A stretch of 64,000 bases of DNA, from the NCBI RefSeq assembly GCF_024171865.1, contig NZ_JAMTCN010000020.1, positions 1 to 64,000 of the forward strand, in the 5' to 3' direction. The translations under genes were made by a program, and so were the position numbers. Origin of the DNA: Prauserella aidingensis. Lineage in GTDB: Bacteria > Actinomycetota > Actinomycetes > Mycobacteriales > Pseudonocardiaceae. Below are positions 1 through 64,000 of the stretch, piece by piece (the first letter of the stretch is position 1; every line of letters begins with the position of its first letter). The notes under the pieces are model-generated. The model searched no databases, was not told the DNA's origin, and was given only the letters and a program-made list of their open reading frames with translations.

Positions 1-118
1 TCTCCCACCCCGTTGTGGGTTAAGGCCCCCAGTAGATGACTGGGTTGATAGGCCAGACATGGAAGCGCAGTAATGTGTGTTGGAGTGGACTGGTACTAAT
101 CGGCCGAGGACTTGTCCA
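1..118 (+). rRNA. rrl: 23S ribosomal RNA, 3' end (partial)
   Basis: The first ~118 bases are the conserved terminal part of a bacterial 23S rRNA, including the GGTACTAATCGGCCGAGG stretch that precedes the 3' terminus. The 5' part lies outside the window. The exact 3' end is estimated from the end of the conserved sequence. A 5S gene follows about 90 bases downstream, so this is the tail of a 16S-23S-5S operon read left to right. Confidence 0.93.
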
Positions 119-149
119 CAACGATGCTACGCACCCACTCTACGATCCT

Positions 150-205
150 GAAACACCACACCACCCCCACGTGGGTGTGTGGGGAGGCAGCCGGTGTGTT
201 GTTTC
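150..205 (+). other. Stem-loop in the 23S-5S spacer
   Basis: Arms at 150-162 and 193-205 pair at 12 of 13 positions (GAAACACCACACC against GGTGTGTTGTTTC), with a smaller GC hairpin inside. The position between 23S and 5S suggests an RNA-processing stem of the pre-rRNA. That role is inferred from location; only the pairing is seen. Confidence 0.5.
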
Positions 206-210
206 GTAGT

Positions 211-329
211 GTTTCGGTGGTGATAGCGGTAGGGGTACGCCCGGTCCCATTCCGAACCCGGAAGCTAAGCCTGCCAGCGCCGATGGTACTGCACCCGAAG
301 GGGTGTGGGAGAGTAGGACACCGCCGAAC
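211..329 (+). rRNA. rrf: 5S ribosomal RNA
   Basis: About 117-119 bases with the usual actinobacterial 5S landmarks: a GTTTCGGTGGTGATAGCGG start, the CGGTCCCATTCCGAACCCGG loop, the GAAGCTAAGCC block, and a 3' segment (GACACCGCCGAAC) complementary to the start. It is the last gene of the rRNA operon and is followed at once by a hairpin terminator. The ends may be off by a few bases. Confidence 0.93.
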
Positions 330-343
330 TTAACAGAAAAAAA

Positions 344-404
344 ATGAGACGAGCCTCCCGGCTCGAGTCCCACCACGAGGACTCGCCGGGAGGCTCGCCT
401 CATT
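344..404 (+). terminator. rRNA operon terminator hairpin
   Basis: A long inverted repeat begins 15 bases after the 5S gene, just behind a run of A residues. The left arm (344-370) contains GAGCCTCCCGG and CGAGTCC; the right arm contains GGACTCG and CCGGGAGGCTC. Pairing is close to complete over about 25 bp with a 2-nt bulge. Its length and position fit a terminator for the rRNA operon. Confidence 0.8.
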
Positions 405-416
405 GCTCGACCTCAG

Positions 417-470
417 GTCGAATCGGCGCAGTGTGTCGAATCGGGGCAGGGTGTCGAATCGGGGCAGTGT
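417..470. repeat. 18-bp tandem repeat, 3 copies, downstream of the rRNA operon
   Basis: Units begin at 417, 435 and 453 with an exact 18-bp period. The core is GTCGAATCGGGGCAGTGT with one or two changes per copy. The array lies between the two hairpin terminators in an otherwise gene-free stretch (330-656). It is one of several short-period arrays in this window that lie in 3' flanks. Confidence 0.75.
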
Positions 471-589
471 GTGGCCGGCGTCCTCACGACAGACTCCCGC
501 CCCCCGGATGTGTTCTCCCGGCCTCGGGAGGAGCCGTGGGAACAACACAGAAGCCGTGGGCACCACAAAGGTGGGCACAACATAAAAAA

Positions 590-642
590 CACAAAAAATG
601 GGGGTACGTGACTCACGGAGTCACGTACCCCCATTTTTTGTG
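590..642. terminator. Perfect 25-bp inverted repeat, likely bidirectional terminator
   Basis: The arms at 590-614 and 618-642 are perfect reverse complements around a 3-base loop. Each is flanked by an A/T-rich tract (CACAAAAAATG / CATTTTTTGTG), so an intrinsic terminator with a U-tract forms on either strand. It lies 15 bases past the hisS stop on the minus strand and can also stop leftover rRNA-operon transcription on the plus strand. Confidence 0.88.
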
Positions 643-656
643 TGATCGGGTGTCGG

Positions 657-1934
657 TCAGTCGTCGCCGTGGAGGGGGCGTTCCTCGAGCGTTCCGGTCG
701 CCTCGCCGGCGCGCAGGTGGACGAACGCCGTGAAGCCTGCGGCCTCCAGGCGCTTCAGCTGTGCTGCGAACTTGCCGCTGCGGCCGACGGGCGCGACGGA
801 CCTGCCGCCGGCACGCAACTCCCGTGCCGAGGCCAGCACGTTCGGGGTCGGCACGTCGACGTCGTAGAGCACTGCGAGGCGGTCCTGCGCAGGCGGCTCC
901 GACAGCAGGTCGACGATCCGCTCGAAACCGATGGAGAAACCGCACGCGGGGACGTCGGTGCCGAGCGAACGCCCGATGAGGTTGTCGTAGCGTCCACCGC
1001 CGGCGACCGACCCGGCGGCGTCCGGCGCGGTCACCTCGAAGATGTGGCCCGTGTAGTAGCCCATGCCGCGCACGAGAGTCGGGTCGAACTCCCACGACAC
1101 CGAGTTCTGAGCGCCGATCTCCGACAAGCACGTCGCGGTGGTCGCGAGGTCGTCGAGCACGGCGTCCGGAAGGCTCGGCAGCACCTCGGAGAGCGTGGCC
1201 GGCAGCTTGTCGCCCGAGACCTCGCCGAGCGCCTCGATGCGGTTGCGGGCCGCCGACACGACGTCCGAGCCGAAGCCGCGCTTCTCCAGTTCGCCTGCGA
1301 CACCGTCCCAGCCGATCTTGTCCAGCTTGTCGAGCGTGATGAAGAAGCCGTCCTGCTCCTCGGCCGGAACACCGGCCTCGGTGGCCAGCGCCGACAGGAA
1401 GCGGCGGTCCGAGATCCGCACCGTGGTGCCGGTGAGCCCCACACGGTTCAGAGCCTGCGTCGTCGCCTCGATCAGTTCGGCCTCGGCGAGTGTGCCCGGC
1501 TCACCGACCATGTCGATGTCGCACTGGTAGAACTGGCGGTACCGGCCCTTCTGCGGCCGCTCGGCGCGCCACACCGGTCCGAACTGGAACGAGCGGAACG
1601 GGGTCGGCAGTTCGCCCCGGTGCTGGCCGTAGAAGCGGGCCAGCGGGACCGTCAGGTCGTAACGCAGCCCCATGTCGACCAGTTCGGCCAGGTCGGTGCC
1701 TGCCTCGATGCGCTCGGGCAGCCCGCGGCGCAGCACCTGGAAGATCATCTTCTCGTTCTCGCCGCCCTGGCCGCCGGAGAGCCGCTCGATCCGCTCCAGC
1801 GCGGGCGTCTCGATGCGCTGATAGCCGTAGCGCCCGTACACCTCGGTGATCGTCGACAGCACATGGTCGCGCACCGCCACCGCAGCAGGAAGCAGGTCAC
1901 GGGTGCCCCGAGCGGGGCTGTTGTCGATCTTCAC
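657..1934 (-). CDS. hisS: Histidyl-tRNA synthetase
   Basis: The 425-residue class II aminoacyl-tRNA synthetase charges tRNA-His with histidine in the cytoplasm. Motif 1 surrounds residues 10-60. Motif 2 is clear at about 122-136 (RAERPQKGRYRQFYQ), and the histidine-specific stretch LVRGMGYYTG follows in the second half. Length matches the usual 420-430 residues. The gene is convergent with the rRNA operon and separated from it by the perfect hairpin at 590-642. Upstream, the next minus-strand gene ends 46 bases away, so joint transcription with the lprG/p55 pair is possible but not shown. Confidence 0.96.
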   Translation of the reverse strand: MKIDNSPARGTRDLLPAAVAVRDHVLSTITEVYGRYGYQRIETPALERIERLSGGQGGENEKMIFQVLRRGLPERIEAGTDLAELVDMGLRYDLTVPLARFYGQHRGELPTPFRSFQFGPVWRAERPQKGRYRQFYQCDIDMVGEPGTLAEAELIEATTQALNRVGLTGTTVRISDRRFLSALATEAGVPAEEQDGFFITLDKLDKIGWDGVAGELEKRGFGSDVVSAARNRIEALGEVSGDKLPATLSEVLPSLPDAVLDDLATTATCLSEIGAQNSVSWEFDPTLVRGMGYYTGHIFEVTAPDAAGSVAGGGRYDNLIGRSLGTDVPACGFSIGFERIVDLLSEPPAQDRLAVLYDVDVPTPNVLASARELRAGGRSVAPVGRSGKFAAQLKRLEAAGFTAFVHLRAGEATGTLEERPLHGDD

Positions 1935-1980
1935 CAGGAGAGTCCTTGAACATGCGTACGGGCAGGGATACCCGCCGAGT

Positions 1981-3552
1981 CTATCGAGCGCGCCGTGGAC
2001 CGGTGAGCAGGGCGAGACCCGCGCCGACGACGCAGACGACCGCGGTGATCGCGAAGATCTCCGTGTACTGGGTGAGCATCGCGTCCTGCAGCTTCGCCGC
2101 GTACTCGGCCGCGGCCCGATCGAACGCCGCGTCGTTCGGGTACAGCATCGGCAGCGGCGTCTGCAGCTCCGCGGTCAGGGTGTGGAACCGGTGCAGCCCC
2201 CACGCCGACAGCGCCGAGATGCCCACGAGCATGCCCGTCATCCGCGCCACGACCACGGCCGCCGAGGCCATGCCGTGCTGGTCCGACGGCACGACGCGCA
2301 GCACGACCGCCGACAACGGCGCGATGACCAGCCCCAGCCCGATGCCGACGAGGACCAGATCCGTGTCCAGCCTCGGCAGCGTCAGCGGGCCGAGTTCGCG
2401 CGGGCTCGACAGCACGTCGGCGGGCCACTGCGACATGAGCAGGAACCCACAGGCGGCGATGAGCAGGCCCGCGGCCGCCACCCAGCGTTCCGCGAGCCGG
2501 TTCGCCAGCAGACCGCCGATCACCGCACCCACCGGCAGCGCGATGAGGAACCGCAACAACAGCAGCACCGCGCCGTGGTCGCGTTCGCCGAGCAGCGTCT
2601 GGGCGAACAACTCGACGTCGACCAGCGTGACCATGAGCGCCGCACCCGCGGCCAGGCTCGCTCCGAGGGCGGCGAAGAACGGGCGGAGCTGGACGTGCGC
2701 GGTGTCGAGCAGCCGGGTGCGGGCCTTGACCTCCCAGCCCACGAACGCCACGAGCGCCGCCGCCGCGGCGATCAGCGTCGGCATCCCCCAGCTCGGCAGC
2801 ACCTGTTCCTGCGGTTCCGGGTTGTACAGCGCGACGACGAGCAGCCCGAGTGCGACGGCCAGCAGGCTCGCACCCACGACGTCGGCCTTCTGTCGCCGCT
2901 CGGGACGTCCGCCCCGGATCGACAGGTGCACCACCACCATCGCCAGCAGCGCCAACGGCACGTTCACCCAGAACACGGCTCGCCAGCCCGCGAGTCCGGC
3001 CAGCGCGATGCCGTACACCGGGCCGAGGACGCTGCCCAGTTCCTGCGCACCGCCGACCGCGCCGAGCACGGCCGCGCGCCGGTGCTGCGACCACAGGTCG
3101 GCCGCCAGCGCCAACGTGACCGGCAGCAGCGCACCACCCGCGACGCCCAGTACCACGCGGCCCGCCACCAGCAGCGGCACGGACTCGGCCGCGGCCGTCA
3201 GTACGGAGCCGCCGATGAACACCGTCAGGCACGTCTGCAACAGCGCCTTGCGGCCGAACCGGTCCGACGCCTGTCCGAGCAGGGGCATCGCGGCGACGTA
3301 GCCGAGCAGATAGCCCGTGACGATCGGCGTGACCCGTTCGATGCGGTTGAGCGGGACCTGGAGGTCCTCGACGATCTGCCGCAGCAGCCCGAGGACGACG
3401 TACGTGTCCAGTGCGCCGAGGAGTACCGCGAGCCCGCCTGCGCTGATCGCCAGACCGCGCGAACGGGCGGCCGCGTCGCCCGTGCTGTTACCGCCGCTGT
3501 CGTCGGCGGTGTCGGCGGTGTCGTGGGTGCCGGTGGCGTCGGGGGAGGTCAC
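1981..3552 (-). CDS. MFS exporter of the P55 (Rv1410c) type, DHA2 family
   Basis: The 523-residue membrane protein has a short polar N-terminus (about 30 residues) and roughly 14 hydrophobic segments, as in the DHA2 drug/H+ antiporter family. The loop motif [13 protein letters not shown] lies near residue 95. The start overlaps the stop of the upstream lipoprotein gene (3549-3552), so the two are translationally coupled. In mycobacteria the LprG lipoprotein and P55 MFS pair forms one operon that exports triacylated lipids and affects drug tolerance. The same gene order here makes that the likely role; it is inferred from family and context. Confidence 0.85.
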
Positions 3553-4223
3553 TGCGGAGGCTCGACCGTGACGGGCTTGTTCACGTCGGACAGGGTGATG
3601 TCGACGGAGGCGTCACCCGAGAAGGTCGCCGTGGCCTTGACGGGCAGGCGCGACTCGTCGTCGCGGATCCAGAACGCCACGTCGGCCGCCGACGGCACAC
3701 CGGGCAGCACCTCGGACAGCACGTCCCGTGCGAGTTTGCCCTCGACCTTGAAGGCCTCCGTGCCCGACACCTCCTCCCTGGCCGTCGTCTCGGGGTCCTG
3801 GAGGCTGGAGACGAGCTTGGCGACGCCCCGGTCCTCGTCGAGGACCGCCGACGGGTCGTAGATGCTCGACACCATCGACGCGGGCAGCTGCTGGTAACCG
3901 CCCGTCGGGCCCTTGAGGTGCAGCGCATCGCCGGTGAGGACGAAGTCGATCTCCACCAACTGGCCCGCCTGCGTGATGGTGCCGCTGCCCTCGGCCTCGC
4001 CGTCGGCGGTCAGGTCGCCGTCCAGCGACTGAATCATCAGGCCCTGCACGTTGCCGTTGACCTGGATAGCGAAGTGGGTGCTGTCGATGTCGGCCGTGGC
4101 TTTCGCGGCGTCGTCGACGAGCGTCGCCGCTTCCGGGAGCGATTCGTCGGAGCCGGAGGAACACCCGCTGGCGGTGACGGCCGCGGCGACCAGCACCCCG
4201 GCGAGCAGACGACGTGTGCGCAT
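3549..4223 (-). CDS. lprG: LprG/LppX-family lipoprotein
   Basis: The 224-residue secreted lipoprotein has an N-terminal signal peptide with a lipobox ending at Cys21 (VTASGC). The mature part alternates beta-strand-like segments in the pattern of the LprG/LppX fold, which in mycobacteria binds triacylated lipids in a hydrophobic cavity. It sits directly upstream of, and overlaps by 4 bases, an MFS exporter of the P55 type; this pairing is the classic lprG-p55 operon. The promoter region is taken up by a 53-bp tandem repeat whose nearest copy ends about 12 bases before the ATG. I see no strong Shine-Dalgarno sequence. Confidence 0.85.
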
Positions 4224-4234
4224 GCCGATGAAAA

Positions 4235-4370
4235 TACTGGGGCGCGGAGCGTCACCTTTTGGGTGGTGGTGGGAGAGGGGCTGGCCATACTGGGGCGCGG
4301 AGCGTCACCTTTTGGGTGGTGGTGGGAGAGGGGCCGGCCGTACTGGGGCGCGGAGCGCCACGAAAGAGCG
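4235..4370. repeat. 53-bp tandem repeat, about 2.6 copies
   Basis: Units begin at 4235, 4288 and 4341 with an exact 53-bp period. Each opens TACTGGGGCGCGGAGCG and continues into a T4 run and GGTGGTGGTGGGAGAGGGG. The first two are nearly identical and the third is cut short. The array fills the space between the flavodoxin-like gene (its 3' flank) and the lprG start codon, so it must contain or displace the lprG promoter; TATTTT on the minus strand next to the nearest unit could be a -10 element. Confidence 0.9.
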
Positions 4371-4445
4371 ACACCATGCCGTGGGCGCCCCTCACAACCG
4401 GTACCACCCCGCGGGTCGGAGATGCCTGGCTGGGCCGGGTGGGGG

Positions 4446-4898
4446 TCACTCCATGAGGTTGGCGGCCGAGGTGGCGCCGAGCTCCCAGCAGGCGGCGAGG
4501 TCGTCCTTGCCGGGCTCGCCCATGACGGTCACGGCCGCGGTCGACTGCTGCCAGCCCAGGCCGGTCGTCACGGTCGCGATGGCCTTCTGCGCGCCTTCGA
4601 CGCCCTCGTTGCCGTGCACGTAGTAGCCGAACGGCAGCCCGGACGTGGCGTCGAGGCACGGGTAGTAGACGGTGTCGAAGAAGTGCTTCAGCGCACCCGA
4701 CATGTACCCGAGGTTCGCGGGGGTACCGAGCACGATCCCGTCGGCGCCGAGCACGTCCGAGGCGGTCGCCGACAGCGCGGGCCTGCGCACGACGTCGACG
4801 CCCTCGATCTCGGGGTCGGTCGCCCCGGAGACGACCGATTCGAACATCGTCTGCAGGCTCGGCGACGGCGTGTGGTGAACGATCAGCAGCGTGGCCAC
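4446..4898 (-). CDS. Flavodoxin-like NAD(P)H-dependent oxidoreductase
   Basis: The 150-residue flavodoxin-fold protein has an N-terminal phosphate-binding-loop region (LLIVHHTPSPS, residues 4-14) and the TPANLGYMSGALKHFFD segment, which in the WrbA/flavodoxin family cradles the FMN and forms the dimer face. It probably reduces quinones or another small electron acceptor. GTG start. It lies 6 bases downstream of the sugar-phosphate mutase gene on the same strand, so the two are likely co-transcribed. The substrate cannot be told from sequence. Confidence 0.8.
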   Translation of the reverse strand: MATLLIVHHTPSPSLQTMFESVVSGATDPEIEGVDVVRRPALSATASDVLGADGIVLGTPANLGYMSGALKHFFDTVYYPCLDATSGLPFGYYVHGNEGVEGAQKAIATVTTGLGWQQSTAAVTVMGEPGKDDLAACWELGATSAANLME

Positions 4899-4904
4899 GG
4901 CGTA

Positions 4905-6641
4905 TCAGGGTGCCTCGGTGGGAGCGGACTCGGCAAGCACGCGGTCGAGGGCGCCGCGCAGCGCGGTGAGCCGTTCCGCGGCGCGGGACCGTGCGGCGGC
5001 GAGGTCGTCGCCGGGCGGCTCGGTCACCTCGAGGTAGGCCTTGAGCTTCGGTTCCGTGCCGGAAGGACGCAGCAGTACCCGGACGCCGTCGCCGTGCAGC
5101 CGCAGTACGTCGGCGTCCGGCAGCAGGTCCTCGGCCGTGACGGCCACATCCGCGAGGTCGGCGGGCGGGTCGGCGCGCAGCCGGGTCATCAACTCGGCGC
5201 GGACGGTCAGGTCGGCGAAGCGCAGCGACACCTGGTCGGTCGCGTGAACGCCGTGGCGCGTGGCGAGGTCGTCGAGCGAGTCCAGCACCGTGCGTCCGCC
5301 CGCCTTCAGCGTCGCGACCAGGTCGCAGGCGACGACCGCCGCGGAGATGCCGTCCTTGTCGCGCACGACGTCCGGCGCGACGCACAGTCCGAGTGCCTCC
5401 TCGTAGGCGAACACCAGCCCCTCTCCGGCACGGGCGAGCCACTTGAAGCCGGTCAGCGTCTCGGCGTACCGCGCGCCGTGGGCACGGGCGATGTCGCCCA
5501 GCAGTGACGACGACACGATCGTCGTCGCTACCAGCGGAGCGCCGGAGTCGGTGACCGTGCCGTCGGACTCGACGATCAGTTCGCCGGCATCCGAAGTCGG
5601 ACCGCTGCCGTCCACACCGGACAGCACGTACTCGCCGAGGACCACGCCGGTGTCGTCGCCGCGGAGCATCCGCCACGCGCCGTCGGACCCGGGGACGCCG
5701 AGCGCGCACCGGTCGGCGTCGGGGTCGAGCGCGATCGCCACGTCGGCGCCGATGTCCGCGGCCAGCGCCAGCAGCCGGTCCGTGGCACCCGGTTCCTCCG
5801 GGTTGGGGAAGGTGACGGTCGGGAAGTCGGGGTCCGGCGCGCGCTGCGCATCGACCAGGTGGACGTCGGTGAATCCCGCTCCGTGCAGCGCGCTCCCGAG
5901 GACGTCCGCGCCCACGCCGTGCAGCGCCGTCGCCGCGATCCGCACGTCGCGTGCCTCGCCGCGCGGCAGCCTCGTCGTCGCGGCGAGGTAGGCGTCGAGC
6001 ACGTCGACGGTCGTCGCACCGCCCGCCCGCGGCACCTGCCGCGCGGGAGGTGCCGCCTCGATCGCCGCCTCGATCCGACGGTCGGCGGGCGGCACGATCT
6101 GCGCACCCGTGTGGTCGTAGAGCTTGTAGCCGTTGTCGGCGGGCGGGTTGTGCGACGCCGTGATCTGGATGCCCGCCGCCGCGCCGAGATGCCCGACCGC
6201 GAACGCCAGCAGCGGCGTCGGCAGCGGCGAGGGCAGCACCGAGACGTCGAATCCCGCCGCGGTCAGCACCTCGGCGGCCGCCGTCGCGAACCGCTCCGAC
6301 CCGTGCCGGGCGTCACGGCCGATCACCACCGTGGCGCCTGCGTGGCCGGAGTCGGACAGCCACTGCGCCACGCCCGCGGTCGTCCGGACCACGACGGCCG
6401 TGTTCATGCCGTTCGGCCCCGAGCGGACCGGACCGCGCAGGCCCGCGGTGCCGAATTCGAGCGGGCCCGCCATGCGATCGGTCAACTCGGCGATCGCCTC
6501 GGCCTCACCCGCCATGGCGCGGGCGAGCACGGCCTGCAACTCCTCCCGCGTCGCGGAGTCCGGGTCGTCGGCGATCCACCGGTAGGCGGCGTCGCGCAGG
6601 TCGGGTGTCAATCGGGCGGTGGGTTCTGCGGACTCGGGCAC
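4905..6641 (-). CDS. Phospho-sugar mutase (phosphomannomutase/phosphoglucomutase, PmmB type)
   Basis: The 578-residue alpha-D-phosphohexomutase interconverts hexose 1- and 6-phosphates. The active-site serine loop TASHNPPADNGYKLY is near residue 160, the Mg2+ loop DPDADRC near 310, and the sugar-binding loop EEALGLC near 410; a C-terminal phosphate-binding loop (RPSGTEPKLKAY) closes the protein. Length fits the long PmmB/PGM2-like subgroup (550-600 residues), not the 450-residue ManB type. In mycobacteria pmmB lies next to the purine nucleoside phosphorylase gene deoD; here they are separated by a regulator and two tiny ORFs. Mannose or glucose preference is not resolved. Confidence 0.9.
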   Translation of the reverse strand: MPESAEPTARLTPDLRDAAYRWIADDPDSATREELQAVLARAMAGEAEAIAELTDRMAGPLEFGTAGLRGPVRSGPNGMNTAVVVRTTAGVAQWLSDSGHAGATVVIGRDARHGSERFATAAAEVLTAAGFDVSVLPSPLPTPLLAFAVGHLGAAAGIQITASHNPPADNGYKLYDHTGAQIVPPADRRIEAAIEAAPPARQVPRAGGATTVDVLDAYLAATTRLPRGEARDVRIAATALHGVGADVLGSALHGAGFTDVHLVDAQRAPDPDFPTVTFPNPEEPGATDRLLALAADIGADVAIALDPDADRCALGVPGSDGAWRMLRGDDTGVVLGEYVLSGVDGSGPTSDAGELIVESDGTVTDSGAPLVATTIVSSSLLGDIARAHGARYAETLTGFKWLARAGEGLVFAYEEALGLCVAPDVVRDKDGISAAVVACDLVATLKAGGRTVLDSLDDLATRHGVHATDQVSLRFADLTVRAELMTRLRADPPADLADVAVTAEDLLPDADVLRLHGDGVRVLLRPSGTEPKLKAYLEVTEPPGDDLAAARSRAAERLTALRGALDRVLAESAPTEAP

Positions 6642-6713
6642 GGGCCCATGTTGTCAGGCCGAGACGGGGGTCGATAGCTTTGCCTCGCCTGAGCCGAGTG
6701 GGGGTGGCCTGGA

Positions 6714-7973
6714 GTGTTGTCCGATGCCGCGCTGGTCGGCCCGTCCGCGCGGGAGGAACTGGCGCGGATGGCGCCGGTGTTCCGGGAGCAGGCCGGCAAC
6801 GTCGCCGAACGGATCATCGAGCAGATCCAGTACACGATCCCCGAGTACCAGCGGCCGTTGGAGGGCGTGTTCGGCCAGGCGGTGCGTGACGGCGTCGAAC
6901 AGGGTGTCGTCGACTTCCTCGACCGGTTGCTCGGCAACGCGCCCGGCGACGATCGCACCGACGCGGTGTTCCGCAGACTCGGCGGTTTCGAGGTCGCCGA
7001 GGGCCGCGGGCTCGAGGTGCTGCACTCGGCGTTCCGCCTCGCCGTGCGGGTCGGCTGGAAACGCCTCGCCGAGATCGGACTCGCGGCGGGGTTGCAGACC
7101 GAGACGATGTGCGAGCTGGCCGCGGCGCTGTTCGCCTACGTGGACGAGCTGTCCGACCTGTCCCACGAGGGCTACACCGCGGCGCAGCGGCGCGTGGCAG
7201 GCGCGCTCGAACGCAGGCGCAAACGGTTGCTCGAGCTGCTCGTCGCGGACACTCCCGCACCGCGCGACCTGCTCGAGGAGCTGGCGTCCGCCGCCGCGTG
7301 GCCGCTGCCGCGGCGCCTCGCGGTCGCCGTCGTCGACCCGCCCGGTGACGATCCGGCCGCCTACCCCGACCTGCCCGGTGACGTGCTCGTGGACCTAGAG
7401 GGCGACGTGCCGTGCGTCGTGCTGCCGTGGCGCGAGGCCGGCGGGGAGGGCGGGCTTCCCGCCGCCGATCTCCGCGGCAGGAACGCCGTCGTCGGACCGC
7501 CCGTGCCGGTCGAGGAGGCCGCGCACTCGCTCCGATGGGCCCGTCACCTCGCCGAGCTGCGGGTGGCGGGCGTCGTCGCACCCGCAGCACCGGGAGCCGC
7601 GGCGGAGGACGGCACGGGCGACGCCGACGACGACGTGCTGCGCGCCGACGATCACCTGCTCACGCTGTGGCTCCTCAGCGATCCGCCGTTGGCGCGGCTG
7701 CTCAGTGAGAAGGCCGTCGCACCGCTGGCCGGGTTCAACGTCCGCCAGCGTGAGCGACTCGCCGAAACGCTGCTGGCCTGGATCCAACGTCGGGGCAGCG
7801 CGCCGGACATCGCCGCGCAGCTCAACATCCACCCGCAGACGGTCCGGTATCGCATGCACCAACTCGAGGAACGCTACGGCGGCCGGCTCCACGACCCCGA
7901 CAAACGGGTGTGGCTCGCGGCGGGACTGTTGGCGAGGAACCTGCTGCGCAAGCAGGACGCGGCGCGCCCGTGA
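6714..7973 (+). CDS. PucR/CdaR-type helix-turn-helix regulator
   Basis: The 419-residue protein has an alpha-helical N-terminal domain (about 1-180), a mixed middle region with an acidic/proline-rich linker, and a C-terminal helix-turn-helix (about 360-395) with the PucR hallmark HPQTVRYRMHQLEERYG. Such proteins are one-component transcription activators or repressors. GTG start preceded by a G-rich stretch. It is divergent from the mutase gene with only 72 bases between start codons, so it may act on that promoter, on the small ORFs just downstream, or on purine salvage. The ligand is unknown. Confidence 0.8.
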   Translation: MLSDAALVGPSAREELARMAPVFREQAGNVAERIIEQIQYTIPEYQRPLEGVFGQAVRDGVEQGVVDFLDRLLGNAPGDDRTDAVFRRLGGFEVAEGRGLEVLHSAFRLAVRVGWKRLAEIGLAAGLQTETMCELAAALFAYVDELSDLSHEGYTAAQRRVAGALERRRKRLLELLVADTPAPRDLLEELASAAAWPLPRRLAVAVVDPPGDDPAAYPDLPGDVLVDLEGDVPCVVLPWREAGGEGGLPAADLRGRNAVVGPPVPVEEAAHSLRWARHLAELRVAGVVAPAAPGAAAEDGTGDADDDVLRADDHLLTLWLLSDPPLARLLSEKAVAPLAGFNVRQRERLAETLLAWIQRRGSAPDIAAQLNIHPQTVRYRMHQLEERYGGRLHDPDKRVWLAAGLLARNLLRKQDAARP

Positions 7974-8120
7974 CTGTCCGTGCACGTGCCCGGTGAGGCG
8001 TTGACGGCCGGAGAGTGGCGTGCAGCACACTCCCGCTTCCCGGTCGCGGTGGTCGTCACCGACGCGGACCAGCGAAAGCGGACATCGCCCGCACCGCGGT
8101 GAGCAACGGACGAGGCCGTT

Positions 8121-8138
8121 TTGTCAACGCGATGACAA
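8121..8138. promoter_or_regulatory. 18-bp palindrome, candidate operator
   Basis: TTGTCAACGCGATGACAA consists of two perfect 6-bp arms (TTGTCA/TGACAA) separated by 6 bases. It lies in the gap between the PucR-type regulator and two tiny ORFs, about 70 bases before the first tiny start codon. The layout suits a dimeric regulator, perhaps the neighbouring PucR-type protein. No binding is shown. Confidence 0.4.
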
Positions 8139-8209
8139 CCGCCGTCGTGGGCCGGTCGGGCTACTCGAACGGGTTATTGTCCCGGGCCACCCCTGCGGGG
8201 GAGATTGAC

Positions 8210-8335
8210 GTGCAGCTCGAGCTGGTTCGGCTCGCGAACCGCCCCGGTGCGGCGTGCGACGGCGCTGTCGCCGCCTCGGTCACCGGGGTGCCGAGGTCCG
8301 CGAGGACATCATTCCCAGGAAAGGACCCTCGATGA
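8210..8335 (+). CDS. Possible small protein (41 residues)
   Basis: A GTG start at 8210 follows a purine-rich Shine-Dalgarno-like stretch (GGGGGAG, about 6 bases away). The predicted peptide begins VQLELVRLANRPG, has one cysteine and no clear signal or membrane segment. Its TGA overlaps the ATG of the next tiny ORF (ATGA at 8332-8335), an arrangement typical of coupled genes. I do not recognise the family. It could be a regulatory leader or chance; support is only the ribosome site and the overlap. Confidence 0.35.
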   Translation: MQLELVRLANRPGAACDGAVAASVTGVPRSARTSFPGKDPR

Positions 8336-8391
8336 TTCGCAGGGAAGTCACGGACGTGCCGATCGTGACCGGCACCGTCACGTCGAAGTAA
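8332..8391 (+). CDS. Possible 19-residue peptide
   Basis: ATG at 8332 is preceded by a strong Shine-Dalgarno site (AGGAAAGGA, 5-6 bases away), stronger than those of most large genes here. The peptide MIRREVTDVPIVTGTVTSK is 19 residues and ends in TAA, a rare stop in this GC-rich sequence. Its start overlaps the stop of the 41-residue ORF. It ends 34 bases before the convergent purine nucleoside phosphorylase gene. Function unknown; it may be a peptide, a leader, or an artefact. Confidence 0.35.
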   Translation: MIRREVTDVPIVTGTVTSK

Positions 8392-8425
8392 CCCTCGCCC
8401 GGCGTACCTCGCCCGCCGGTGGGCG

Positions 8426-9241
8426 TCAGGCCCCGGCGGCGAGGTCCCGCAGCAGTGAACCCATCCGCTCGGCCGCGGCCCGGCCGGCCTCGATGACCTC
8501 GTCGTGGCTGAGCGGGTCGCCCGTGATCCCTGCAGCCAGGTTCGTCACCAACGACAGCCCGAACACCTCCAGCCCCGCCGCCCGCGCGGCGATCGCCTCG
8601 AGCACGGTCGACATGCCGACCAGATCGGCGCCGAGCGTGCGCAACATCCGGATCTCCGCGGGAGTCTCGAAGTGCGGTCCCGGCATCGCCGCGTACACGC
8701 CTTCGGCCAGTGACGGGTCGATCGACGACGCCAGTCCGCGCAGCCTGCTCGAGTACAGGTCCGTCAGGTCGACGAAGCTCGCCCCGACGATCGGCGAGGT
8801 GCCCGTCATGTTCAGGTGATCGGAGATCATCACCGGCTGGCCGACCTCGAAGCCCTGCCGCAGTCCGCCCGCGGCGTTGGTCAGCAGCACGGTCTTCACG
8901 CCCGCCGCCGCGGCGGTACGGATGCCGTGCACGACGTTCGCCACGCCACGGCCCTCGTACAGGTGCGTGCGGCCGAGCAGCACCAGCGCGCGGTTGTCGC
9001 CGAGCGAGACCGACCGCGCGGTGCTGCCGTGGCCGACGGCGCCGGGCTCGGCGAATCCGGGCAGGTCGCCCAGCTCGACCTCCGCGTCGGGCGTGCCGAT
9101 GACGTCGGCGGCGGGACGCCAGCCCGATCCCAGCACGATCGCGATGTCGTGCCGATCGGTGCCGGTGCGTTCGGCGAGGGCGGCCGCGGCCTGGTGGGCC
9201 GTTTCCTGGGCCCGGTCCATGGGGGAGTTCGAATCCGTCAC
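8426..9241 (-). CDS. Purine nucleoside phosphorylase (trimeric PNP/MTAP family)
   Basis: The 271-residue enzyme splits purine nucleosides with phosphate into base and ribose 1-phosphate for salvage. Visible family features are the phosphate loop [12 protein letters not shown] (about 35-46), LGRTHLYEG (histidine near the phosphate site), the LTNAAGGL segment and the purine/ribose pocket region [15 protein letters not shown] with the following [13 protein letters not shown]. Length matches low-molecular-mass trimeric PNPs. GTG start; an internal ATG seven codons in is an alternative. It corresponds by context to mycobacterial deoD (Rv3307), next to the phospho-sugar mutase. Confidence 0.93.
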
Positions 9242-9346
9242 GAACGCGCAGGTTACTGCAGGCCCGCAGGCGTCCGCGGCGGGAACACCGCAGTCGGCCC
9301 GCTGCCGTGACGCGGGGCGGGCGGCCTCGTGGAACGGGCGGCGGCC

Positions 9347-11113
9347 TCAGTCCGTCTGGCGGAACGTCGGGACGATCCGGTCGAACAGGTGCTGCCTGCC
9401 GAGCCGTTCCTGGTCCACCGGGACGGTCACGGCGACCACCCACAGGCCGGTGCTGGTGGGGAACACGTCGGCGGTGGTGCTGCGGTTGATCGCGCGGCCG
9501 TTGTCGCCGGACTCCTCGTCCCGGCCGCCGCGTTCGGCGGTGCGGTACGTGATGCGCACGCCCTGGCCGTCGTGGATCTTCTCCTGCTGCACCAGCGTGA
9601 AGTCCGACCGGGTCCACGACCGTCGCAGGCGGGTCACGTACTGCTCGGCTCCGAGGTCCTCGCCCGCGAACCGTTCCACACCGAGGGTCCGCGCGCCGTC
9701 CGCCGAGACGAACTGGATGTGCGTGCTGGTGGGCAGCGTGTCGGCGGGGCGCTGGGTGACGAACCGCTTCCAGTCGGCAGGCACGCGGACCGTGAACAGC
9801 CCGCCCTTGGCGCCGCGCATGTTCGTCGCGTCGCCGTGGCGCAGCTCCAGTGGCTGGGGAGCGGTGGCCCCGGCCGCGTCGGCCGTGCGCTCCGGGGTCG
9901 CTCCCTCCGCGGGCGGGCCGAGGGAGTGGCCCGACACCGCGCGGATCAGCAGGACACCGCAGGTGACGGCCAACAGGAACACCACGATCACCGCGGCCGA
10001 GATCAGCACGAGCCGGCCGCGTGAGGACGGCTCCGGCTCGGCGGCGTGACCACCCGGACCCGGCGTGGGTGTGAACGGCAGCGGCCCCGGGTCGGCGGCC
10101 AACTCCCCGGAGCCCCCGGCGGCGCCGCCCTGCCCGCCACCGCCCGCCTCGGCCGCAGGTCCGGTCGCGGGGTCGCGAGGCGGGTCGGGATCGGGAGGCA
10201 GCTTCGGGATGATCTGCGTGGCGCCCGGATCGTGTCCGCCGCCCGCGCCCGTGTCGTCGAACAGCGACGCGGGGAAGACCTCCTCGCCGTGCGGGGGCAG
10301 CAGTGGCCGCAGTCTGCGCCGCACCTCCGCGAGGGGCAGTCGCACGCTCGGCTCCTTCGCCATCAGCCCCTGGATGACGCCCGAGAGCGGGCCGGACGAC
10401 GGCACCGGCGGAGTGCCGCGCACGACCTCGGTGACGGTGGCCAGCGGGTCGCCGCCCTCGTCGTAGGGCGGGCGGCCCTCGGTGGCGGCGAACAGTGTCG
10501 CCCCGAGACCCCACAGGTCGGCGGCGTACGTGACGGCCCCGCCCGAGGCCACTTCCGGCGCGATGAACGCGGGCGAGCCGAGCATCATGCCGGTGTGCGT
10601 CATCGTCACTTCGGAGACGTTGCGGGCGATGCCGAAGTCGGTCAGCTTGATCCGCCCGTCGTCGGCGATGAGCACGTTGCCGGGTTTGACGTCGCGGTGC
10701 GTGATGCCGGACGCGTGGGCGGCCTCCAGCGCGGCGGCCACGGCCTCGGCGACCGTCACCGCCTGGGCCGTCGTCAGCCGTTCGCGGTCGCTGTCGAGGA
10801 TCGACGCCAGGCTCCGCGAGGGCAGCAGCTCCATGACGACGTACGGATCGTGGCCCTCGCGGACGACGTCGTGCAGCACGACCACGTTGGGGTGCGAGAG
10901 CACCGCGATGGCACGCGCCTCGCGGAGGGTGCGTTCCCGCAGCTCGGCGAGCTGTTCGGCGGGCACGCCCGGCGGGACGTGCACCTCTTTCAGCGCGACC
11001 TGCCGCTGCAGGAACTCGTCGTGGGCCACCCAGACGGTGCCCATCGAGCCGGCACCGAGCACGGAGTCGAGTCGGTAGCGGCCTGCGACGACACGCGGCT
11101 GGTCTGCGGTCAC
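9347..11113 (-). CDS. Membrane-anchored Ser/Thr protein kinase
   Basis: A 588-residue Hanks-type kinase. Residues 10-270 form the kinase domain: glycine loop LGAGSMGTVW, catalytic HRDVKPGNV near residue 138, DFGIA near 158 and the activation-loop/APE-equivalent stretch SPAFIAPEV. A Pro/Gly-rich linker follows, then one membrane helix at about 365-390 and a C-terminal extracytoplasmic domain of about 190 residues (likely sensor). No PASTA repeats are visible, so it is not PknB-like. I chose the GTG at 11113 because family members start shortly before the GRYRL segment; a GTG at 11161 is the longer alternative. Divergent from mutA. Confidence 0.88.
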   Translation of the reverse strand: MTADQPRVVAGRYRLDSVLGAGSMGTVWVAHDEFLQRQVALKEVHVPPGVPAEQLAELRERTLREARAIAVLSHPNVVVLHDVVREGHDPYVVMELLPSRSLASILDSDRERLTTAQAVTVAEAVAAALEAAHASGITHRDVKPGNVLIADDGRIKLTDFGIARNVSEVTMTHTGMMLGSPAFIAPEVASGGAVTYAADLWGLGATLFAATEGRPPYDEGGDPLATVTEVVRGTPPVPSSGPLSGVIQGLMAKEPSVRLPLAEVRRRLRPLLPPHGEEVFPASLFDDTGAGGGHDPGATQIIPKLPPDPDPPRDPATGPAAEAGGGGQGGAAGGSGELAADPGPLPFTPTPGPGGHAAEPEPSSRGRLVLISAAVIVVFLLAVTCGVLLIRAVSGHSLGPPAEGATPERTADAAGATAPQPLELRHGDATNMRGAKGGLFTVRVPADWKRFVTQRPADTLPTSTHIQFVSADGARTLGVERFAGEDLGAEQYVTRLRRSWTRSDFTLVQQEKIHDGQGVRITYRTAERGGRDEESGDNGRAINRSTTADVFPTSTGLWVVAVTVPVDQERLGRQHLFDRIVPTFRQTD

Positions 11114-11232
11114 GCACCCATTCTGTCGGCCGACGGCGCTCGTGGGCGGCCGGGTACCCACCCCGTTCGTGGGCCGCGGTCGCGACCAGCCTCACACTTG
11201 ACGGATCGCCACGGGACCTACCATCACTCGGT

Positions 11233-13220
11233 ATGACGGAAGTGGCAGGGACGCCAGGTGCGGGCGGCCCGGAATCCCGGCGGACCGGTTCGACGGACCC
11301 CGCGGCGCGGACGGCTCCGACGCTGTCGCTCGCGGCCGAGTTCGACACCCCCGACCACGCGACCTGGCAGCGGCTCGTCGCGGGCGTGCTCGGCAAGACC
11401 GGCGCGTTGCCCGAGGGGTTCGACGGCGCGCCCGAGAGCCTGCTGACCACCACGACCTACGACGGCATCGAGATCCGGCCGCTGTACACGGCAGCCGACG
11501 AGTCCCCCGAGGCCGGCTTCCCCGGGCTGCCGTCGTTCGTGCGCGGCGGCCGCCCCGAGGGCAACGTCGGCGCGGGCTGGGACGTCCGGTCCCGCCACGG
11601 CCACGGCGACGCGGCCACGGTCAACCGTGAGGTGCTCGCCGATCTGGAAAGCGGTGTCACGTCGGTGTGGCTGCGGGCGGGCCGCGGGGGCGTGCCCGTC
11701 GACGCGCTGGCCGACGCGCTGCACGAGGTGCGGCTCGATCTGGCGCCGGTCACGCTCGACGCGGGGGAGGACTACGCGGCCGCGGCCGACGCGCTGCTGG
11801 CCGTCCACGCCGAGCACGGGGTTCCCGACGGTGACGTCGGCGGCTCCCTCGGCGCCGACCCGATCGGGGTGCACGCGCGCACCGGCACGCCCCGCGACCT
11901 GGCGCCCGCCGCCGAACTCGCCACGCGCGCCGCGGCCCGCCACCCGTTGCTGCGCACCGTCGTCGCCGACGGGCTGCCGTTCCACGAGGCAGGCGGATCC
12001 GACGCGCAGGAGCTCGGCGCGACGATCGCGGCGGGCGTGGCCTACCTGCGCGGGCTGGTCGACGCGGGTCTCGACGTCGACACGGCCGCCGGGCAGCTGG
12101 AGTTCCGCCTCGCGGCGACCGCCGACCAGTTCCTGACGATCGCGAAACTGCGCGCGGCTCGCAGGCTGTGGGCGCGCGTGGCCGAGGTGTCGGGCGTGAC
12201 CGGGCCGGGGGCCGCCATGCGCCAGCACGCCGTCACCTCACCCGCGATGGTCACCCGGCGGGACCCGTGGGTGAACATGCTGCGCACGACGATCGCCGGG
12301 TTCGCCGCGGGCGCGGGCGGGGCCGACGCGGTCACGGTGCTGCCGTTCGACGAGGCACTCGGCAGGCCCGAGGAGCTGTCGCTGCGCCTGGCCCGGAACA
12401 CGCAGGCGATCCTGCTCGACGAGACCAAGCTGGCGGGTGTCGTCGACCCGGCAGGCGGTTCCTGGTACGTCGAGAAGCTCACCGACGAGCTCGCCCACGC
12501 CGCGTGGCGCGAGTTCACGGCGATCGAGAAGGCGGGCGGCGTGGTCGCCGAGCTGACCTCCGGGGCGCTGGCGGAGCGACTGGCCGAGACCCGGCGCGCA
12601 CGGGCGGACCGCATCGCGACCCGCCACGACCCGATCACCGGCGTCAGCGAGTTCCCGCTCGCCGACGAACGTCCCCTCGAGCGCACGCCGTCCGAATCGG
12701 ACGGTCTCGTCGGCGGGCTGCCGCGGGTGCGGTACGCGCAGGACTTCGAGGCACTGCGCGACCGGGCGGACGCCCACGCCGCCGCCACCGGGGCGCGGCC
12801 GACGGTCTTCCTCGCGACGCTCGACACCCTCGCCCGGCACACCGCACGCGCGACGTTCACCACCAACTTCCTGCAGGCGGGCGGTATCGAACCCGTCAAC
12901 CCCGGCGAGACCGACGGCCTCGCCGACCTCGTCGCACGGTTCCGCGAGAGCGGATCGACGGTGGCGTGCCTGTGCGGCCCGGACGCGGCCTACGCCGAGC
13001 AGGCGGCCGACGTCGTCGCGGCACTGCGCGAGGCCGGTGCCACCGAGGTGTGGCTCGCGGGCAGGGCACCGGACGGCGTGACCGTCGACGGCACCGTCCA
13101 CGCCGGCTGCGACGTGCTCGCCGCCCTGAGCCGCATCCTCGACACCCTCGGCGTCGGCGGGCAGGCTGCCGACGAGCAGCGGACGGCCGAGCAGGGATCC
13201 GACAAGCAGGGAGCCGCCCG

Positions 13221-13224
<4 letters not shown>
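11233..13224 (+). CDS. mutA: Methylmalonyl-CoA mutase small (beta) subunit
   Basis: The 663-residue subunit pairs with MutB to interconvert (R)-methylmalonyl-CoA and succinyl-CoA, the last step of propionyl-CoA use. The TIM-barrel part resembles MutB (for example the [12 protein letters not shown] stretch near residue 75 and the [20 protein letters not shown] stretch near 400). The C-terminal cobalamin-like domain lacks the DxHxxG cobalamin ligand motif, as expected for the non-catalytic subunit. It overlaps mutB by 4 bases (ATGA). No cobalamin riboswitch-like structure is apparent in the 119 bases before the start. Confidence 0.95.
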
Positions 13225-15409
<2,185 letters not shown>

Positions 15410-15410
<1 letters not shown>

Positions 15411-16426
15411 TGCCGCGCCGCAACGCCGTCGACGTCGCGACGTACGCGAAGGGGGTACGCGCCGGTGACCGCGGCATGCTGTCGCGGGCGATCACGCTCG
15501 TCGAGTCGGCCAAGCCCGAGCACCGGAGGAAGGCGCAGGAACTGCTCGTCGAACTGCTGCCGCACGCCGGTGGCGCACGGCGGGTCGGCATCACCGGCGT
15601 CCCGGGAGTCGGCAAGTCGACGTTCATCGACCAGCTCGGCACGCACCTGACCGAGGCCGGACACCGTATCGGTGTGCTCGCGGTCGACCCGTCGTCCACC
15701 CGCACCGGCGGATCGATCCTCGGCGACAAGACCCGCATGGCACGGCTCGCCGTCGACCCGTCGGCGTTCATCCGCCCCTCGCCGACGTCCGGCACACTCG
15801 GCGGCGTCGCCCGCGCCACCCGCGAGACCATCGTCCTGATGGAGGCGGCGGGCTACGACGTCGTCCTCGTCGAGACGGTCGGGGTCGGCCAGTCCGAGGT
15901 CACCGTCGCGGGCATGGTCGACTGCTTCCTGCTGCTCACCCTCGCGCGCACCGGTGACCAGCTGCAGGGCATCAAGAAGGGCGTGCTGGAGCTCGCCGAC
16001 GTCATCGCCGTGAACAAGGCCGACGGCGAGCACGCCCGCGACGCGCGCCGCGCCGCCCGGGAGCTCTCCGGAGCGCTGCGCATGCTCTACGGCCCCGACG
16101 CGACGTGGACCCCGCCCGTGCTGACCTGCAGCGGCATGACCGGTGACGGCCTCGACGAGGTGTGGAACCAGATCGGCAGCCACCGCTCCGCCCTCGAATC
16201 CACCGGTGAGCTGGAGGCCAAGCGCACCCGTCAGCGCATCGACTGGACGTGGGCGATGGTGCGCGACCAGCTGCTCGACCGCCTCGGGCAGGACCCTGCC
16301 GTGCAGGAGGCGGCGGCCGAGGCCGAGCGCGGCGTCCGCGACGGCACGCTCACCGCGACGCTCGCCGCCGAACGGATCCTTGCCGCGTTCGGGTACGGCT
16401 TCGGCGACACTCCGCGCGGAGGCTGA
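15410..16426 (+). CDS. meaB: Methylmalonyl-CoA mutase-associated GTPase MeaB (ArgK family)
   Basis: The 338-residue G3E-type P-loop GTPase loads and protects the cobalamin cofactor of methylmalonyl-CoA mutase. Walker A is GVPGVGKST near residue 65, the switch/Walker B region has [12 protein letters not shown] near 155, and the guanine-specificity motif NKAD lies near 200. Length is usual for MeaB. The GTG start overlaps the mutB stop (TAGTG), so it is the third gene of a coupled operon. The older name argK comes from a mistaken kinase assignment. Confidence 0.95.
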
Positions 16427-16459
16427 CCACGGCGCGGATTCGTGGGCACACTGGCAGTG

Positions 16460-16966
16460 ATGCGTGCCTGCCGAGATGTCCGCCGAATCCCGTCCACAAC
16501 TCCGTCGTCCCGGGTGCGTCGCGCCGCGGTCGTCGTGGTGTCGGCCGTCGTGGCCGGCGTCGCGTGGTTCGGCGCAGGCACGGTCGCCGCGTCGGCCGCT
16601 GCCGCTGAGCAGGTGGCCGCGACCGCGGAAGCCACTGCCCCCGCGGAAGCCACTGCCCCCGCGGAAGCCACTGCCCCCGCGGAAGCCACGGTCCCCGTGG
16701 AAGCCACTGCCCCCGCGGAAGCCACGGTCCCCGTGGAAGCCACTGTCCCTGCCGAAGCCACTGCCGAGAACATCACGGGCGGCGTCACGGGCGGGGCCGA
16801 CCTCGCCCAGGGTGGGGACTCCGGGCCGGAGCTGGATCCGCAGACCGAGGCCGACCAGGAGAACGCCAGGAGCAAGCTCGTCGTCGGCCTGGCCGCGGCG
16901 GCGCTGCTGGGCATCATCGTGTGGGGCCGCATCATCCGTAAGAAGCGCGCCGACAAGGACAACTAG
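16460..16966 (+). CDS. Secreted/membrane-anchored protein with AEATAP repeats
   Basis: The 168-residue protein has an N-terminal hydrophobic export segment (about 20-45), a low-complexity middle of about eight near-identical EATAPA/EATVPV hexapeptides, then an acidic linker and one membrane helix (SKLVVGLAAAALLGIIVWG) followed by a basic tail RKKRADK. This suggests an Ala/Pro-rich stalk outside the membrane with a cytoplasmic C-terminus. The repeats are encoded by an 18-bp tandem unit between about 16620 and 16760. A GTG six codons earlier is an alternative start. Function unknown; it follows meaB but shows no link to it. Confidence 0.65.
   Translation: MRACRDVRRIPSTTPSSRVRRAAVVVVSAVVAGVAWFGAGTVAASAAAAEQVAATAEATAPAEATAPAEATAPAEATVPVEATAPAEATVPVEATVPAEATAENITGGVTGGADLAQGGDSGPELDPQTEADQENARSKLVVGLAAAALLGIIVWGRIIRKKRADKDN
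16620..16762 (+). repeat. 18-bp coding tandem repeat (about 8 units)
   Basis: Eight or so copies of GAAGCCACTGCCCCCGCG run through the middle of the small membrane-protein gene, with variants in which ACTGCCCCCGCG becomes ACGGTCCCCGTG. The reading frame is kept, giving the EATAPA/EATVPV stalk. Perfect multiples of 18 bp and alternating variants suggest expansion by slippage or unequal crossing-over. Confidence 0.85.
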
Positions 16967-17303
16967 CCACCGAGGACCTCGGGGTCGGCGCACGCCCGGT
17001 CGGTGCCGCCTGCCGGGTCGCCGTCGAGGCGAGCATCGCGAGTGTGGCTGCGTCGCCGGGCGGAGGGTCCCGCAGGTCGACGTGCGTTCGGCGGCGATCA
17101 GTGGTCACCCGTCGTGCGATCGCCGGTAGCGGACGAAATTCGCAAAGCCGCTCGCCGCAATCTGCCTACCGTCGGTCTCCCCGCTACGACATCCGGGTCT
17201 CGTGCTCACCTGTTCGGTGCAACACTGGGAACAGGATTCATAGGTGACGTCCGCCGCGCCGTGGACAGGGTTCGGCGTCGACGGGCGTGCGCGGAGGTGT
17301 GCG
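16967..17303. other. Gene-free stretch upstream of the M20 amidohydrolase
   Basis: This 337-bp interval has no convincing coding sequence. It holds one notable inverted repeat at 17209-17235 (CCTGTTC, 13 bases, GAACAGG) about 70 bases before the amidohydrolase start, which could be an operator. A GGAGG ribosome site lies at 17292-17296. I see no terminator hairpin after the preceding gene. Confidence 0.5.
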
Positions 17304-18587
17304 GTGACCGTTCTCGACTCGCGACCCGAGGTGCCGGGTGACCCGGACGGCTCGTCGGACGCGGTGCTCACCGATTCCGGTGTGAGCATGGCGCCGGTGG
17401 CCGACCTCGGTGCGGGCAGAGGGCCGGAGTGGCTGGACGACTGGCTGACCGAGCATGCGTGCGACGTCCTCGCCTGGCGCAGGCACATTCACAGCAACCC
17501 CGAACTGGCGCGACGCGAGTACGGCACCACGGAACTCGTCGCGGGAATACTGCGGTCGGCGGGCCTGACGCCGCGGGTGATGGCCTCCGGTACGGGCCTG
17601 ATCTGCGACATCGGCGACGGCCCGACCTGCGTGGCGCTGCGCGCGGACCTCGACGCGCTGCCGCTGACCGAGGAGAGCGGGCTGCCGTTCGCCTCCACGG
17701 TCGACGGTGTCGCCCACGCCTGCGGCCACGACCTGCACACCACCGTCGTGCTGGCCACGGGACTGGCGCTGGCGCAGGTCGCCGACAGCCTGCCCGGACG
17801 CGTGCGGCTGATCTTTCAGCCCGCCGAGGAGGTCATGCCCGGCGGTGCGCTCGACGTCATCCGCGCGGGCCACCTCGACGGCGTCGACCGGATCTTCGGG
17901 CTGCACTGCGACCCGCGCGTGGAGGTCGGCAAGGTCGGCACCCGCATCGGCGCGCTGACGTCGGCGGCCGACCTCGTCGAGCTGCGACTGACCTCACCCG
18001 GCGGGCACACCTCGCGGCCGCACCTGACGGCGGACCTCGTCCACGCGCTGGGCACCGTGATCACCTCGCTGCCGTCGGTGCTGTCGCGGCGGGTCGATCC
18101 GCGGTCGGGCACGGTGCTCGTCTGGGGTGCGGTGCACGCGGGCGAAGCGCCGAACGCCGTGCCCCAGGACGGACTCCTGCGCGGCACGTTGCGCACCGCC
18201 GACGAGGAGACGTGGAAGCAGCTCGAATCGCTCGTCGAATCGTCGATGGAGTCGATGCTGGCGCCTCTGGGTGTCGGCTACGAGCTGAACTACCAGCGCG
18301 GCGTGCCGCCCGTGGTGAGCGGGCAGGACAGCACCGAGCTGCTGCGCGGCGGGGTCGAGGCCGCGCTCGGTGCGGAAGCGCTGGTGAGCACGGAGCAGTC
18401 CTCCGGAGGTGAGGACTTCGGCTGGTACCTGCAGCACGTGCCGGGGGCGTTCGCGCGCCTGGGCGTGTGGCCGGGCGAAGGGCCGCAACGCGACCTGCAC
18501 CAGCCGACCTTCGAAGCCGACGAACGCGCCCTGCTCACCGGTACGCGGGTCCTGGTCAACACGACCCTGGCGGCACTCGAACCCTGA
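17304..18587 (+). CDS. M20-family metal-dependent amidohydrolase (AmiA1/AmiB1-like)
   Basis: The 427-residue M20D-type hydrolase releases an amino acid or acyl group from an N-acyl substrate. Metal-site motifs are visible: RRHIHSNPE near residue 62, ADLDALP near 117, HACGHDLH near 137, FQPAEE near 172 and GGEDFGWY near 371, with the lid/dimer domain between. The GTG at 17304 is preferred over a longer start because GGAGG lies seven bases upstream. In mycobacteria two such genes (amiA1, amiB1) sit next to deoD and lpdA, matching the context here. The substrate is not predictable. Confidence 0.85.
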   Translation: MTVLDSRPEVPGDPDGSSDAVLTDSGVSMAPVADLGAGRGPEWLDDWLTEHACDVLAWRRHIHSNPELARREYGTTELVAGILRSAGLTPRVMASGTGLICDIGDGPTCVALRADLDALPLTEESGLPFASTVDGVAHACGHDLHTTVVLATGLALAQVADSLPGRVRLIFQPAEEVMPGGALDVIRAGHLDGVDRIFGLHCDPRVEVGKVGTRIGALTSAADLVELRLTSPGGHTSRPHLTADLVHALGTVITSLPSVLSRRVDPRSGTVLVWGAVHAGEAPNAVPQDGLLRGTLRTADEETWKQLESLVESSMESMLAPLGVGYELNYQRGVPPVVSGQDSTELLRGGVEAALGAEALVSTEQSSGGEDFGWYLQHVPGAFARLGVWPGEGPQRDLHQPTFEADERALLTGTRVLVNTTLAALEP

Positions 18588-18591
18588 CCCG

Positions 18592-18721
18592 CCCGGGGCC
18601 CGTGTTGCGTTCCCAGGGGATCGTGTTGCAGGTCCAGGGGCGCGTGTTGCGTTTCCCGGGGATCGTGTTGTGGATTCCCGGGCCCGTGTTGCGTTTCTCG
18701 GGGCCCGTGTCGCCTTCCGGG
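18592..18721 (+). repeat. 21-bp GTGTTGC tandem array A, 6 units
   Basis: Cores GTGTTGC (last one GTGTCGC) start at 18602, 18623, 18644, 18665, 18686 and 18707, an exact 21-bp period. Units alternate near GTGTTGCGTTTCCCGGGG with a variable 3-base joint. The array begins 4 bases after the amidohydrolase stop in the sense orientation. The same unit recurs in arrays at 19930-20045 and 52205-52295, also sense to the gene whose stop precedes it. Confidence 0.9.
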
Positions 18722-18885
18722 GAAAAACCGGATTGACGCACCTGCATCCTCTCCGTGGGCTGAACAGGTGAACATCTGCGGGGCGTGACGGCCCAGTCGC
18801 CCCCAAGTTGTCCACACCGAGGTCAGTTGTCCACAGATTTGCTCACAGGCTCCGGTGAGGCTCCTCGGCAGGTCACAGTGACGAC

Positions 18886-19833
18886 ATGTTCAGATCGAAC
18901 TGGGACCGGCACGGGGCGGCGAAGCGAAGTGACCTCCTGCACGCGCTCGGGGAACAGGCCGTCCGATCGGCGCTGCGTCACGGACTGCTGAGTCAGCCGT
19001 GGCGCGGAGTGGTCATGGACACGGCGCGTTCCCTCGACACCGTGACCCGGTGCGCCGCCGGGCTCCTCGCCGCGGGGCCGGGCGCAGTCGTCTCGCACGG
19101 CACCGCAGCGGTGCTGCACGGATGCGACGCCGCCGAGACCGGAGAGCTGCACGTGACCGTGCCTTACGGCAGCACGGCCCGATCGCGCGGCGGGCTGACC
19201 GTACACCGGGACAGGTTCGGCGACGACGACGTCGAGCTCCGGTACGGGTTACCGGTCCTCTCGCTCGCCCCGACGTTGGTGGAGCTGTTGTGCGTCGAGC
19301 GGAGATGGGTAGCGCTGGCGACCGTCGACCAGGCGCTGGCGGCCGTGCCGGACGACCGGGCCGGGGCGTTGGTGCAGAGCATCAGCGACAGGCTCACCCT
19401 GCGGGACGACCGCCGCGGTGTGCCGGGTGCGCAGGCGCTTCTCCAACTGGCGACCGGGGCCGCCGAGTCGCCGCAGGAGAGCAGATTGCGTTTACTCGTC
19501 GTGGACGCCGGTCTCCCTGTACCGACGCCCCAGTTCCAGGTGCTCGATCTGCGCGGTCGGCTGCTCTACGTGTTCGACCTGGCGTGGCCGGATGTCAAGA
19601 TCGCGTTGGAGTACGACGGGTACGAAGCGCACGAAGACCGGAGTTCCTACGACGCCGAACGTGACCGGCGTATGGCGGAGCGCGGGTGGCTCACCGTCAG
19701 AGTCCGGAAAGAGCAGCTTGCGAGCCCGGAACCGGTGCTCAACGAGCTGTGGAGAGCCTTCGAGAAGCGGGGCCGTCCACTCTCGCAGAGTTCACCCGGT
19801 CGGCGGCGTCCCCACTCGGCACGGCGGCGCTGA
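18886..19833 (+). CDS. DUF559 protein with N-terminal AbiEi-like domain
   Basis: The 315-residue protein matches a common actinobacterial type. The N-terminal part resembles the winged-helix and central domain of AbiEi antitoxins (residues 1-180: gatekeeping helix, HGTAAVLHGCD segment). The C-terminal DUF559 domain (about 200-290) has the Vsr/PD-(D/E)XK-like pattern with ESRLR, a DLAW segment and LEYDGYEAH, then the RDRRMAERGW helix. A nuclease role is suggested by fold but unproven. No partner toxin gene lies beside it. Start at the ATG 22 bases after a G-rich stretch. Confidence 0.8.
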   Translation: MFRSNWDRHGAAKRSDLLHALGEQAVRSALRHGLLSQPWRGVVMDTARSLDTVTRCAAGLLAAGPGAVVSHGTAAVLHGCDAAETGELHVTVPYGSTARSRGGLTVHRDRFGDDDVELRYGLPVLSLAPTLVELLCVERRWVALATVDQALAAVPDDRAGALVQSISDRLTLRDDRRGVPGAQALLQLATGAAESPQESRLRLLVVDAGLPVPTPQFQVLDLRGRLLYVFDLAWPDVKIALEYDGYEAHEDRSSYDAERDRRMAERGWLTVRVRKEQLASPEPVLNELWRAFEKRGRPLSQSSPGRRRPHSARRR

Positions 19834-19929
19834 GCTCCGCCCACCTCGGGCACGGAACCACCGCGCCACGAGGCGTGCGGCTGCCCTGAAGCCCTTGATC
19901 GCCGACGGGCGCGTGCCGACGCGATCCGG

Positions 19930-20045
19930 GGGGCGCAACACGGGCTCCCGAATCCGCAACACGGCCCCCGGGATCTGCAACACGCGCTCCGGGATCTGCA
20001 ACACGCGCTCCGGGTGGCGCAACACGGGGCGTTCGAACGCAGGGG
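19930..20045 (-). repeat. 21-bp GTGTTGC tandem array B, 5 units
   Basis: On the plus strand the core reads GCAACAC at 19935, 19956, 19977, 19998 and 20019, exactly 21 bp apart; on the minus strand this is GTGTTGC followed by GGATCCCGGG-like sequence. The array starts about 25 bases beyond the stop of the minus-strand cyclotransferase-like gene, in its sense orientation. It fills most of the convergent gap with the DUF559 gene. Confidence 0.9.
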
Positions 20046-20055
20046 ACGCGCGTGG

Positions 20056-20508
20056 TTACGGGCCGATGCCCTTGCAGGGGCGGGTGCGCAGGTCGGCCAC
20101 GTAGTCGGCGGGGGCGCCCGCGGCTTCGGCGGCGTCGGCCAGCACGCCGAGGTAGCGCGCCGACGGCAGGCCGCCCTCGTAGGCGTCCAGCACGTACAGC
20201 CACGCGAGTACCGACCCGTCCATGGTCTGAACCCGCAGCCGGATCTTGTTGTGCAGCCCGAGCTCGTTGCCCTCCCAACGGTCGAGCTGACCCTCGTCGA
20301 GCGGGGTGACGTCGTAGAGCACCACGAACACCCGGGAGTCGGGGTCCTCCACGATCGTGGAGAGCGCACCTTCCCACAACAGGTCTTCGCCGCCGAACGT
20401 CAACCGCCAGCCTTCCAGCCAGCCGGTTCCCGCCATCGGCGAGTGCGGCGCTCGCTCGGCCATCTGGGAGGGTTCCATGTTGGACCCGTACGCGGCATAG
20501 AGAGGCAC
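20056..20508 (-). CDS. Gamma-glutamylcyclotransferase-like protein
   Basis: The 150-residue GGCT-fold protein has the signature YAAYGSNM at residues 4-11, the substrate-loop equivalent, and an acidic segment LDRWEGNELG where family enzymes place the catalytic glutamate. GGCT-like proteins release 5-oxoproline from gamma-glutamyl peptides, but many bacterial members have unknown substrates. GTG start, divergent from lpdA with about 84 bases between. The 21-bp repeat array lies in its 3' flank. Confidence 0.82.
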   Translation of the reverse strand: MPLYAAYGSNMEPSQMAERAPHSPMAGTGWLEGWRLTFGGEDLLWEGALSTIVEDPDSRVFVVLYDVTPLDEGQLDRWEGNELGLHNKIRLRVQTMDGSVLAWLYVLDAYEGGLPSARYLGVLADAAEAAGAPADYVADLRTRPCKGIGP

Positions 20509-20592
20509 GGCGACAGCGTAACGGCCTCTCCGGAACTCGGAACCCGGCCACGCCTAAAGTGGGACCGGACGGCGTGTGAGGAGGCACCAGAC

Positions 20593-21993
20593 GTGACCAA
20601 GATCGTGATCATGGGCGGCGGACCTGCCGGCTACGAGGCCGCTCTCGTGGCGGCTCAGCACGGTGCGGACGTGACCGTCGTCGAGCGGGACGGTCTCGGT
20701 GGCGCCTGTGTGCTGTACGACTGCGTGCCGTCGAAGACGTTCATCGCCTCGTCGGGTGCCAGGGCGAGCCTGCACGGCTTCCGCGAGCTGGGCGTCAACG
20801 TCGATCTCGAGGACACGCGCGTGGACCTGTCGACCGTCCACGGCCGCGTCCGTGGGCTGGCGCTCGCGCAGTCGGCCGACATCCGCGCCCGGGTGCAGCG
20901 GGAGGGCGTACGCGTGATCACCGGCGCCGCCCGGTTCTGCGACGACGAGCCGGGCCTGGCCACGCACAAGATCGCCGTCGAAGGCAAGGACGGCGACGAG
21001 GTGCTGGACGCCGACGTCGTGCTCATCGCCACCGGCGCCACGCCGCGCGTGCTGCCCGGTGCCGTGCCGGACGGGGAGCGCATCCTCGACTGGCGTCAGC
21101 TGTACGACCTGCCCGAGCTGCCGGAACACCTCGCCGTCGTCGGTTCCGGTGTGACGGGTGCCGAGTTCGCGTCCGCCTACACCGAGATGGGCGTCAAGGT
21201 GACGGTCGTGTCGAGCCGTGACCGGGTGCTGCCGCACGAGGACGCCGACGCCGCGGCCGTACTGGAGGAGACCTTCTCGCAGCGCGGCACGCAGGTGGTC
21301 AAGCACGCGCGTGCCGACCGGGTGGAGCGCACCGAGAAGGGCGTGACGATCCACCTGGCCGACGGCCGCACCATCGAGGCGAGCCACGCGCTGATGACCG
21401 TCGGTTCGGTGCCGAACACCGACGACATCGGACTCGACCGGGTCGGCATCGAGACGGCCCAGAACGGCTCCATCCCGGTGGACCGGGTGTCCCGCACGAG
21501 CGCGCCGGGCGTGTACGCCGCGGGTGACTGCACCGGGCTGCTGCCGCTGGCGTCGGTGGCGAGCATGCAGGGGCGGATCGCGATGTGGCACGCGCTGGGT
21601 GAGGGCGTCGCCCCGATCCGGCTGCGCACGGTCGCCGCGAACGTGTTCACCCACCCGGAGATCGCGACGGTCGGCATCGGCCAGCAGGCGATCGACTCCG
21701 GCGAGGTGCCCGCGCGCACGATCATGCTGCCGCTGTCGACGAACCCGCGCGCCAAGATGGAAGGCGTCCGCCACGGTTTCGTGAAGCTCTTCTGCCGGCC
21801 GGCCACGGGTGTGGTCGTCGGCGGTGTCGTCGTGGCGCCGACGGCGAGCGAGCTGATCCTGCCGATCGCGCTGGCCGTGCAGAACCAGCTCACGGTGGAG
21901 AACCTGGCGCTGACGTTCTCGGTCTACCCGTCGCTGTCCGGGTCGATCACCGAGGCGGGCCGCCAGCTGATGCAGCACGACGACCTGGACTGA
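20593..21993 (+). CDS. lpdA: LpdA-type NAD(P)H-quinone dehydrogenase (flavoprotein disulfide reductase family)
   Basis: The 466-residue FAD protein has the dinucleotide motif MGGGPAGYEAA at residues 6-16, a redox cysteine pair in GGACVLYDCVPSK, the NAD(P) motif VVGSGVTGAEFA near 180, and the FAD segment YAAGDCTGL near 305. In true lipoamide dehydrogenases the C-terminus has a His-Glu dyad (HPTLSE); here the aligned segment is VYPSLSGS, so both catalytic residues are missing. That is characteristic of the M. tuberculosis LpdA (Rv3303c) group, reported to reduce quinones. The GTG start follows GAGGAGG. In mycobacteria lpdA and glpD2 are adjacent; here they are 3.4 kb apart. Confidence 0.92.
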   Translation: MTKIVIMGGGPAGYEAALVAAQHGADVTVVERDGLGGACVLYDCVPSKTFIASSGARASLHGFRELGVNVDLEDTRVDLSTVHGRVRGLALAQSADIRARVQREGVRVITGAARFCDDEPGLATHKIAVEGKDGDEVLDADVVLIATGATPRVLPGAVPDGERILDWRQLYDLPELPEHLAVVGSGVTGAEFASAYTEMGVKVTVVSSRDRVLPHEDADAAAVLEETFSQRGTQVVKHARADRVERTEKGVTIHLADGRTIEASHALMTVGSVPNTDDIGLDRVGIETAQNGSIPVDRVSRTSAPGVYAAGDCTGLLPLASVASMQGRIAMWHALGEGVAPIRLRTVAANVFTHPEIATVGIGQQAIDSGEVPARTIMLPLSTNPRAKMEGVRHGFVKLFCRPATGVVVGGVVVAPTASELILPIALAVQNQLTVENLALTFSVYPSLSGSITEAGRQLMQHDDLD

Positions 21994-22064
21994 CGCGCTT
22001 CGACGACACTTGCCCGCAGAGTGGGCCGTGTCACACTGGACCTCTGGAGACGAAAGGGGCGCCG

Positions 22065-22850
22065 GTGACCTTCCGCGACAGCGCCTGGCCCGAAGGCGCG
22101 CCCTGCTGGGTCGACATGATGGCCGACGACGTCGACGAGGCCGCGCGGTTCTACGGCGATCTGCTCGGCTGGGAGTTCGTCGACACCGGCGAGGACTACG
22201 GGCACTACTCGATCGCGATGGTCGACGGTCGTGCGACCGCGGCGATCGGGCCGAAACCGCCGGGGGTGCAGGCGCCGTCGGCGTGGAGCACCTACCTGGC
22301 TGTTGCGGACGCGGACGCGACCGCCGAGCGCATCGCGGCGGCGGGCGGGAAGCTGCTCCTGCCGCCGGGTGACGTCGGTGAGGCGGCACGGATGGCCGTC
22401 GCGGTCGATCCGGCGGGCGCGGTGTTCGGCATCTGGCAGGCGGGCCGCACCACGGGTGTGCAGATCGCCAACGTGCCCGGCGCGCTCACCTGGAACGAGT
22501 GCGTCGTCCGCGACTATCCGGCGGCGAAGCGGTTCTACGCGGAGGTGTTCGGGTACGGCTTCGACGAGCCGTCCCACGGCGACTTCGAGTACGCCACCCT
22601 GCGGGTGGACGCCGGCGACGGGGACGAGGCCGCGGAGGTCGGCGGTATCGGCACGTTGCCGGACGCCGCGCCGGTGGAGATCCCGCCCCACTGGACGACG
22701 TACTTCGCCGTCACCGAGGTGGACGCGGTCGTGACGCGGCTGGTCGACCTCGGCGGCACCGTGCACGGCGGGCCGGTCGACTCGCCGCGCGGCAGGCTGG
22801 CCGCCGTCGCCGACCCGGGCGGCGCCTACTTCCGGGTGATCGAAAGCTGA
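22065..22850 (+). CDS. Two-domain VOC (glyoxalase/dioxygenase fold) protein
   Basis: The 261-residue protein consists of two consecutive VOC domains, about 10-125 and 135-261. Each starts with a beta-strand/helix unit (ARFYGDLLGWEF; AKRFYAEVFGYGF) and ends with DPAGAVFGIWQ or DPGGAYFRVIE. The fold serves glyoxalases, dioxygenases and resistance proteins; the substrate is unknown. At this length it is not the ~150-residue methylmalonyl-CoA epimerase. GTG start with GAAAGG upstream, 71 bases after lpdA on the same strand. Confidence 0.85.
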   Translation: MTFRDSAWPEGAPCWVDMMADDVDEAARFYGDLLGWEFVDTGEDYGHYSIAMVDGRATAAIGPKPPGVQAPSAWSTYLAVADADATAERIAAAGGKLLLPPGDVGEAARMAVAVDPAGAVFGIWQAGRTTGVQIANVPGALTWNECVVRDYPAAKRFYAEVFGYGFDEPSHGDFEYATLRVDAGDGDEAAEVGGIGTLPDAAPVEIPPHWTTYFAVTEVDAVVTRLVDLGGTVHGGPVDSPRGRLAAVADPGGAYFRVIES

Positions 22851-22891
22851 CGCCGCCGGGCCTGCGGCTGCTCACTCGGTCGCTTCCGGGC

Positions 22892-24397
22892 TCACTCCAC
22901 CCAGTCGAACGTCTTGGTGACGGCCTTCTTCCAGTTGCGGTACTCGCGGTCGCGGCGCTGCTCGTCCATGGCGGGCTGCCATTCCTTGTCCTTGGCCCAG
23001 TTCGAGCGGATGTCCTCTTCGGACTGCCAGAACCCGACGGCCAGCCCGGCCGCGTAGGCCGCGCCGAGGGCGGTGGTCTCGTTGACCTTGGGCCGGATCA
23101 CCGACACGCCCAGGATGTCGGCCTGGAACTGCATCAGCAGGTCGTTGACGACCATGCCGCCGTCGACCTTGAGCGTGCGCAGCGGTACGCCGGAGTCGGC
23201 GTTCATGGCGTCGATGACCTCCCGCGTCTGGAACGCGGTCGCCTCGAGCACGGCCCTGGCGAGGTGGCCCTTGTTGACGAAGCGGGTCAGGCCGACGATC
23301 GCGCCCCGCGCGTCGGAACGCCAGTACGGGGCGAACAGGCCGGAGAAGGCGGGCACGAAGTAGGCGCCGCCGTTGTCGTCGACGGTGCGGGCGTGGCCCT
23401 CGATCTCCGCGGCCGAGCCGATCATGCCAAGGTTGTCGCGCAGCCACTGCACGAGCGAACCGGTGACGGCGATCGACCCTTCCAGCGCGTACACGGTGGC
23501 CTTCTCGCCGATCTTGTAGCAGACCGTCGTCAGCAGGCCGTTCTCCGACAGCACCTTGTCGGTGCCGGTGTTGAGCAGCACGAAGTTGCCGGTGCCGTAG
23601 GTGTTCTTGGCCTCGCCGGGTGACAGGCAGGCCTGGCCGAACGTCGCCGCCTGCTGGTCGCCGAGGATGCCCGCGATCGGTACGCCACCGAGTGCCCCGC
23701 GTTCGCGTACGGTGCCGTACACCTCGGACGAGGAGCGGATCTCCGGCAGCATGGACACGGGGATGCCCATGTCGGTGGCGACGCCTTCGTCCCAGGTCAG
23801 TGTCGACAGGTCCATCAACATGGTGCGCGAGGCGTTGGTCGGGTCGGTGACGTGGAGGCCGCCGTCGACGCCGCCGGTCATGTTCCACAGCACCCACGTG
23901 TCCATGTTGCCGAACAGCAGGTCACCGGCCTCGGCGCGCTCCCGTACCCCCTCGACGTTGTCGAGGATCCACTTGATCTTCGGACCGGAGAAGTACGTCG
24001 CGAGCGGCAGGCCGGTCTTCTCGCGGTACCGCTCCTGACCGCCTCCCAGCCCACCCAGCTCGGTGATGATCCGGTCGGTGCGCGTGTCCTGCCAGACGAT
24101 CGCGTTGTAGACCGGCTTGCCGGTGTTTCGGTCCCACACGACGGTCGTCTCGCGCTGGTTGGTGATGCCGACGCTCGCGACGTCGGCGGCCGTGATGTCG
24201 GCGTTGGCCAGCGCGCCCGCGGCCGTGGCACGCGTGTTGGCCCAGATCTCTTCCGGATCGTGCTCGACCCAGCCCGCCTGCGGGAAGATCTGCTCGTGCT
24301 CCCGTTGATCGACGGCGACCACGTTGCCGGAATGGTCGAAGATCATCGTGCGGGTCGATGTGGTGCCCTGGTCGATGGCGGCGACGAAACGAGACAC
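22892..24397 (-). CDS. glpK: Glycerol kinase
   Basis: The 501-residue FGGY-family kinase phosphorylates glycerol to glycerol 3-phosphate with ATP. The N-terminal ATPase-fold start [11 protein letters not shown] is at residues 6-16, and the conserved [19 protein letters not shown] and [18 protein letters not shown] regions are in the C-terminal domain. Length is typical. The GTG start is 13 bases downstream of glpF, so glpF-glpK form one operon, transcribed away from glpD. Glycerol uptake (GlpF), phosphorylation (GlpK) and oxidation (GlpD) are thus encoded together. Confidence 0.97.
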
Positions 24398-24410
24398 TGT
24401 TGCTCCAAAC

Positions 24411-25160
24411 TCAGCTCAGGCCGCTGACGGCGAGGTAGAGGAGGCCGGCGAGACCGGCACCGATGAGCGGGCCGACGACGGGGACCCACGAGTATCCCCA
24501 CTGCGGGCTTCCCTTGCCGCGGATCGGCAGGATCCATGCATACGCGATGCGGGGCCCGAGGTCGCGAGCCGGGTTGATCGCGTACCCCGTCGGGCCGCCG
24601 AGCGACGTACCGATCACCAACACGACGAACGACACGCCCGCGTAGCCGAGCGCGGCGTTGCCGAACACCGGCTCCCCGCCTTCGGTGACGGTCGCGGTCG
24701 GCGTGAGCAGGATCCAGATCAGCAGGACGAACGTGCCGATGACCTCGGTGACGGTGTTCCACACCTTGTTCGGGATCGTCGGGATGGTGGAGAAGATGCC
24801 GAGCGTCCCCTCCGGTTCCGGGTGGTCGTCGAATTGCAACTTGTAGGTCAGCCACGTCAGCACCGCACCGAGCACACCACCGACGAGCTGGCCCGCCCAG
24901 TAGATCGGCACGTCGGCCCACGGCAGTTCCCCGGAGACGGCGAGCCCGAAGGTCACCGCCGGGTTGATGTGGCCGCCCGTCGCGTCGGCGACGCTGGCGC
25001 CCGCGAAGACCGCGAACGCCCAGCCGACGGTGATGAACAGGAATCCGGCACCGCTCCCGAGGGTCTTGCGCAGCGAATGGTTCGCCACCACGGCGGTACC
25101 GAGGAGGACGAGCACCGAGGTGCCCAGCATCTCCCATACGAAAATCGCTCCGGCGCTCAT
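24411..25160 (-). CDS. glpF: Glycerol uptake facilitator (aquaglyceroporin)
   Basis: The 249-residue membrane channel of the MIP family has six hydrophobic segments and two NPA boxes: HINPAVT near residue 66 and [11 protein letters not shown] near 200. The aspartate after the second NPAR is the marker of glycerol-type rather than water-only channels. The start ATG follows GGAGGG. First gene of the glpFK operon; its promoter lies in the 263-bp gap shared with glpD. Confidence 0.96.
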
Positions 25161-25423
25161 AGGCGTTCAGCCCTCCACCTCGGACGTCGCGGCCGGGACG
25201 GCGGATCCGCCCGCGGTCGCTGTTGACCTGTCCGTGCAGGGCGAGCCCGGGGCGGGCGGCGCCGCTGCCGTTCCACGTTGGATCAGAACGCTACTCGCAT
25301 GTGAGTGATCGCTCAAAGCGTCGTTTCGGACCAGTGGCGGCGTGCGGACGTGCGAGTGACCGTGAACGTGACATGCTGGAAGCGTCCCGGTGATCGGGTT
25401 CGACGTGGGCGAGGAGGAGTCAG
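25161..25423. promoter_or_regulatory. Divergent glpF/glpD control region with near-palindrome
   Basis: The 263-bp gap between the divergent glpFK and glpD genes must hold both promoters. A 14-bp near-palindrome ACTCGCATGTGAGT (25293-25306, one mismatched pair) is the most obvious operator candidate and is followed by GAGTGATCGCTC, another short inverted repeat. Glycerol genes in actinobacteria are often controlled by IclR- or GlpR-type repressors, but no regulator gene is nearby. Confidence 0.4.
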
Positions 25424-27181
25424 GTGACAGCGCAGCGTGGACGCGAGGCGAGGACGTCGGCGAGGGCTGCGGCGTCGGCCCAGCTGGGTCCGGAGACGCG
25501 CGCCGAGACGTGGCAGCGGCTCGGCGAGGAGACGTTCGACCTCGTCGTCATCGGTGGCGGCATCGTCGGCGCGGGTACGGCCCTGGACGCGGCGACCCGC
25601 GGCCTGCGCGTGGCGCTCATCGAGGCCCGTGACCTCGCGTCGGGCACGTCGAGCCGGTCGAGCAAGCTCTTTCACGGCGGCCTACGCTACCTCGAACAGC
25701 TGGAGTTCGGCCTCGTCAGGGAGGCGCTGCGGGAACGCGAGCTGATGCTCACCCGCCTCGCGCCGCACCTGGTCAAGCCGGTGAGCTTCCTGTACCCGCT
25801 GACGCACCGCGGCTGGGAGCGGCCGTACACCGCGGCGGGCCTGCTCATGTACGACACGATGGGCGGCGCGCGGTCGGTGCCGGGGCAGAAGCACCTCACC
25901 CGCGCGGGTGCGCTGCGCATGGTGCCCGCGTTGAAGCGGGACGCGCTCATCGGCGGCATCCGCTACTACGACGCGCAGGCCGACGACGCCCGCCACACGA
26001 TGACCGTGGCCCGCACGGCGGCGCACTACGGCGCCGTGGTGCGCAACTCGACGCAGGTCGTCGACTTCCTCAGGGAGGCCGACCGCGTCTCGGGGGTCCG
26101 GGTGCGCGATGTCGAGAGTGGACAGGAGGCCGACGTCCGTGCCCACGCCGTGATCAACGCCACCGGCGTGTGGACCGACGAGCTGCAGCGGCTCTCCGGC
26201 AGCCGCGGCCGGTTCCGCGTGCGGTCGAGCAAGGGCGTCCACATCGTCGTTCCGCGTGACCGGATCGTCGCGGAGAGTGGCATGATCCTGCGGACCGAGA
26301 AGTCGGTGCTGTTCGTGATCCCGTGGCGCAACCACTGGGTCATCGGCACCACCGACACCGACTGGAACCTCGACCTGGCGCACCCGTCGGCGACGCGGGG
26401 CGACATCGACTACCTGCTCGAGCACGTCAACAAGGTCCTCGCAACGCCGCTGACGCACGACGACATCGAAGGCGTGTACGCCGGGTTGCGGCCGTTGCTG
26501 GCGGGCGAGAGCGAGGAGACGTCGAAGCTCTCGCGCGAACACGCCGTCGCACGGGTGGCGCCCGGCCTGGTGGCGATCGCGGGCGGCAAGTACACGACCT
26601 ACCGCGTGATGGCGGCCGACGCGGTGGACGCCGCGGCCGTCGACGTGCCCGAGCGCGTGCAGGAGTCGATCACCGACAAGGTGCCGCTCGTCGGCGCGGA
26701 CGGCTACCACGCGCTCGTCAACCAGGCCGACCATCTGGCGTCCGACCACGGGCTGCACCCGTACCGCGTGCGGCACCTGCTCGACCGGTACGGCTCGCTC
26801 ATCGGCGACGTCCTCGCACTGGCCGAGGGCAGGCCGGACCTGCTCAAGCCGATCGAGGCGGCGCCGGACTACCTGCGGGTCGAGGCCGTCTACGCCGCCA
26901 CCGACGAGGGCGCGCTGCACCTGGAGGACGTGCTGGCGCGGCGGACGCGGATCTCCATCGAGTACCCGCACCGCGGCGTCGACTGTGCCGAGCAGGTCGC
27001 CGAGCTGGTGGGCGACGTGCTCGGCTGGACGCCGGAGCAGCGGCGCGAGGAGGTCGACGTGTACCGCGCACGCGTCGAGGCCGAGCGCGACTCGCAGGCC
27101 CAGCCCGACGACGAGGCGGCCGACGCCCGCCGGGTCGCGGCCCCGGAGGCCAGGCAGCGCCTCACCGAACCCGTCAGCTGA
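25424..27181 (+). CDS. glpD: Glycerol-3-phosphate dehydrogenase (FAD, aerobic)
   Basis: The 585-residue flavoenzyme oxidises glycerol 3-phosphate to dihydroxyacetone phosphate and passes electrons to the quinone pool at the membrane. The FAD-binding motif VVIGGGIVGAGTALDAATRG is at about 41-60, followed by the family stretch SSKLFHGGLRYLEQ near 83. DTDWN near 311 and the GGKYTTYR segment near 387 are also typical. The GTG start follows GAGGAGGAG. It is divergent from glpFK and completes the glycerol route; the M. tuberculosis relative glpD2 lies beside lpdA. Confidence 0.96.
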   Translation: MTAQRGREARTSARAAASAQLGPETRAETWQRLGEETFDLVVIGGGIVGAGTALDAATRGLRVALIEARDLASGTSSRSSKLFHGGLRYLEQLEFGLVREALRERELMLTRLAPHLVKPVSFLYPLTHRGWERPYTAAGLLMYDTMGGARSVPGQKHLTRAGALRMVPALKRDALIGGIRYYDAQADDARHTMTVARTAAHYGAVVRNSTQVVDFLREADRVSGVRVRDVESGQEADVRAHAVINATGVWTDELQRLSGSRGRFRVRSSKGVHIVVPRDRIVAESGMILRTEKSVLFVIPWRNHWVIGTTDTDWNLDLAHPSATRGDIDYLLEHVNKVLATPLTHDDIEGVYAGLRPLLAGESEETSKLSREHAVARVAPGLVAIAGGKYTTYRVMAADAVDAAAVDVPERVQESITDKVPLVGADGYHALVNQADHLASDHGLHPYRVRHLLDRYGSLIGDVLALAEGRPDLLKPIEAAPDYLRVEAVYAATDEGALHLEDVLARRTRISIEYPHRGVDCAEQVAELVGDVLGWTPEQRREEVDVYRARVEAERDSQAQPDDEAADARRVAAPEARQRLTEPVS

Positions 27182-27183
27182 CA

Positions 27184-27393
27184 CGGCTGATCGACCTCGC
27201 CTTCGCCGAACTCGGCGTGCATCACGTGTGCGGACGGCTCGACGGCCGGAATGCGGCGTCGGCGCGGGTGCTCGAGAAGCTCGGCATGCGGCGGGAAGCA
27301 CACCTGCGCGAGAACGAGTACGTCAAGGGCGAGTGGACCGACGAGGTCGTCTACGCCGTACTGGCGAGGGACCGGGGACCCGGCGCCGCGTGA
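27184..27393 (+). pseudogene. Truncated GNAT (RimJ/RimL-type) acetyltransferase remnant
   Basis: Directly after the glpD stop, one frame stays open for 69 codons and reads as the C-terminal third of a RimJ/RimL-like N-acetyltransferase: LIDLAFAELGVHHVCGRLD, NAASARVLEKLGMRREAHLR, then a KGEWTDEVVYAVL end. These are the acetyl-CoA-side helix and last strands of the GNAT fold. There is no start codon or ribosome site, and the missing N-terminal part is replaced by glpD, so it looks like the rest of a gene cut by a deletion or rearrangement. Confidence 0.75.
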
Positions 27394-27436
27394 CGGGCTG
27401 AATCCGTAGTGGACGTCTACTGTGGACGGACCGCCC

Positions 27437-27535
27437 GTGGTCGACACCGTGCGGTGGGTGACACCGTCCCGTGGTCGACGCCGTGCGGTGGGTGACACCG
27501 TCCCGTGGTCGACGCCGTGCGGTGGGCAGCGGCGC
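27437..27535. repeat. 17-bp tandem array (alternating 34-bp supra-unit)
   Basis: GTGGTCGACRCCGTGCG starts at 27437, 27471 and 27505, with the variant GTGGGTGACACCGTCCC between copies. The basic period is 17 bp and the alternating pair repeats every 34 bp. About six units fill the gap between the acetyltransferase remnant and the 3' end of the minus-strand DUF1707 gene. Confidence 0.88.
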
Positions 27536-27567
27536 AGCCGTCGACCGACGCCAGCGGCGCACCGGTG

Positions 27568-27990
27568 TCAGCGGCGGCCCACGATCATGCCGGCGAGCAG
27601 TGCCGCCGCAGCCGGGATGAGGAACACGAAGAACCCGGCGCGGGTGACGAAGAACAGTGCGATCGCCAGCACCGCGGCGGCAGGCACGACCGCGGAGGCC
27701 AGCCGTTGCCGCCACGGTTGTACGGGAGCGGGCGCCGGTGAGGCTCTGCCGGCGCGGGCCACGCCGCCGTCGTGGCGCGAGAGGTCACCGAGGACGCTGG
27801 GCCGAGGCTCGGGCAGGTCTGCGAACAGGGGTTTCAGGTCCTTACGGAACTTGGCCCCGCTGACCTGAACCGAGCGTTCGTCGAACTCGGTCAGCTCGAG
27901 CCGCCCGGTGCGCACGTGCTCGGACAGTGCGTCGAGGGCTTCCTGCCGCTCAGCATCGCTGAGCCGCAACTCGGATCGATCAGCGGCCAC
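27568..27990 (-). CDS. DUF1707 (SHOCT-like) membrane protein
   Basis: The 140-residue protein has an N-terminal DUF1707 domain (about 5-60: LRLSDAERQEALDALSEHVRTG, with the following ELTEFDERS segment). A Pro/Ala-rich linker leads to two short membrane helices near 98-115 and 118-137. Such proteins are abundant in actinobacteria and have no assigned function. GTG start. It is convergent with glpD and its remnant, with the 17-bp array in between, and stands alone on this strand before accA3. Confidence 0.82.
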   Translation of the reverse strand: MAADRSELRLSDAERQEALDALSEHVRTGRLELTEFDERSVQVSGAKFRKDLKPLFADLPEPRPSVLGDLSRHDGGVARAGRASPAPAPVQPWRQRLASAVVPAAAVLAIALFFVTRAGFFVFLIPAAAALLAGMIVGRR

Positions 27991-28086
27991 ACGTCGATCG
28001 TAGGCGTGGCGACCGGGCCGCGGCCATGCCGCCTGCGAAACCGTTGTCCGGTGTTCGCCGGAGTGCCGCCCCCGGAGGCGCCGACG

Positions 28087-29886
28087 TCAGTCCTTGAGTT
28101 CGAGGAGGACGGCGCCCTGGTTGACGGTGGTGCCGGTCTCGGCGGACAGGCCGGTCACGGTGCCGGACTTGTGCGCGGTCACCGGGTTCTCCATCTTCAT
28201 GGCCTCGAGGACGACGATCTGCTCGCCCGCCTCGACGTACTGACCGTCCTCGACGGCGACCTTGATGACCGTGCCCTGCATCGGGGCCGTCACCGCGTCG
28301 CCGCTGACCGCGGTCTTGCCGCCGCCGGTGCGTTTGCGCGGCTTCGACTTCGTGGCCGCGCCGCCACCACCGCCGCCCGCCGACGCGAGGTTCCCGGGCA
28401 GCGACACCTCGAGTCGGCGCCCGCCGACCTCGACGACCACGTTCTGGCGCGGCTCCTCGTCGGCGTCGGCCGCGGTGTCCGGTGCGACGTACGGCTCGAT
28501 GGTGTTGTCGAACTCGGTCTCGATCCAACGGGTGTGCACCGAGAAGTTCTTGCCGTCGCCGACGAACGCCGGGTCGCGCAGGATCGTCCGGTGGAACGGC
28601 AGCACGGTGGCGATGCCCTCGGCGACCATCTCGTCGAGGGCGCGCCGGGACCGTTCGATGGCCTGGTCGCGGTCGGCGCCGGTGACGATGACCTTCGCCA
28701 GCATCGAGTCGAACTGGCCGCCGATGACGGTGCCGGTCTCCATGCCCGCGTCGATGCGCACGCCGGGGCCGGAGGGGAAGTCGAGGCGCGTCACCGTGCC
28801 GGGGGCGGGCAGGAAGTTCCGGCCGGCGTCCTCGCCGTTGATGCGGAACTCGATGGAGTGGCCGCGCGGCGTCGGGTCCTCGGTCAGCGGCAGCACGCCA
28901 CCCTCGGCGATGCGGAACTGTTCGCGCACGAGGTCGAGGCCCGTCGTCTCCTCCGACACCGGGTGCTCGACCTGCAGCCGGGTGTTGACCTCGAGAAACG
29001 AGATCGTGCCATCGACGCCGACGAGGTACTCGACGGTGCCCGCGCCGTGGTATCCGGCCTCGGAGCAGATCGCCTTGGCGGAGGCGTGGATGGTCTCGCG
29101 CTGCTCGTCGGTCAGGAACGGCGCGGGCGCCTCCTCGACGAGTTTCTGGTGACGGCGCTGCAGCGAGCAGTCGCGGGTGCCGACGACGATGACGTTGCCG
29201 TGCTGGTCGGCCAGCACCTGCGCCTCGACGTGGCGGGGCTTGTCGAGGTAGCGCTCGACGAAGCACTCGCCGCGGCCGAACGCGGCCACGGCCTCGCGGG
29301 TGGCCGACTCGAACAGCTCGGGGATCTCGTCGATCGTGCGGGCGACCTTCAGGCCGCGGCCGCCGCCGCCGAAGGCGGCCTTGATGGCGACGGGCAGGCC
29401 GTGCTCCTCGGCGAACGCGACGATCTCGTCCGCGCTGCCCGCGGGGTCCTTGGTGCCGGGCACGAGGGGAGCGCCTGCCTTCAGCGCGATGTGCCGGGCG
29501 GTGACCTTGTCGCCGAGGTCGCGGATGGCCTGCGGCGACGGGCCGATCCAGGTCAGGCCCGCGTCGATGACCGCCTGCGCGAAGTCCGCGTTCTCGGACA
29601 GGAACCCGTAGCCGGGGTGGACCGCGTCCGCGCCGGAGCGCTTCGCCGCGTCCAGCAGCTTGTCGAACACCAGGTAGCTGTCGGCCGCCGTGTCGCCGCC
29701 CAGGGCGAACGCCTCGTCGGCGAGCCGGACGTGCGGCGCGTCCCTGTCCGGGTCGGCGTAGACCGCCACGCTGGCGACCCCCGCGTCCTTCGCAGCCCGG
29801 ATCACGCGCACGGCGATCTCGCCACGGTTCGCGATGAGCACCTTCGTCACCGCGCCTGCCACGACCTTGCTGCCTCGCTCCGGCAC
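28087..29886 (-). CDS. accA3: Acyl-CoA carboxylase biotin carboxylase/carrier subunit (AccA3 type)
   Basis: The 599-residue fusion has a biotin carboxylase domain (residues 12-460: [13 protein letters not shown] start, [15 protein letters not shown]-grasp glycine loop near 178, [14 protein letters not shown] near 300), a linker, and a C-terminal biotin carrier domain with EAMKMEN near 562 that receives biotin on its lysine. It carboxylates biotin for the carboxyltransferase AccD5 and, in actinobacteria, often other AccD partners. The GTG at 29886 is chosen because GGAGG lies just upstream and the length then equals known AccA3 proteins. accD5, accE and birA lie about 30 kb away in this window. 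Confidence 0.93.
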
Positions 29887-29983
29887 GCCTACCTCCATGT
29901 CAAGCCGTTCTCGGTCGGAGTCTACGGACCGGCGGGCGCCCGTCGGTGAGACCCGAGTCACGGCCGGGTGACGCGGCGCGGGG

Positions 29984-30259
29984 TCACGCCGGGTGGCGCA
30001 GCTCCTCGGGGATCTCGGCGTCGACGAGGATGACGTCGTAGGGCTGGGACTCGTGCAACGCCGGCAGGTCGGACGTCTGCACGAGCATCCACGGCTGGTG
30101 CTCGCCGCAGCACTCGACGAGCCGGTCGACGGCGGTGTAGGCGAGCAGGGCGAGGCGGCCGTCGGGGGTGCGGCGGAGCTCGACGTCGGTCTGCAGGGTG
30201 TGCCTGCCGTCGTGCGGCCCGGTGGGCAGGTACACCACGGGCGGCAGCTGGGGATTCGT
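29984..30259 (-). CDS. SAV_915-family small protein
   Basis: The roughly 91-residue actinobacterial protein is recognised from the pattern PPVVYLPT at the start, [22 protein letters not shown] in the middle and [16 protein letters not shown] at the end. The cysteine pair in LVECCG and [10 protein letters not shown] also fit the family as I recall it. No function is known. The GTG start was chosen because family members begin just before the PVVY strand; an in-frame start 81 bases upstream would add an unconserved stretch. Confidence 0.65.
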
Positions 30260-30368
30260 CACGCCGGCGACGGTAGTCGTGCGCGGTCCGTGACCCGGCT
30301 TGTCCCACGTCCGCGCGACGTGCCACGGACGGGCGGTCACGGCTGGTGCGGAGCTTTAGGCTCGGTGT

Positions 30369-31145
30369 GTGCGCAGCGAGTCGTCGGAGCCGGAGCGGCC
30401 GGAAGGGGCCGAGGAGCCGGGAGAGCTCCAGGGGGCGGAGTCTGCGCCGAGCAGGCCGCCCCGGCCGGTGCTGCTGACGGCGGTGCTCGCGGCGGTAGTG
30501 GTCGTCGGGTCGCTGGTGGCGGCGGTGCTGCTGCGTCCGGGCGAGGACGACCACGAGGCGTCCGACGGGTTGTCGATGCCGACGGCGACCGCGGACGGCG
30601 GCTGCGCGGGCGGGCCGTGCCGGGTCGTGGCGTCGGCGTCGGTGAACGGCATGACGGTCGAGTTGTTGGCGGCCGAGCGCGGCTCTGCGGGCCGGTTGCG
30701 TGCGGGCGGGCCCGCGTCGGCGAGCGTGGCCGAGGTGGCGATCGGGACGATGGGCGTTCCGCTCAACCAGGACTCGCTGCGCTGCGAGGAGAGCGCGACG
30801 CCGGTGTGCCTGGTGCGTGGTCCGCACGACGGCGGCATGGTCGGCGAGCTCCACGTGTGGCAGGGCGACAGCTGGCGTTCGGACCAGCGGCCCTACTTCT
30901 CCGACGCGGGCAGCGTGACGCTCGACGACGTCGACGGCGACGACGTGCCCGAGGTGGTCGTCGTCAGCCACGACTGCAGCGACGTCGACAGTGTCGCGGC
31001 GTGCCGGCAGGCGCCGGTGCTGGCCGAGGTGTTCGACCTGTCGGGCGGGACGGTCGGCTGCACGGGCACCTACGGTTCGCCGGGGTCGCTGCGGGGCTGG
31101 CCCGAGGTCGACGTCGAGTCGTACGAGCTCATGGCGTGTTCGTGA
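30369..31145 (+). CDS. Single-pass membrane protein of unknown function
   Basis: The 258-residue protein has a charged, Pro/Glu-rich cytoplasmic start (about 1-33), one membrane helix (34-55, PVLLTAVLAAVVVVGSLVAA) and an outer domain with at least six cysteines (pairs such as GGCAGGPC, and C...C near the end) that could form disulfides. A DDVDGDDVPEVVVVS segment resembles an FG-GAP/VCBS-like acidic calcium-loop motif. I do not recognise the family. GTG start, divergent from the SAV_915 gene. It lies just before the iron-regulated promoter but ends 260 bases upstream of it, so a tie to siderophore genes is not evident. Confidence 0.6.
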   Translation: MRSESSEPERPEGAEEPGELQGAESAPSRPPRPVLLTAVLAAVVVVGSLVAAVLLRPGEDDHEASDGLSMPTATADGGCAGGPCRVVASASVNGMTVELLAAERGSAGRLRAGGPASASVAEVAIGTMGVPLNQDSLRCEESATPVCLVRGPHDGGMVGELHVWQGDSWRSDQRPYFSDAGSVTLDDVDGDDVPEVVVVSHDCSDVDSVAACRQAPVLAEVFDLSGGTVGCTGTYGSPGSLRGWPEVDVESYELMACS

Positions 31146-31217
31146 CACACGGTCATCGGGGCACTGGTCCGAACCGGTCATAGCCCTGTGAACCGGATCT
31201 CACAGCCGGATCTTTCA

Positions 31218-31233
31218 TCTAAGGCTTGCCTAA
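31218..31233. promoter_or_regulatory. Upstream iron-box-like site
   Basis: The minus-strand reading TTAGGCAAGCCTTAGA shares its first nine bases with the TTAGGCAAG-type half of mycobacterial IdeR boxes and is an imperfect inverted repeat. It overlaps a possible -35 element (TTGCCT, 31226-31231) and lies about 20 bases before the better iron box. Together they form a double site. This weaker site is an inference. Confidence 0.5.
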
Positions 31234-31249
31234 CGTACGGTTCGGTTCA

Positions 31250-31268
31250 TTAGGTAAGGCTAACCAAG
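31250..31268. promoter_or_regulatory. IdeR/DmdR iron box of the siderophore operon
   Basis: TTAGGTAAGGCTAACCAAG agrees with the IdeR/DtxR consensus TTAGGTTAGGCTAACCTAA at 16 of 19 positions. It lies about 138 bases before the isochorismate synthase start and overlaps the likely -10 region (TTAGGT, about 18 bases after TTGCCT). Iron-loaded IdeR would therefore block transcription of the whole siderophore operon when iron is plentiful. No other such box was found between here and 53.3 kb. Confidence 0.82.
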
Positions 31269-31405
31269 ATGTTGCCGATCGGACGGTGTCCCACGGGCGC
31301 CCCGCGAACGACATCGAGGCGCGGCTGGCGTCGCCGGGAACCGCCGGCGACCGCGAGCCGGCGGGAAACGAGGAGAACGCCGTGTCTCACGAGGGAGTTG
31401 TCTGA

Positions 31406-32601
31406 GTGTCCTCACCGGTCCTGGCGCGGCCACGGCCCCAGTACGACGCCGCCGACCTGCTGACGGCGTACCTGCCCGGCTCCTTCTACTACTCGTCGCC
31501 GCGGGGCACGCTGCTCGCCGACGGGGTGCACGCCGTGGTGGCCACCGAGCCGGGAGCGTCCCGTGCCGGTGCGGCCACCCGCGCGCTCGCCGACGCCCGC
31601 GCGGCGGGCCTTGCCGATCCGATCGTCGCGGGTGCCATCGGGTTCCGGCCCGACGACGAGGCGAGCCTGGTGGTGCCCGCCCTCGTCCGCCGCGCCCCCG
31701 CCCCGGACGAGACGACCGCGGCGTCGGCGGCCTCGGCCCCGGCGCGCGCGAGCCGCGTCGTCACCGCGCAGCCCGATCCCGCCGACTACGTCGAGGCCGT
31801 CCGCAAGGCCCTGCTGCACATCGAGACCGGGGACATCGACAAGGTCGTCCTCGCGCGGGCGCTCGACGTCACCGCCGACGCCCCGGTGGCCGTGCCGCCG
31901 CTGCTGGCGCGGCTCGTCCGCGCCGACCCGGCCGCGCACGCCTTCGCCGTCGACGTCACCGCACCCGGCGACCCGGCCGCCCGCACCCTGTTCGGCGCCA
32001 GCCCCGAACTGCTGATCTCACGGCGCGGCCGCACCGTCACCGTCAACCCCCTCGCCGGCTCCCGGCCACGCAGCGCCGACGACGCCGAGAACCGCGCGCG
32101 CATCGACGACCTGCGCACCGCCGCGAAGGACCGCGCCGAGCACGACCTCGTCATCCACCAGGTCGCCGACGCGCTCCGCCCGCTGTGCTCCGACCTCGAC
32201 GTGCCCGAGCCCGAGGTGATCGGCACGCCGACGATGTGGCACCTGTCGACCCGCATCACCGGCACGCTCGCCGAACCCGACGACCCCGCCTCGTCGTCGC
32301 TGGCACTGGCCGAGGCGTTGCACCCGACGCCCGCCGTGTGCGGGGTGCCGACGACCACGGCCCGCGACGTCATCGCCGACCTCGAACCGGTGCGCCGCGG
32401 CTACTACGCGGGCCTCGTCGGCTGGACCGACGCCGACGGCGACGGCGAATGGGTCGTGACGATCCGCTGCGCCGAGGCCTCCGGCAGGAGCGTGCGGGTG
32501 CACGCGGGCGCGGGCATCGTCTCCGGATCCGACCCCGAGGCGGAGCTGGCCGAGACGCGCGCCAAGTTCCGCACACTGCTCGACGCGCTGGGGGTGAGCG
32601 A

Positions 32602-32605
<4 letters not shown>
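31406..32605 (+). CDS. entC: Isochorismate synthase (siderophore-specific)
   Basis: The 399-residue chorismate-utilising enzyme converts chorismate to isochorismate, the first step to 2,3-dihydroxybenzoate. The C-terminal catalytic domain shows [10 protein letters not shown] near residue 148, the LFGASPELL segment, [21 protein letters not shown] and the Mg2+-site helix near 380 ([10 protein letters not shown]). The GTG start has GAGGGAG eight bases upstream. A better ribosome site (GAGGAGA) serves an in-frame GTG at 31382 that reaches a TGA after seven codons, so it cannot be the start. First gene of the iron-regulated operon; it overlaps the next gene by 4 bases. Confidence 0.94.
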
Positions 32606-34307
<1,702 letters not shown>

Positions 34308-34308
<1 letters not shown>

Positions 34309-35009
34309 TGTCGTTGTCCCTGCCGAAGATCGAGCCCTACGCGCTGCCCACGGCCGGTGAACTGCCCGTGTCGCGTGTGGACTGGCGGCTGGAGGCGGGT
34401 CGGGCCGCGCTGCTGGTGCACGACATGCAGCGGTACTTCATGCGCCCGTTCGCGGGCGCGCCGATCCCGGAGATGACCGCCAACATCGCCGCGCTCGCCG
34501 CCGCATGCCGGGCGCAGGGCGTGCCGGTGTTCTACACCGCCCAGCCCGCGACCCCGCCGCCCGGCGAACGCGGTCTGCAGACGGACTTCTGGGGCCAGGG
34601 GATGCGCGCGCACGTCGACGACGATCCGCACGTGGGCGACATCGTCGAGGAACTGACCCCCGGTGCCGAGGACACGGTGTTGACGAAGTGGCGCTACAGC
34701 GCGTTCCAGCGCAGCGACTTCGCCGAGCGCCTCGCCGCCGCGGGACGTGACCAGCTGTTGATCACCGGCGTGTACGCCCACATCGGCTGCCAGGCCACCG
34801 CGCAGGAGGCGTTCATGCGGGACGTGCGGCCGTTTCTGGTGGCCGACGCGGTCGCCGACTTCGCCAGGGAGCGGCACGACCAGGCGTGCGCCTACGTGGC
34901 GGGCTGTTGCGGAACCGTCGTCGACACCGCATCCGCCCGCGGCGCCCTCGCCGCTCCCGTACCCGCCGCTTCCGTGACCACCACTTCCGTGACCACAGCG
35001 GCGCGGTGA
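34308..35009 (+). CDS. Isochorismatase (no carrier domain)
   Basis: The 233-residue enzyme hydrolyses isochorismate to 2,3-dihydro-2,3-dihydroxybenzoate and pyruvate. Family residues are visible: the aspartate in LLVHDMQRYF near 38, lysine in TKWRYSAF near 126, and the cysteine region GVYAHIGCQATA near 155. In E. coli EntB and B. subtilis DhbB the protein continues into an aryl carrier domain; here it stops after a short Ala/Thr-rich tail with a repeated SVTT and the carrier is a separate gene 77 bases on. TGATG overlap with entE. Confidence 0.94.
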
Positions 35010-35086
35010 CGGCGGGTCGCCGACAGTCCACGACCGACGGCCCACCGCCGGACGACCGGCGTGACCACCACGACAGAGGACGGACC

Positions 35087-35341
35087 ATGGCAGAACCCAC
35101 GCAGCAGGCAGGACCGACGGCCGACTCCGTGCGTGCCGACGTCGCCGAACTGCTCGGCCGTGACCCCGGCGACATCGCCGCCGACGAGAATCTGCTGGAC
35201 GCGGGTCTCGACTCGATCCGCATCATGAGCCTGATCGAACGCTGGCGCGGTGCGGGAGCGGCCGCCGTCGAGTTCCCCGACCTGGCCGAACGGCCCGAGC
35301 TCGGCCACTGGATCTCCCTGCTCACCGAGGAGAACGCATGA
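35087..35341 (+). CDS. Free-standing aryl carrier protein
   Basis: An 84-residue carrier protein with the phosphopantetheine attachment site LDAGLDSIRIMSL; the serine is near residue 42. It should carry the DHB acyl group from the EntE-type ligase to the first condensation domain of the NRPS. The start ATG follows AGAGGACGG. The surrounding genes have the DHB set, and no other carrier exists outside the NRPS, so its role is clear by exclusion. No phosphopantetheinyl transferase gene is present in the window, so activation must come from elsewhere. It overlaps the next gene (ATGA). Confidence 0.9.
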   Translation: MAEPTQQAGPTADSVRADVAELLGRDPGDIAADENLLDAGLDSIRIMSLIERWRGAGAAAVEFPDLAERPELGHWISLLTEENA

Positions 35342-36201
35342 CCCGCGTCGATCACCGTCACCGCCATCTCGACCGGATCGCCGAGGTGAGGGCGGGCCGT
35401 GGGGGTGCCGAGAAGGTGGGCTATCCGATCGGTATCCGCACGGTCGAGGTCGTCCGCACCGCGATGGTGGGGTCCGGTCTGATCCGTCTCACCCTCGGCG
35501 GTCCGGGGGTGGACGGCTTCGAGGCCCACGTGCCGGACGAGCACGTCAAGCTGGTCTTCCCCGACCCGGACGGCACGCTGCGGCTGCCGGAGCCGAACGG
35601 CACGATGTTGTCGTGGCCGCGGCCGTCGCCGACGACGCGCGAGTACACGGTCCGCCGGTTCGACGCGCAGGCGCGGGAACTCGACATCGACATCGCGGTG
35701 CACGACGGTGGCCTGGCGGCCGACTGGGCGCGAGGCGCCGTCGTCGGCGAGACCGTCCACGTCGCGGGTCCGCCCGGTGGGCTCGTCGTGCCCGACGGCT
35801 ACGACAAGTACCTGCTCGCCGGTGACATCACCGCGCTGCCCGCCATCGCCCGGTGGCTCGAGGAGATGCCGCCGACCGCGGAGGGGTGGGCCGTGATCGA
35901 GGTCGCCGACGCCGACGAGGAGATCCCGCTGGACGTGCCCGACGGGGTCGAGGTCCGCTGGCTCCACCGCGACGGGGCGCGTCCGGGGACGGCGGATCTG
36001 CTGGAGCCGGCGATCCGTTCGCTCCCGGTCCCCGGTCCGTCCGATGAGGACAGCCTTTTCGTGTGGCTCGCAGGCGAGGCGGGCACGCTCAAGCCGCTCC
36101 GCCGCTGGGTCCGCGACGAACTCGGGCTCGCGAAGAGCGACTACGACATCACCGGCTACTGGAAGCTCGGCGTCGCCGACTACGACGACGACCACCACTG
36201 A
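35338..36201 (+). CDS. Siderophore-interacting FAD protein (ViuB/SIP-type ferric-siderophore reductase)
   Basis: The 287-residue flavoprotein of the SIP family frees iron from the imported ferric siderophore in the cytoplasm. The FAD-binding motif TREYTVRRFD lies near residue 99, and a C-terminal NAD(P)H-side domain ends with KSDYDITGYWKLG, typical of the family. Start and stop overlap the neighbouring carrier gene by 4 bases. A 57-base gap separates it from the transport genes. Confidence 0.93.
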   Translation: MTRVDHRHRHLDRIAEVRAGRGGAEKVGYPIGIRTVEVVRTAMVGSGLIRLTLGGPGVDGFEAHVPDEHVKLVFPDPDGTLRLPEPNGTMLSWPRPSPTTREYTVRRFDAQARELDIDIAVHDGGLAADWARGAVVGETVHVAGPPGGLVVPDGYDKYLLAGDITALPAIARWLEEMPPTAEGWAVIEVADADEEIPLDVPDGVEVRWLHRDGARPGTADLLEPAIRSLPVPGPSDEDSLFVWLAGEAGTLKPLRRWVRDELGLAKSDYDITGYWKLGVADYDDDHH

Positions 36202-36258
36202 TTTCCCGCCCACAACTGAATCCCCAACCCCATCGAATTGTTCAAGGACGAAGAAACG

Positions 36259-37260
36259 ATGTCTCTGCTCAGATCTCGCCTCACCCGGGGCGCGGCCGCC
36301 GCGGCGGCCCTCGCGTTGACCGTCGGCCTCTCCGCGTGCGGAGCCGCGGGCGAGGAACAGACCGAGGGGCCGACGCGGCAGTTCAAGGCCGACAACGGCA
36401 CCGTCGAGATTCCCCAGGACCCGAAGCGGGTGGTCGCCACGGGCTACGCCGTGCCGTCGCTCATCGAGGCGGACGCCCCGCTCGTCGGTATCTCCTCGTG
36501 GGAACGCGGCGAACCGATGATGTCCGACGAGGACCTCAAGACGTACAAGGACCTGCCGAAGGTCGCCGGTGAGACCGCGGCCGAGACGAACTACGACGCC
36601 ATCGCCGAGCAGAACCCCGACCTGATCGTCATCGGCGTCCCGAAGCCGATCTTCGCCGAGATCGACGCCGAGCGACTCGAGTCGATCGCGCCCGTCGTGG
36701 CGATCGGTCCGAACGTGCCGTCGGCGTGGCGCGAGGTGTCCCACAAGCAGGCCGACGCGGCCGGGGCGCTGGAGCGCTTCGACGAGGTCAAGGGCGAGTA
36801 CGAGGCGAAGGCCGAGAAGTTGAAGGACAAGTACGCCGACGCCCTGTCGGGGCTGAAGCTGGCCCACGTCGGCGGCTACGGCGAGGTCGAGAACGGCAAC
36901 TTCCAGCGCGAGTTCGACGGCTCGTGGGGCACGAACATCGCGGGCGACATCGGCGCGACGTACTACGGCGAGGTCAAGGAGAAGGGCAAGGGGTCCCGCG
37001 CGGTCAGCGAGTACCCGTCGCTCGAGGAGCTGCCCTCGGCCATGCGCGAGGCCGACGCGATCACCTACACCGTGAACGCCGACGGGTCCGTTCCCCAGTC
37101 CGTCAAGTACGTCCTGGACTCGAACCTGTGGAAGAACCTGCCCGCGGTGAAGAAGGACATGACGTTCCCGATCAAGTACACCGAGGCGGCGACGTACGGC
37201 CAGGCGCAGCAGACGCTCGACGCGCTGGACGAGTCGTTCGCCCCGCTGCTGAAGAAGTGA
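36259..37260 (+). CDS. Iron-siderophore ABC transporter substrate-binding lipoprotein
   Basis: The 333-residue type III binding protein (FecB/FepB-like) has a lipoprotein signal with lipobox LSAC, lipid site near Cys27. Two lobes follow, linked by a long helix. The NYDAIAEQNPDLIVIG stretch near 118 is typical of siderophore binders. It would capture the ferric catecholate outside the membrane. The ATG at 36259 has AAGGA upstream; a TTG 21 bases earlier is unnecessary and would put charged residues before the signal. It is followed by two permeases and an ATPase. Confidence 0.94.
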   Translation: MSLLRSRLTRGAAAAAALALTVGLSACGAAGEEQTEGPTRQFKADNGTVEIPQDPKRVVATGYAVPSLIEADAPLVGISSWERGEPMMSDEDLKTYKDLPKVAGETAAETNYDAIAEQNPDLIVIGVPKPIFAEIDAERLESIAPVVAIGPNVPSAWREVSHKQADAAGALERFDEVKGEYEAKAEKLKDKYADALSGLKLAHVGGYGEVENGNFQREFDGSWGTNIAGDIGATYYGEVKEKGKGSRAVSEYPSLEELPSAMREADAITYTVNADGSVPQSVKYVLDSNLWKNLPAVKKDMTFPIKYTEAATYGQAQQTLDALDESFAPLLKK

Positions 37261-37270
37261 CGCCGCGGAC

Positions 37271-38287
37271 GTGACGAGCGCACCACCCGCGAGCCCGCCC
37301 ACGGCGAGGACCGCCCGCCCGGCCATCCTCGTCGTGGGCCTGCTCGCCCTGTTCGCCGCCGGCGTCGCCAGCGTCGCCGTCGGTGCGCGCGCCGTGCCCC
37401 TCGGGGAGCTGTGGGGGGCGCTGGCGGACTTCGACCCGCTCAACGGCGACCATCTGGTCGTGCGGGACATCCGGCTCCCGCGCACGCTGCTGGGGATCGC
37501 CGTGGGCGCGGCACTGGCGGTCGGCGGCGCGCTGATCCAGACGTTGTCGCGGAACCCGCTCGCCGAACCGGGCATCCTCGGCGTCACCCACGGCGCGGGG
37601 TTCGCGCTCACCGTGGGTGCCGCGCTGGGCCTGGCGGGCTCGGCGGTGTCGCAGCTCGGTCTCGGTGTCGCCGGTTCCGTGCTCGCGACCGCACTGGTGT
37701 ACGCCGTCGGCAGGCATTCCACGCTGCGGCTGCTGCTCGCGGGCGTGGCGTTCTCCGCCGTACTGATGGGCGTCTCGCTCGGCATCCGGCTCACGTCGCC
37801 GGACACATTGGACAAGTACCGGTTCTGGGCGGTCGGCTCGCTGGCAGGCCGGGAGCAGACGGACCTGACGGTGCCGCTCGTGGCCATCGGTGCGGCGCTC
37901 GTCGGCGCGCTGGTGATCGCACGGTCGCTCAACGCGATAGCGCTGGGCGAGACGGTCGCGCACACGCTGGGCGCCAACGTCGCGCGGGTGCGCACGGCGA
38001 CGCTGGTGCTGATCACCGTGCTGGCGGGCGCGGCGACCGCCGTCGCGGGGCCGATCCTGTTCGTCGGCCTGATCGTGCCGCACCTGCTGCGGCGGCTGAC
38101 GTCCGGTTCGGTGCCGTGGCTCGTCGGCCTGTCGGCGGTCGTGGGACCGATCCTGATGCTCGTGGCGGACACGATCGCGCGCGTGCTGCTGCACACGGGC
38201 GAGGTGCCGGTCGCGATCGTCACCGCGTTCCTCGGCGGTCCGGTGCTGATCTGGGTCGTCCGGCGCTACGGGGCGGGATCACTGTGA
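37271..38287 (+). CDS. FecCD-family siderophore permease, first subunit
   Basis: The 338-residue membrane subunit has about nine to ten hydrophobic helices. The FecCD coupling region VGGALIQTLSRNPLAEPGILG is near residue 88, and the cytoplasmic-loop stretch ETVAHTLGANVARVR and the LFVGLIVPHLLR segment follow. GTG start 10 bases after the binding-protein stop; its stop overlaps the next permease (GTGA). Pairs with the following gene to form the channel. Confidence 0.95.
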   Translation: MTSAPPASPPTARTARPAILVVGLLALFAAGVASVAVGARAVPLGELWGALADFDPLNGDHLVVRDIRLPRTLLGIAVGAALAVGGALIQTLSRNPLAEPGILGVTHGAGFALTVGAALGLAGSAVSQLGLGVAGSVLATALVYAVGRHSTLRLLLAGVAFSAVLMGVSLGIRLTSPDTLDKYRFWAVGSLAGREQTDLTVPLVAIGAALVGALVIARSLNAIALGETVAHTLGANVARVRTATLVLITVLAGAATAVAGPILFVGLIVPHLLRRLTSGSVPWLVGLSAVVGPILMLVADTIARVLLHTGEVPVAIVTAFLGGPVLIWVVRRYGAGSL

Positions 38288-39345
38288 CCGGCACGCAGAA
38301 GACGGGGGAGACTCCCGTGCTCGAACGGACCTCGACGGTGCGCGTGCCCGTCGGCGGCCGCGCATGGTTCGTCCAGCGGCGCACGATCGGCCTCGTCGTC
38401 GGCTGTGTCGTGGCGATGCTCGGACTCGGCTTCGTCGGCCTGTCGTACGGCACGAGCTGGGCCACGCCCGGAGAGGTGTTCGGTGCGCTGACGGGGCTGG
38501 AACCGTCCGTGGTCATCGCCGAATGGCGAGCGCCCCGCGTGGTGGCGGGAATCCTGTTCGGCGCCGCGCTCGGGGTGGCGGGCGCGATCTTCCAGAATCT
38601 GACACGCAACCCGATGGGCAGCCCGGACATCATCGGTCTCGACGCGGGCGCCTACACCGGCGCGCTGCTGGTCATGACGGTGTTCGCGGGCGCCTCGGTC
38701 ACCGTCGCGTTCGGCGCGGTCGCAGGTGGGCTGGTGACCGCGGCGCTGGTGTACTCGCTGTCGCGGTCGAACGGCCTGTCCGGCATGCGGCTCGTCGTCA
38801 TCGGCATCGCCGTCAACGCGATGGTCACGGCGTTGAACAACTGGCTCGTGCTGCGCGCGGAGCTCGAGGTCGCGATGGCCGCGGTGGGCTGGAACTCGGG
38901 CTCGCTCAACGGCATCGACTGGGAGGACCTGGTCGTGCCGGGGGTCGTCATCGCGGTGCTGCTGACCGTCATCGGCCTCCGCGCCTCGGCGTTGCAGCAG
39001 TCGGCGCTGGGTGACTCGATCGCCGTGTCGACCGGGGTGCCGCTGGAACGGCAGCGGCTGCTGATGGTGCTGGTCGGCGTCGGTTGCACGGCGACCGTGA
39101 CGGCGGTGGCGGGCCCGGTGATGTTCGTGGCACTGGCCGCACCGCAGATCGGCCGCAGACTCGCGCAGGCGCCCGGCGTTCCGTTGCTGCCCGCCGCCCT
39201 GACCGGGGCGGTACTGCTGCAGTTCGCCGACCTCGTCGCGCAGATGCTGCTCGCCCCCGTGTCCCTTCCCGTCGGCGTCGTCACGACGGCGATCGGCGGC
39301 GGTTACCTGATCTGGCTGCTCGCCCAGGAGGTGCGGCGGAGATGA
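38284..39345 (+). CDS. FecCD-family siderophore permease, second subunit
   Basis: A 353-residue permease with an N-terminal extension of about 35 polar residues before the first helix. FecCD signatures: GVAGAIFQNLTRNPMGSPDIIG near 98 and the AGPVMFVALAAPQIGRRLA segment near 277. GTG start within the stop codon of the first permease, so translation is coupled. It would form the heterodimeric channel with the first permease; the ATPase gene overlaps its end. Confidence 0.95.
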   Translation: MTGTQKTGETPVLERTSTVRVPVGGRAWFVQRRTIGLVVGCVVAMLGLGFVGLSYGTSWATPGEVFGALTGLEPSVVIAEWRAPRVVAGILFGAALGVAGAIFQNLTRNPMGSPDIIGLDAGAYTGALLVMTVFAGASVTVAFGAVAGGLVTAALVYSLSRSNGLSGMRLVVIGIAVNAMVTALNNWLVLRAELEVAMAAVGWNSGSLNGIDWEDLVVPGVVIAVLLTVIGLRASALQQSALGDSIAVSTGVPLERQRLLMVLVGVGCTATVTAVAGPVMFVALAAPQIGRRLAQAPGVPLLPAALTGAVLLQFADLVAQMLLAPVSLPVGVVTTAIGGGYLIWLLAQEVRRR

Positions 39346-40115
39346 CCACCCGACTGTCCGCCCAGGACGTGACCCTCGGCTACGGCGATCGGGTCGTGTC
39401 GACCCGGCTCAGCCTCGATGTTCCGGACGGTGCGTTCACCGCCGTCGTCGGTCCGAACGGCTGCGGCAAGTCGACGTTGCTGCGGGCGCTGGTCCGGTTG
39501 CTGAAGCCCGCCGAGGGCGCGATCACGCTCGACTCGCGGTCCGTATCGGACCTTCCGGCGAAGGGCCTCGCCCGCGAACTGGCGTTCCTGCCGCAGGATC
39601 CGCTGGCGCCGGAGGGCATCACGGTGCACCAGCTCGTCTCCCGCGGCCGGTATCCGCACCAGTCGCTGCTGGCGCTGTGGACGCCCGAGGACGAACGGGC
39701 CGTCGCCGAGGCCATGGTCACCGCCGAGGTGGAGGACCTCGCCGACCGGCCGGTGGCCGAGCTCTCCGGCGGCCAGCGGCAGCGCGTGTGGGTGGCGATG
39801 GTGCTCGCGCAGGACACGCCGTACCTGCTGCTCGACGAGCCGACGTCCTTTCTGGACATCACGCACCAGTACCGGCTGCTGGCGCTGCTGTCCCGGCTGC
39901 GGGACGAGGGCCGCACCGTGATCGCGGTGCTGCACGACATCAACCAGGCGTGCCGGTTCGCCGACCACCTCGTCGCGATGAAGGACGGCCGCGTGGCCGC
40001 CGAGGGTGCGGCGGCCGACGTCGTCGACGCGGCACTGATCAAGGACGTGTTCGACCTGCCGAGCGTGATCGTCGCCGACCCGGTGAGCGGCACGCCGATG
40101 GTCGTCCCCGAGTAG
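39342..40115 (+). CDS. Siderophore ABC transporter ATPase (FepC/FecE type)
   Basis: The 257-residue ABC ATPase powers import. Walker A GPNGCGKST near 38, Q-loop LPQDPLAPE near 85, signature LSGGQRQRVW near 139, Walker B YLLLDEPTS near 159, and switch histidine in VLHDINQA near 193. The start overlaps the second permease (ATGA). It ends 51 bases before the NRPS gene, in which no terminator is visible, so the operon probably continues. Confidence 0.96.
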   Translation: MTTRLSAQDVTLGYGDRVVSTRLSLDVPDGAFTAVVGPNGCGKSTLLRALVRLLKPAEGAITLDSRSVSDLPAKGLARELAFLPQDPLAPEGITVHQLVSRGRYPHQSLLALWTPEDERAVAEAMVTAEVEDLADRPVAELSGGQRQRVWVAMVLAQDTPYLLLDEPTSFLDITHQYRLLALLSRLRDEGRTVIAVLHDINQACRFADHLVAMKDGRVAAEGAAADVVDAALIKDVFDLPSVIVADPVSGTPMVVPE

Positions 40116-40166
40116 GCGCCCGCGACCGGCCCAGCCGGGCTCTGTCCAGGCGTTCGTGAGGAGCGA

Positions 40167-43100
40167 GTGTTGTCATCGTCGGAATCCGCCGCACCGGCCA
40201 CCGAGCTGTTCGAGCTGACCAGTGCGCAGCAGGGCATCTGGAACGCGCAGCGGCTCGAACCCGATTCGCCGTACTACGTCGTCGGCGACGTCGTGGAGCT
40301 GAGCGGTGACGCGCCGGTGGACGTCCCGCTGCTGGCCGAGGCGATGGTCGGCACGGTCACCGAGGCGGAGTCGCTGCGGTTGCGGACGACCGACACCGCC
40401 GACGGGCCGCGGCAGTGGGTCAGTGACGAACCGGTACCCGCGCCGCGGGTCGTCGACGTCAGCCGTGAGGCCGAGCCGCGCGCCGCCGCCGAGCAGCTCG
40501 TCGCAGAGGAACGGTTCGCGCTGGCCGAGTCGACGCGCGGCATGACCGGCACGCCGTTGTACACGCAGACGATCATCACGCTGTCGGCCACCGAGGTCTG
40601 GTACAGCCAGCTCGGCCACCACCTCGTGTTCGACGGCTACAGCGCGGCGATGCTGGCCCGGCGCACGGCCGCCCGGTACACGGCGCTCGTGCGGGGCGAG
40701 GACCCTCCGACGTGCCCGTTCAGTCCGTTCGCCGACTTCGTCGCCGCCGACCGGGACTACCTGGCGAGCGACAAACCCGAGGCCGACCGTGCCTACTGGG
40801 TCGACAGGATGACACCGCTGCCGGACCTTCCCGAGTGGACGGCGCCCGGCTCGGGGCTCGCGGACACGGTGTCGGCGAAGGCCGCGCTGCCCGCCGAGGA
40901 CGTGGCGCAGCTGCGCGCGTGCGCGGACCGGGAGGGCGTCACGTGGGGCGACGCCCTCCTGGCCTGCTACGCCGTGTTCCTGCACCGGGTGCTCGGCCGC
41001 AGCGACGTGCTGTTCGCGTTGCCGTTGATGTGTCGCACGAGCGGCGCCGAACTGCGGACGCCGGGCATGGCGGTCAACGTGCTGCCGCTGCGCGTCGAGG
41101 TGCGCGGCGGCGACACCCTCGGCGTCGTCGCCCGCCGGGTCGCCGAGGCGATGGGGCAGCTGCGTGCCCACCAGCGCTACCGCGGCGAGAACCTACCGCG
41201 TGACCTGGCGGCCCCGGGCGCGGGCGCGATCCTGCACGGGGCGGGTGTGAACCTGAAGGCGTTCGACCTGACGCTGGACTTCGCCGGGTCGACGGGTGTC
41301 ATGCGCAACGTCGCGGGCGGGCCTCCCGAGGACATGGGCCTGAGCGTGCTGCCCGCGTCCGGCGGCGGCCTGTTGCTCGGGTTCGAAGTGGACGCCCGCG
41401 CCCATTCGCAGTCCGATGTGGATGCTCGGCTCGAGACGGTCTGCACGATCGTCCGGCAGCTGTCGGCCGATGCGAAGCCGGCCGCGGGGCAGGTGTCGCT
41501 GCTGCCGACGGGGATTCGTGACGATCTGCTGGAGGCGTGGGCGCCCGCGGCCGTCCCGGGCGAACCCGCCGCGGTTCCCGACGTGCTGTCCGCGCTCGCG
41601 GCGTCCCGCGGTGGCGACCCCGCGCTGGTCCACGGTGACGAGCGGGTCACCTACGCCGAGCTGGCCGCGCGCGTGCACCGGCTCGCGCGGGCGCTGCGGG
41701 CGCGCGGCGTGGGACCCGACGACGTGGTCGCGGTCGCCCTGCCACGGTCGGCGGATCTCGTCGTGACGCTGCTGGCGGCGCTGGACGCCGGGGCCGCGTT
41801 CCTGCCCCTCGACCTCGAACACCCCGACGAGCGGCTGCGCCTGCTCCTGGCCGACGCGCGGCCCGCGCTGGTGGTGACCGATCCGGCGCTCGGCCGCGAC
41901 GTCGGCACCTGGCCGACGCTGACGGTCACCGACGCCGCCCGGCACGACGACCGTCCACTGTCGACCGGCGAACTGGCCCGCGAGCGCAGGCCCGAGGACC
42001 TGGCGTACGTCATCTACACCTCCGGGTCGACGGGAACGCCGAAGGGCGTGCTCGTGCCGTCGGCGGGCCTGCGCGCGCTGCTGCACCACCAGCGCGCGAC
42101 GGTGATCGCCGAGACGCAGCGCCGCACGGGCAGGCGGCTGCGGGTCGCGCACACGTACTCGTTCGCGTTCGACTCCGCCCTCGACCAGCTGTTGTGGCTG
42201 CTGTGCGGGCACGAGCTGCACCTGTACGACACCGACGTCACCAAGGACGCGGACGCGCTACTGGCCGCCTACGCCCGTGACGCGATCGACGTCGTCGACA
42301 CCACGCCGTCGCTGGCCGCGCCGCTCGTCGACGCCGGACTGCTCACCGGCTCGCACCGGCCGTCGCTGATCGTGCTCGGCGGCGAGGCGACCCCGCCCTC
42401 GCTGTGGCGCCGCATCTCCGAATCTGCTGTGGACGGCCGGAACATCTACGGCCCGACCGAGGCGACCGTCGACGCCGCCCACGCCGACATCACGGGCGAG
42501 GAGCCGGCGATCGGACGGCCGCTCGCCGGGATGCGGGCGTACCTGCTGGACAACGCGCTGCAGCCGGTCGCGCCGGGTTCGGTGGGGGAGTTGTACCTTG
42601 CGGGGCCGCAGCTCGCGCGCGGGTATCTCGGCCGCTTCGCCGGCACCGCCGAGCGGTTCGTCGCCGATCCCCACGGCGCGCCCGGCGACCGGATGTACCG
42701 CACCGGGGACCTCGCCCGGTGGTCCCCGGATCGCGGGTTCGACTACCTGGGACGCGCCGACGGCCAGGTGAAGATCCGCGGCCACCGCGTCGAGGCCGGT
42801 GAGGTCGAGGCGGAGCTCGGTGCGCTGCCGGGTGTGAGCGGCGCGGCCGCGATGGTCCGTCACGATACGGCCACGCCGCGCCTCGCCGGTTACGTCGTGC
42901 CCGAACGCGGTGCCGCTCCGACGCCGGACGGGCTGCGGGACGCCCTCGCCGAGCGGCTGCCCGACCATCTGGTGCCGTCGGCGGTCGTCGTGCTCGACGA
43001 GTTGCCGCTGACCGTGAGCGGCAAGGTCGACCGTGCGGCGCTGCCGGTGCCGCGGGCCACGACGTCGGGCAGGTCGCCGTCGACCGAGTCCGAGCGCCTG

Positions 43101-46100
43101 CTGTGCGCCGTCGTCGCCGAGGTGTTCGACCTGGCGCCCGACGAGGTGAGCCCGGACGACGACTTCTTCGGCCTGGGTGGCGACAGCATCAGCGCGATCA
43201 GCGTCAGCAGCCGCCTCCGCGCCCACGGTGTCGAGCTGCGGCCGCGTGACCTCTTGGCACGCCGCGACCTGGCCTCGCTGGCCACCCGGATGTCCACCGT
43301 GGCCGCGGACGCGCCGCCTGCGGCCGCCGACGAACCGGTCGGCCCGCTGCCCGCGCCGCCGATCGTCCGGGGTCTGCTCGACCCGCATCCCGACCCCGAT
43401 GCGTTCGCGGGTTATGCACAGTGGACGGTCGTCACGACGAACACGCCGCTGGAGCGCGCGAGCCTGGTCGCCGGGCTCGGCGTCGTACTCGACACGCATG
43501 CCGCGCTGCGCCTGCGGCTCACCGGCCGACGGGACCTCGAGGTGCGGGCGGCCGCGGACGTCTCCGCCGAAGCCGTCTTTGCCGAGGACATGGTGTCGGC
43601 CAAACCCTTCGGCGTCGAACCGGCCGACGTCGCGGAACGACTGGCAGGCGAACTGGACCCGGTTGCCGGCAACATGCTGCGACTGGCGCTCGTCGGCGAC
43701 GACCGCCTCGTGATCGTCGCCCACCACCTCGTCATGGACGGCGTGTCCTGGCGGGTGCTGTTGCCCGATCTGCGCGCCGCCTGCCGTGGTGACGCGCTCG
43801 CACCCGTCGGCACGTCGTGGCGCGCGCACGCGCTGGCACTGGCCGAACAGGGCACGTCCGGGGAGCGGCGCGGCGAGCTCGACCACTGGCGGGCCGCCAC
43901 CGCCCCGGAACTGCGGCCGCTCGGCGTGCCGACGCTCGACCCCGAGCGGGACACCGCCGCGACGGCACGCCGCGACCTCACGGTCGTGAACCGGCGGTCG
44001 TCGGCGGCCGCCCTGACGACGCTGCCCGCGGCCTACCGCACCGGCACCGACGAGGTGCTGCTCGCGGCCCTGGCCCTCGCCCTGCGGTCCGTACGCGCCC
44101 GGACGTCGACGACCCCGGCCACGAATGCCCGCCCGGCCGCCTTCGGGATCACGGTGGAAAGCCACGGCCGGGACGCGGTCACTCCCGGCGCCGACCTGTC
44201 GCGCACGATCGGCTGGTTCACCGCCGAGTTTCCCGTGCGCGTCCCCGCCGACGCGCTGCGCACCGACGCGGAACTGCGCGACGCCCTCGCGGGCGGCGAG
44301 GCGGCCGGACGGCTGTTGCGCGAGGCCAAGGAGGCCCGTCGCGCCGTGCCCGACGGCGGCATCGGCTACGGCATCCTCCGCCACCTCGACGACGGCGCCG
44401 AGCTCGACGTGCCACCGCCCGAGGTGCTGCTCAACTACCTCGGCCGGTTCGCGGCGTCCGACGGCGGCGACTGGCGGCTGCCCGAACGGGAGGCGTTCGG
44501 CGTCCTCGAACCCGAGGGCAAGGCGCTCGAACAGGTCCTCGCACTGAACTGCTTCGTCCACGAGCACGCCGCGGGCGACGAGGCGACCGGTGACGGAGAC
44601 GACGCGGACGGAGCCGGTGACGGCGACGGCGGCCCGCGACTCGCCGTCGAGTGGACGGCAGCGGGCAGGCTCGTCGGCGCCGACCTGCTCGCCGAGCTGC
44701 AGCGCGGCTGGACCGAGGCGCTCGACGCCCTCGCCGCGCACGCCGAGCGGATCGGGCCAGGAGGAGGCGGTCTCACCCCGTCCGACCTGCCGTTGGTGTC
44801 GGTGACGCAGGCCGACATCGACGCGCTCGAACGCGTCCGTCCGGTGTCGGACGTCCTGCCCGCGACGTCGTTGCAGGCAGGACTGTCGTTCCACACCATG
44901 GCGGCAGGGGATGCCGACGCCGACGTGTACGTGGTGCAGGCGATCCTCACGCTCACCGGAGAGCTGGACCAGCGACGGCTCGCCGACGCGGCCCGGGAGC
45001 TGCTGCGCAGGCAGCCCGCGCTGCGTGTGCACCTTGCCACGACCGCGGCCGGCGAGGTGGTGCAGGTCGTTCCCGCCGAGCCCGACCTCGACTGGCAGCT
45101 CATCGACATGTCGACAACGGACTCCGGAACGGTCGCGTCCGGCGACGAGGATCTCGAGGCCCGGTTCGCCGCGCGATGCCGTGAGGAGCTGGAGCGGCCC
45201 TTCGACCCGGAGGTGCCACCGCTGATCCGGTTCCGGTTGTTCCGGTTCGGCCCCGCCGAACACCGCCTCGTGCTCACCAACCACCACGCGCTGCTCGACG
45301 GCTGGTCGATGCCCCTGACCGGGCGGACCCTGCTCGGGCTGTATCGCGAACTCGGCGGCGGACCGGCGGTGCCGCCGTCGGCGTCGCCGCAGGATTACCA
45401 CCACTGGCTGGCGGGCCGCGACCGCGACGCGGCGCTCGACGCCTGGCGCGACGCGCTGTCCGGTGTGGACGAAGCGACCCGCCTCGCGCCCGCCACGGCG
45501 CGGCGGGAGGTCGCCCGTCCGGGTGCGGTCACGCTGGAGCTGGGCGAGGAGTTCAGTGAGCGGCTGAGTGCGTTCGCCCGAGCTCGCGGCATCACGGTCA
45601 CCACGGTGTTGCAGACGGCGTGGGGCCTGCTGCTCGGGCGGCTGACCCGCAGGCGTGACGTCGTGTTCGGCTGCCCGGTCTCCGGCAGGCCCGCCGAGGT
45701 GGACGGTGTCGAGTCGATGATCGGACAGCTGGGCAACACCATTCCGGTGCGCGTGCGCTGCTGCGCGGACCAGTCCGCGGCCGACCTGCTCGAGGCGGTG
45801 CACGAGGAGTCCGTCGCGCTCGCCGACCATCACCACCTCGGACTGCCGGACATCCAGCGGGCGATCGGCGTCGGCGAGCTGTTCGACACGATGCTGGTGA
45901 TGGAGAACTTCCCGTTCAACGGTGCAGGACTCGCCGTTGACGAGAAGGTCGCACTCGCGGACGTGGACATCACCGACGCCACGCACTACCCGCTGACCGT
46001 CATCGCGTTGCCCGGCGACGCGCTGAGCCTCGTGCTGAGTTACCAGCCCCACGCGTTCACCGACGACACCGTGCGCGGGTACGCCCGGTGGCTGCACGCG

Positions 46101-49100
46101 CTGCTCACCGAACTGGTCACCGACGCCGACCGGCCCGTCGGCAGGCTGCCGATGCTGGACGCCGCCGACACCGCCGCGGTGCTGCACCGCGGCACCTCAC
46201 GGGTGCCCGCGAAGCCCCGCGACGGCGTGCTGGAGACGTTCGCCTCCTGGGTGGCGCGCACCCCCGACGCCGAGGCGCTCGTGTGCCGGAGCCGCAGCCT
46301 GACGTACGCCGAGCTGGACCGGCTCGCCAATCGGCTCGCGCACCGCCTGCTCGACGCGGGCGCCGGACCGGAGCAGCCCGTCGGGATGCTGCTGGGCCGC
46401 GACGTCGAGATGATCGTGGCACTGCTGGGCATCCTCAAGGCGGGCGCGGTGTACCTGCCGCTCGACCCGGACTACCCGAACGACCGGCTCGCCTACATGA
46501 TCGGCGACGCGCGGCCCGTCGCGTTCGTCACCGACGCCGGGGCGCTGGCGACACTCGGCGGCGAGGTCCCCGGCGACGGCACCGTGGTGCGGGTGGACGA
46601 TCCCGCCGTGCTGGGCGATCCGGCCGAGCCGACCGACCGCGACGCCGACCCCGCCCACGCCCGGGCGCAGCTGACGCCGGATTCGCTGGCGTACGTCATC
46701 TACACCTCCGGCACGACGGGACAGCCCAAGGGTGTGGCCGTGACGCACCGCGGCATCCCGGACCTGATCGCGCTGCAGGAGGAGGTCGTCGGTGTCACCG
46801 AACGCGACCGCTACCTGCACTTCGCGTCGACCAGCTTCGACGTCGCGTTCTGGCAGACGATGGTGCCGCTGGCCTCCGGCGGAACCCTCGTCGTCGCGCC
46901 GGACGAGGTACGCGTACCCGGCGACGAGCTGCTCGACTACATCGCCGAGCACCGGCTGACCGGCGTCAACCTGCTGCCGTCGTTCCTCTCGGCCGTGCCC
47001 GAGGACCGCACGGTGCCGGGCGACGTGTTCTTCGTGGTCGGCGCCGAACGCCTCGACCCGGAGCTCGCCGACCGGTGGGGCACGGGCAGGCGCGCGCTGT
47101 TCAACGCCTACGGACCGACCGAGGTCACGATCAACTCCGTGACCTGGCACTACGAACCGGGCGAGACCGGCGCCGTCCCCATCGGACGGCCCGATCCGAA
47201 CGTGCGCGCCTACGTGCTCGACGACGGCCTGCAACCCGTCGGCACCGGCGCTCCCGGCGAGCTGTACCTGGCCGGCCCGAAGCTCGCCCGCGGGTACCTC
47301 GGCAGGCCGGGACAGACGTCGCAGGCGTTCGTGGCCGACCCGTACGGCGAACCGGGATCGCGGATGTACCGCACCGGCGACGTCGTGTACTGGCGACCCG
47401 ACGGGCAGCTGGTGTTCCTCGGCCGCGCCGACCGGCAGGTCAAGGTGCGCGGATTCCGCATCGAACTCGCGGAGATCGAGACCGCGCTGACGCGGCATCC
47501 CGACGTGCGCGGGTGCGCGGTCGTCGTGCGGAACGGCAGGCAGCTCGTGGGCTACGTGATCCCGGCGGGGGGCGCCGAGTTCGATCCGGTGCGACTGCGC
47601 GAGGACCTGCTCGGGCAGCTGCCCGACTACATGGTCCCCGCGGCGTTCGTGCGGCTCGACCGGCTGCCCCTGACCCCGGGCGGGAAGCTCGACGAACACG
47701 CGCTGCCCGCACCCGAGCACACCGGCGACGGCGCGGGACGGGAGCCGTCGACCCACGCCGAGGCGGTGCTGCTCGGCATCGTCCGTGACGTGCTGGACTC
47801 GGGCGACATCCGCCTCGACGACCACTTCCTCGAGGTCGGCGGCGACAGCATCGTCTCGTTGCAGGTCGTGTCCCGCGCGCGCAGGCAGGGACTGCGGCTC
47901 GGCCCACGCGACGTGCTCGACGGCGGCACGGTCGCGGGCATCGCCGCGCGCTGCCACGCCGCCGAGGAGAGCGCCGACACCGGACCGTCCACAGGGGACG
48001 CGCCGTTGACCCCGGTGATGCGCGATCTGCTCGACCGGGCGCCCGATCCCGGCGACTTCTGCCAGTGGACCGAGATCTGCGTGCCCGCGGGTGGCGACCT
48101 CGCCACGTGGTCCCGGGCCGTGGACGCGCTCCTGCGGACCCACGACGTGCTGCGGGCCCACCTCGTGGACGGCGCCGTGGCGGCGCGTACCCCGGTGCTG
48201 CGGATCGCCGAACCCGACGCCGTCACCGCGGCCGACGTGCTCACTCGCGTCACCGCGACCGGGGACGTGCGCGGCCTCGTCGACGGCTGGATCGCCGACG
48301 TGCGGGAGCAGTTCGACGTCCGCCGCGCGCCGTTGGTGCGGGCACTGTGGGTCGACAGGGGAGCAGACGAGCTCGGCCGATTCGTACTCGTGGCGCACCA
48401 CCTGCTGGTCGACGGCGTGTCCTGGCGCGTGCTCGTCGACGACCTCGCCGACGCCTACGAGGGCAGGGAGCTGTCGCGGCCCACGCCGTTCCTCGGCTGG
48501 GCGCGGTCGCTCGCGTCGGCCGCCGATGCGCGGGCGGGCGAGCAGGCGCACTGGCGCGCCGTCGGGCGAAACCCGCAGAAACGGCTCACGCGCGCACGGT
48601 TCGACCCGGGCCGTGACACGGGCGCGACGGCGGTGCACCACGAGTTCGCCGTCGATGCCGCCACCAGCAGGACACTCCTGACGACCCTGCCCGCGGCCTA
48701 CCACGCGACGCCCGACGCGGTGTTGCTCACGGCGCTGACCAGGGCGATCGCTCGATGGTCCGACCGCGAATCGGACCTGTACCTCGCGTTGGAGGGGCAC
48801 GGCAGGCACGCGCCCGACCCGGACCGCGACGTCGACCTGTCGCGCACCGTCGGCTGGTTCACCGCGGTCCACCCGGCGCGGATCACGCTGCCCGACGGCG
48901 ACGCCGCGACGCAGCTGAAGGCCGTCAAGGAACGGCTGCGCGCCCAGGGAGACGGCCTCGGCCACGGCATCCTCGCCGCTGCGGGCCGGGTGACGCCGGT
49001 GCACCCCGACGTCAGCTGGAACTACCTGGGCCAGTTCGCGCAGGCCCCCGACGTCGAACGCGCGTGGCAGGCGCCGCCGGGCTCGGCACCGTTCGGATCC

Positions 49101-50774
49101 GGCGGCGATGCGCTCCCGATGCCGCACAGCCTCATGATCAACGCGATGACGACCGGTGACGGCGACGGGCAGGCCCTGCACGTGCGGATCACCTGGCCGC
49201 GCGCGGTGCTGACCGACGACGACGTCGCCGGGCTGGCCGAGGCGTTCCGCGGCGAACTGGTCGAGCTGGCCTCCGACGAGGACGCGCTCCGCGGAGCGGG
49301 CCGTACCCCGTCGGACTTCGACCTCGTCTCGCTCACCCAGTCCGATGTGGACGAGCTGGAGCGGCGCTACCCGGTCGCCGACGTGGTGCCGCTCAGCCCG
49401 TTGCAGGAGCTGATGCTGCGGCACTCCCGGCGTGCGGGCACGCGTGATCCTTACACCGTGCAGGCGGCGTTCTCGCTGACCGGCCGGGTCGACGTCGACG
49501 CGCTGCACGCCGCGGTCTGCGACCTCGTGGCCCGGCACCCGAACCTCGGCGCCGCGTTCCCGCCGGGACTCGACGTGGCGGTCCTGCTCGCCGATACCCG
49601 TTCCACCGCGGCACCGGACCGCCGGTATGTCGACGTGTCGGGAGAGGCGGACGTCGACGGCGCGGTCGAACGGGTGCTGTCGGCCGATCTGGCGGAACCG
49701 TTCGACCTGGCCGCGGGCTGTCCGGTGCGGCTCACCGTGGTCCGCCGGGCGGCCGAGGCGGTGGACCTGGTGCTCACCACGCATCACGTGCTGTCGGACG
49801 GCTGGTCGGCGCCCCGCATGCTCGGCGAGCTCTTCGCCGCCTACACCGCGCGCACCGGCGGCGATGCGGAGTTGCCCGCCCCGGTTCCGTTCACCCGGTA
49901 CCTGCGCTGGCTCTCCCGCCGGGACCGCGGTGCCGACGTGGCCGCATGGTCGGGCGAGCTCGCCTCGGTCGACCGCTACGACCGGGCCCTGCCCGACATC
50001 CCGGCGGCCACCGGGAACGGAACGGCCACCGACCGCGTTCCGGATGCCGGTGACGGCCGGGACGCGGGCGGGCCGCCGGAGCCGGTGACGTTCGACCTCG
50101 AACCGCAGCTGGTGCGCACGCTCACCGCGACGGCGTCCGCCTGCGGGGTCACCCCGGCGACCCTGGTGCAGGGCGGCTGGGCGGCGGTGCTGACGGCACG
50201 GAGCGGGCGCAAGGACGTCCACTTCGGAGCGATGGTGTCCGGCAGGCCGCCCGAAGTGGACGGTGTCGAGGAGATCATCGGATTGCTGGCGAACACCGTT
50301 CCGGTGCGCGCCACACTGACCGGACGGCTCGGCGATGCGCTGCGGGACCTGCAGGAACGGCACCAGGCACTGGCCCCGCACCACGCGGTGTCGCTGCCCG
50401 ATCTCGAGCGGTCGGTGGGCGTGAAGCGGCTCTTCGACAGCCTCCTGGTGTTCGAGAACTACCCCGTCGACCCCGACCGGCTGGCCGAACCCGCACCCGG
50501 TCTGCGGCTCGCCGGCATGCGGTTCCGCGAGTTCACCCACCATCCGGTGACGGTCACCGTGATGTCGGAGGGCGCGGGCTGGCGCGGCATCGTCGCCTGC
50601 AGGCCGGGCGCCGTGGCCGAGCAGGCGGACCGCATCGCCGCGGCGTTCGAACGCGTCCTGCGGGCACTGCCGGACGTGCTCGGCGAGACGGGAGGTTCCG
50701 GGGAGGGGTGCGACGTCGACGGCGCGACGCTGGTGCGGCTCGCGGAGCGGACGCTGCGGGAGGGCACGGCGTGA
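40167..50774 (+). CDS. Nonribosomal peptide synthetase, C-A-T-E-C-A-T-E-C
   Basis: The 3535-residue siderophore synthetase. Domains by active-site motif: C1 (about 10-440, HHLVFDG near 151), A1 (about 470-950, YVIYTSGSTGTPKG near 613), T1 (GLGGDSISAI near 1002), E1 (about 1050-1540, HHLVMDGVSWR near 1186), C2 (HHALLDGWS near 1706), A2 (YVIYTSGTTGQPKG near 2176), T2 (EVGGDSIVSL near 2557), E2 (HHLLVDGVSWR near 2744), and terminal C3 (HHVLSDGWS near 3207, to the end). All HHxxxDG and carrier motifs look intact. There is no thioesterase, reductase or last carrier. By hand alignment to GrsA the A1 pocket is DSDDVGIVD, closest to arginine codes; A2 is DVWLFVAIN, only loosely serine-like. The chain would be DHB-D-aa1-D-aa2. 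The stop overlaps the exporter start. Confidence 0.95.
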   Translation: MLSSSESAAPATELFELTSAQQGIWNAQRLEPDSPYYVVGDVVELSGDAPVDVPLLAEAMVGTVTEAESLRLRTTDTADGPRQWVSDEPVPAPRVVDVSREAEPRAAAEQLVAEERFALAESTRGMTGTPLYTQTIITLSATEVWYSQLGHHLVFDGYSAAMLARRTAARYTALVRGEDPPTCPFSPFADFVAADRDYLASDKPEADRAYWVDRMTPLPDLPEWTAPGSGLADTVSAKAALPAEDVAQLRACADREGVTWGDALLACYAVFLHRVLGRSDVLFALPLMCRTSGAELRTPGMAVNVLPLRVEVRGGDTLGVVARRVAEAMGQLRAHQRYRGENLPRDLAAPGAGAILHGAGVNLKAFDLTLDFAGSTGVMRNVAGGPPEDMGLSVLPASGGGLLLGFEVDARAHSQSDVDARLETVCTIVRQLSADAKPAAGQVSLLPTGIRDDLLEAWAPAAVPGEPAAVPDVLSALAASRGGDPALVHGDERVTYAELAARVHRLARALRARGVGPDDVVAVALPRSADLVVTLLAALDAGAAFLPLDLEHPDERLRLLLADARPALVVTDPALGRDVGTWPTLTVTDAARHDDRPLSTGELARERRPEDLAYVIYTSGSTGTPKGVLVPSAGLRALLHHQRATVIAETQRRTGRRLRVAHTYSFAFDSALDQLLWLLCGHELHLYDTDVTKDADALLAAYARDAIDVVDTTPSLAAPLVDAGLLTGSHRPSLIVLGGEATPPSLWRRISESAVDGRNIYGPTEATVDAAHADITGEEPAIGRPLAGMRAYLLDNALQPVAPGSVGELYLAGPQLARGYLGRFAGTAERFVADPHGAPGDRMYRTGDLARWSPDRGFDYLGRADGQVKIRGHRVEAGEVEAELGALPGVSGAAAMVRHDTATPRLAGYVVPERGAAPTPDGLRDALAERLPDHLVPSAVVVLDELPLTVSGKVDRAALPVPRATTSGRSPSTESERLLCAVVAEVFDLAPDEVSPDDDFFGLGGDSISAISVSSRLRAHGVELRPRDLLARRDLASLATRMSTVAADAPPAAADEPVGPLPAPPIVRGLLDPHPDPDAFAGYAQWTVVTTNTPLERASLVAGLGVVLDTHAALRLRLTGRRDLEVRAAADVSAEAVFAEDMVSAKPFGVEPADVAERLAGELDPVAGNMLRLALVGDDRLVIVAHHLVMDGVSWRVLLPDLRAACRGDALAPVGTSWRAHALALAEQGTSGERRGELDHWRAATAPELRPLGVPTLDPERDTAATARRDLTVVNRRSSAAALTTLPAAYRTGTDEVLLAALALALRSVRARTSTTPATNARPAAFGITVESHGRDAVTPGADLSRTIGWFTAEFPVRVPADALRTDAELRDALAGGEAAGRLLREAKEARRAVPDGGIGYGILRHLDDGAELDVPPPEVLLNYLGRFAASDGGDWRLPEREAFGVLEPEGKALEQVLALNCFVHEHAAGDEATGDGDDADGAGDGDGGPRLAVEWTAAGRLVGADLLAELQRGWTEALDALAAHAERIGPGGGGLTPSDLPLVSVTQADIDALERVRPVSDVLPATSLQAGLSFHTMAAGDADADVYVVQAILTLTGELDQRRLADAARELLRRQPALRVHLATTAAGEVVQVVPAEPDLDWQLIDMSTTDSGTVASGDEDLEARFAARCREELERPFDPEVPPLIRFRLFRFGPAEHRLVLTNHHALLDGWSMPLTGRTLLGLYRELGGGPAVPPSASPQDYHHWLAGRDRDAALDAWRDALSGVDEATRLAPATARREVARPGAVTLELGEEFSERLSAFARARGITVTTVLQTAWGLLLGRLTRRRDVVFGCPVSGRPAEVDGVESMIGQLGNTIPVRVRCCADQSAADLLEAVHEESVALADHHHLGLPDIQRAIGVGELFDTMLVMENFPFNGAGLAVDEKVALADVDITDATHYPLTVIALPGDALSLVLSYQPHAFTDDTVRGYARWLHALLTELVTDADRPVGRLPMLDAADTAAVLHRGTSRVPAKPRDGVLETFASWVARTPDAEALVCRSRSLTYAELDRLANRLAHRLLDAGAGPEQPVGMLLGRDVEMIVALLGILKAGAVYLPLDPDYPNDRLAYMIGDARPVAFVTDAGALATLGGEVPGDGTVVRVDDPAVLGDPAEPTDRDADPAHARAQLTPDSLAYVIYTSGTTGQPKGVAVTHRGIPDLIALQEEVVGVTERDRYLHFASTSFDVAFWQTMVPLASGGTLVVAPDEVRVPGDELLDYIAEHRLTGVNLLPSFLSAVPEDRTVPGDVFFVVGAERLDPELADRWGTGRRALFNAYGPTEVTINSVTWHYEPGETGAVPIGRPDPNVRAYVLDDGLQPVGTGAPGELYLAGPKLARGYLGRPGQTSQAFVADPYGEPGSRMYRTGDVVYWRPDGQLVFLGRADRQVKVRGFRIELAEIETALTRHPDVRGCAVVVRNGRQLVGYVIPAGGAEFDPVRLREDLLGQLPDYMVPAAFVRLDRLPLTPGGKLDEHALPAPEHTGDGAGREPSTHAEAVLLGIVRDVLDSGDIRLDDHFLEVGGDSIVSLQVVSRARRQGLRLGPRDVLDGGTVAGIAARCHAAEESADTGPSTGDAPLTPVMRDLLDRAPDPGDFCQWTEICVPAGGDLATWSRAVDALLRTHDVLRAHLVDGAVAARTPVLRIAEPDAVTAADVLTRVTATGDVRGLVDGWIADVREQFDVRRAPLVRALWVDRGADELGRFVLVAHHLLVDGVSWRVLVDDLADAYEGRELSRPTPFLGWARSLASAADARAGEQAHWRAVGRNPQKRLTRARFDPGRDTGATAVHHEFAVDAATSRTLLTTLPAAYHATPDAVLLTALTRAIARWSDRESDLYLALEGHGRHAPDPDRDVDLSRTVGWFTAVHPARITLPDGDAATQLKAVKERLRAQGDGLGHGILAAAGRVTPVHPDVSWNYLGQFAQAPDVERAWQAPPGSAPFGSGGDALPMPHSLMINAMTTGDGDGQALHVRITWPRAVLTDDDVAGLAEAFRGELVELASDEDALRGAGRTPSDFDLVSLTQSDVDELERRYPVADVVPLSPLQELMLRHSRRAGTRDPYTVQAAFSLTGRVDVDALHAAVCDLVARHPNLGAAFPPGLDVAVLLADTRSTAAPDRRYVDVSGEADVDGAVERVLSADLAEPFDLAAGCPVRLTVVRRAAEAVDLVLTTHHVLSDGWSAPRMLGELFAAYTARTGGDAELPAPVPFTRYLRWLSRRDRGADVAAWSGELASVDRYDRALPDIPAATGNGTATDRVPDAGDGRDAGGPPEPVTFDLEPQLVRTLTATASACGVTPATLVQGGWAAVLTARSGRKDVHFGAMVSGRPPEVDGVEEIIGLLANTVPVRATLTGRLGDALRDLQERHQALAPHHAVSLPDLERSVGVKRLFDSLLVFENYPVDPDRLAEPAPGLRLAGMRFREFTHHPVTVTVMSEGAGWRGIVACRPGAVAEQADRIAAAFERVLRALPDVLGETGGSGEGCDVDGATLVRLAERTLREGTA

Positions 50775-52189
50775 CCGCGGGCACGCGCAGCGCCGGTCCG
50801 GCCGCGGACGGATCCGACCGCATCGGCGGACGGCTGCTGGCGATGTCGCTGGTGCTGGTACTCGGCACGTTCATGGCGTCGCTGGACTCGACGATCGTCA
50901 ACGTCGGCCTTCGCACGTTGAGTGTCGAGTTCGGCGCGAGCGTGACGGAGGTGCAGTGGGCGAGCACCGCCTACCTGCTCGCGGTGGTCGCGGCGGCGCC
51001 GACGTCGGGGTGGCTGGCCGAACGATTCGGCGCGCGCCGCGTGTGGCTGGCCGCGGTGGCCGTGTTCCTGGCCGGATCACTGGCGTGTGCGCTGGCGTGG
51101 TCGACGGCGTCGTTGGCGGCGTTCCGGGTGCTGCAGGGGTTCGGCGGCGGACTGCTGCCGCCGACCGGTCAGGCGCTGCTGGCGCGGGTGGCGGGCAAGA
51201 GCCGCACCGGCAGGATCATGAGCATCGTGGGCGTGGTGCCGATGCTGGCGCCCGTGTTCGGCCCGCTGGCGGGCGGCACGCTGCTGGAGATCGCCGACTG
51301 GTCGTGGCTGTTCCTGGTCAACATCCCGGTCGGGCTGGTCGCGATGCTGCTGGCGGTGTGGCTGGTGCCGCGCGTGCCGCCCGCCGAGCAGGTGTCCCGG
51401 TTCGACCTGCGCGGGGCGATGCTGCTGTCGCCGGGGCTGGCGGCCGTGCTGTTCGGCCTCACCGACCTCGGCTCCCAGGACCGCAACCCACCCGCGGCGG
51501 TGACCGCACTGCTGGTGGGGGCCGGCCTGCTCACGGCGTTCCTGGTGCACGCGCTGCGGTCCCACCGGACGCCCCTGATCGACCCCCGGCTGCTGAGCAC
51601 CCCGCCACTGGGCTCCGCCGTGCTGGCGCTGTTCGTCGCCGCGGCGTCGGTGTTCGGCACGATGTTCCTGCTGCCGATGTACCTGCAGTCGGGCCGCGGC
51701 CTGTCGGCGTGGGACGCGGGACTGATGCTCGCGCCCCAGGGCGTCGGCGCGGTGCTGGGATCGTTGCTCGTGGTGAAGCCGCTCATCGACCGGGTGGCGC
51801 CGCGGACGATCGTGGTCACCGGGTTCGCGTTGATCATCGCGGCGACCGTGCCGTTCACGCAGCTCGGCGGCCTCGCCGACGGCTGGCTGATCGCGGCGCT
51901 GTTCGTGCGCGGCCTCGGCACCAGCATGATCGCCTCACCCGTGATGACCATCGTCTACACCGGAGTGGACCAGGAGTTGCTCCCGCGGGCCTCCAGCGCG
52001 CTCAGCCTCGTCAACTACGTCGGCGGGGCGATCGGCACCGCGGGCCTCGCCGTGCTGCTGGAGGTGCGCCTCGCGGCGACCGGTGACATTGCGGCGTCGT
52101 TCGGCGAGGCGTTCTGGTGCGTGCTCGGGCTGTGCGTGCTCGCCCTCGCCGGTGCGCTGCGACTGCCGCGCACCGCCCCGTCGCGGTAG
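50771..52189 (+). CDS. MFS exporter of the siderophore cluster (DHA2 type)
   Basis: The 472-residue membrane protein has about 12-14 hydrophobic segments, motif A GWLAERFGARRVW near 76-88, and the DHA2-like WSWLFLVNIPVG near 176. It most likely secretes the finished siderophore, by position: its GTG start overlaps the NRPS stop. The alternative of a general drug pump cannot be excluded by sequence. Last gene of the plus-strand operon; its stop is followed by a 21-bp repeat array and the convergent entA. Confidence 0.88.
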   Translation: MTAGTRSAGPAADGSDRIGGRLLAMSLVLVLGTFMASLDSTIVNVGLRTLSVEFGASVTEVQWASTAYLLAVVAAAPTSGWLAERFGARRVWLAAVAVFLAGSLACALAWSTASLAAFRVLQGFGGGLLPPTGQALLARVAGKSRTGRIMSIVGVVPMLAPVFGPLAGGTLLEIADWSWLFLVNIPVGLVAMLLAVWLVPRVPPAEQVSRFDLRGAMLLSPGLAAVLFGLTDLGSQDRNPPAAVTALLVGAGLLTAFLVHALRSHRTPLIDPRLLSTPPLGSAVLALFVAAASVFGTMFLLPMYLQSGRGLSAWDAGLMLAPQGVGAVLGSLLVVKPLIDRVAPRTIVVTGFALIIAATVPFTQLGGLADGWLIAALFVRGLGTSMIASPVMTIVYTGVDQELLPRASSALSLVNYVGGAIGTAGLAVLLEVRLAATGDIAASFGEAFWCVLGLCVLALAGALRLPRTAPSR

Positions 52190-52204
52190 CCCGCCCGCGC
52201 CGGC

Positions 52205-52295
52205 GTCCCGGCCACCGGAATCCGCAACACGAGCCCCGGAATCCGCAACACGGCGCCTGGGAAACGCAACACGAGCCCCGGGATCCGCAACACGG
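52205..52295 (-). repeat. 21-bp GTGTTGC tandem array C, 4 units
   Basis: On the plus strand GCAACAC occurs at 52224, 52245, 52266 and 52287, exactly 21 bp apart; on the minus strand each is GTGTTGCG followed by GATTCCGGGG-like sequence. It starts 2 bases after the entA stop and runs in the sense direction of that gene, filling the convergent gap with the exporter. Same unit as the arrays at 18.6 and 19.9 kb, 32 kb away. Confidence 0.9.
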
Positions 52296-53111
52296 TCAGC
52301 GGAGGGTCGCGCCGCCGTCGACGTAGAGCTCCTGCATGGTCACGTGCCGGGCACGGTCCGAGGCGAGATACAGGACGGCGTCGGCGACGTCCTCGGGATC
52401 GGCGATCCGCCGCAGCGGGATGCCGACCCGGTAGTTCTCCGGATCGCCCTTGAGCACGGGATCCGGTCCGCCGCCGTCGTGCTCCCACATCGCACGCTGC
52501 ATCGGCGTGTCCGTCGACCCGGGGCACACGACGTTGCAGCGGATGCCGTGGTCGGCCAGCTCCAGGCCCAGCGACTTGGTGAACATGGTGGTCGCCGCCT
52601 TCGACGCCGCGTAGGCCGCCATGCCACGGCGTGGCACCCCGCTCGCGTTCGACGACACCGTGACGATGCAGCCGCGCTCCCGCTCGATCATTCGCCCGCT
52701 GACGGCACGGGAGACGTGGAACACGCCGGTCGTGTTGACGTCGAACGTGAACCGCCAGTCCTCGTCCGAATAGGACGCGACGGGACCCTTCACGAGGACC
52801 CCCGCCACGTTGGCCAGCACATCGACGGGCCCGACGGTCGCCTCTGCCCGTGCGACGACCTCGTCGACCTGCGCGGAGTCGGTCACGTCGCACGGCATGC
52901 CGGTGATGCCGGGCTCGGCGTCGTACGTCTCGACGACGCCGGGGGAGCGGTCGGTCGCCACGACGGTGGCGCCCGCGTCCCGCAGCGCCCTGGCCACGGC
53001 CGCACCGATGCCCTGGGCGGCGCCCGTCACGAACGCGACCCTGCCTCCGAACTCCCTGCCCGCGAACTCCCCGCCCGCGGCCCCGCTGCTTACGAATTCC
53101 TGCTGACCCAC
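52296..53111 (-). CDS. entA: 2,3-Dihydro-2,3-dihydroxybenzoate dehydrogenase
   Basis: The 271-residue short-chain dehydrogenase oxidises 2,3-dihydro-2,3-DHB to 2,3-DHB with NAD+. The cofactor motif TGAAQGIG is at 29-36, NVAGV near 101, and the catalytic set Ser-Tyr167-Lys171 in YAASK. The [21 protein letters not shown] region is the EntA/DhbA hallmark. GTG start with GAGGAGCG upstream. It is the only biosynthetic gene on the minus strand, convergent to the main operon, and no iron box is visible in the 220 bases upstream, so its control is unclear. An odd 24-residue Gly/Glu-rich leader precedes the fold. Confidence 0.94.
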
Positions 53112-53252
53112 GGCGCTCCTCGGGGCGGGCTGCTTCGAACGGATCCTGCGGACCCCGTCGGTCGTGTGAGCCGACGCGGTTCGGCGGCGACAGTACCCCG
53201 ATGTGGGACGGAAGCGCTGTTGACGAGACCACAGTTCGTCAGCGGCGGACGC

Positions 53253-53291
53253 GCGAAGTCCCCGGGTGGCGTGGGGCCCCGGGGACTTCGC
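53253..53291. terminator. GC hairpin downstream of the small secreted-protein gene
   Basis: GCGAAGTCCCCGGG and CCCCGGGGACTTCGC form a 14-bp near-perfect stem with a short loop. It lies 40 bases beyond the stop of the minus-strand small secreted-protein gene and about 140 bases before entA, so it probably ends the former's transcript and isolates entA. There is no strong T-tract. Confidence 0.6.
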
Positions 53292-53330
53292 GGCGATTCG
53301 GTATCGGCGCTACGGCGCGAGAACCGGCTC

Positions 53331-53567
53331 TCAGGCGCCCAGGATGGACGGGATGGCACCCGCCCAGGCGGAGCTGATGAGACCGGCGGCGCCGGCGCCC
53401 AGGTGAGTACCGGACTCGTTCCAGGCGTTGACGTAGTCGGCTCCGGTCGGGTTGGACGGCACCTCCGGCGGCGTGACGAGGTCGGCGGAGGCGACACCCG
53501 CGCCCGCGGTCAGGGCGCCGAGGGCGATGGCGGTAGCAGCGGTGGTGCGAGCCAGGGTCTTACGCAT
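53331..53567 (-). CDS. Small secreted protein (78 residues)
   Basis: The protein has a classical signal peptide: basic MRKTLAR, a hydrophobic core, and AxA cleavage after GVASA at residue 28. This leaves a mature peptide of about 50 residues that starts DLVTPPEVPS, with Asn/Trp residues and a Gly/Ala-rich C-terminus but no cysteine. The ribosome site GGGAG lies upstream of the ATG. I do not recognise the family. It stands alone between entA and a gene-poor region, ended by a hairpin at 53253-53291. Possibly a secreted surface or signalling peptide. Confidence 0.75.
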   Translation of the reverse strand: MRKTLARTTAATAIALGALTAGAGVASADLVTPPEVPSNPTGADYVNAWNESGTHLGAGAAGLISSAWAGAIPSILGA

Positions 53568-54006
53568 TTTCCAGTCTCCCTAGGAGTCGGGGTGCTTCGA
53601 TGGCCGGATCGCAGTGTTCCGTGACCCGGCTCCAAGATCATCGAACTCCGTTATCGCAGGTCGCAAGGCATGCCATGCGATCGAGACGTGGGGGACCATG
53701 AACGAGTGACGCGTTGTCACACTGGGTTTTCAGTGCTCCCGCTTTCGGTGTCACACCGTCGAATGACGACAGTTCGGAATGGAATGTCATTCATGTTTTG
53801 CGACGGAGTCGTGTCCGCGAAGAGGCTGTCCATTGTGTCCACATCGGTTTCCGCGCGGTGCCCCTGAACGAGTGAAACCGCGGTTCCCGAGGTCGGGCGC
53901 AGGCGGACACTGCGGTGTCCGGGGAGCGGCGCGGGAGGTGTGGCGTGCCCTTGAGGTTCGCGACGGCCGTCGGGCGCGCTGGTGGTGGGTGCCGTGGCGT
54001 GGCCGG
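53568..54006. other. Gene-poor, relatively AT-rich intergenic stretch
   Basis: Some 440 bp with lower GC than the surroundings and no ORF with convincing codon use; a 65-codon plus-strand frame at 53670 looks random. It holds the promoter of the small secreted-protein gene and an inverted repeat at 53761-53792 (GAATGAC, 18 bases, GTCATTC). I see no RNA gene. Confidence 0.5.
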
Positions 54007-54066
54007 CCGTCGGGATATCGGCGGCGTCGGGCGTCGGTGGCGTCGGATCTCGGTGGCGTCGCGACG
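54007..54066 (-). repeat. 16-bp tandem array abutting the maf stop
   Basis: GGCGTCGG-type units start at 54023, 54039 and 54055 (16-bp period), with a decayed fourth unit from 54007. The array touches the maf stop codon on the minus strand. It is shorter and more degenerate than the 21-bp arrays. Confidence 0.65.
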
Positions 54067-54708
54067 TCAGCGGTGCCAGAGGTCGACGACGCTGACGCCG
54101 ACCTCGCCGAGCAGGTCGCGCGTCAGCGGGAGACTGATGCCGACGACGCTGGACGGGTCGCCGTCGATGCCTTCGACGAACCAGCCGCCCAGTGCGTCGA
54201 GGGTGAACGCTCCGGCGACCTGCAGCGGCTCACCCGTCGCGATGTAGGCGTCGAGCTCGTGCTGGGCGGGTGCGGCGAACCGCACCGTGGTCGTGCGGGT
54301 GCCGCTCGCCTCGGCCGTGACCGCGCCGCCGGACACCCGCAGCACGGCGTGTCCGGTGAGCAGTTCGCCCGTGCCGCCTGCCATGTCCGCCCAGCGTTTG
54401 CGCGCCACCTCGGGCGTGTGCGGCTTGCCGACCAGCGCGTCGCCGATCGACAGCATCGAATCGCACCCGACCACGACGGCGTCCGTGTCGGCGTCGAGTT
54501 CGGCGGTCACGGCACGGGCCTTCGCGGCGGCGAGCGCCGTCACCGTCTCGGTGGGCGCCGGGTCGGAGAGCTGTGCCACGACGGCGTCCTCGTCGACCCC
54601 GGAGACGATCACGTCGGGTTCGATCCCCGCCGCGCGCAGGACGGCGAGTCGGGCGGGCGATGCGGAGGCGAGGACGAAGCGCACGGGATCCAGATTACGA
54701 GCTGCCAC
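54067..54708 (-). CDS. maf: Maf-family nucleotide pyrophosphatase
   Basis: The 213-residue Maf/Ham1-fold enzyme hydrolyses unwanted nucleoside triphosphates (modified or canonical pyrimidine NTPs in known members). The N-terminal FVLASASPARLAVLRAAG segment (11-28) is the substrate loop; VVGCDSMLSIGD near 79, GKPHTPEVA and the final GISLPLTRDLLGEVG are family-typical. In mycobacteria the homologue Rv3282 follows accE5; here a GntR/MFS pair separates them. Confidence 0.92.
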   Translation of the reverse strand: MAARNLDPVRFVLASASPARLAVLRAAGIEPDVIVSGVDEDAVVAQLSDPAPTETVTALAAAKARAVTAELDADTDAVVVGCDSMLSIGDALVGKPHTPEVARKRWADMAGGTGELLTGHAVLRVSGGAVTAEASGTRTTTVRFAAPAQHELDAYIATGEPLQVAGAFTLDALGGWFVEGIDGDPSSVVGISLPLTRDLLGEVGVSVVDLWHR

Positions 54709-54773
54709 GGCCGTGGCGTCTACGGGTCGCCGTCGGTGCGGTCCCCGGCTCGGCTCGGCCGGAGGGGCTGCGG

Positions 54774-54855
54774 CTGTCGAGCCCTCGTCCGTCGCGCCTC
54801 CGTGTTGTCGAGTCGTGCGGCTGTCGATTCCGTCAGCTGTCGAGCCTGTCAGCTG
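54774..54855 (-). repeat. 16-bp tandem array overlapping the end of the gntR gene
   Basis: CTGTCGAG-type cores at 54789, 54805, 54821, 54837 and 54853 are 16 bp apart, with one more near 54774. The last copy includes the final codons and stop of the minus-strand GntR gene, so gene end and array share the same sequence; a second TCA (stop) occurs exactly one unit further out. Confidence 0.7.
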
Positions 54856-55574
54856 TCGAGCAGGGCGCCGTGGGTGCCGCTGATGTGTGCGGTGAGGGTG
54901 GTGCGGAAGCCGGCGGCGTCGCCGCGTTCGAGCAGGGTGCAGAGGGTGTCGTGCTCGGTGAGGATCTCCCGGTGGCGATCGGGGACCCGGCTGAGTGCGG
55001 AGGTGGCCATGCGCACCTGGCGGTCGTGCAGGCCGGAGTAGAACTGCGAGATGAGCCTGTTGTCGGCCGCGTCGACGAGCGTCGCGTGGAACTCGCGGTC
55101 CAGGGCGGAGAACCGCGCCTTCTCCGCGGGTACCTCGAGCTCCCGCTGCCTGTCGAGGACGGTGCGCATACGGGCGGCCACGTCGGCGGCGTCACCGCGG
55201 TCGATGACGCGCTCGGCGGCGTGGCACTCCAGCAGGATGCGGGCTTCGGTGACCTCGCCGACCTCGTCCGGCGACACGGGTACGACGAGCGCGCCGCGCT
55301 TCGGATACAGCCGCAGCAGTCCTTCGACCTCGAGTCGCAGGAACGCCTCGCGTACGGGCGTGCGTGACAGGTTCAGCGCCGTCGCGGCGTCGCCCTCGCT
55401 GAGCAGTTCGCCGCCGGGCAGCCTGCCGTCGAGGATGCGCTCCTTCACCCAGTCGTAGACCCGTTCGCCCGCGGGACGCCGATCCGTGGCCGGGGACGTC
55501 GGTGCCTCCCCGGATGCGCTCGCCGCCGGGGTTCGGGTCGTCACGGGCGGGTGTGACGGGTCGCTCGTTGACAT
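54849..55574 (-). CDS. GntR-family regulator (FadR/FCD subfamily)
   Basis: The 241-residue repressor-type protein has an unstructured Ala/Thr-rich start (1-33), a winged helix-turn-helix (about 35-100, with EGDAATALNLSRTPVREAFLRL as recognition region) and an all-helical FCD ligand domain (105-235) with conserved Asp/His positions (LDREFHATLVDAADN). It is divergent from an MFS transporter over a 96-base gap with two palindromes, so it likely controls itself and that transporter. Ligand unknown, probably a carboxylate. The ATG at 55574 follows GCGGGG; longer frames upstream run through the operator and are unlikely. Confidence 0.9.
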   Translation of the reverse strand: MSTSDPSHPPVTTRTPAASASGEAPTSPATDRRPAGERVYDWVKERILDGRLPGGELLSEGDAATALNLSRTPVREAFLRLEVEGLLRLYPKRGALVVPVSPDEVGEVTEARILLECHAAERVIDRGDAADVAARMRTVLDRQRELEVPAEKARFSALDREFHATLVDAADNRLISQFYSGLHDRQVRMATSALSRVPDRHREILTEHDTLCTLLERGDAAGFRTTLTAHISGTHGALLDS

Positions 55575-55605
55575 GCCCCGCAGTCTAGCCGGATCGTTGA
55601 ACACA

Positions 55606-55643
55606 ACATAGATACAAGTTATGTGCATGTGATGTCCATGCAC
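55606..55643. promoter_or_regulatory. Two adjacent palindromes between gntR and the MFS gene
   Basis: First, ACATA and TATGT with a 9-base spacer (55606-55624). Second, perfect 7-bp arms GTGCATG and CATGCAC around 7 bases (55623-55643). Both lie in the AT-rich divergent promoter region. They are natural operator candidates for the GntR protein, whose family binds short dyads; no binding is shown. Confidence 0.55.
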
Positions 55644-55670
55644 GTCGGTCCGTCGAACGAGGGGATGACT

Positions 55671-57194
55671 GTGCGTTCCTCCGGATCGCCGTCCGCTGCG
55701 CCGTGCGACACCGCGCAGGAGTACGACACCGCGCCGCCGCGCGGCGCGGCACTTCAGCCGGACACGGCGCGGCACGACGCTGCACTGCACGACACCGCTC
55801 AGGAGGGCAGGGCGTTACGGGGCGGGGCGCGGGCGGGCACGTCGCGCGCCCCGGCGGTCGGGTCGCTCCTGCCGTGGGCGATGTGGGCGTTGGGTGCGGC
55901 CTGCTACCTCGTGGCGATGTTCCACCGGATGAGCCTGTCGGTCGCCGGGTTGACCGCCCAGGAGAGGTTCGACGTCGACGCGACGGGCCTTGCCGTGTTC
56001 TCCGTGGTGCAACTGACGCTGTACGCCCTGCTGCAGGTGCCCGTCGGCATCGGCAACGACCGGTACGGCCCGCGGGTGCTGCTGCTCGGGGGCACCGCGC
56101 TGATGGCCGTGGGTTCGGTCGTGTTCGCGCTGGCGACGGCGTATCCCGCCGCGATGGCAGGACGGGCACTGATCGGTGCGGGCGATGCCTGCATGTTCGT
56201 CAGCGTCCTGCGGATCACACGGAACTGGTTCCCCGGCAACCGCTATGCCTTCGTCGCGGCGCTCACCGGCATGATCGGCGGACTCGGCCAGATCATCGCC
56301 ACCTCGCCGCTGGCCGCGCTCCTGAATGTCCGGGGCTGGACGGGGGCGTTCCTCATCGGCGGCGTCGTCACCGTCGTCGTGCTGGTCGCGACCGCCGTGG
56401 CGCTGCGGGAGGCACCGCGGCAGTCGCCGCGGGGTGACGGCGGTGGGACGCGACGGAGCACGGCCGTCGAGGCGGACGGCTCCGGTGAGCGGTTGCGGGA
56501 CACCCTGCGGCTGACGTGGCGTTCGCCGGGCGTGCGGCACGCGCTGCTGACCCACTTCGTGTTGATGGGTTCGTTCGTCTCGTTCACGGCGGTGCTCGGC
56601 CAGCCGTACCTCGTCGCCGCGCACGGTCTCTCCGACGGAGCCGCGGCGGGCATGGTCACGGTGGTCGTGCTCGGGTTCGTCGTCAGCAGCACGGCCGCGG
56701 GGCAGCTGGCCTCACGCAGACCAGGTCTGCGGGGGCGCCTCGTGCTGGCTGCGGGCGTCGTCGCCGTGTGCGGAGCCGTCGCACTCGTGGCCCTGCCTGC
56801 GGGCGCGACGGTCGCGACCCTGCTGCCGCCGCTGGTGGCGCTGGGCGTCGGCGGTGGGGTCAGCATGCTGGCCTTCGACCTGGCGCGGTCGGCCAGTCCG
56901 GAACACCGGGCCGGTGTGGCGAGCGGGCTCGCCAACATGGGCGGCTTCACGTTCGCCGTGGTGTCACAGCTGGCGGCAGGGCTGGCGATCGACGGCCTGT
57001 TGGCGGCAGGCGCGGGCCGGGCGGACGCCCATCGCTACGCGTTCGCGATCCCGCTGGTGCTGGCGGTCGTCGGGCTCGTCGGGGTGGCGCGCCTCCGCGG
57101 TCACGCGGGGACGGCGCCGCGGCCCACCGAGTCGTCGGAACCGGCCGTCTCGTCGGAACCGGCCGTCTCGACAACGGCGCCGACCGGGAGCTAG
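55671..57194 (+). CDS. MFS transporter (12 helices)
   Basis: The 507-residue transporter has a long low-complexity N-terminus (about 1-60, rich in DTA repeats such as CDTAQEYDTAPP), then 12 membrane helices. The start of the first reads LPWAMWALGAACYLVAMFHR, and the VGIGNDRYGPR loop matches motif A. Relatives include hexuronate/nitrate-type and general MFS uptake carriers. The C-terminus repeats SSEPAVS twice. GTG start chosen for GAGGGG six bases upstream; the second palindrome lies just before it. Likely regulated by the divergent GntR protein. Substrate unknown. Confidence 0.82.
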   Translation: MRSSGSPSAAPCDTAQEYDTAPPRGAALQPDTARHDAALHDTAQEGRALRGGARAGTSRAPAVGSLLPWAMWALGAACYLVAMFHRMSLSVAGLTAQERFDVDATGLAVFSVVQLTLYALLQVPVGIGNDRYGPRVLLLGGTALMAVGSVVFALATAYPAAMAGRALIGAGDACMFVSVLRITRNWFPGNRYAFVAALTGMIGGLGQIIATSPLAALLNVRGWTGAFLIGGVVTVVVLVATAVALREAPRQSPRGDGGGTRRSTAVEADGSGERLRDTLRLTWRSPGVRHALLTHFVLMGSFVSFTAVLGQPYLVAAHGLSDGAAAGMVTVVVLGFVVSSTAAGQLASRRPGLRGRLVLAAGVVAVCGAVALVALPAGATVATLLPPLVALGVGGGVSMLAFDLARSASPEHRAGVASGLANMGGFTFAVVSQLAAGLAIDGLLAAGAGRADAHRYAFAIPLVLAVVGLVGVARLRGHAGTAPRPTESSEPAVSSEPAVSTTAPTGS

Positions 57195-57235
57195 CGGCCG
57201 CACCCGGCGAGCTCAGCTCTACGGCTCGAACACCG

Positions 57236-57360
57236 GTGCCGCGACCGCCGGTGCCGCGAGATCGGGTGTTGCCACGCCGCGTGTTCCAACGGCGGGTGTC
57301 GCCACGGCCGGTGTTGCGACGGCCGGTGCTCAGCGACGGTGGGTGTCGCGACGGTGGGTC
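57236..57360 (+). repeat. 15-bp tandem array, about 8 units
   Basis: GTGYYGC-type cores start at 57236, 57251, 57266, 57281, 57296, 57311 and 57326, a 15-bp period, then drift (57343, 57354). The unit resembles GTGTTGCGACGGCCG, partly like the 21-bp GTGTTGC unit. It starts about 40 bases after the MFS stop and ends at the stop of the convergent accE gene. Confidence 0.85.
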
Positions 57361-57361
57361 G

Positions 57362-57664
57362 TCAGCGGCGGAACGCCGACGCCCGCCACGCTCCCGGTCC
57401 GGGGGTGAGCGGTCTGCGTATCGCCGCCGCACGGTCGGCCCAGCGGGACCGCGCCGGCTGCTCCGCCTCGGCGTCGTCACCGTGCGCGGCCAGGCCGGCC
57501 ACGACGGCGGTCAGCGCGGCGAGCTCGGCGTCGTCCGGCTCGCCGCGCACGACGCGCAGCAGCGGCCGGCCGGCATCGGCACCGGAGCCACCGGAACCGG
57601 CAGCTCCGCCGGAACCGTCGGTCTCGGCGGTCGTGGTCTCGGGCATCTCGTCGGAGGCGCTCAC
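57362..57664 (-). CDS. accE: Acyl-CoA carboxylase epsilon subunit
   Basis: The 100-residue small subunit stabilises and stimulates actinobacterial acyl-CoA carboxylases. A disordered Gly/Ser-rich start is followed by the typical [21 protein letters not shown] segment and a C-terminal [14 protein letters not shown]...[10 protein letters not shown] end. The GTG start overlaps the accD5 stop by 4 bases, the usual arrangement for AccE, so it is translationally coupled to the carboxyltransferase it serves. Confidence 0.9.
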
Positions 57665-59310
57665 AGCGGAATGTTCCCGTGCTTCTTCGGGGGCAGGTTC
57701 TCGCGCTTCTCCCGCAGCATCCGCAGCGCGCGCGTGACGTGCCCGCGCGTGTGCGCGGGCGGGATGACCGCGTCGACGTACCCGCGCTCCGCGGCCACGT
57801 ACGGGTTGCACAGCGTGTCCTCGTACTCCTGGATCAGCTCGGCCCGCAGCTGCTCGACGTCCTCGCCGCTCTCGCCCGCGGCGGCGAGCCGTTTGCGGTG
57901 CACGATGTTCGCCGCGCCCTGGGCCCCCATCACGGCGATCTGCGCGGACGGCCACGCGATGTTGATGTCGGCACCCAGGTGCTTGGATCCCATCACGTCG
58001 TACGCACCGCCGTACGCCTTGCGCGTGATGACCGTGACCAGCGGGACCGTCGCCTCGGCGTAGGCGTAGAGCAGCTTCGCTCCGTGGCGGATGATGCCGT
58101 TCCACTCCTGGTCGGTACCCGGCAGGAAGCCCGGCACGTCGACGAACGTCAGCACCGGCACGTTGAACGCGTCGCACGTGCGCACGAACCGCGCCGCCTT
58201 GTCGGACGCGTCGATGTCGAGGCAGCCCGCGAACTGGGTCGGCTGGTTGGCCACGATGCCGACGGCCTGTCCCTCGACCCGGCCGAAACCGGTGATCACG
58301 TTGGGCGCGAACAGCTCCTGCACCTCGAGGAACTCGCCGTCGTCGAGCACGCGGCTCACGACCTCGTGCATGTCGTACGGCTGGTTCGGCGAGTCCGGGA
58401 TCAGCGTGTCGAGCTCCCGGTCGGCGTCGGTCACGTCCTCGGCGATCGCTCCACCGGTGGGTTCCGGCGCGTCGAACACGGGCGGCTCGGCCAGGTTGTT
58501 CGACGGCAGGAAGCTGAGCAGCTCCTTGACGTAGGAGACCGCGTCGTCCTCGTCGGAGGCCAGGTAGTGGGCGTTCCCGGACTTGGCGTTGTGGGTGCGC
58601 CCGCCGCCGAGGTCCTCGAAGGTGACCTCCTCGCCGGTGACCGTCTTGATGACGTCCGGTCCCGTGATGAACATGTGCGAGGTCTCGTCGACCATCACGA
58701 CGAAGTCCGTCAACGCCGGGGAGTAGACGTGCCCGCCCGCGTTGGTGCCCATGATCAGCGAGATCTGCGGGACGACACCCGAGGCGTGGGTGTTGCGGCG
58801 GAAGATCTCGGCGTACAGGCCGAGCGAGACGACACCCTCCTGGATGCGCGCGCCGCCGCCCTCGTTGATGCCGATGACGGGACGCCCGGTCTTCATCGCC
58901 AGGTCCATGACCTTGGTGATCTTCTCGCCGTACACCTCGCCGAGCGCACCGCCGAGGACGGTCACGTCCTGGCTGAACACGCACACCTCGCGGCCGTCGA
59001 TCGTGCCGTAGCCGGTGACGACGCCGTCGCCGTACGGGCGGCTGGCCTCGAGCCCGAAGTTCGTCGACCGGTGCCGCGCGAGCGCATCCAGCTCGACGAA
59101 GGACCCCGGGTCGAGCAGCATGTCCACGCGCTCCCGCGCCGTCTTCTTGCCCTTGGCGTGCTGGCGCTCGACGGCGCGCTCCGACCCGGCGTGCACGGCC
59201 TCGTCGTAGCGCAGGTACAGGTCCGCGAGTTTGCCCGCCGTGGTGTGGATGTCCGGCTCTGTGTTCGGTGCGTCAGGCGCGTCCCCGACCGGCTCCGTTG
59301 CGCTGCTCAT
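57661..59310 (-). CDS. accD5: Propionyl-CoA/acyl-CoA carboxylase beta subunit (carboxyltransferase)
   Basis: The 549-residue crotonase-fold carboxyltransferase moves CO2 from biotin on AccA3 to propionyl-CoA, giving methylmalonyl-CoA. Its two halves show the acyl-CoA oxyanion segments [16 protein letters not shown] near 148 and the biotin-side segment [17 protein letters not shown] near 430. The aspartate in GAYDVMGS is the position known to set propionyl preference in actinobacterial PccB. Coupled to accE. With accA3, birA and mutAB in this window it supplies methylmalonyl-CoA. Confidence 0.95.
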
Positions 59311-59471
59311 GACACGCGAGCTTAATCATCACCCCGAGCCGGCTGGTGTGGCGTGGGCTACGTCCGGCACCCGTGTCATCGCGATGCCCCGCAGGCGAGT
59401 CCGTGGACCGATCTCGGCTCCTGCGTAGCTCCCGTCACGCGGCTCCTGGGCCGCTCCCGCACCTCTCTCCC

Positions 59472-60356
59472 TCATGCCTCGCTGTGCCGCGGCACCTCCT
59501 TTCCCCTGTCGTGTGTCGGTCCCCCGAACCGCTCGTTCCCCAGCACGCCCAGCAGCTGCAGTTTGAGCGCGTCCTCGGCGTTCGGCGCGGCGGTCAGCAC
59601 GAGCAGTGCCTGCGTCCGGTCCTCGGTGAACAGCACCTGACAGTCGACCTCGATCTCGCCGAGCTCGTGGTGGAGGAGAGTCTTGTGGTCCGCGAACCGT
59701 GTGCCCACCTCGTGCCGTCGCCACAGCTCCGCGAACTCGGCGCTCTCCCGCAACAACGCCTCGACGAGCTCGCCCGCCCGGGATTGCGGGCCGAGCGATC
59801 CGTAGGCCGCGCGCAGATTGGCGACCTGCGCGCGGCTCTGCCGGTCGTGGTCGTCCTCGGGGTAGAACCGCCGTTCCGCGGGATCGGTGAACCACCGGTA
59901 GTACTCACTGCGTGCCAGTCCCGTGAACCGGGAACGGTCGCCGAACAGCGCTTGGGCCATCCGGTTCTGCACCAGAGTCTCGCCCAGCTCGGAGACGATC
60001 AGCGCCGGTGTGTCCGCGAGCCGGTCGAGCACCCGCAGCAGCGCGGGCGCCACGTGGTCGCCACCTGCTCCCGGAGGCGGCACGTTGCGGCCGGCGACCT
60101 GGAACAGGTAGTCGCGCTCGTGCTCGGTGAGGCGCAACGATCTCGCGAGCGCGGCCAGCAGCTGCTCGCTCGGCTGCGGGCCCCGGCGCTGCTCGAGGCG
60201 TGTGTAGTAATCGGTCGACATCGACGCCAGTGACGCGACCTCTTCGCGTCTGAGCCCGGCGGCGCGTCTTCGCTGCCCTCGGGGCAGCCCGACGTCCTCG
60301 GGGCGCAGCTCCTCCCTGCGGCGACGGAGGAACTCCGCCAGTGCGGTGCGGTCCAT
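59472..60356 (-). CDS. XRE-family regulator with MmyB-like sensor domain
   Basis: A 294-residue protein with an N-terminal helix-turn-helix (about 5-80: FLRRRREELRPEDVGL, RRAAGLRREEVASLASMSTDYYTRLEQ) and a C-terminal MmyB-like ligand domain (about 100-270). This family in actinobacteria is usually divergent from an SDR or other oxidoreductase it controls, exactly the layout here. A 46-bp palindrome sits between the two start codons. Fatty-acid ligands have been proposed for the family. ATG start. No other partner gene. Confidence 0.9.
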   Translation of the reverse strand: MDRTALAEFLRRRREELRPEDVGLPRGQRRRAAGLRREEVASLASMSTDYYTRLEQRRGPQPSEQLLAALARSLRLTEHERDYLFQVAGRNVPPPGAGGDHVAPALLRVLDRLADTPALIVSELGETLVQNRMAQALFGDRSRFTGLARSEYYRWFTDPAERRFYPEDDHDRQSRAQVANLRAAYGSLGPQSRAGELVEALLRESAEFAELWRRHEVGTRFADHKTLLHHELGEIEVDCQVLFTEDRTQALLVLTAAPNAEDALKLQLLGVLGNERFGGPTHDRGKEVPRHSEA

Positions 60357-60384
60357 GCGAACCAGTATCGGGGCTGTCGACGGT

Positions 60385-60430
60385 CCGAGGCAGGGATCGT
60401 GGATCCCCCGATCAACGATCTCTGCCTCGG
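60385..60430. promoter_or_regulatory. 46-bp palindrome between the XRE regulator and SDR genes
   Basis: Arms of 21 bp (60385-60405 and 60410-60430) pair at 19 of 21 positions around a 4-base centre; the outer part is CCGAGGCAGGGATCGT against ACGATCTCTGCCTCGG. It lies midway in the 101-bp divergent promoter gap. The obvious reading is a large operator, possibly two sites, for the XRE protein on both promoters. Confidence 0.75.
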
Positions 60431-60457
60431 CGGGCCGGAGCGGGCGAAGGTCGAGAC

Positions 60458-61225
60458 ATGGACATCACAGCGCACAACACCGTTTTCGTCCCCGGCGCCA
60501 CCAGTGGCATCGGCCTGGAGCTCGCACTGGCGCTGCGCGCCGAGGGCAACACCGTCGTCATCGGAGGCAGGCGTGCCGACCTGCTGGAATCCATCGCCGC
60601 GGAGCATCCCGACATCGGCACGGTCGTCGTCGACACGACGGACCCGGCGAGCGTCGAGGCCGCGGCGGAGGACGTCCTCTCGCGGTATCCGGAACTGAAC
60701 GTGCTGATCGCGATGGCCGGCATCATGCGGGTCGAGGACTGGCACCGGCCCGAGACCTTCCTCGACTCCGCCGAGTCCGTGATCACCACCAACGTGCTCG
60801 GTCCGATCCGGCTGATCGCGGCGTTCGTCGAGCACTTCCGGCGACGGCCCGACGCCACGATCGTCACCGTGTCGTCGGGGCTCGCCTTCACCCCGCTGGC
60901 CGCCACGCCCAGCTACAACGCCTCGAAGGCCGCCGTCCACCAGCTCAGCGAGTCGCTCCGCCTCCAGCTCGCGGACACGTCGGTCTCGGTCGTCGAGATC
61001 GTGCCCCCGGCGGTGCGGACCTCCCTGCTGCCCGGTCAGGAGAGCAGCGAGTTCGCGATGCCGCTCGACGAGTACGTCTCCGAGGTCGTGGAACTGATGC
61101 GCACCCGTCCGAACGCGAAGGAGATCCTGGTCGAGCGGGTCGAGTTGCTGCGCCACGCCGAAGCGCGTGGCGACTACGCCGACGTCGTGGCCGCGATCAA
61201 TGCAGCCGACCCGCACGGGACGTGA
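60458..61225 (+). CDS. Short-chain dehydrogenase/reductase (DltE-like)
   Basis: The 255-residue SDR has the NAD(P) motif PGATSGIG near 14, AMAG near 87, and a catalytic Ser-Tyr-Lys with YNASKAA near 153. The full-length SDR fold ends with AAINAADPHGT. The ATG at 60458 follows GGAGCGGGCGAAGG and lies just past the palindrome; longer frames upstream overlap the operator. It is controlled presumably by the divergent XRE protein. Substrate unknown. birA starts 34 bases later on the same strand. Confidence 0.9.
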   Translation: MDITAHNTVFVPGATSGIGLELALALRAEGNTVVIGGRRADLLESIAAEHPDIGTVVVDTTDPASVEAAAEDVLSRYPELNVLIAMAGIMRVEDWHRPETFLDSAESVITTNVLGPIRLIAAFVEHFRRRPDATIVTVSSGLAFTPLAATPSYNASKAAVHQLSESLRLQLADTSVSVVEIVPPAVRTSLLPGQESSEFAMPLDEYVSEVVELMRTRPNAKEILVERVELLRHAEARGDYADVVAAINAADPHGT

Positions 61226-61259
61226 TACGCCCGCGGTATCCGGCGTTAGGGTTCCGCGC

Positions 61260-62081
61260 GTGCCGAATCGCATCGATGGAGCCCGCCTGCGGGGAGAACT
61301 GGTCGAACCGGTCGGGCCGTACGCGCAGGTCGACGTGGTCGCCACCACCGGGTCGACGAACGCCGACCTGCGGCAGGCCGTCGTCGACGGCGCGCCCGAC
61401 CGGACGGCGCTCGTCGCGGCGGAGCAGACGGCCGGACTCGGCAGGCGGGGGCGCACCTGGGCCTCACCGGGCTCCGGCGTGTACATCAGTGTGCTGTTGC
61501 GGCCCTCGGGTGTGCCGGTCGCGGGCGTCGGCTCGCTCGCGATCGCCGCGGGACTGGCCGTACTGGACGTCGGCGACGCGCTCGGAGCGAACGTCGCGCT
61601 CAAGTGGCCCAACGACGTGCTCGCCGCCGACGCTTCCGGCAAGTGCGCGGGGATCCTGTCCGAGGCCGCCTCCTCGGACGAGCTGGCCGTGGTTCTGGGT
61701 ATCGGACTCAACGTGACGCGCGTGCGCGAGGACGTGACCGTGCCGGCGGGTGCGTTGCCCCCGGTGTCGCTCGCCGAGCTCGGCGCCGCGACCAGCGACC
61801 GCACCGACGTGGCGATGATGGTGCTCGCGGCGCTGCACGAACGGGAGACGGTCTGGCGCGAGGCGGCAGGCGACCTCGCCGACGCCGACATGCTCGACGA
61901 GTACCGGCAGCGGTGTCTCACACTCGGCCAGGAGGTCAAGATCCTGACCGGCGGCGGCAGCGTGATCGGCGACGCGGTGGACGTCGAGCCGACCGGCGCG
62001 CTGGTCGTCGACGTCCCTGGCGGCACCCGGCGGAGTGTTTTCGCGGGTGACGTCGTGCATCTCCGGCCGACCGGTGGGTGA
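61260..62081 (+). CDS. birA: Biotin-[acetyl-CoA-carboxylase] ligase
   Basis: The 273-residue enzyme activates biotin to biotinyl-AMP and attaches it to the AccA3 carrier domain. Core motifs: TTGSTNADL near 31, biotin loop GLGRRGRTWASP near 59, KWPNDVL near 114, and the C-terminal SH3-like part. It lacks the N-terminal HTH of E. coli BirA, so it is a pure ligase. GTG start. In mycobacteria birA (Rv3279c) neighbours accD5 as here, now with the XRE/SDR pair between. Confidence 0.94.
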   Translation: MPNRIDGARLRGELVEPVGPYAQVDVVATTGSTNADLRQAVVDGAPDRTALVAAEQTAGLGRRGRTWASPGSGVYISVLLRPSGVPVAGVGSLAIAAGLAVLDVGDALGANVALKWPNDVLAADASGKCAGILSEAASSDELAVVLGIGLNVTRVREDVTVPAGALPPVSLAELGAATSDRTDVAMMVLAALHERETVWREAAGDLADADMLDEYRQRCLTLGQEVKILTGGGSVIGDAVDVEPTGALVVDVPGGTRRSVFAGDVVHLRPTGG

Positions 62082-62146
62082 AACACGCTCCGGAGCGGTA
62101 CGGTTGCCCGCAGAGAAGATGACCGCATTTCGGGGAGTGGCCAGCG

Positions 62147-62761
62147 GTGGCGTATCCACAAAGCCTGCTCAGTGAGGGCGAGAGCGTCGTCGTCCACAAG
62201 CATCCGCACTTCAAGATGCTCGTCTGGCCGGTGCTGATCCTGCTGATCACACTGGGGGTGGGGATCTGGCTGGCATTCTTCGTCGCGCCCGGCTTCGACG
62301 CCCCGTGGGACGTCGTCACGCAGATCGCCGTCGGTGCCGTCGGGCTGATCCTGTTGATCTGGCGGGTCTTCGCGCCGTTCGTCCGGTGGCGCACCACGCA
62401 CTTCATCGTGACCACCGACCGCGTCATCGCCCGCGAAGGTGTCGTCAAGCGCACCGGCATCGACATCCCGATGGCGCGTATCAACAGTGTGCGGTTCGAG
62501 CACGGCCTGCTCGACCGGGTCTTCGCCTGCGGCACGCTGATCATCGAATCGGCGTCCGAGGAGCCGCTCACCTTCGACGACATTCCGAGCGTCGAGAAGG
62601 TGCACACCTACATCTACCGCCAGGTCAACGAGAACCCGTACGACGACTTCGACTACGACCCGTCCTGGCAGCAGACCGCCCAGCAGCCACACGCGCCGCA
62701 CCCGCAGCAGCAGCCGCAGTCGGGGCAGCCGCCGCAGCCGGGCTCGTACCCGGGGTGGTGA
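62147..62761 (+). CDS. PH-domain (bPH2) membrane protein
   Basis: The 204-residue protein corresponds to mycobacterial Rv3278c by context. Two membrane helices (about 25-47 and 58-76) are followed by a bacterial PH-like domain (80-160; RTTHFIVTTDRVIAREGVVKR, then DIPMARINSVRFEHGLLDRV) and a Gln/Pro-rich C-terminal tail of about 30 residues. GTG start with GGGGAG upstream. Its stop overlaps the next gene. Function unknown. Confidence 0.85.
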   Translation: MAYPQSLLSEGESVVVHKHPHFKMLVWPVLILLITLGVGIWLAFFVAPGFDAPWDVVTQIAVGAVGLILLIWRVFAPFVRWRTTHFIVTTDRVIAREGVVKRTGIDIPMARINSVRFEHGLLDRVFACGTLIIESASEEPLTFDDIPSVEKVHTYIYRQVNENPYDDFDYDPSWQQTAQQPHAPHPQQQPQSGQPPQPGSYPGW

Positions 62762-63708
62762 ACGTGGGCGCACGGGACGTGGGGCTGCCCGAGCACCTTC
62801 CGCGCTCGGGCGAGCTGCCCGCCGAGGTGACGATCTGGGAGGTCGGACCGCGGGACGGCCTGCAGAACGAGGCGGCGACGGTGCCCGTCGACGTCAAGCT
62901 CGAATTCCTCGACCGGCTCGCCGACGCGGGGCTGACGACCCTCGAGGCGACCAGCTTCGTCCACCCGAAGTGGGTCCCGCAGCTCGCCGATGCCGAGGAA
63001 CTGCTCTCCCGGCTCGACCGCAGGTCGGGCGCGCGCTACCCGGTGCTGGTGCCCAACGCACGCGGCCTCGACCGGGCCGTCGACGCGGGGATCGCCGACA
63101 TCGCCGTGTTCGCCAGTGCCACCGAGTCGTTCGCCAAGCGGAACCTCAACTCCACCTACGACGACCAGTTCGCGATGTTCGACCCCGTCATCGCGCGGGC
63201 TCGCGGCGAGGGCATGGCGGTACGCGGATACCTGTCGATGTGCTTCGGCGACCCGTGGGAAGGCGTGGTCGACCCCGACCAGGTCGTCGCGGCGGGCACA
63301 CGCCTGCTCGACGCCGGCTGCGGGCAACTGTCCCTCGGCGACACCATCGGTGTCGCGACGCCCGGGCAGGTCGACCGGCTCGTCGACGCGTTCGCCGCCG
63401 CAGGAGTCGGCGTCGACGCGCTCGCGGTCCACTTCCACGACACCTACGGGCAGGCACTGTCGAACACTCTCGCCGCGCTGCGCCGCGGCGTGGCCACGGT
63501 CGACTCGTCCGCGGGCGGTCTCGGTGGCTGCCCCTATGCTGAGTCGGCCACCGGGAACCTTGCCACGGAGGACCTCGTGTGGATGCTCGACGGCCTCGGA
63601 GTGCGCCACGGCGCCGACCTCGACGCGCTGGTCACGACGAGCACGTGGATGGCCGAGCGGCTCGGAAGGCCGAGTCCGTCGCGGGTCGTGCGCGCGCTCG
63701 CGGGCTGA
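62758..63708 (+). CDS. Hydroxymethylglutaryl-CoA lyase-like enzyme
   Basis: The 316-residue HMGL/DRE-TIM enzyme is expected to cleave HMG-CoA to acetyl-CoA and acetoacetate in leucine breakdown. The metal/substrate motif EVGPRDGLQNE is near residue 30, SFVHPKWVPQLADAEE near 66, the histidine motif HFHDTYGQAL near 224, and the GGLGGCPYAESATGN signature near 256 with the conserved cysteine. The GTGA overlap with the PH gene fixes the start; GTG codons at 62755 and 62764 are alternatives. Usual length about 300. Confidence 0.92.
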   Translation: MNVGARDVGLPEHLPRSGELPAEVTIWEVGPRDGLQNEAATVPVDVKLEFLDRLADAGLTTLEATSFVHPKWVPQLADAEELLSRLDRRSGARYPVLVPNARGLDRAVDAGIADIAVFASATESFAKRNLNSTYDDQFAMFDPVIARARGEGMAVRGYLSMCFGDPWEGVVDPDQVVAAGTRLLDAGCGQLSLGDTIGVATPGQVDRLVDAFAAAGVGVDALAVHFHDTYGQALSNTLAALRRGVATVDSSAGGLGGCPYAESATGNLATEDLVWMLDGLGVRHGADLDALVTTSTWMAERLGRPSPSRVVRALAG

Positions 63709-63814
63709 CACGGGCATCCTTTCCGGGGCCACCGGGAACCGCGAGCCGCGTCGCCACGTCTGAGGTCCAGCCGGGGCTGCATGCGGCCGCACTGATCGAC
63801 GTCGGGAGAGCGCC

Positions 63815-64000
63815 GTGACCGACCATCGCGACGAGGTGGAGCAGCTGCTCGCCGAGTACCGGCGGAGCAGAGAACAACTGGCGGACGTGCAGCAGCAGCT
63901 CACGGCCATCAGCGAGTCGGCGAGCAGTGACGACGGCCTCGTGACGGCCACCGTCGGTGGGCGCGGGGTGCTCACCGGTCTGACGATCGCCGAGGCCGCC
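63815..64000 (+). CDS. YbaB/EbfC-like protein (partial, runs off the window)
   Basis: The first 62 codons are visible. An N-terminal coiled coil (EVEQLLAEYRRSREQLADVQQQL) is followed by a beta stretch VTATVGGRGVLTGLTIAEAA, the YbaB/EbfC nucleoid-associated fold as found in ESX-associated and stand-alone actinobacterial proteins. GTG start with GGGAGAG upstream. The rest and any partner genes lie beyond 64000. Confidence 0.7.
   Translation, partial: MTDHRDEVEQLLAEYRRSREQLADVQQQLTAISESASSDDGLVTATVGGRGVLTGLTIAEAA

Follow-up and report, generated by a model that had tools for sequence, protein, structure and literature searches.

The nonribosomal peptide synthetase (NRPS) encoded at positions 40167..50774 of the window, by which we mean the whole 64,000-nucleotide stretch of DNA analyzed here, very probably belongs to an assembly line of the mirubactin type, in a Prauserella species or a close relative of that genus, and would make mirubactin or a very close analogue. 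This ties an apparent oddity, a siderophore synthetase that ends in a condensation domain, to a known hexadentate siderophore. The initial annotation had presented the siderophore type as new; its family is known, and mirubactin-like clusters detected by antiSMASH have already been reported in the sister genus Saccharomonospora in a passage of PMC7990883 and, for Streptomyces alfalfae, in a passage of PMC8493286. The covered passages of the literature on InverSIL, metallophore mining, and chlorodactyloferrin hold no description of this cluster. In family and probable product the NRPS is already explained; what its terminal condensation domain, C3, may do is taken up below.

The plus-strand open reading frame at 40167..50774 encodes 3535 amino acids, and its gene is one that we take to be MrbJ-like in name. 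Pfam searches found five domains of the condensation superfamily in the protein, along with two AMP-binding and two carrier domains, and no thioesterase (TE) domain, and phmmer searches with the window's own domains gave the order C1-A1-T1-E1-C2-A2-T2-E2-C3, which bears out the C-A-T-E-C-A-T-E-C synthetase originally described. The starter condensation domain C1 (40206..41531, aa 14-455; HHLVFDGYS), the expected acceptor of 2,3-dihydroxybenzoate (DHB), groups with first-position C domains and is followed by A1 (41574..43049, aa 470-961), T1 (aa 969-1045), and E1 (aa 1075-1520). Pfam and phmmer, and for C2 also the tree, then place C2 (44829..46181, aa 1555-2005) after E1, followed by A2 (46224..47711, aa 2020-2515), T2 (aa 2526-2600), and E2 (47967..49301, aa 2601-3045; HHLLVDGVS). 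The protein closes with C3 (49341..50666, aa 3059-3500), which follows an epimerization domain and has an intact catalytic motif (HHVLSDGWS at residue 3206), as had been noted from the sequence. The T-TE end of EntF-type synthetases is lacking in this NRPS, and none of the 13 matches to the PF00975 thioesterase family in the genome lies on the window's contig, in agreement with the claimed absence of a TE. A T-TE hidden by a frameshift past 50774 was also looked for and is ruled out, since the gene for an MFS exporter begins with a GTG codon at 50771 that the TGA stop of the NRPS overlaps.

The genes around the NRPS are those of a catecholate siderophore cluster. On the plus strand, in order, they encode an isochorismate synthase (EntC/DhbC; 31406..32605; PF00425, and NF005380 at 437 bits, below the equivalog cut-off of 486), a DHB-AMP ligase of the EntE type (32677..34308, start codon uncertain; TIGR02275 at 668 bits, below the cut-off of 723.55), an isochorismatase corresponding to the N-terminal part of EntB without a fused carrier (34380..35009, start uncertain; PF00857), a stand-alone aryl carrier protein (ArCP; 35087..35341; PF00550 at 36 bits, with DAGLDSIR in its translation), a siderophore-interacting protein of the ferric-siderophore reductase type (35338..36201; PF04954 and PF08021), a siderophore-binding lipoprotein (36238..37260; PF01497), two FecCD-type permeases (37271..38287, siderophore ABC permease models; 38284..39345, PF01032), a siderophore ABC ATPase (39342..40115; FecE/FepC-type models), the NRPS, and the MFS exporter (50771..52189; PF07690 at 196 bits). 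The entA gene lies downstream of the exporter gene on the opposite strand (52296..53111; TIGR04316 at 334 bits, above the cut-off of 300). The cluster therefore holds the whole DHB gene set (entC, entE, entB, ArCP, and entA), and its EntE-type ligase is the only DHB-AMP ligase match in the genome at E<=1e-100. A DtxR/IdeR-type iron box at 31250..31268 (plus strand), 5′ of the operon, is the sole site in the window within three mismatches of what we take to be the consensus (0 expected in 100 shuffles), and a site with one to three mismatches was found 5′ of entC in 10/10 orthologous regions, the window included. At positions 1-329, the window holds the last part of a 23S rRNA gene together with a 5S rRNA gene.

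We searched 60 genomes with C3 as the query, and 35 of them, including the window's own, matched at E<=1e-30. The same NRPS is present in nine genomes besides its own: six from the same genus group, namely P. rugosa (G002), P. isguenensis (G003), P. halophila (G004), P. salsuginis (G005), P. alba (G006), and Saccharomonospora sp. CUA-673 (G001), together with Amycolatopsis regifaucium (G021), Tamaricihabitans halophyticus (G024), and a genome that we took for Actinosynnema mirum (G027). Weaker C3 matches in G007, G012, and G035 (44-47%) were left out of the carrier count; the NRPSs there may be more distant relatives. Another NRPS frame, L165 (G007:C23:74001-94000), reads A-T-E-C-A-T-E-C, and its terminal C domain is the outgroup closest to mirubactin-type C3 domains. 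The G001 NRPS is broken into two frames; broken frames in this genome (L064/L065, L176) extend to entC, a biotin carboxylase gene, and the monooxygenase gene discussed below, which suggests sequencing errors over gene decay.

A collection-wide scan yielded 160 confirmed relatives; the best 80, from 13 named actinobacterial genera and one metagenome-assembled genome, were examined. In 80/80 of these the reading frame stops 48-168 bp (median 99) past the same terminal C domain, which leaves no room for a carrier. The exporter gene comes next in 79/80, the exception (L124) being a contig edge, and the eight upstream domains form one clean series in 67/80; the remaining 13 show cuts at contig ends or split, extra, or odd matches, and the first domains of L120 are just 34-39% alike. 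The terminal-C arrangement is thus a trait of the whole family and not an oddity of one genome. In one relative a DAHP synthase gene follows the exporter gene (L103:12651-13667), and by translation the same holds for L105 and L121, which fits the need for chorismate.

The window was filed as a mirubactin-type cluster because of the orthologue in the genome taken for A. mirum and because of that genome's sole DHB-AMP ligase. The orthologue, which was compared directly with the window's NRPS rather than through the MrbJ record by name, is 53-68% identical to it by domain. The one DHB-AMP ligase at E<=1e-100 in G027 lies at 3.137 Mb, inside the orthologous cluster, and scores below the family cut-off, as do those of all seven genomes searched. 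A. mirum is given as the source of mirubactin in a passage of PMC9609785, and the relevant part of PMC9120177 lists its mirubactin domains as C-A-PCP-E, C-A-PCP-E, E, A, KR; we read the third E of that listing as the terminal C domain. Mirubactin is given as C26H32N6O11, m/z 605.2207, in a passage of PMC12630106, and with masses of 605.2 and, for the Fe form, 658.1 in the part of PMC9609785 concerned with it. Two DHB, Arg, and N5-formyl-N5-hydroxyornithine (fhOrn) less three H2O compute to C26H32N6O11 and 605.2202, and to 658.13 for the Fe form. From these masses, together with the guanidine loss and the hydroxamate that a passage of PMC9609785 mentions, we infer that the amino acid residues of mirubactin are Arg and fhOrn. 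The same part of that paper describes the loss of guanidine and one DHB to give mirubactin C, in which both ornithine parts are D, and an acylguanidine in mirubactin, the latter also in the title of the structure revision that it cites. The formula is that of a free acid end. Of the DHB-D-aa1-D-aa2-amine product that had been proposed, the DHB-D-aa1-D-aa2 backbone is supported, and the terminal amine is not.

The adenylation domains were assessed by their specificity codes, two positions of which were set by hand with known Thr and hydroxyornithine codes as a guide; the residue meanings of such codes belong to general background. The A1 code, DSDDVGIVDK, is near-identical in the nine sequences that keep A1, the window's included, and is identical to that of G027 save for two of the nine positions read, a comparison within the family only. 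A1 is a candidate for Arg activation. A2, with the code DVWNVGAINK, was compared with 52 A domains, the nearest of which share 49-52% identity with it and are of the DVWxxGAVNK type from hydroxamate-type NRPSs, apart from one of unclear kind (L165). For two of the three nearest DVWxxGAVNK domains, the same NRPS also holds a Ser-type and a DMENLGLINK (hydroxyornithine) domain, and the third is accompanied by a Ser-type domain in the part that its stretch covers. A2 is accordingly a candidate for fhOrn activation. In G024 the A2 code differs and the formyltransferase is absent.

No monooxygenase, formyltransferase, or MbtH homologue was found in the window by tblastn with the copies from elsewhere in the genome. 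The reported lack of an MbtH and a hydroxylase is thus true of the cluster and untrue of the genome, and we consider that fhOrn and MbtH are probably supplied from an unlinked locus with iron-box-like sites, so that in Prauserella the siderophore line is probably fed from outside its own cluster. A strong PF13434 monooxygenase (251-373 bits) is encoded elsewhere in 10/10 genomes with the NRPS (four strong copies in G027, two in G021; split in G001), and monooxygenase, formyltransferase, and MbtH genes occur together in 7/7 genomes of the Prauserella group, with the monooxygenase frame of G001 broken. At 7/7 loci, two iron-box-like sites (two to four mismatches) occur within the gap that separates the two genes or at its edge. 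Each of the seven fhOrn-locus stretches has a further such site, which in the window's genome precedes a FecCD permease pair and an ATPase gene. At this locus (G000:C6; L170:12251-15410) two FecCD-like permeases and an ATPase, read from translations, stand with the iron-box-like site beside the fhOrn genes, an arrangement that resembles a hydroxamate siderophore locus without its own NRPS.

Across the 60 genomes the formyltransferase is present in 9/10 with the NRPS versus 14/50 not counted as carriers (p = 0.0004), and within the family the association has p = 0.024. Counted by genus within the family it is lost (3/4 versus 12/26, p = 0.60), and the co-occurrence is therefore not independent evidence. 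Among the best 80 relatives, viewed for ∼8.5 kb past the exporter gene in most and for less in some, a monooxygenase gene lies downstream of the NRPS in 10, eight of which also have the formyltransferase and MbtH genes there (six of these eight trios were read gene by gene), and a formyltransferase gene alone in five more. The monooxygenase of the window's genome is as similar (64%) to the copies in L115 and L117, two of these 10 relatives, where permease and ATPase genes are nearby; the fhOrn-type genes of both may belong to coelichelin clusters, which we take them to resemble. Downstream of the NRPS in L113, L122, and L125, an ArgB-like amino acid kinase and a GNAT protein are encoded beside the fhOrn genes (the L122 copies were scanned by profile), which fits a need for ornithine and arginine.

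In P. rugosa, P. isguenensis, and P. salsuginis, 5/5 condensation-domain matches at E<=0.001 fall in the mirubactin-type NRPS. The MbtH of these three genomes has no other condensation-bearing line to serve, and no second NRPS continues the assembly line there. Transfer of the chain from C3 to another NRPS of the genome, one of the outcomes envisaged in the initial annotation, is for this reason extremely improbable. Other NRPS loci do occur in the window's genome, on contigs C10 and C2, as does an A-T-hexapeptide protein on C19; the C10 line, however, is complete and ends in a TE. Carrier matches in P. rugosa (seven) and P. salsuginis (six) are confined to the NRPS, its ArCP, short frames (96-229 aa), and a single longer frame (1312-1316 aa) that is presumably a carboxylic acid reductase; the 12 in P. 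isguenensis additionally include further short frames as well as frames of 1363 and 2497 aa. The C19 protein was rejected as an acceptor because P. rugosa and P. salsuginis have no such carrier frame save the putative reductase of 1312-1316 aa. We note two further features of the window's genome. The NRPS on C2 (G000:C2:129191-135160; L023:3191-9160), a C-A-MT-T-C protein of 1989 aa encoded beside PKS genes, also has a C-terminal C domain, and the A and carrier matches at G000:C20:82333-83964 have the same scores and frame length as those on another contig (C30:35795-37426), which suggests a duplicated or doubly assembled stretch.

C3 itself is under purifying selection. Against five congeners its dN/dS was 0.22-0.28, compared with 0.15-0.24 for C2 and 0.39-2.56 for the tail that follows it. 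In the tree, whose bootstrap is rough, C3 forms one clade of 10, apart from the starter C1 clade, within a group that has support 95/96. This group takes in all 11 C domains preceded by an E domain, 10 C domains from the first position, C2, and six preceded by a T domain without E. For an alignment of C3 we took the 10 orthologues and a hand-picked, broadly spread set of 21 from the 80 loci, 31 sequences in all (L086 was left out because of a stop in the range), and compared them with 17 canonical C-after-E domains, of which 10 are C2 domains of this family. The HHxLSDG motif is invariant in 31/31, and residues fixed only in C3 include, in query numbering, S171, A176, R178, R413, R415, E416, H420 (30/31), T425, and W433. 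An AlphaFold2 model of C3 (pLDDT 82.9) retrieved ordinary C domains with Foldseek, the best being a C domain of surfactin synthetase (E 4.9e-32). The selection, the placement among C-after-E domains, and the invariant residues of its own indicate that C3 is a working, specialized domain rather than a relic, and by descent it would be expected to take a D-peptidyl donor. Its position and its place among C-after-E domains would also fit the vestige of a third module that has lost A-T-TE. We consider this very improbable, however, given that C3 is kept in every one of the 80 best relatives with its motif invariant in the aligned sequences, and given a dN/dS like that of the other domains and well apart from that of the tail.

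The placement of C3 among domains with a D-residue donor would also suit a reaction in which C3 passes the DHB-D-aa1-D-aa2 chain held by T2 to a free diamine, polyamine, or amino acid in the manner of VibH or the glidonins, for which the addition of putrescine by a terminal C domain is demonstrated in a passage of PMC10587159. Release by an external amine was the route first suggested for this cluster. It is disfavored by the published mirubactin formula, which is exactly that of the acid of two DHB, Arg, and fhOrn, with no amine. Furthermore, position 413 is R in 31/31 C3 sequences versus D in 12/17 canonical C-after-E domains, and no amine-making gene was found among the window genes common to the orthologous regions, in a search made with the window genes only. 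We therefore regard amine capture by C3 as very improbable.

We propose instead that the line probably works as follows. The window's own genes would make DHB, which would be loaded on the stand-alone ArCP; C1 would join it to the A1 amino acid, presumably Arg, and E1 would convert this residue to D; C2 would add the A2 amino acid, presumably fhOrn, which E2 would likewise convert to D, with fhOrn and MbtH coming from the unlinked locus. The predicted product is mirubactin itself or an analogue very close to it, bearing a second DHB at the Arg guanidine and a free C-terminal acid. For C3, our tentative preference, held at somewhat less than even confidence, is that it acylates the guanidine by transferring a second DHB from the aryl carrier to the side chain of Arg while the chain is bound to T2. 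Apart from release, the product calls for three acyl bonds (DHB-Arg, Arg-fhOrn, and DHB-guanidine), and the line has three C domains, which favors this role over hydrolytic release. Against acylation with DHB counts the place of C3 among C-after-E domains and not among the DHB starter domains. We know of no NRPS C domain for which guanidine acylation has been described. In the literature searched, of which that on mirubactin was covered in part, we found no account of the role of the terminal C domain or of acylguanidine formation by a C domain.

It could also be that C3 only ends the chain, with water or an unstable nucleophile releasing the acid and the second DHB being attached through C1 or by another enzyme. 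In favor of such a role, the cluster lacks a TE, the product is an acid, and the descent of C3 suits a D-peptidyl donor from T2. Yet it would forgo the one-to-one match of three acyl bonds with three C domains, and a C domain acting as a hydrolase would be out of the ordinary, so that we hold release alone to be doubtful, if a real contender. If C3 does acylate the guanidine, the domain order fits the product with one C domain for each acyl bond. On either reading, the question of acylguanidine formation and TE-less release in this family is narrowed to one domain.

Several known systems share parts of this arrangement. An NRPS of G018, which we take to be of the erythrochelin type, also ends in a C domain and has acyl-hydroxyornithine-like and hydroxyornithine-like A domains; in that type the residue order differs, and no DHB genes are known. 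The terminal C domain of VibH and glidonin systems likewise ends the line and works without a TE, as described in part of PMC10587159. By its formula, mirubactin is not a diamine amide, unlike the amine-capture products of those systems, and the glidonin module keeps an A*-T part after its C domain, unlike C3, according to a passage of the same paper. Chlorocatechelins A and B belong to the same catecholate family with an acylguanidine, as stated in part of PMC9609785; their catechols are chlorinated, whereas no halogenase was found among the scanned window genes. The closest counterpart is the mrb cluster of A. mirum, as represented by G027, along with its relatives in Streptomyces. The G027 cluster has no monooxygenase, formyltransferase, or MbtH gene within the 40 kb read, as in the window, and its genome carries the formyltransferase gene at 1.22 Mb and the NRPS gene at 3.12 Mb. 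The entA gene, which follows the exporter gene in Prauserella, lies upstream of entC in G027. Otherwise the two clusters share the same C-A-T-E-C-A-T-E-C NRPS with near-identical A-domain codes, and the same gene order of entC, entE, entB, siderophore-interacting protein, siderophore-binding protein, two FecCD permeases, ATPase, NRPS, and exporter.
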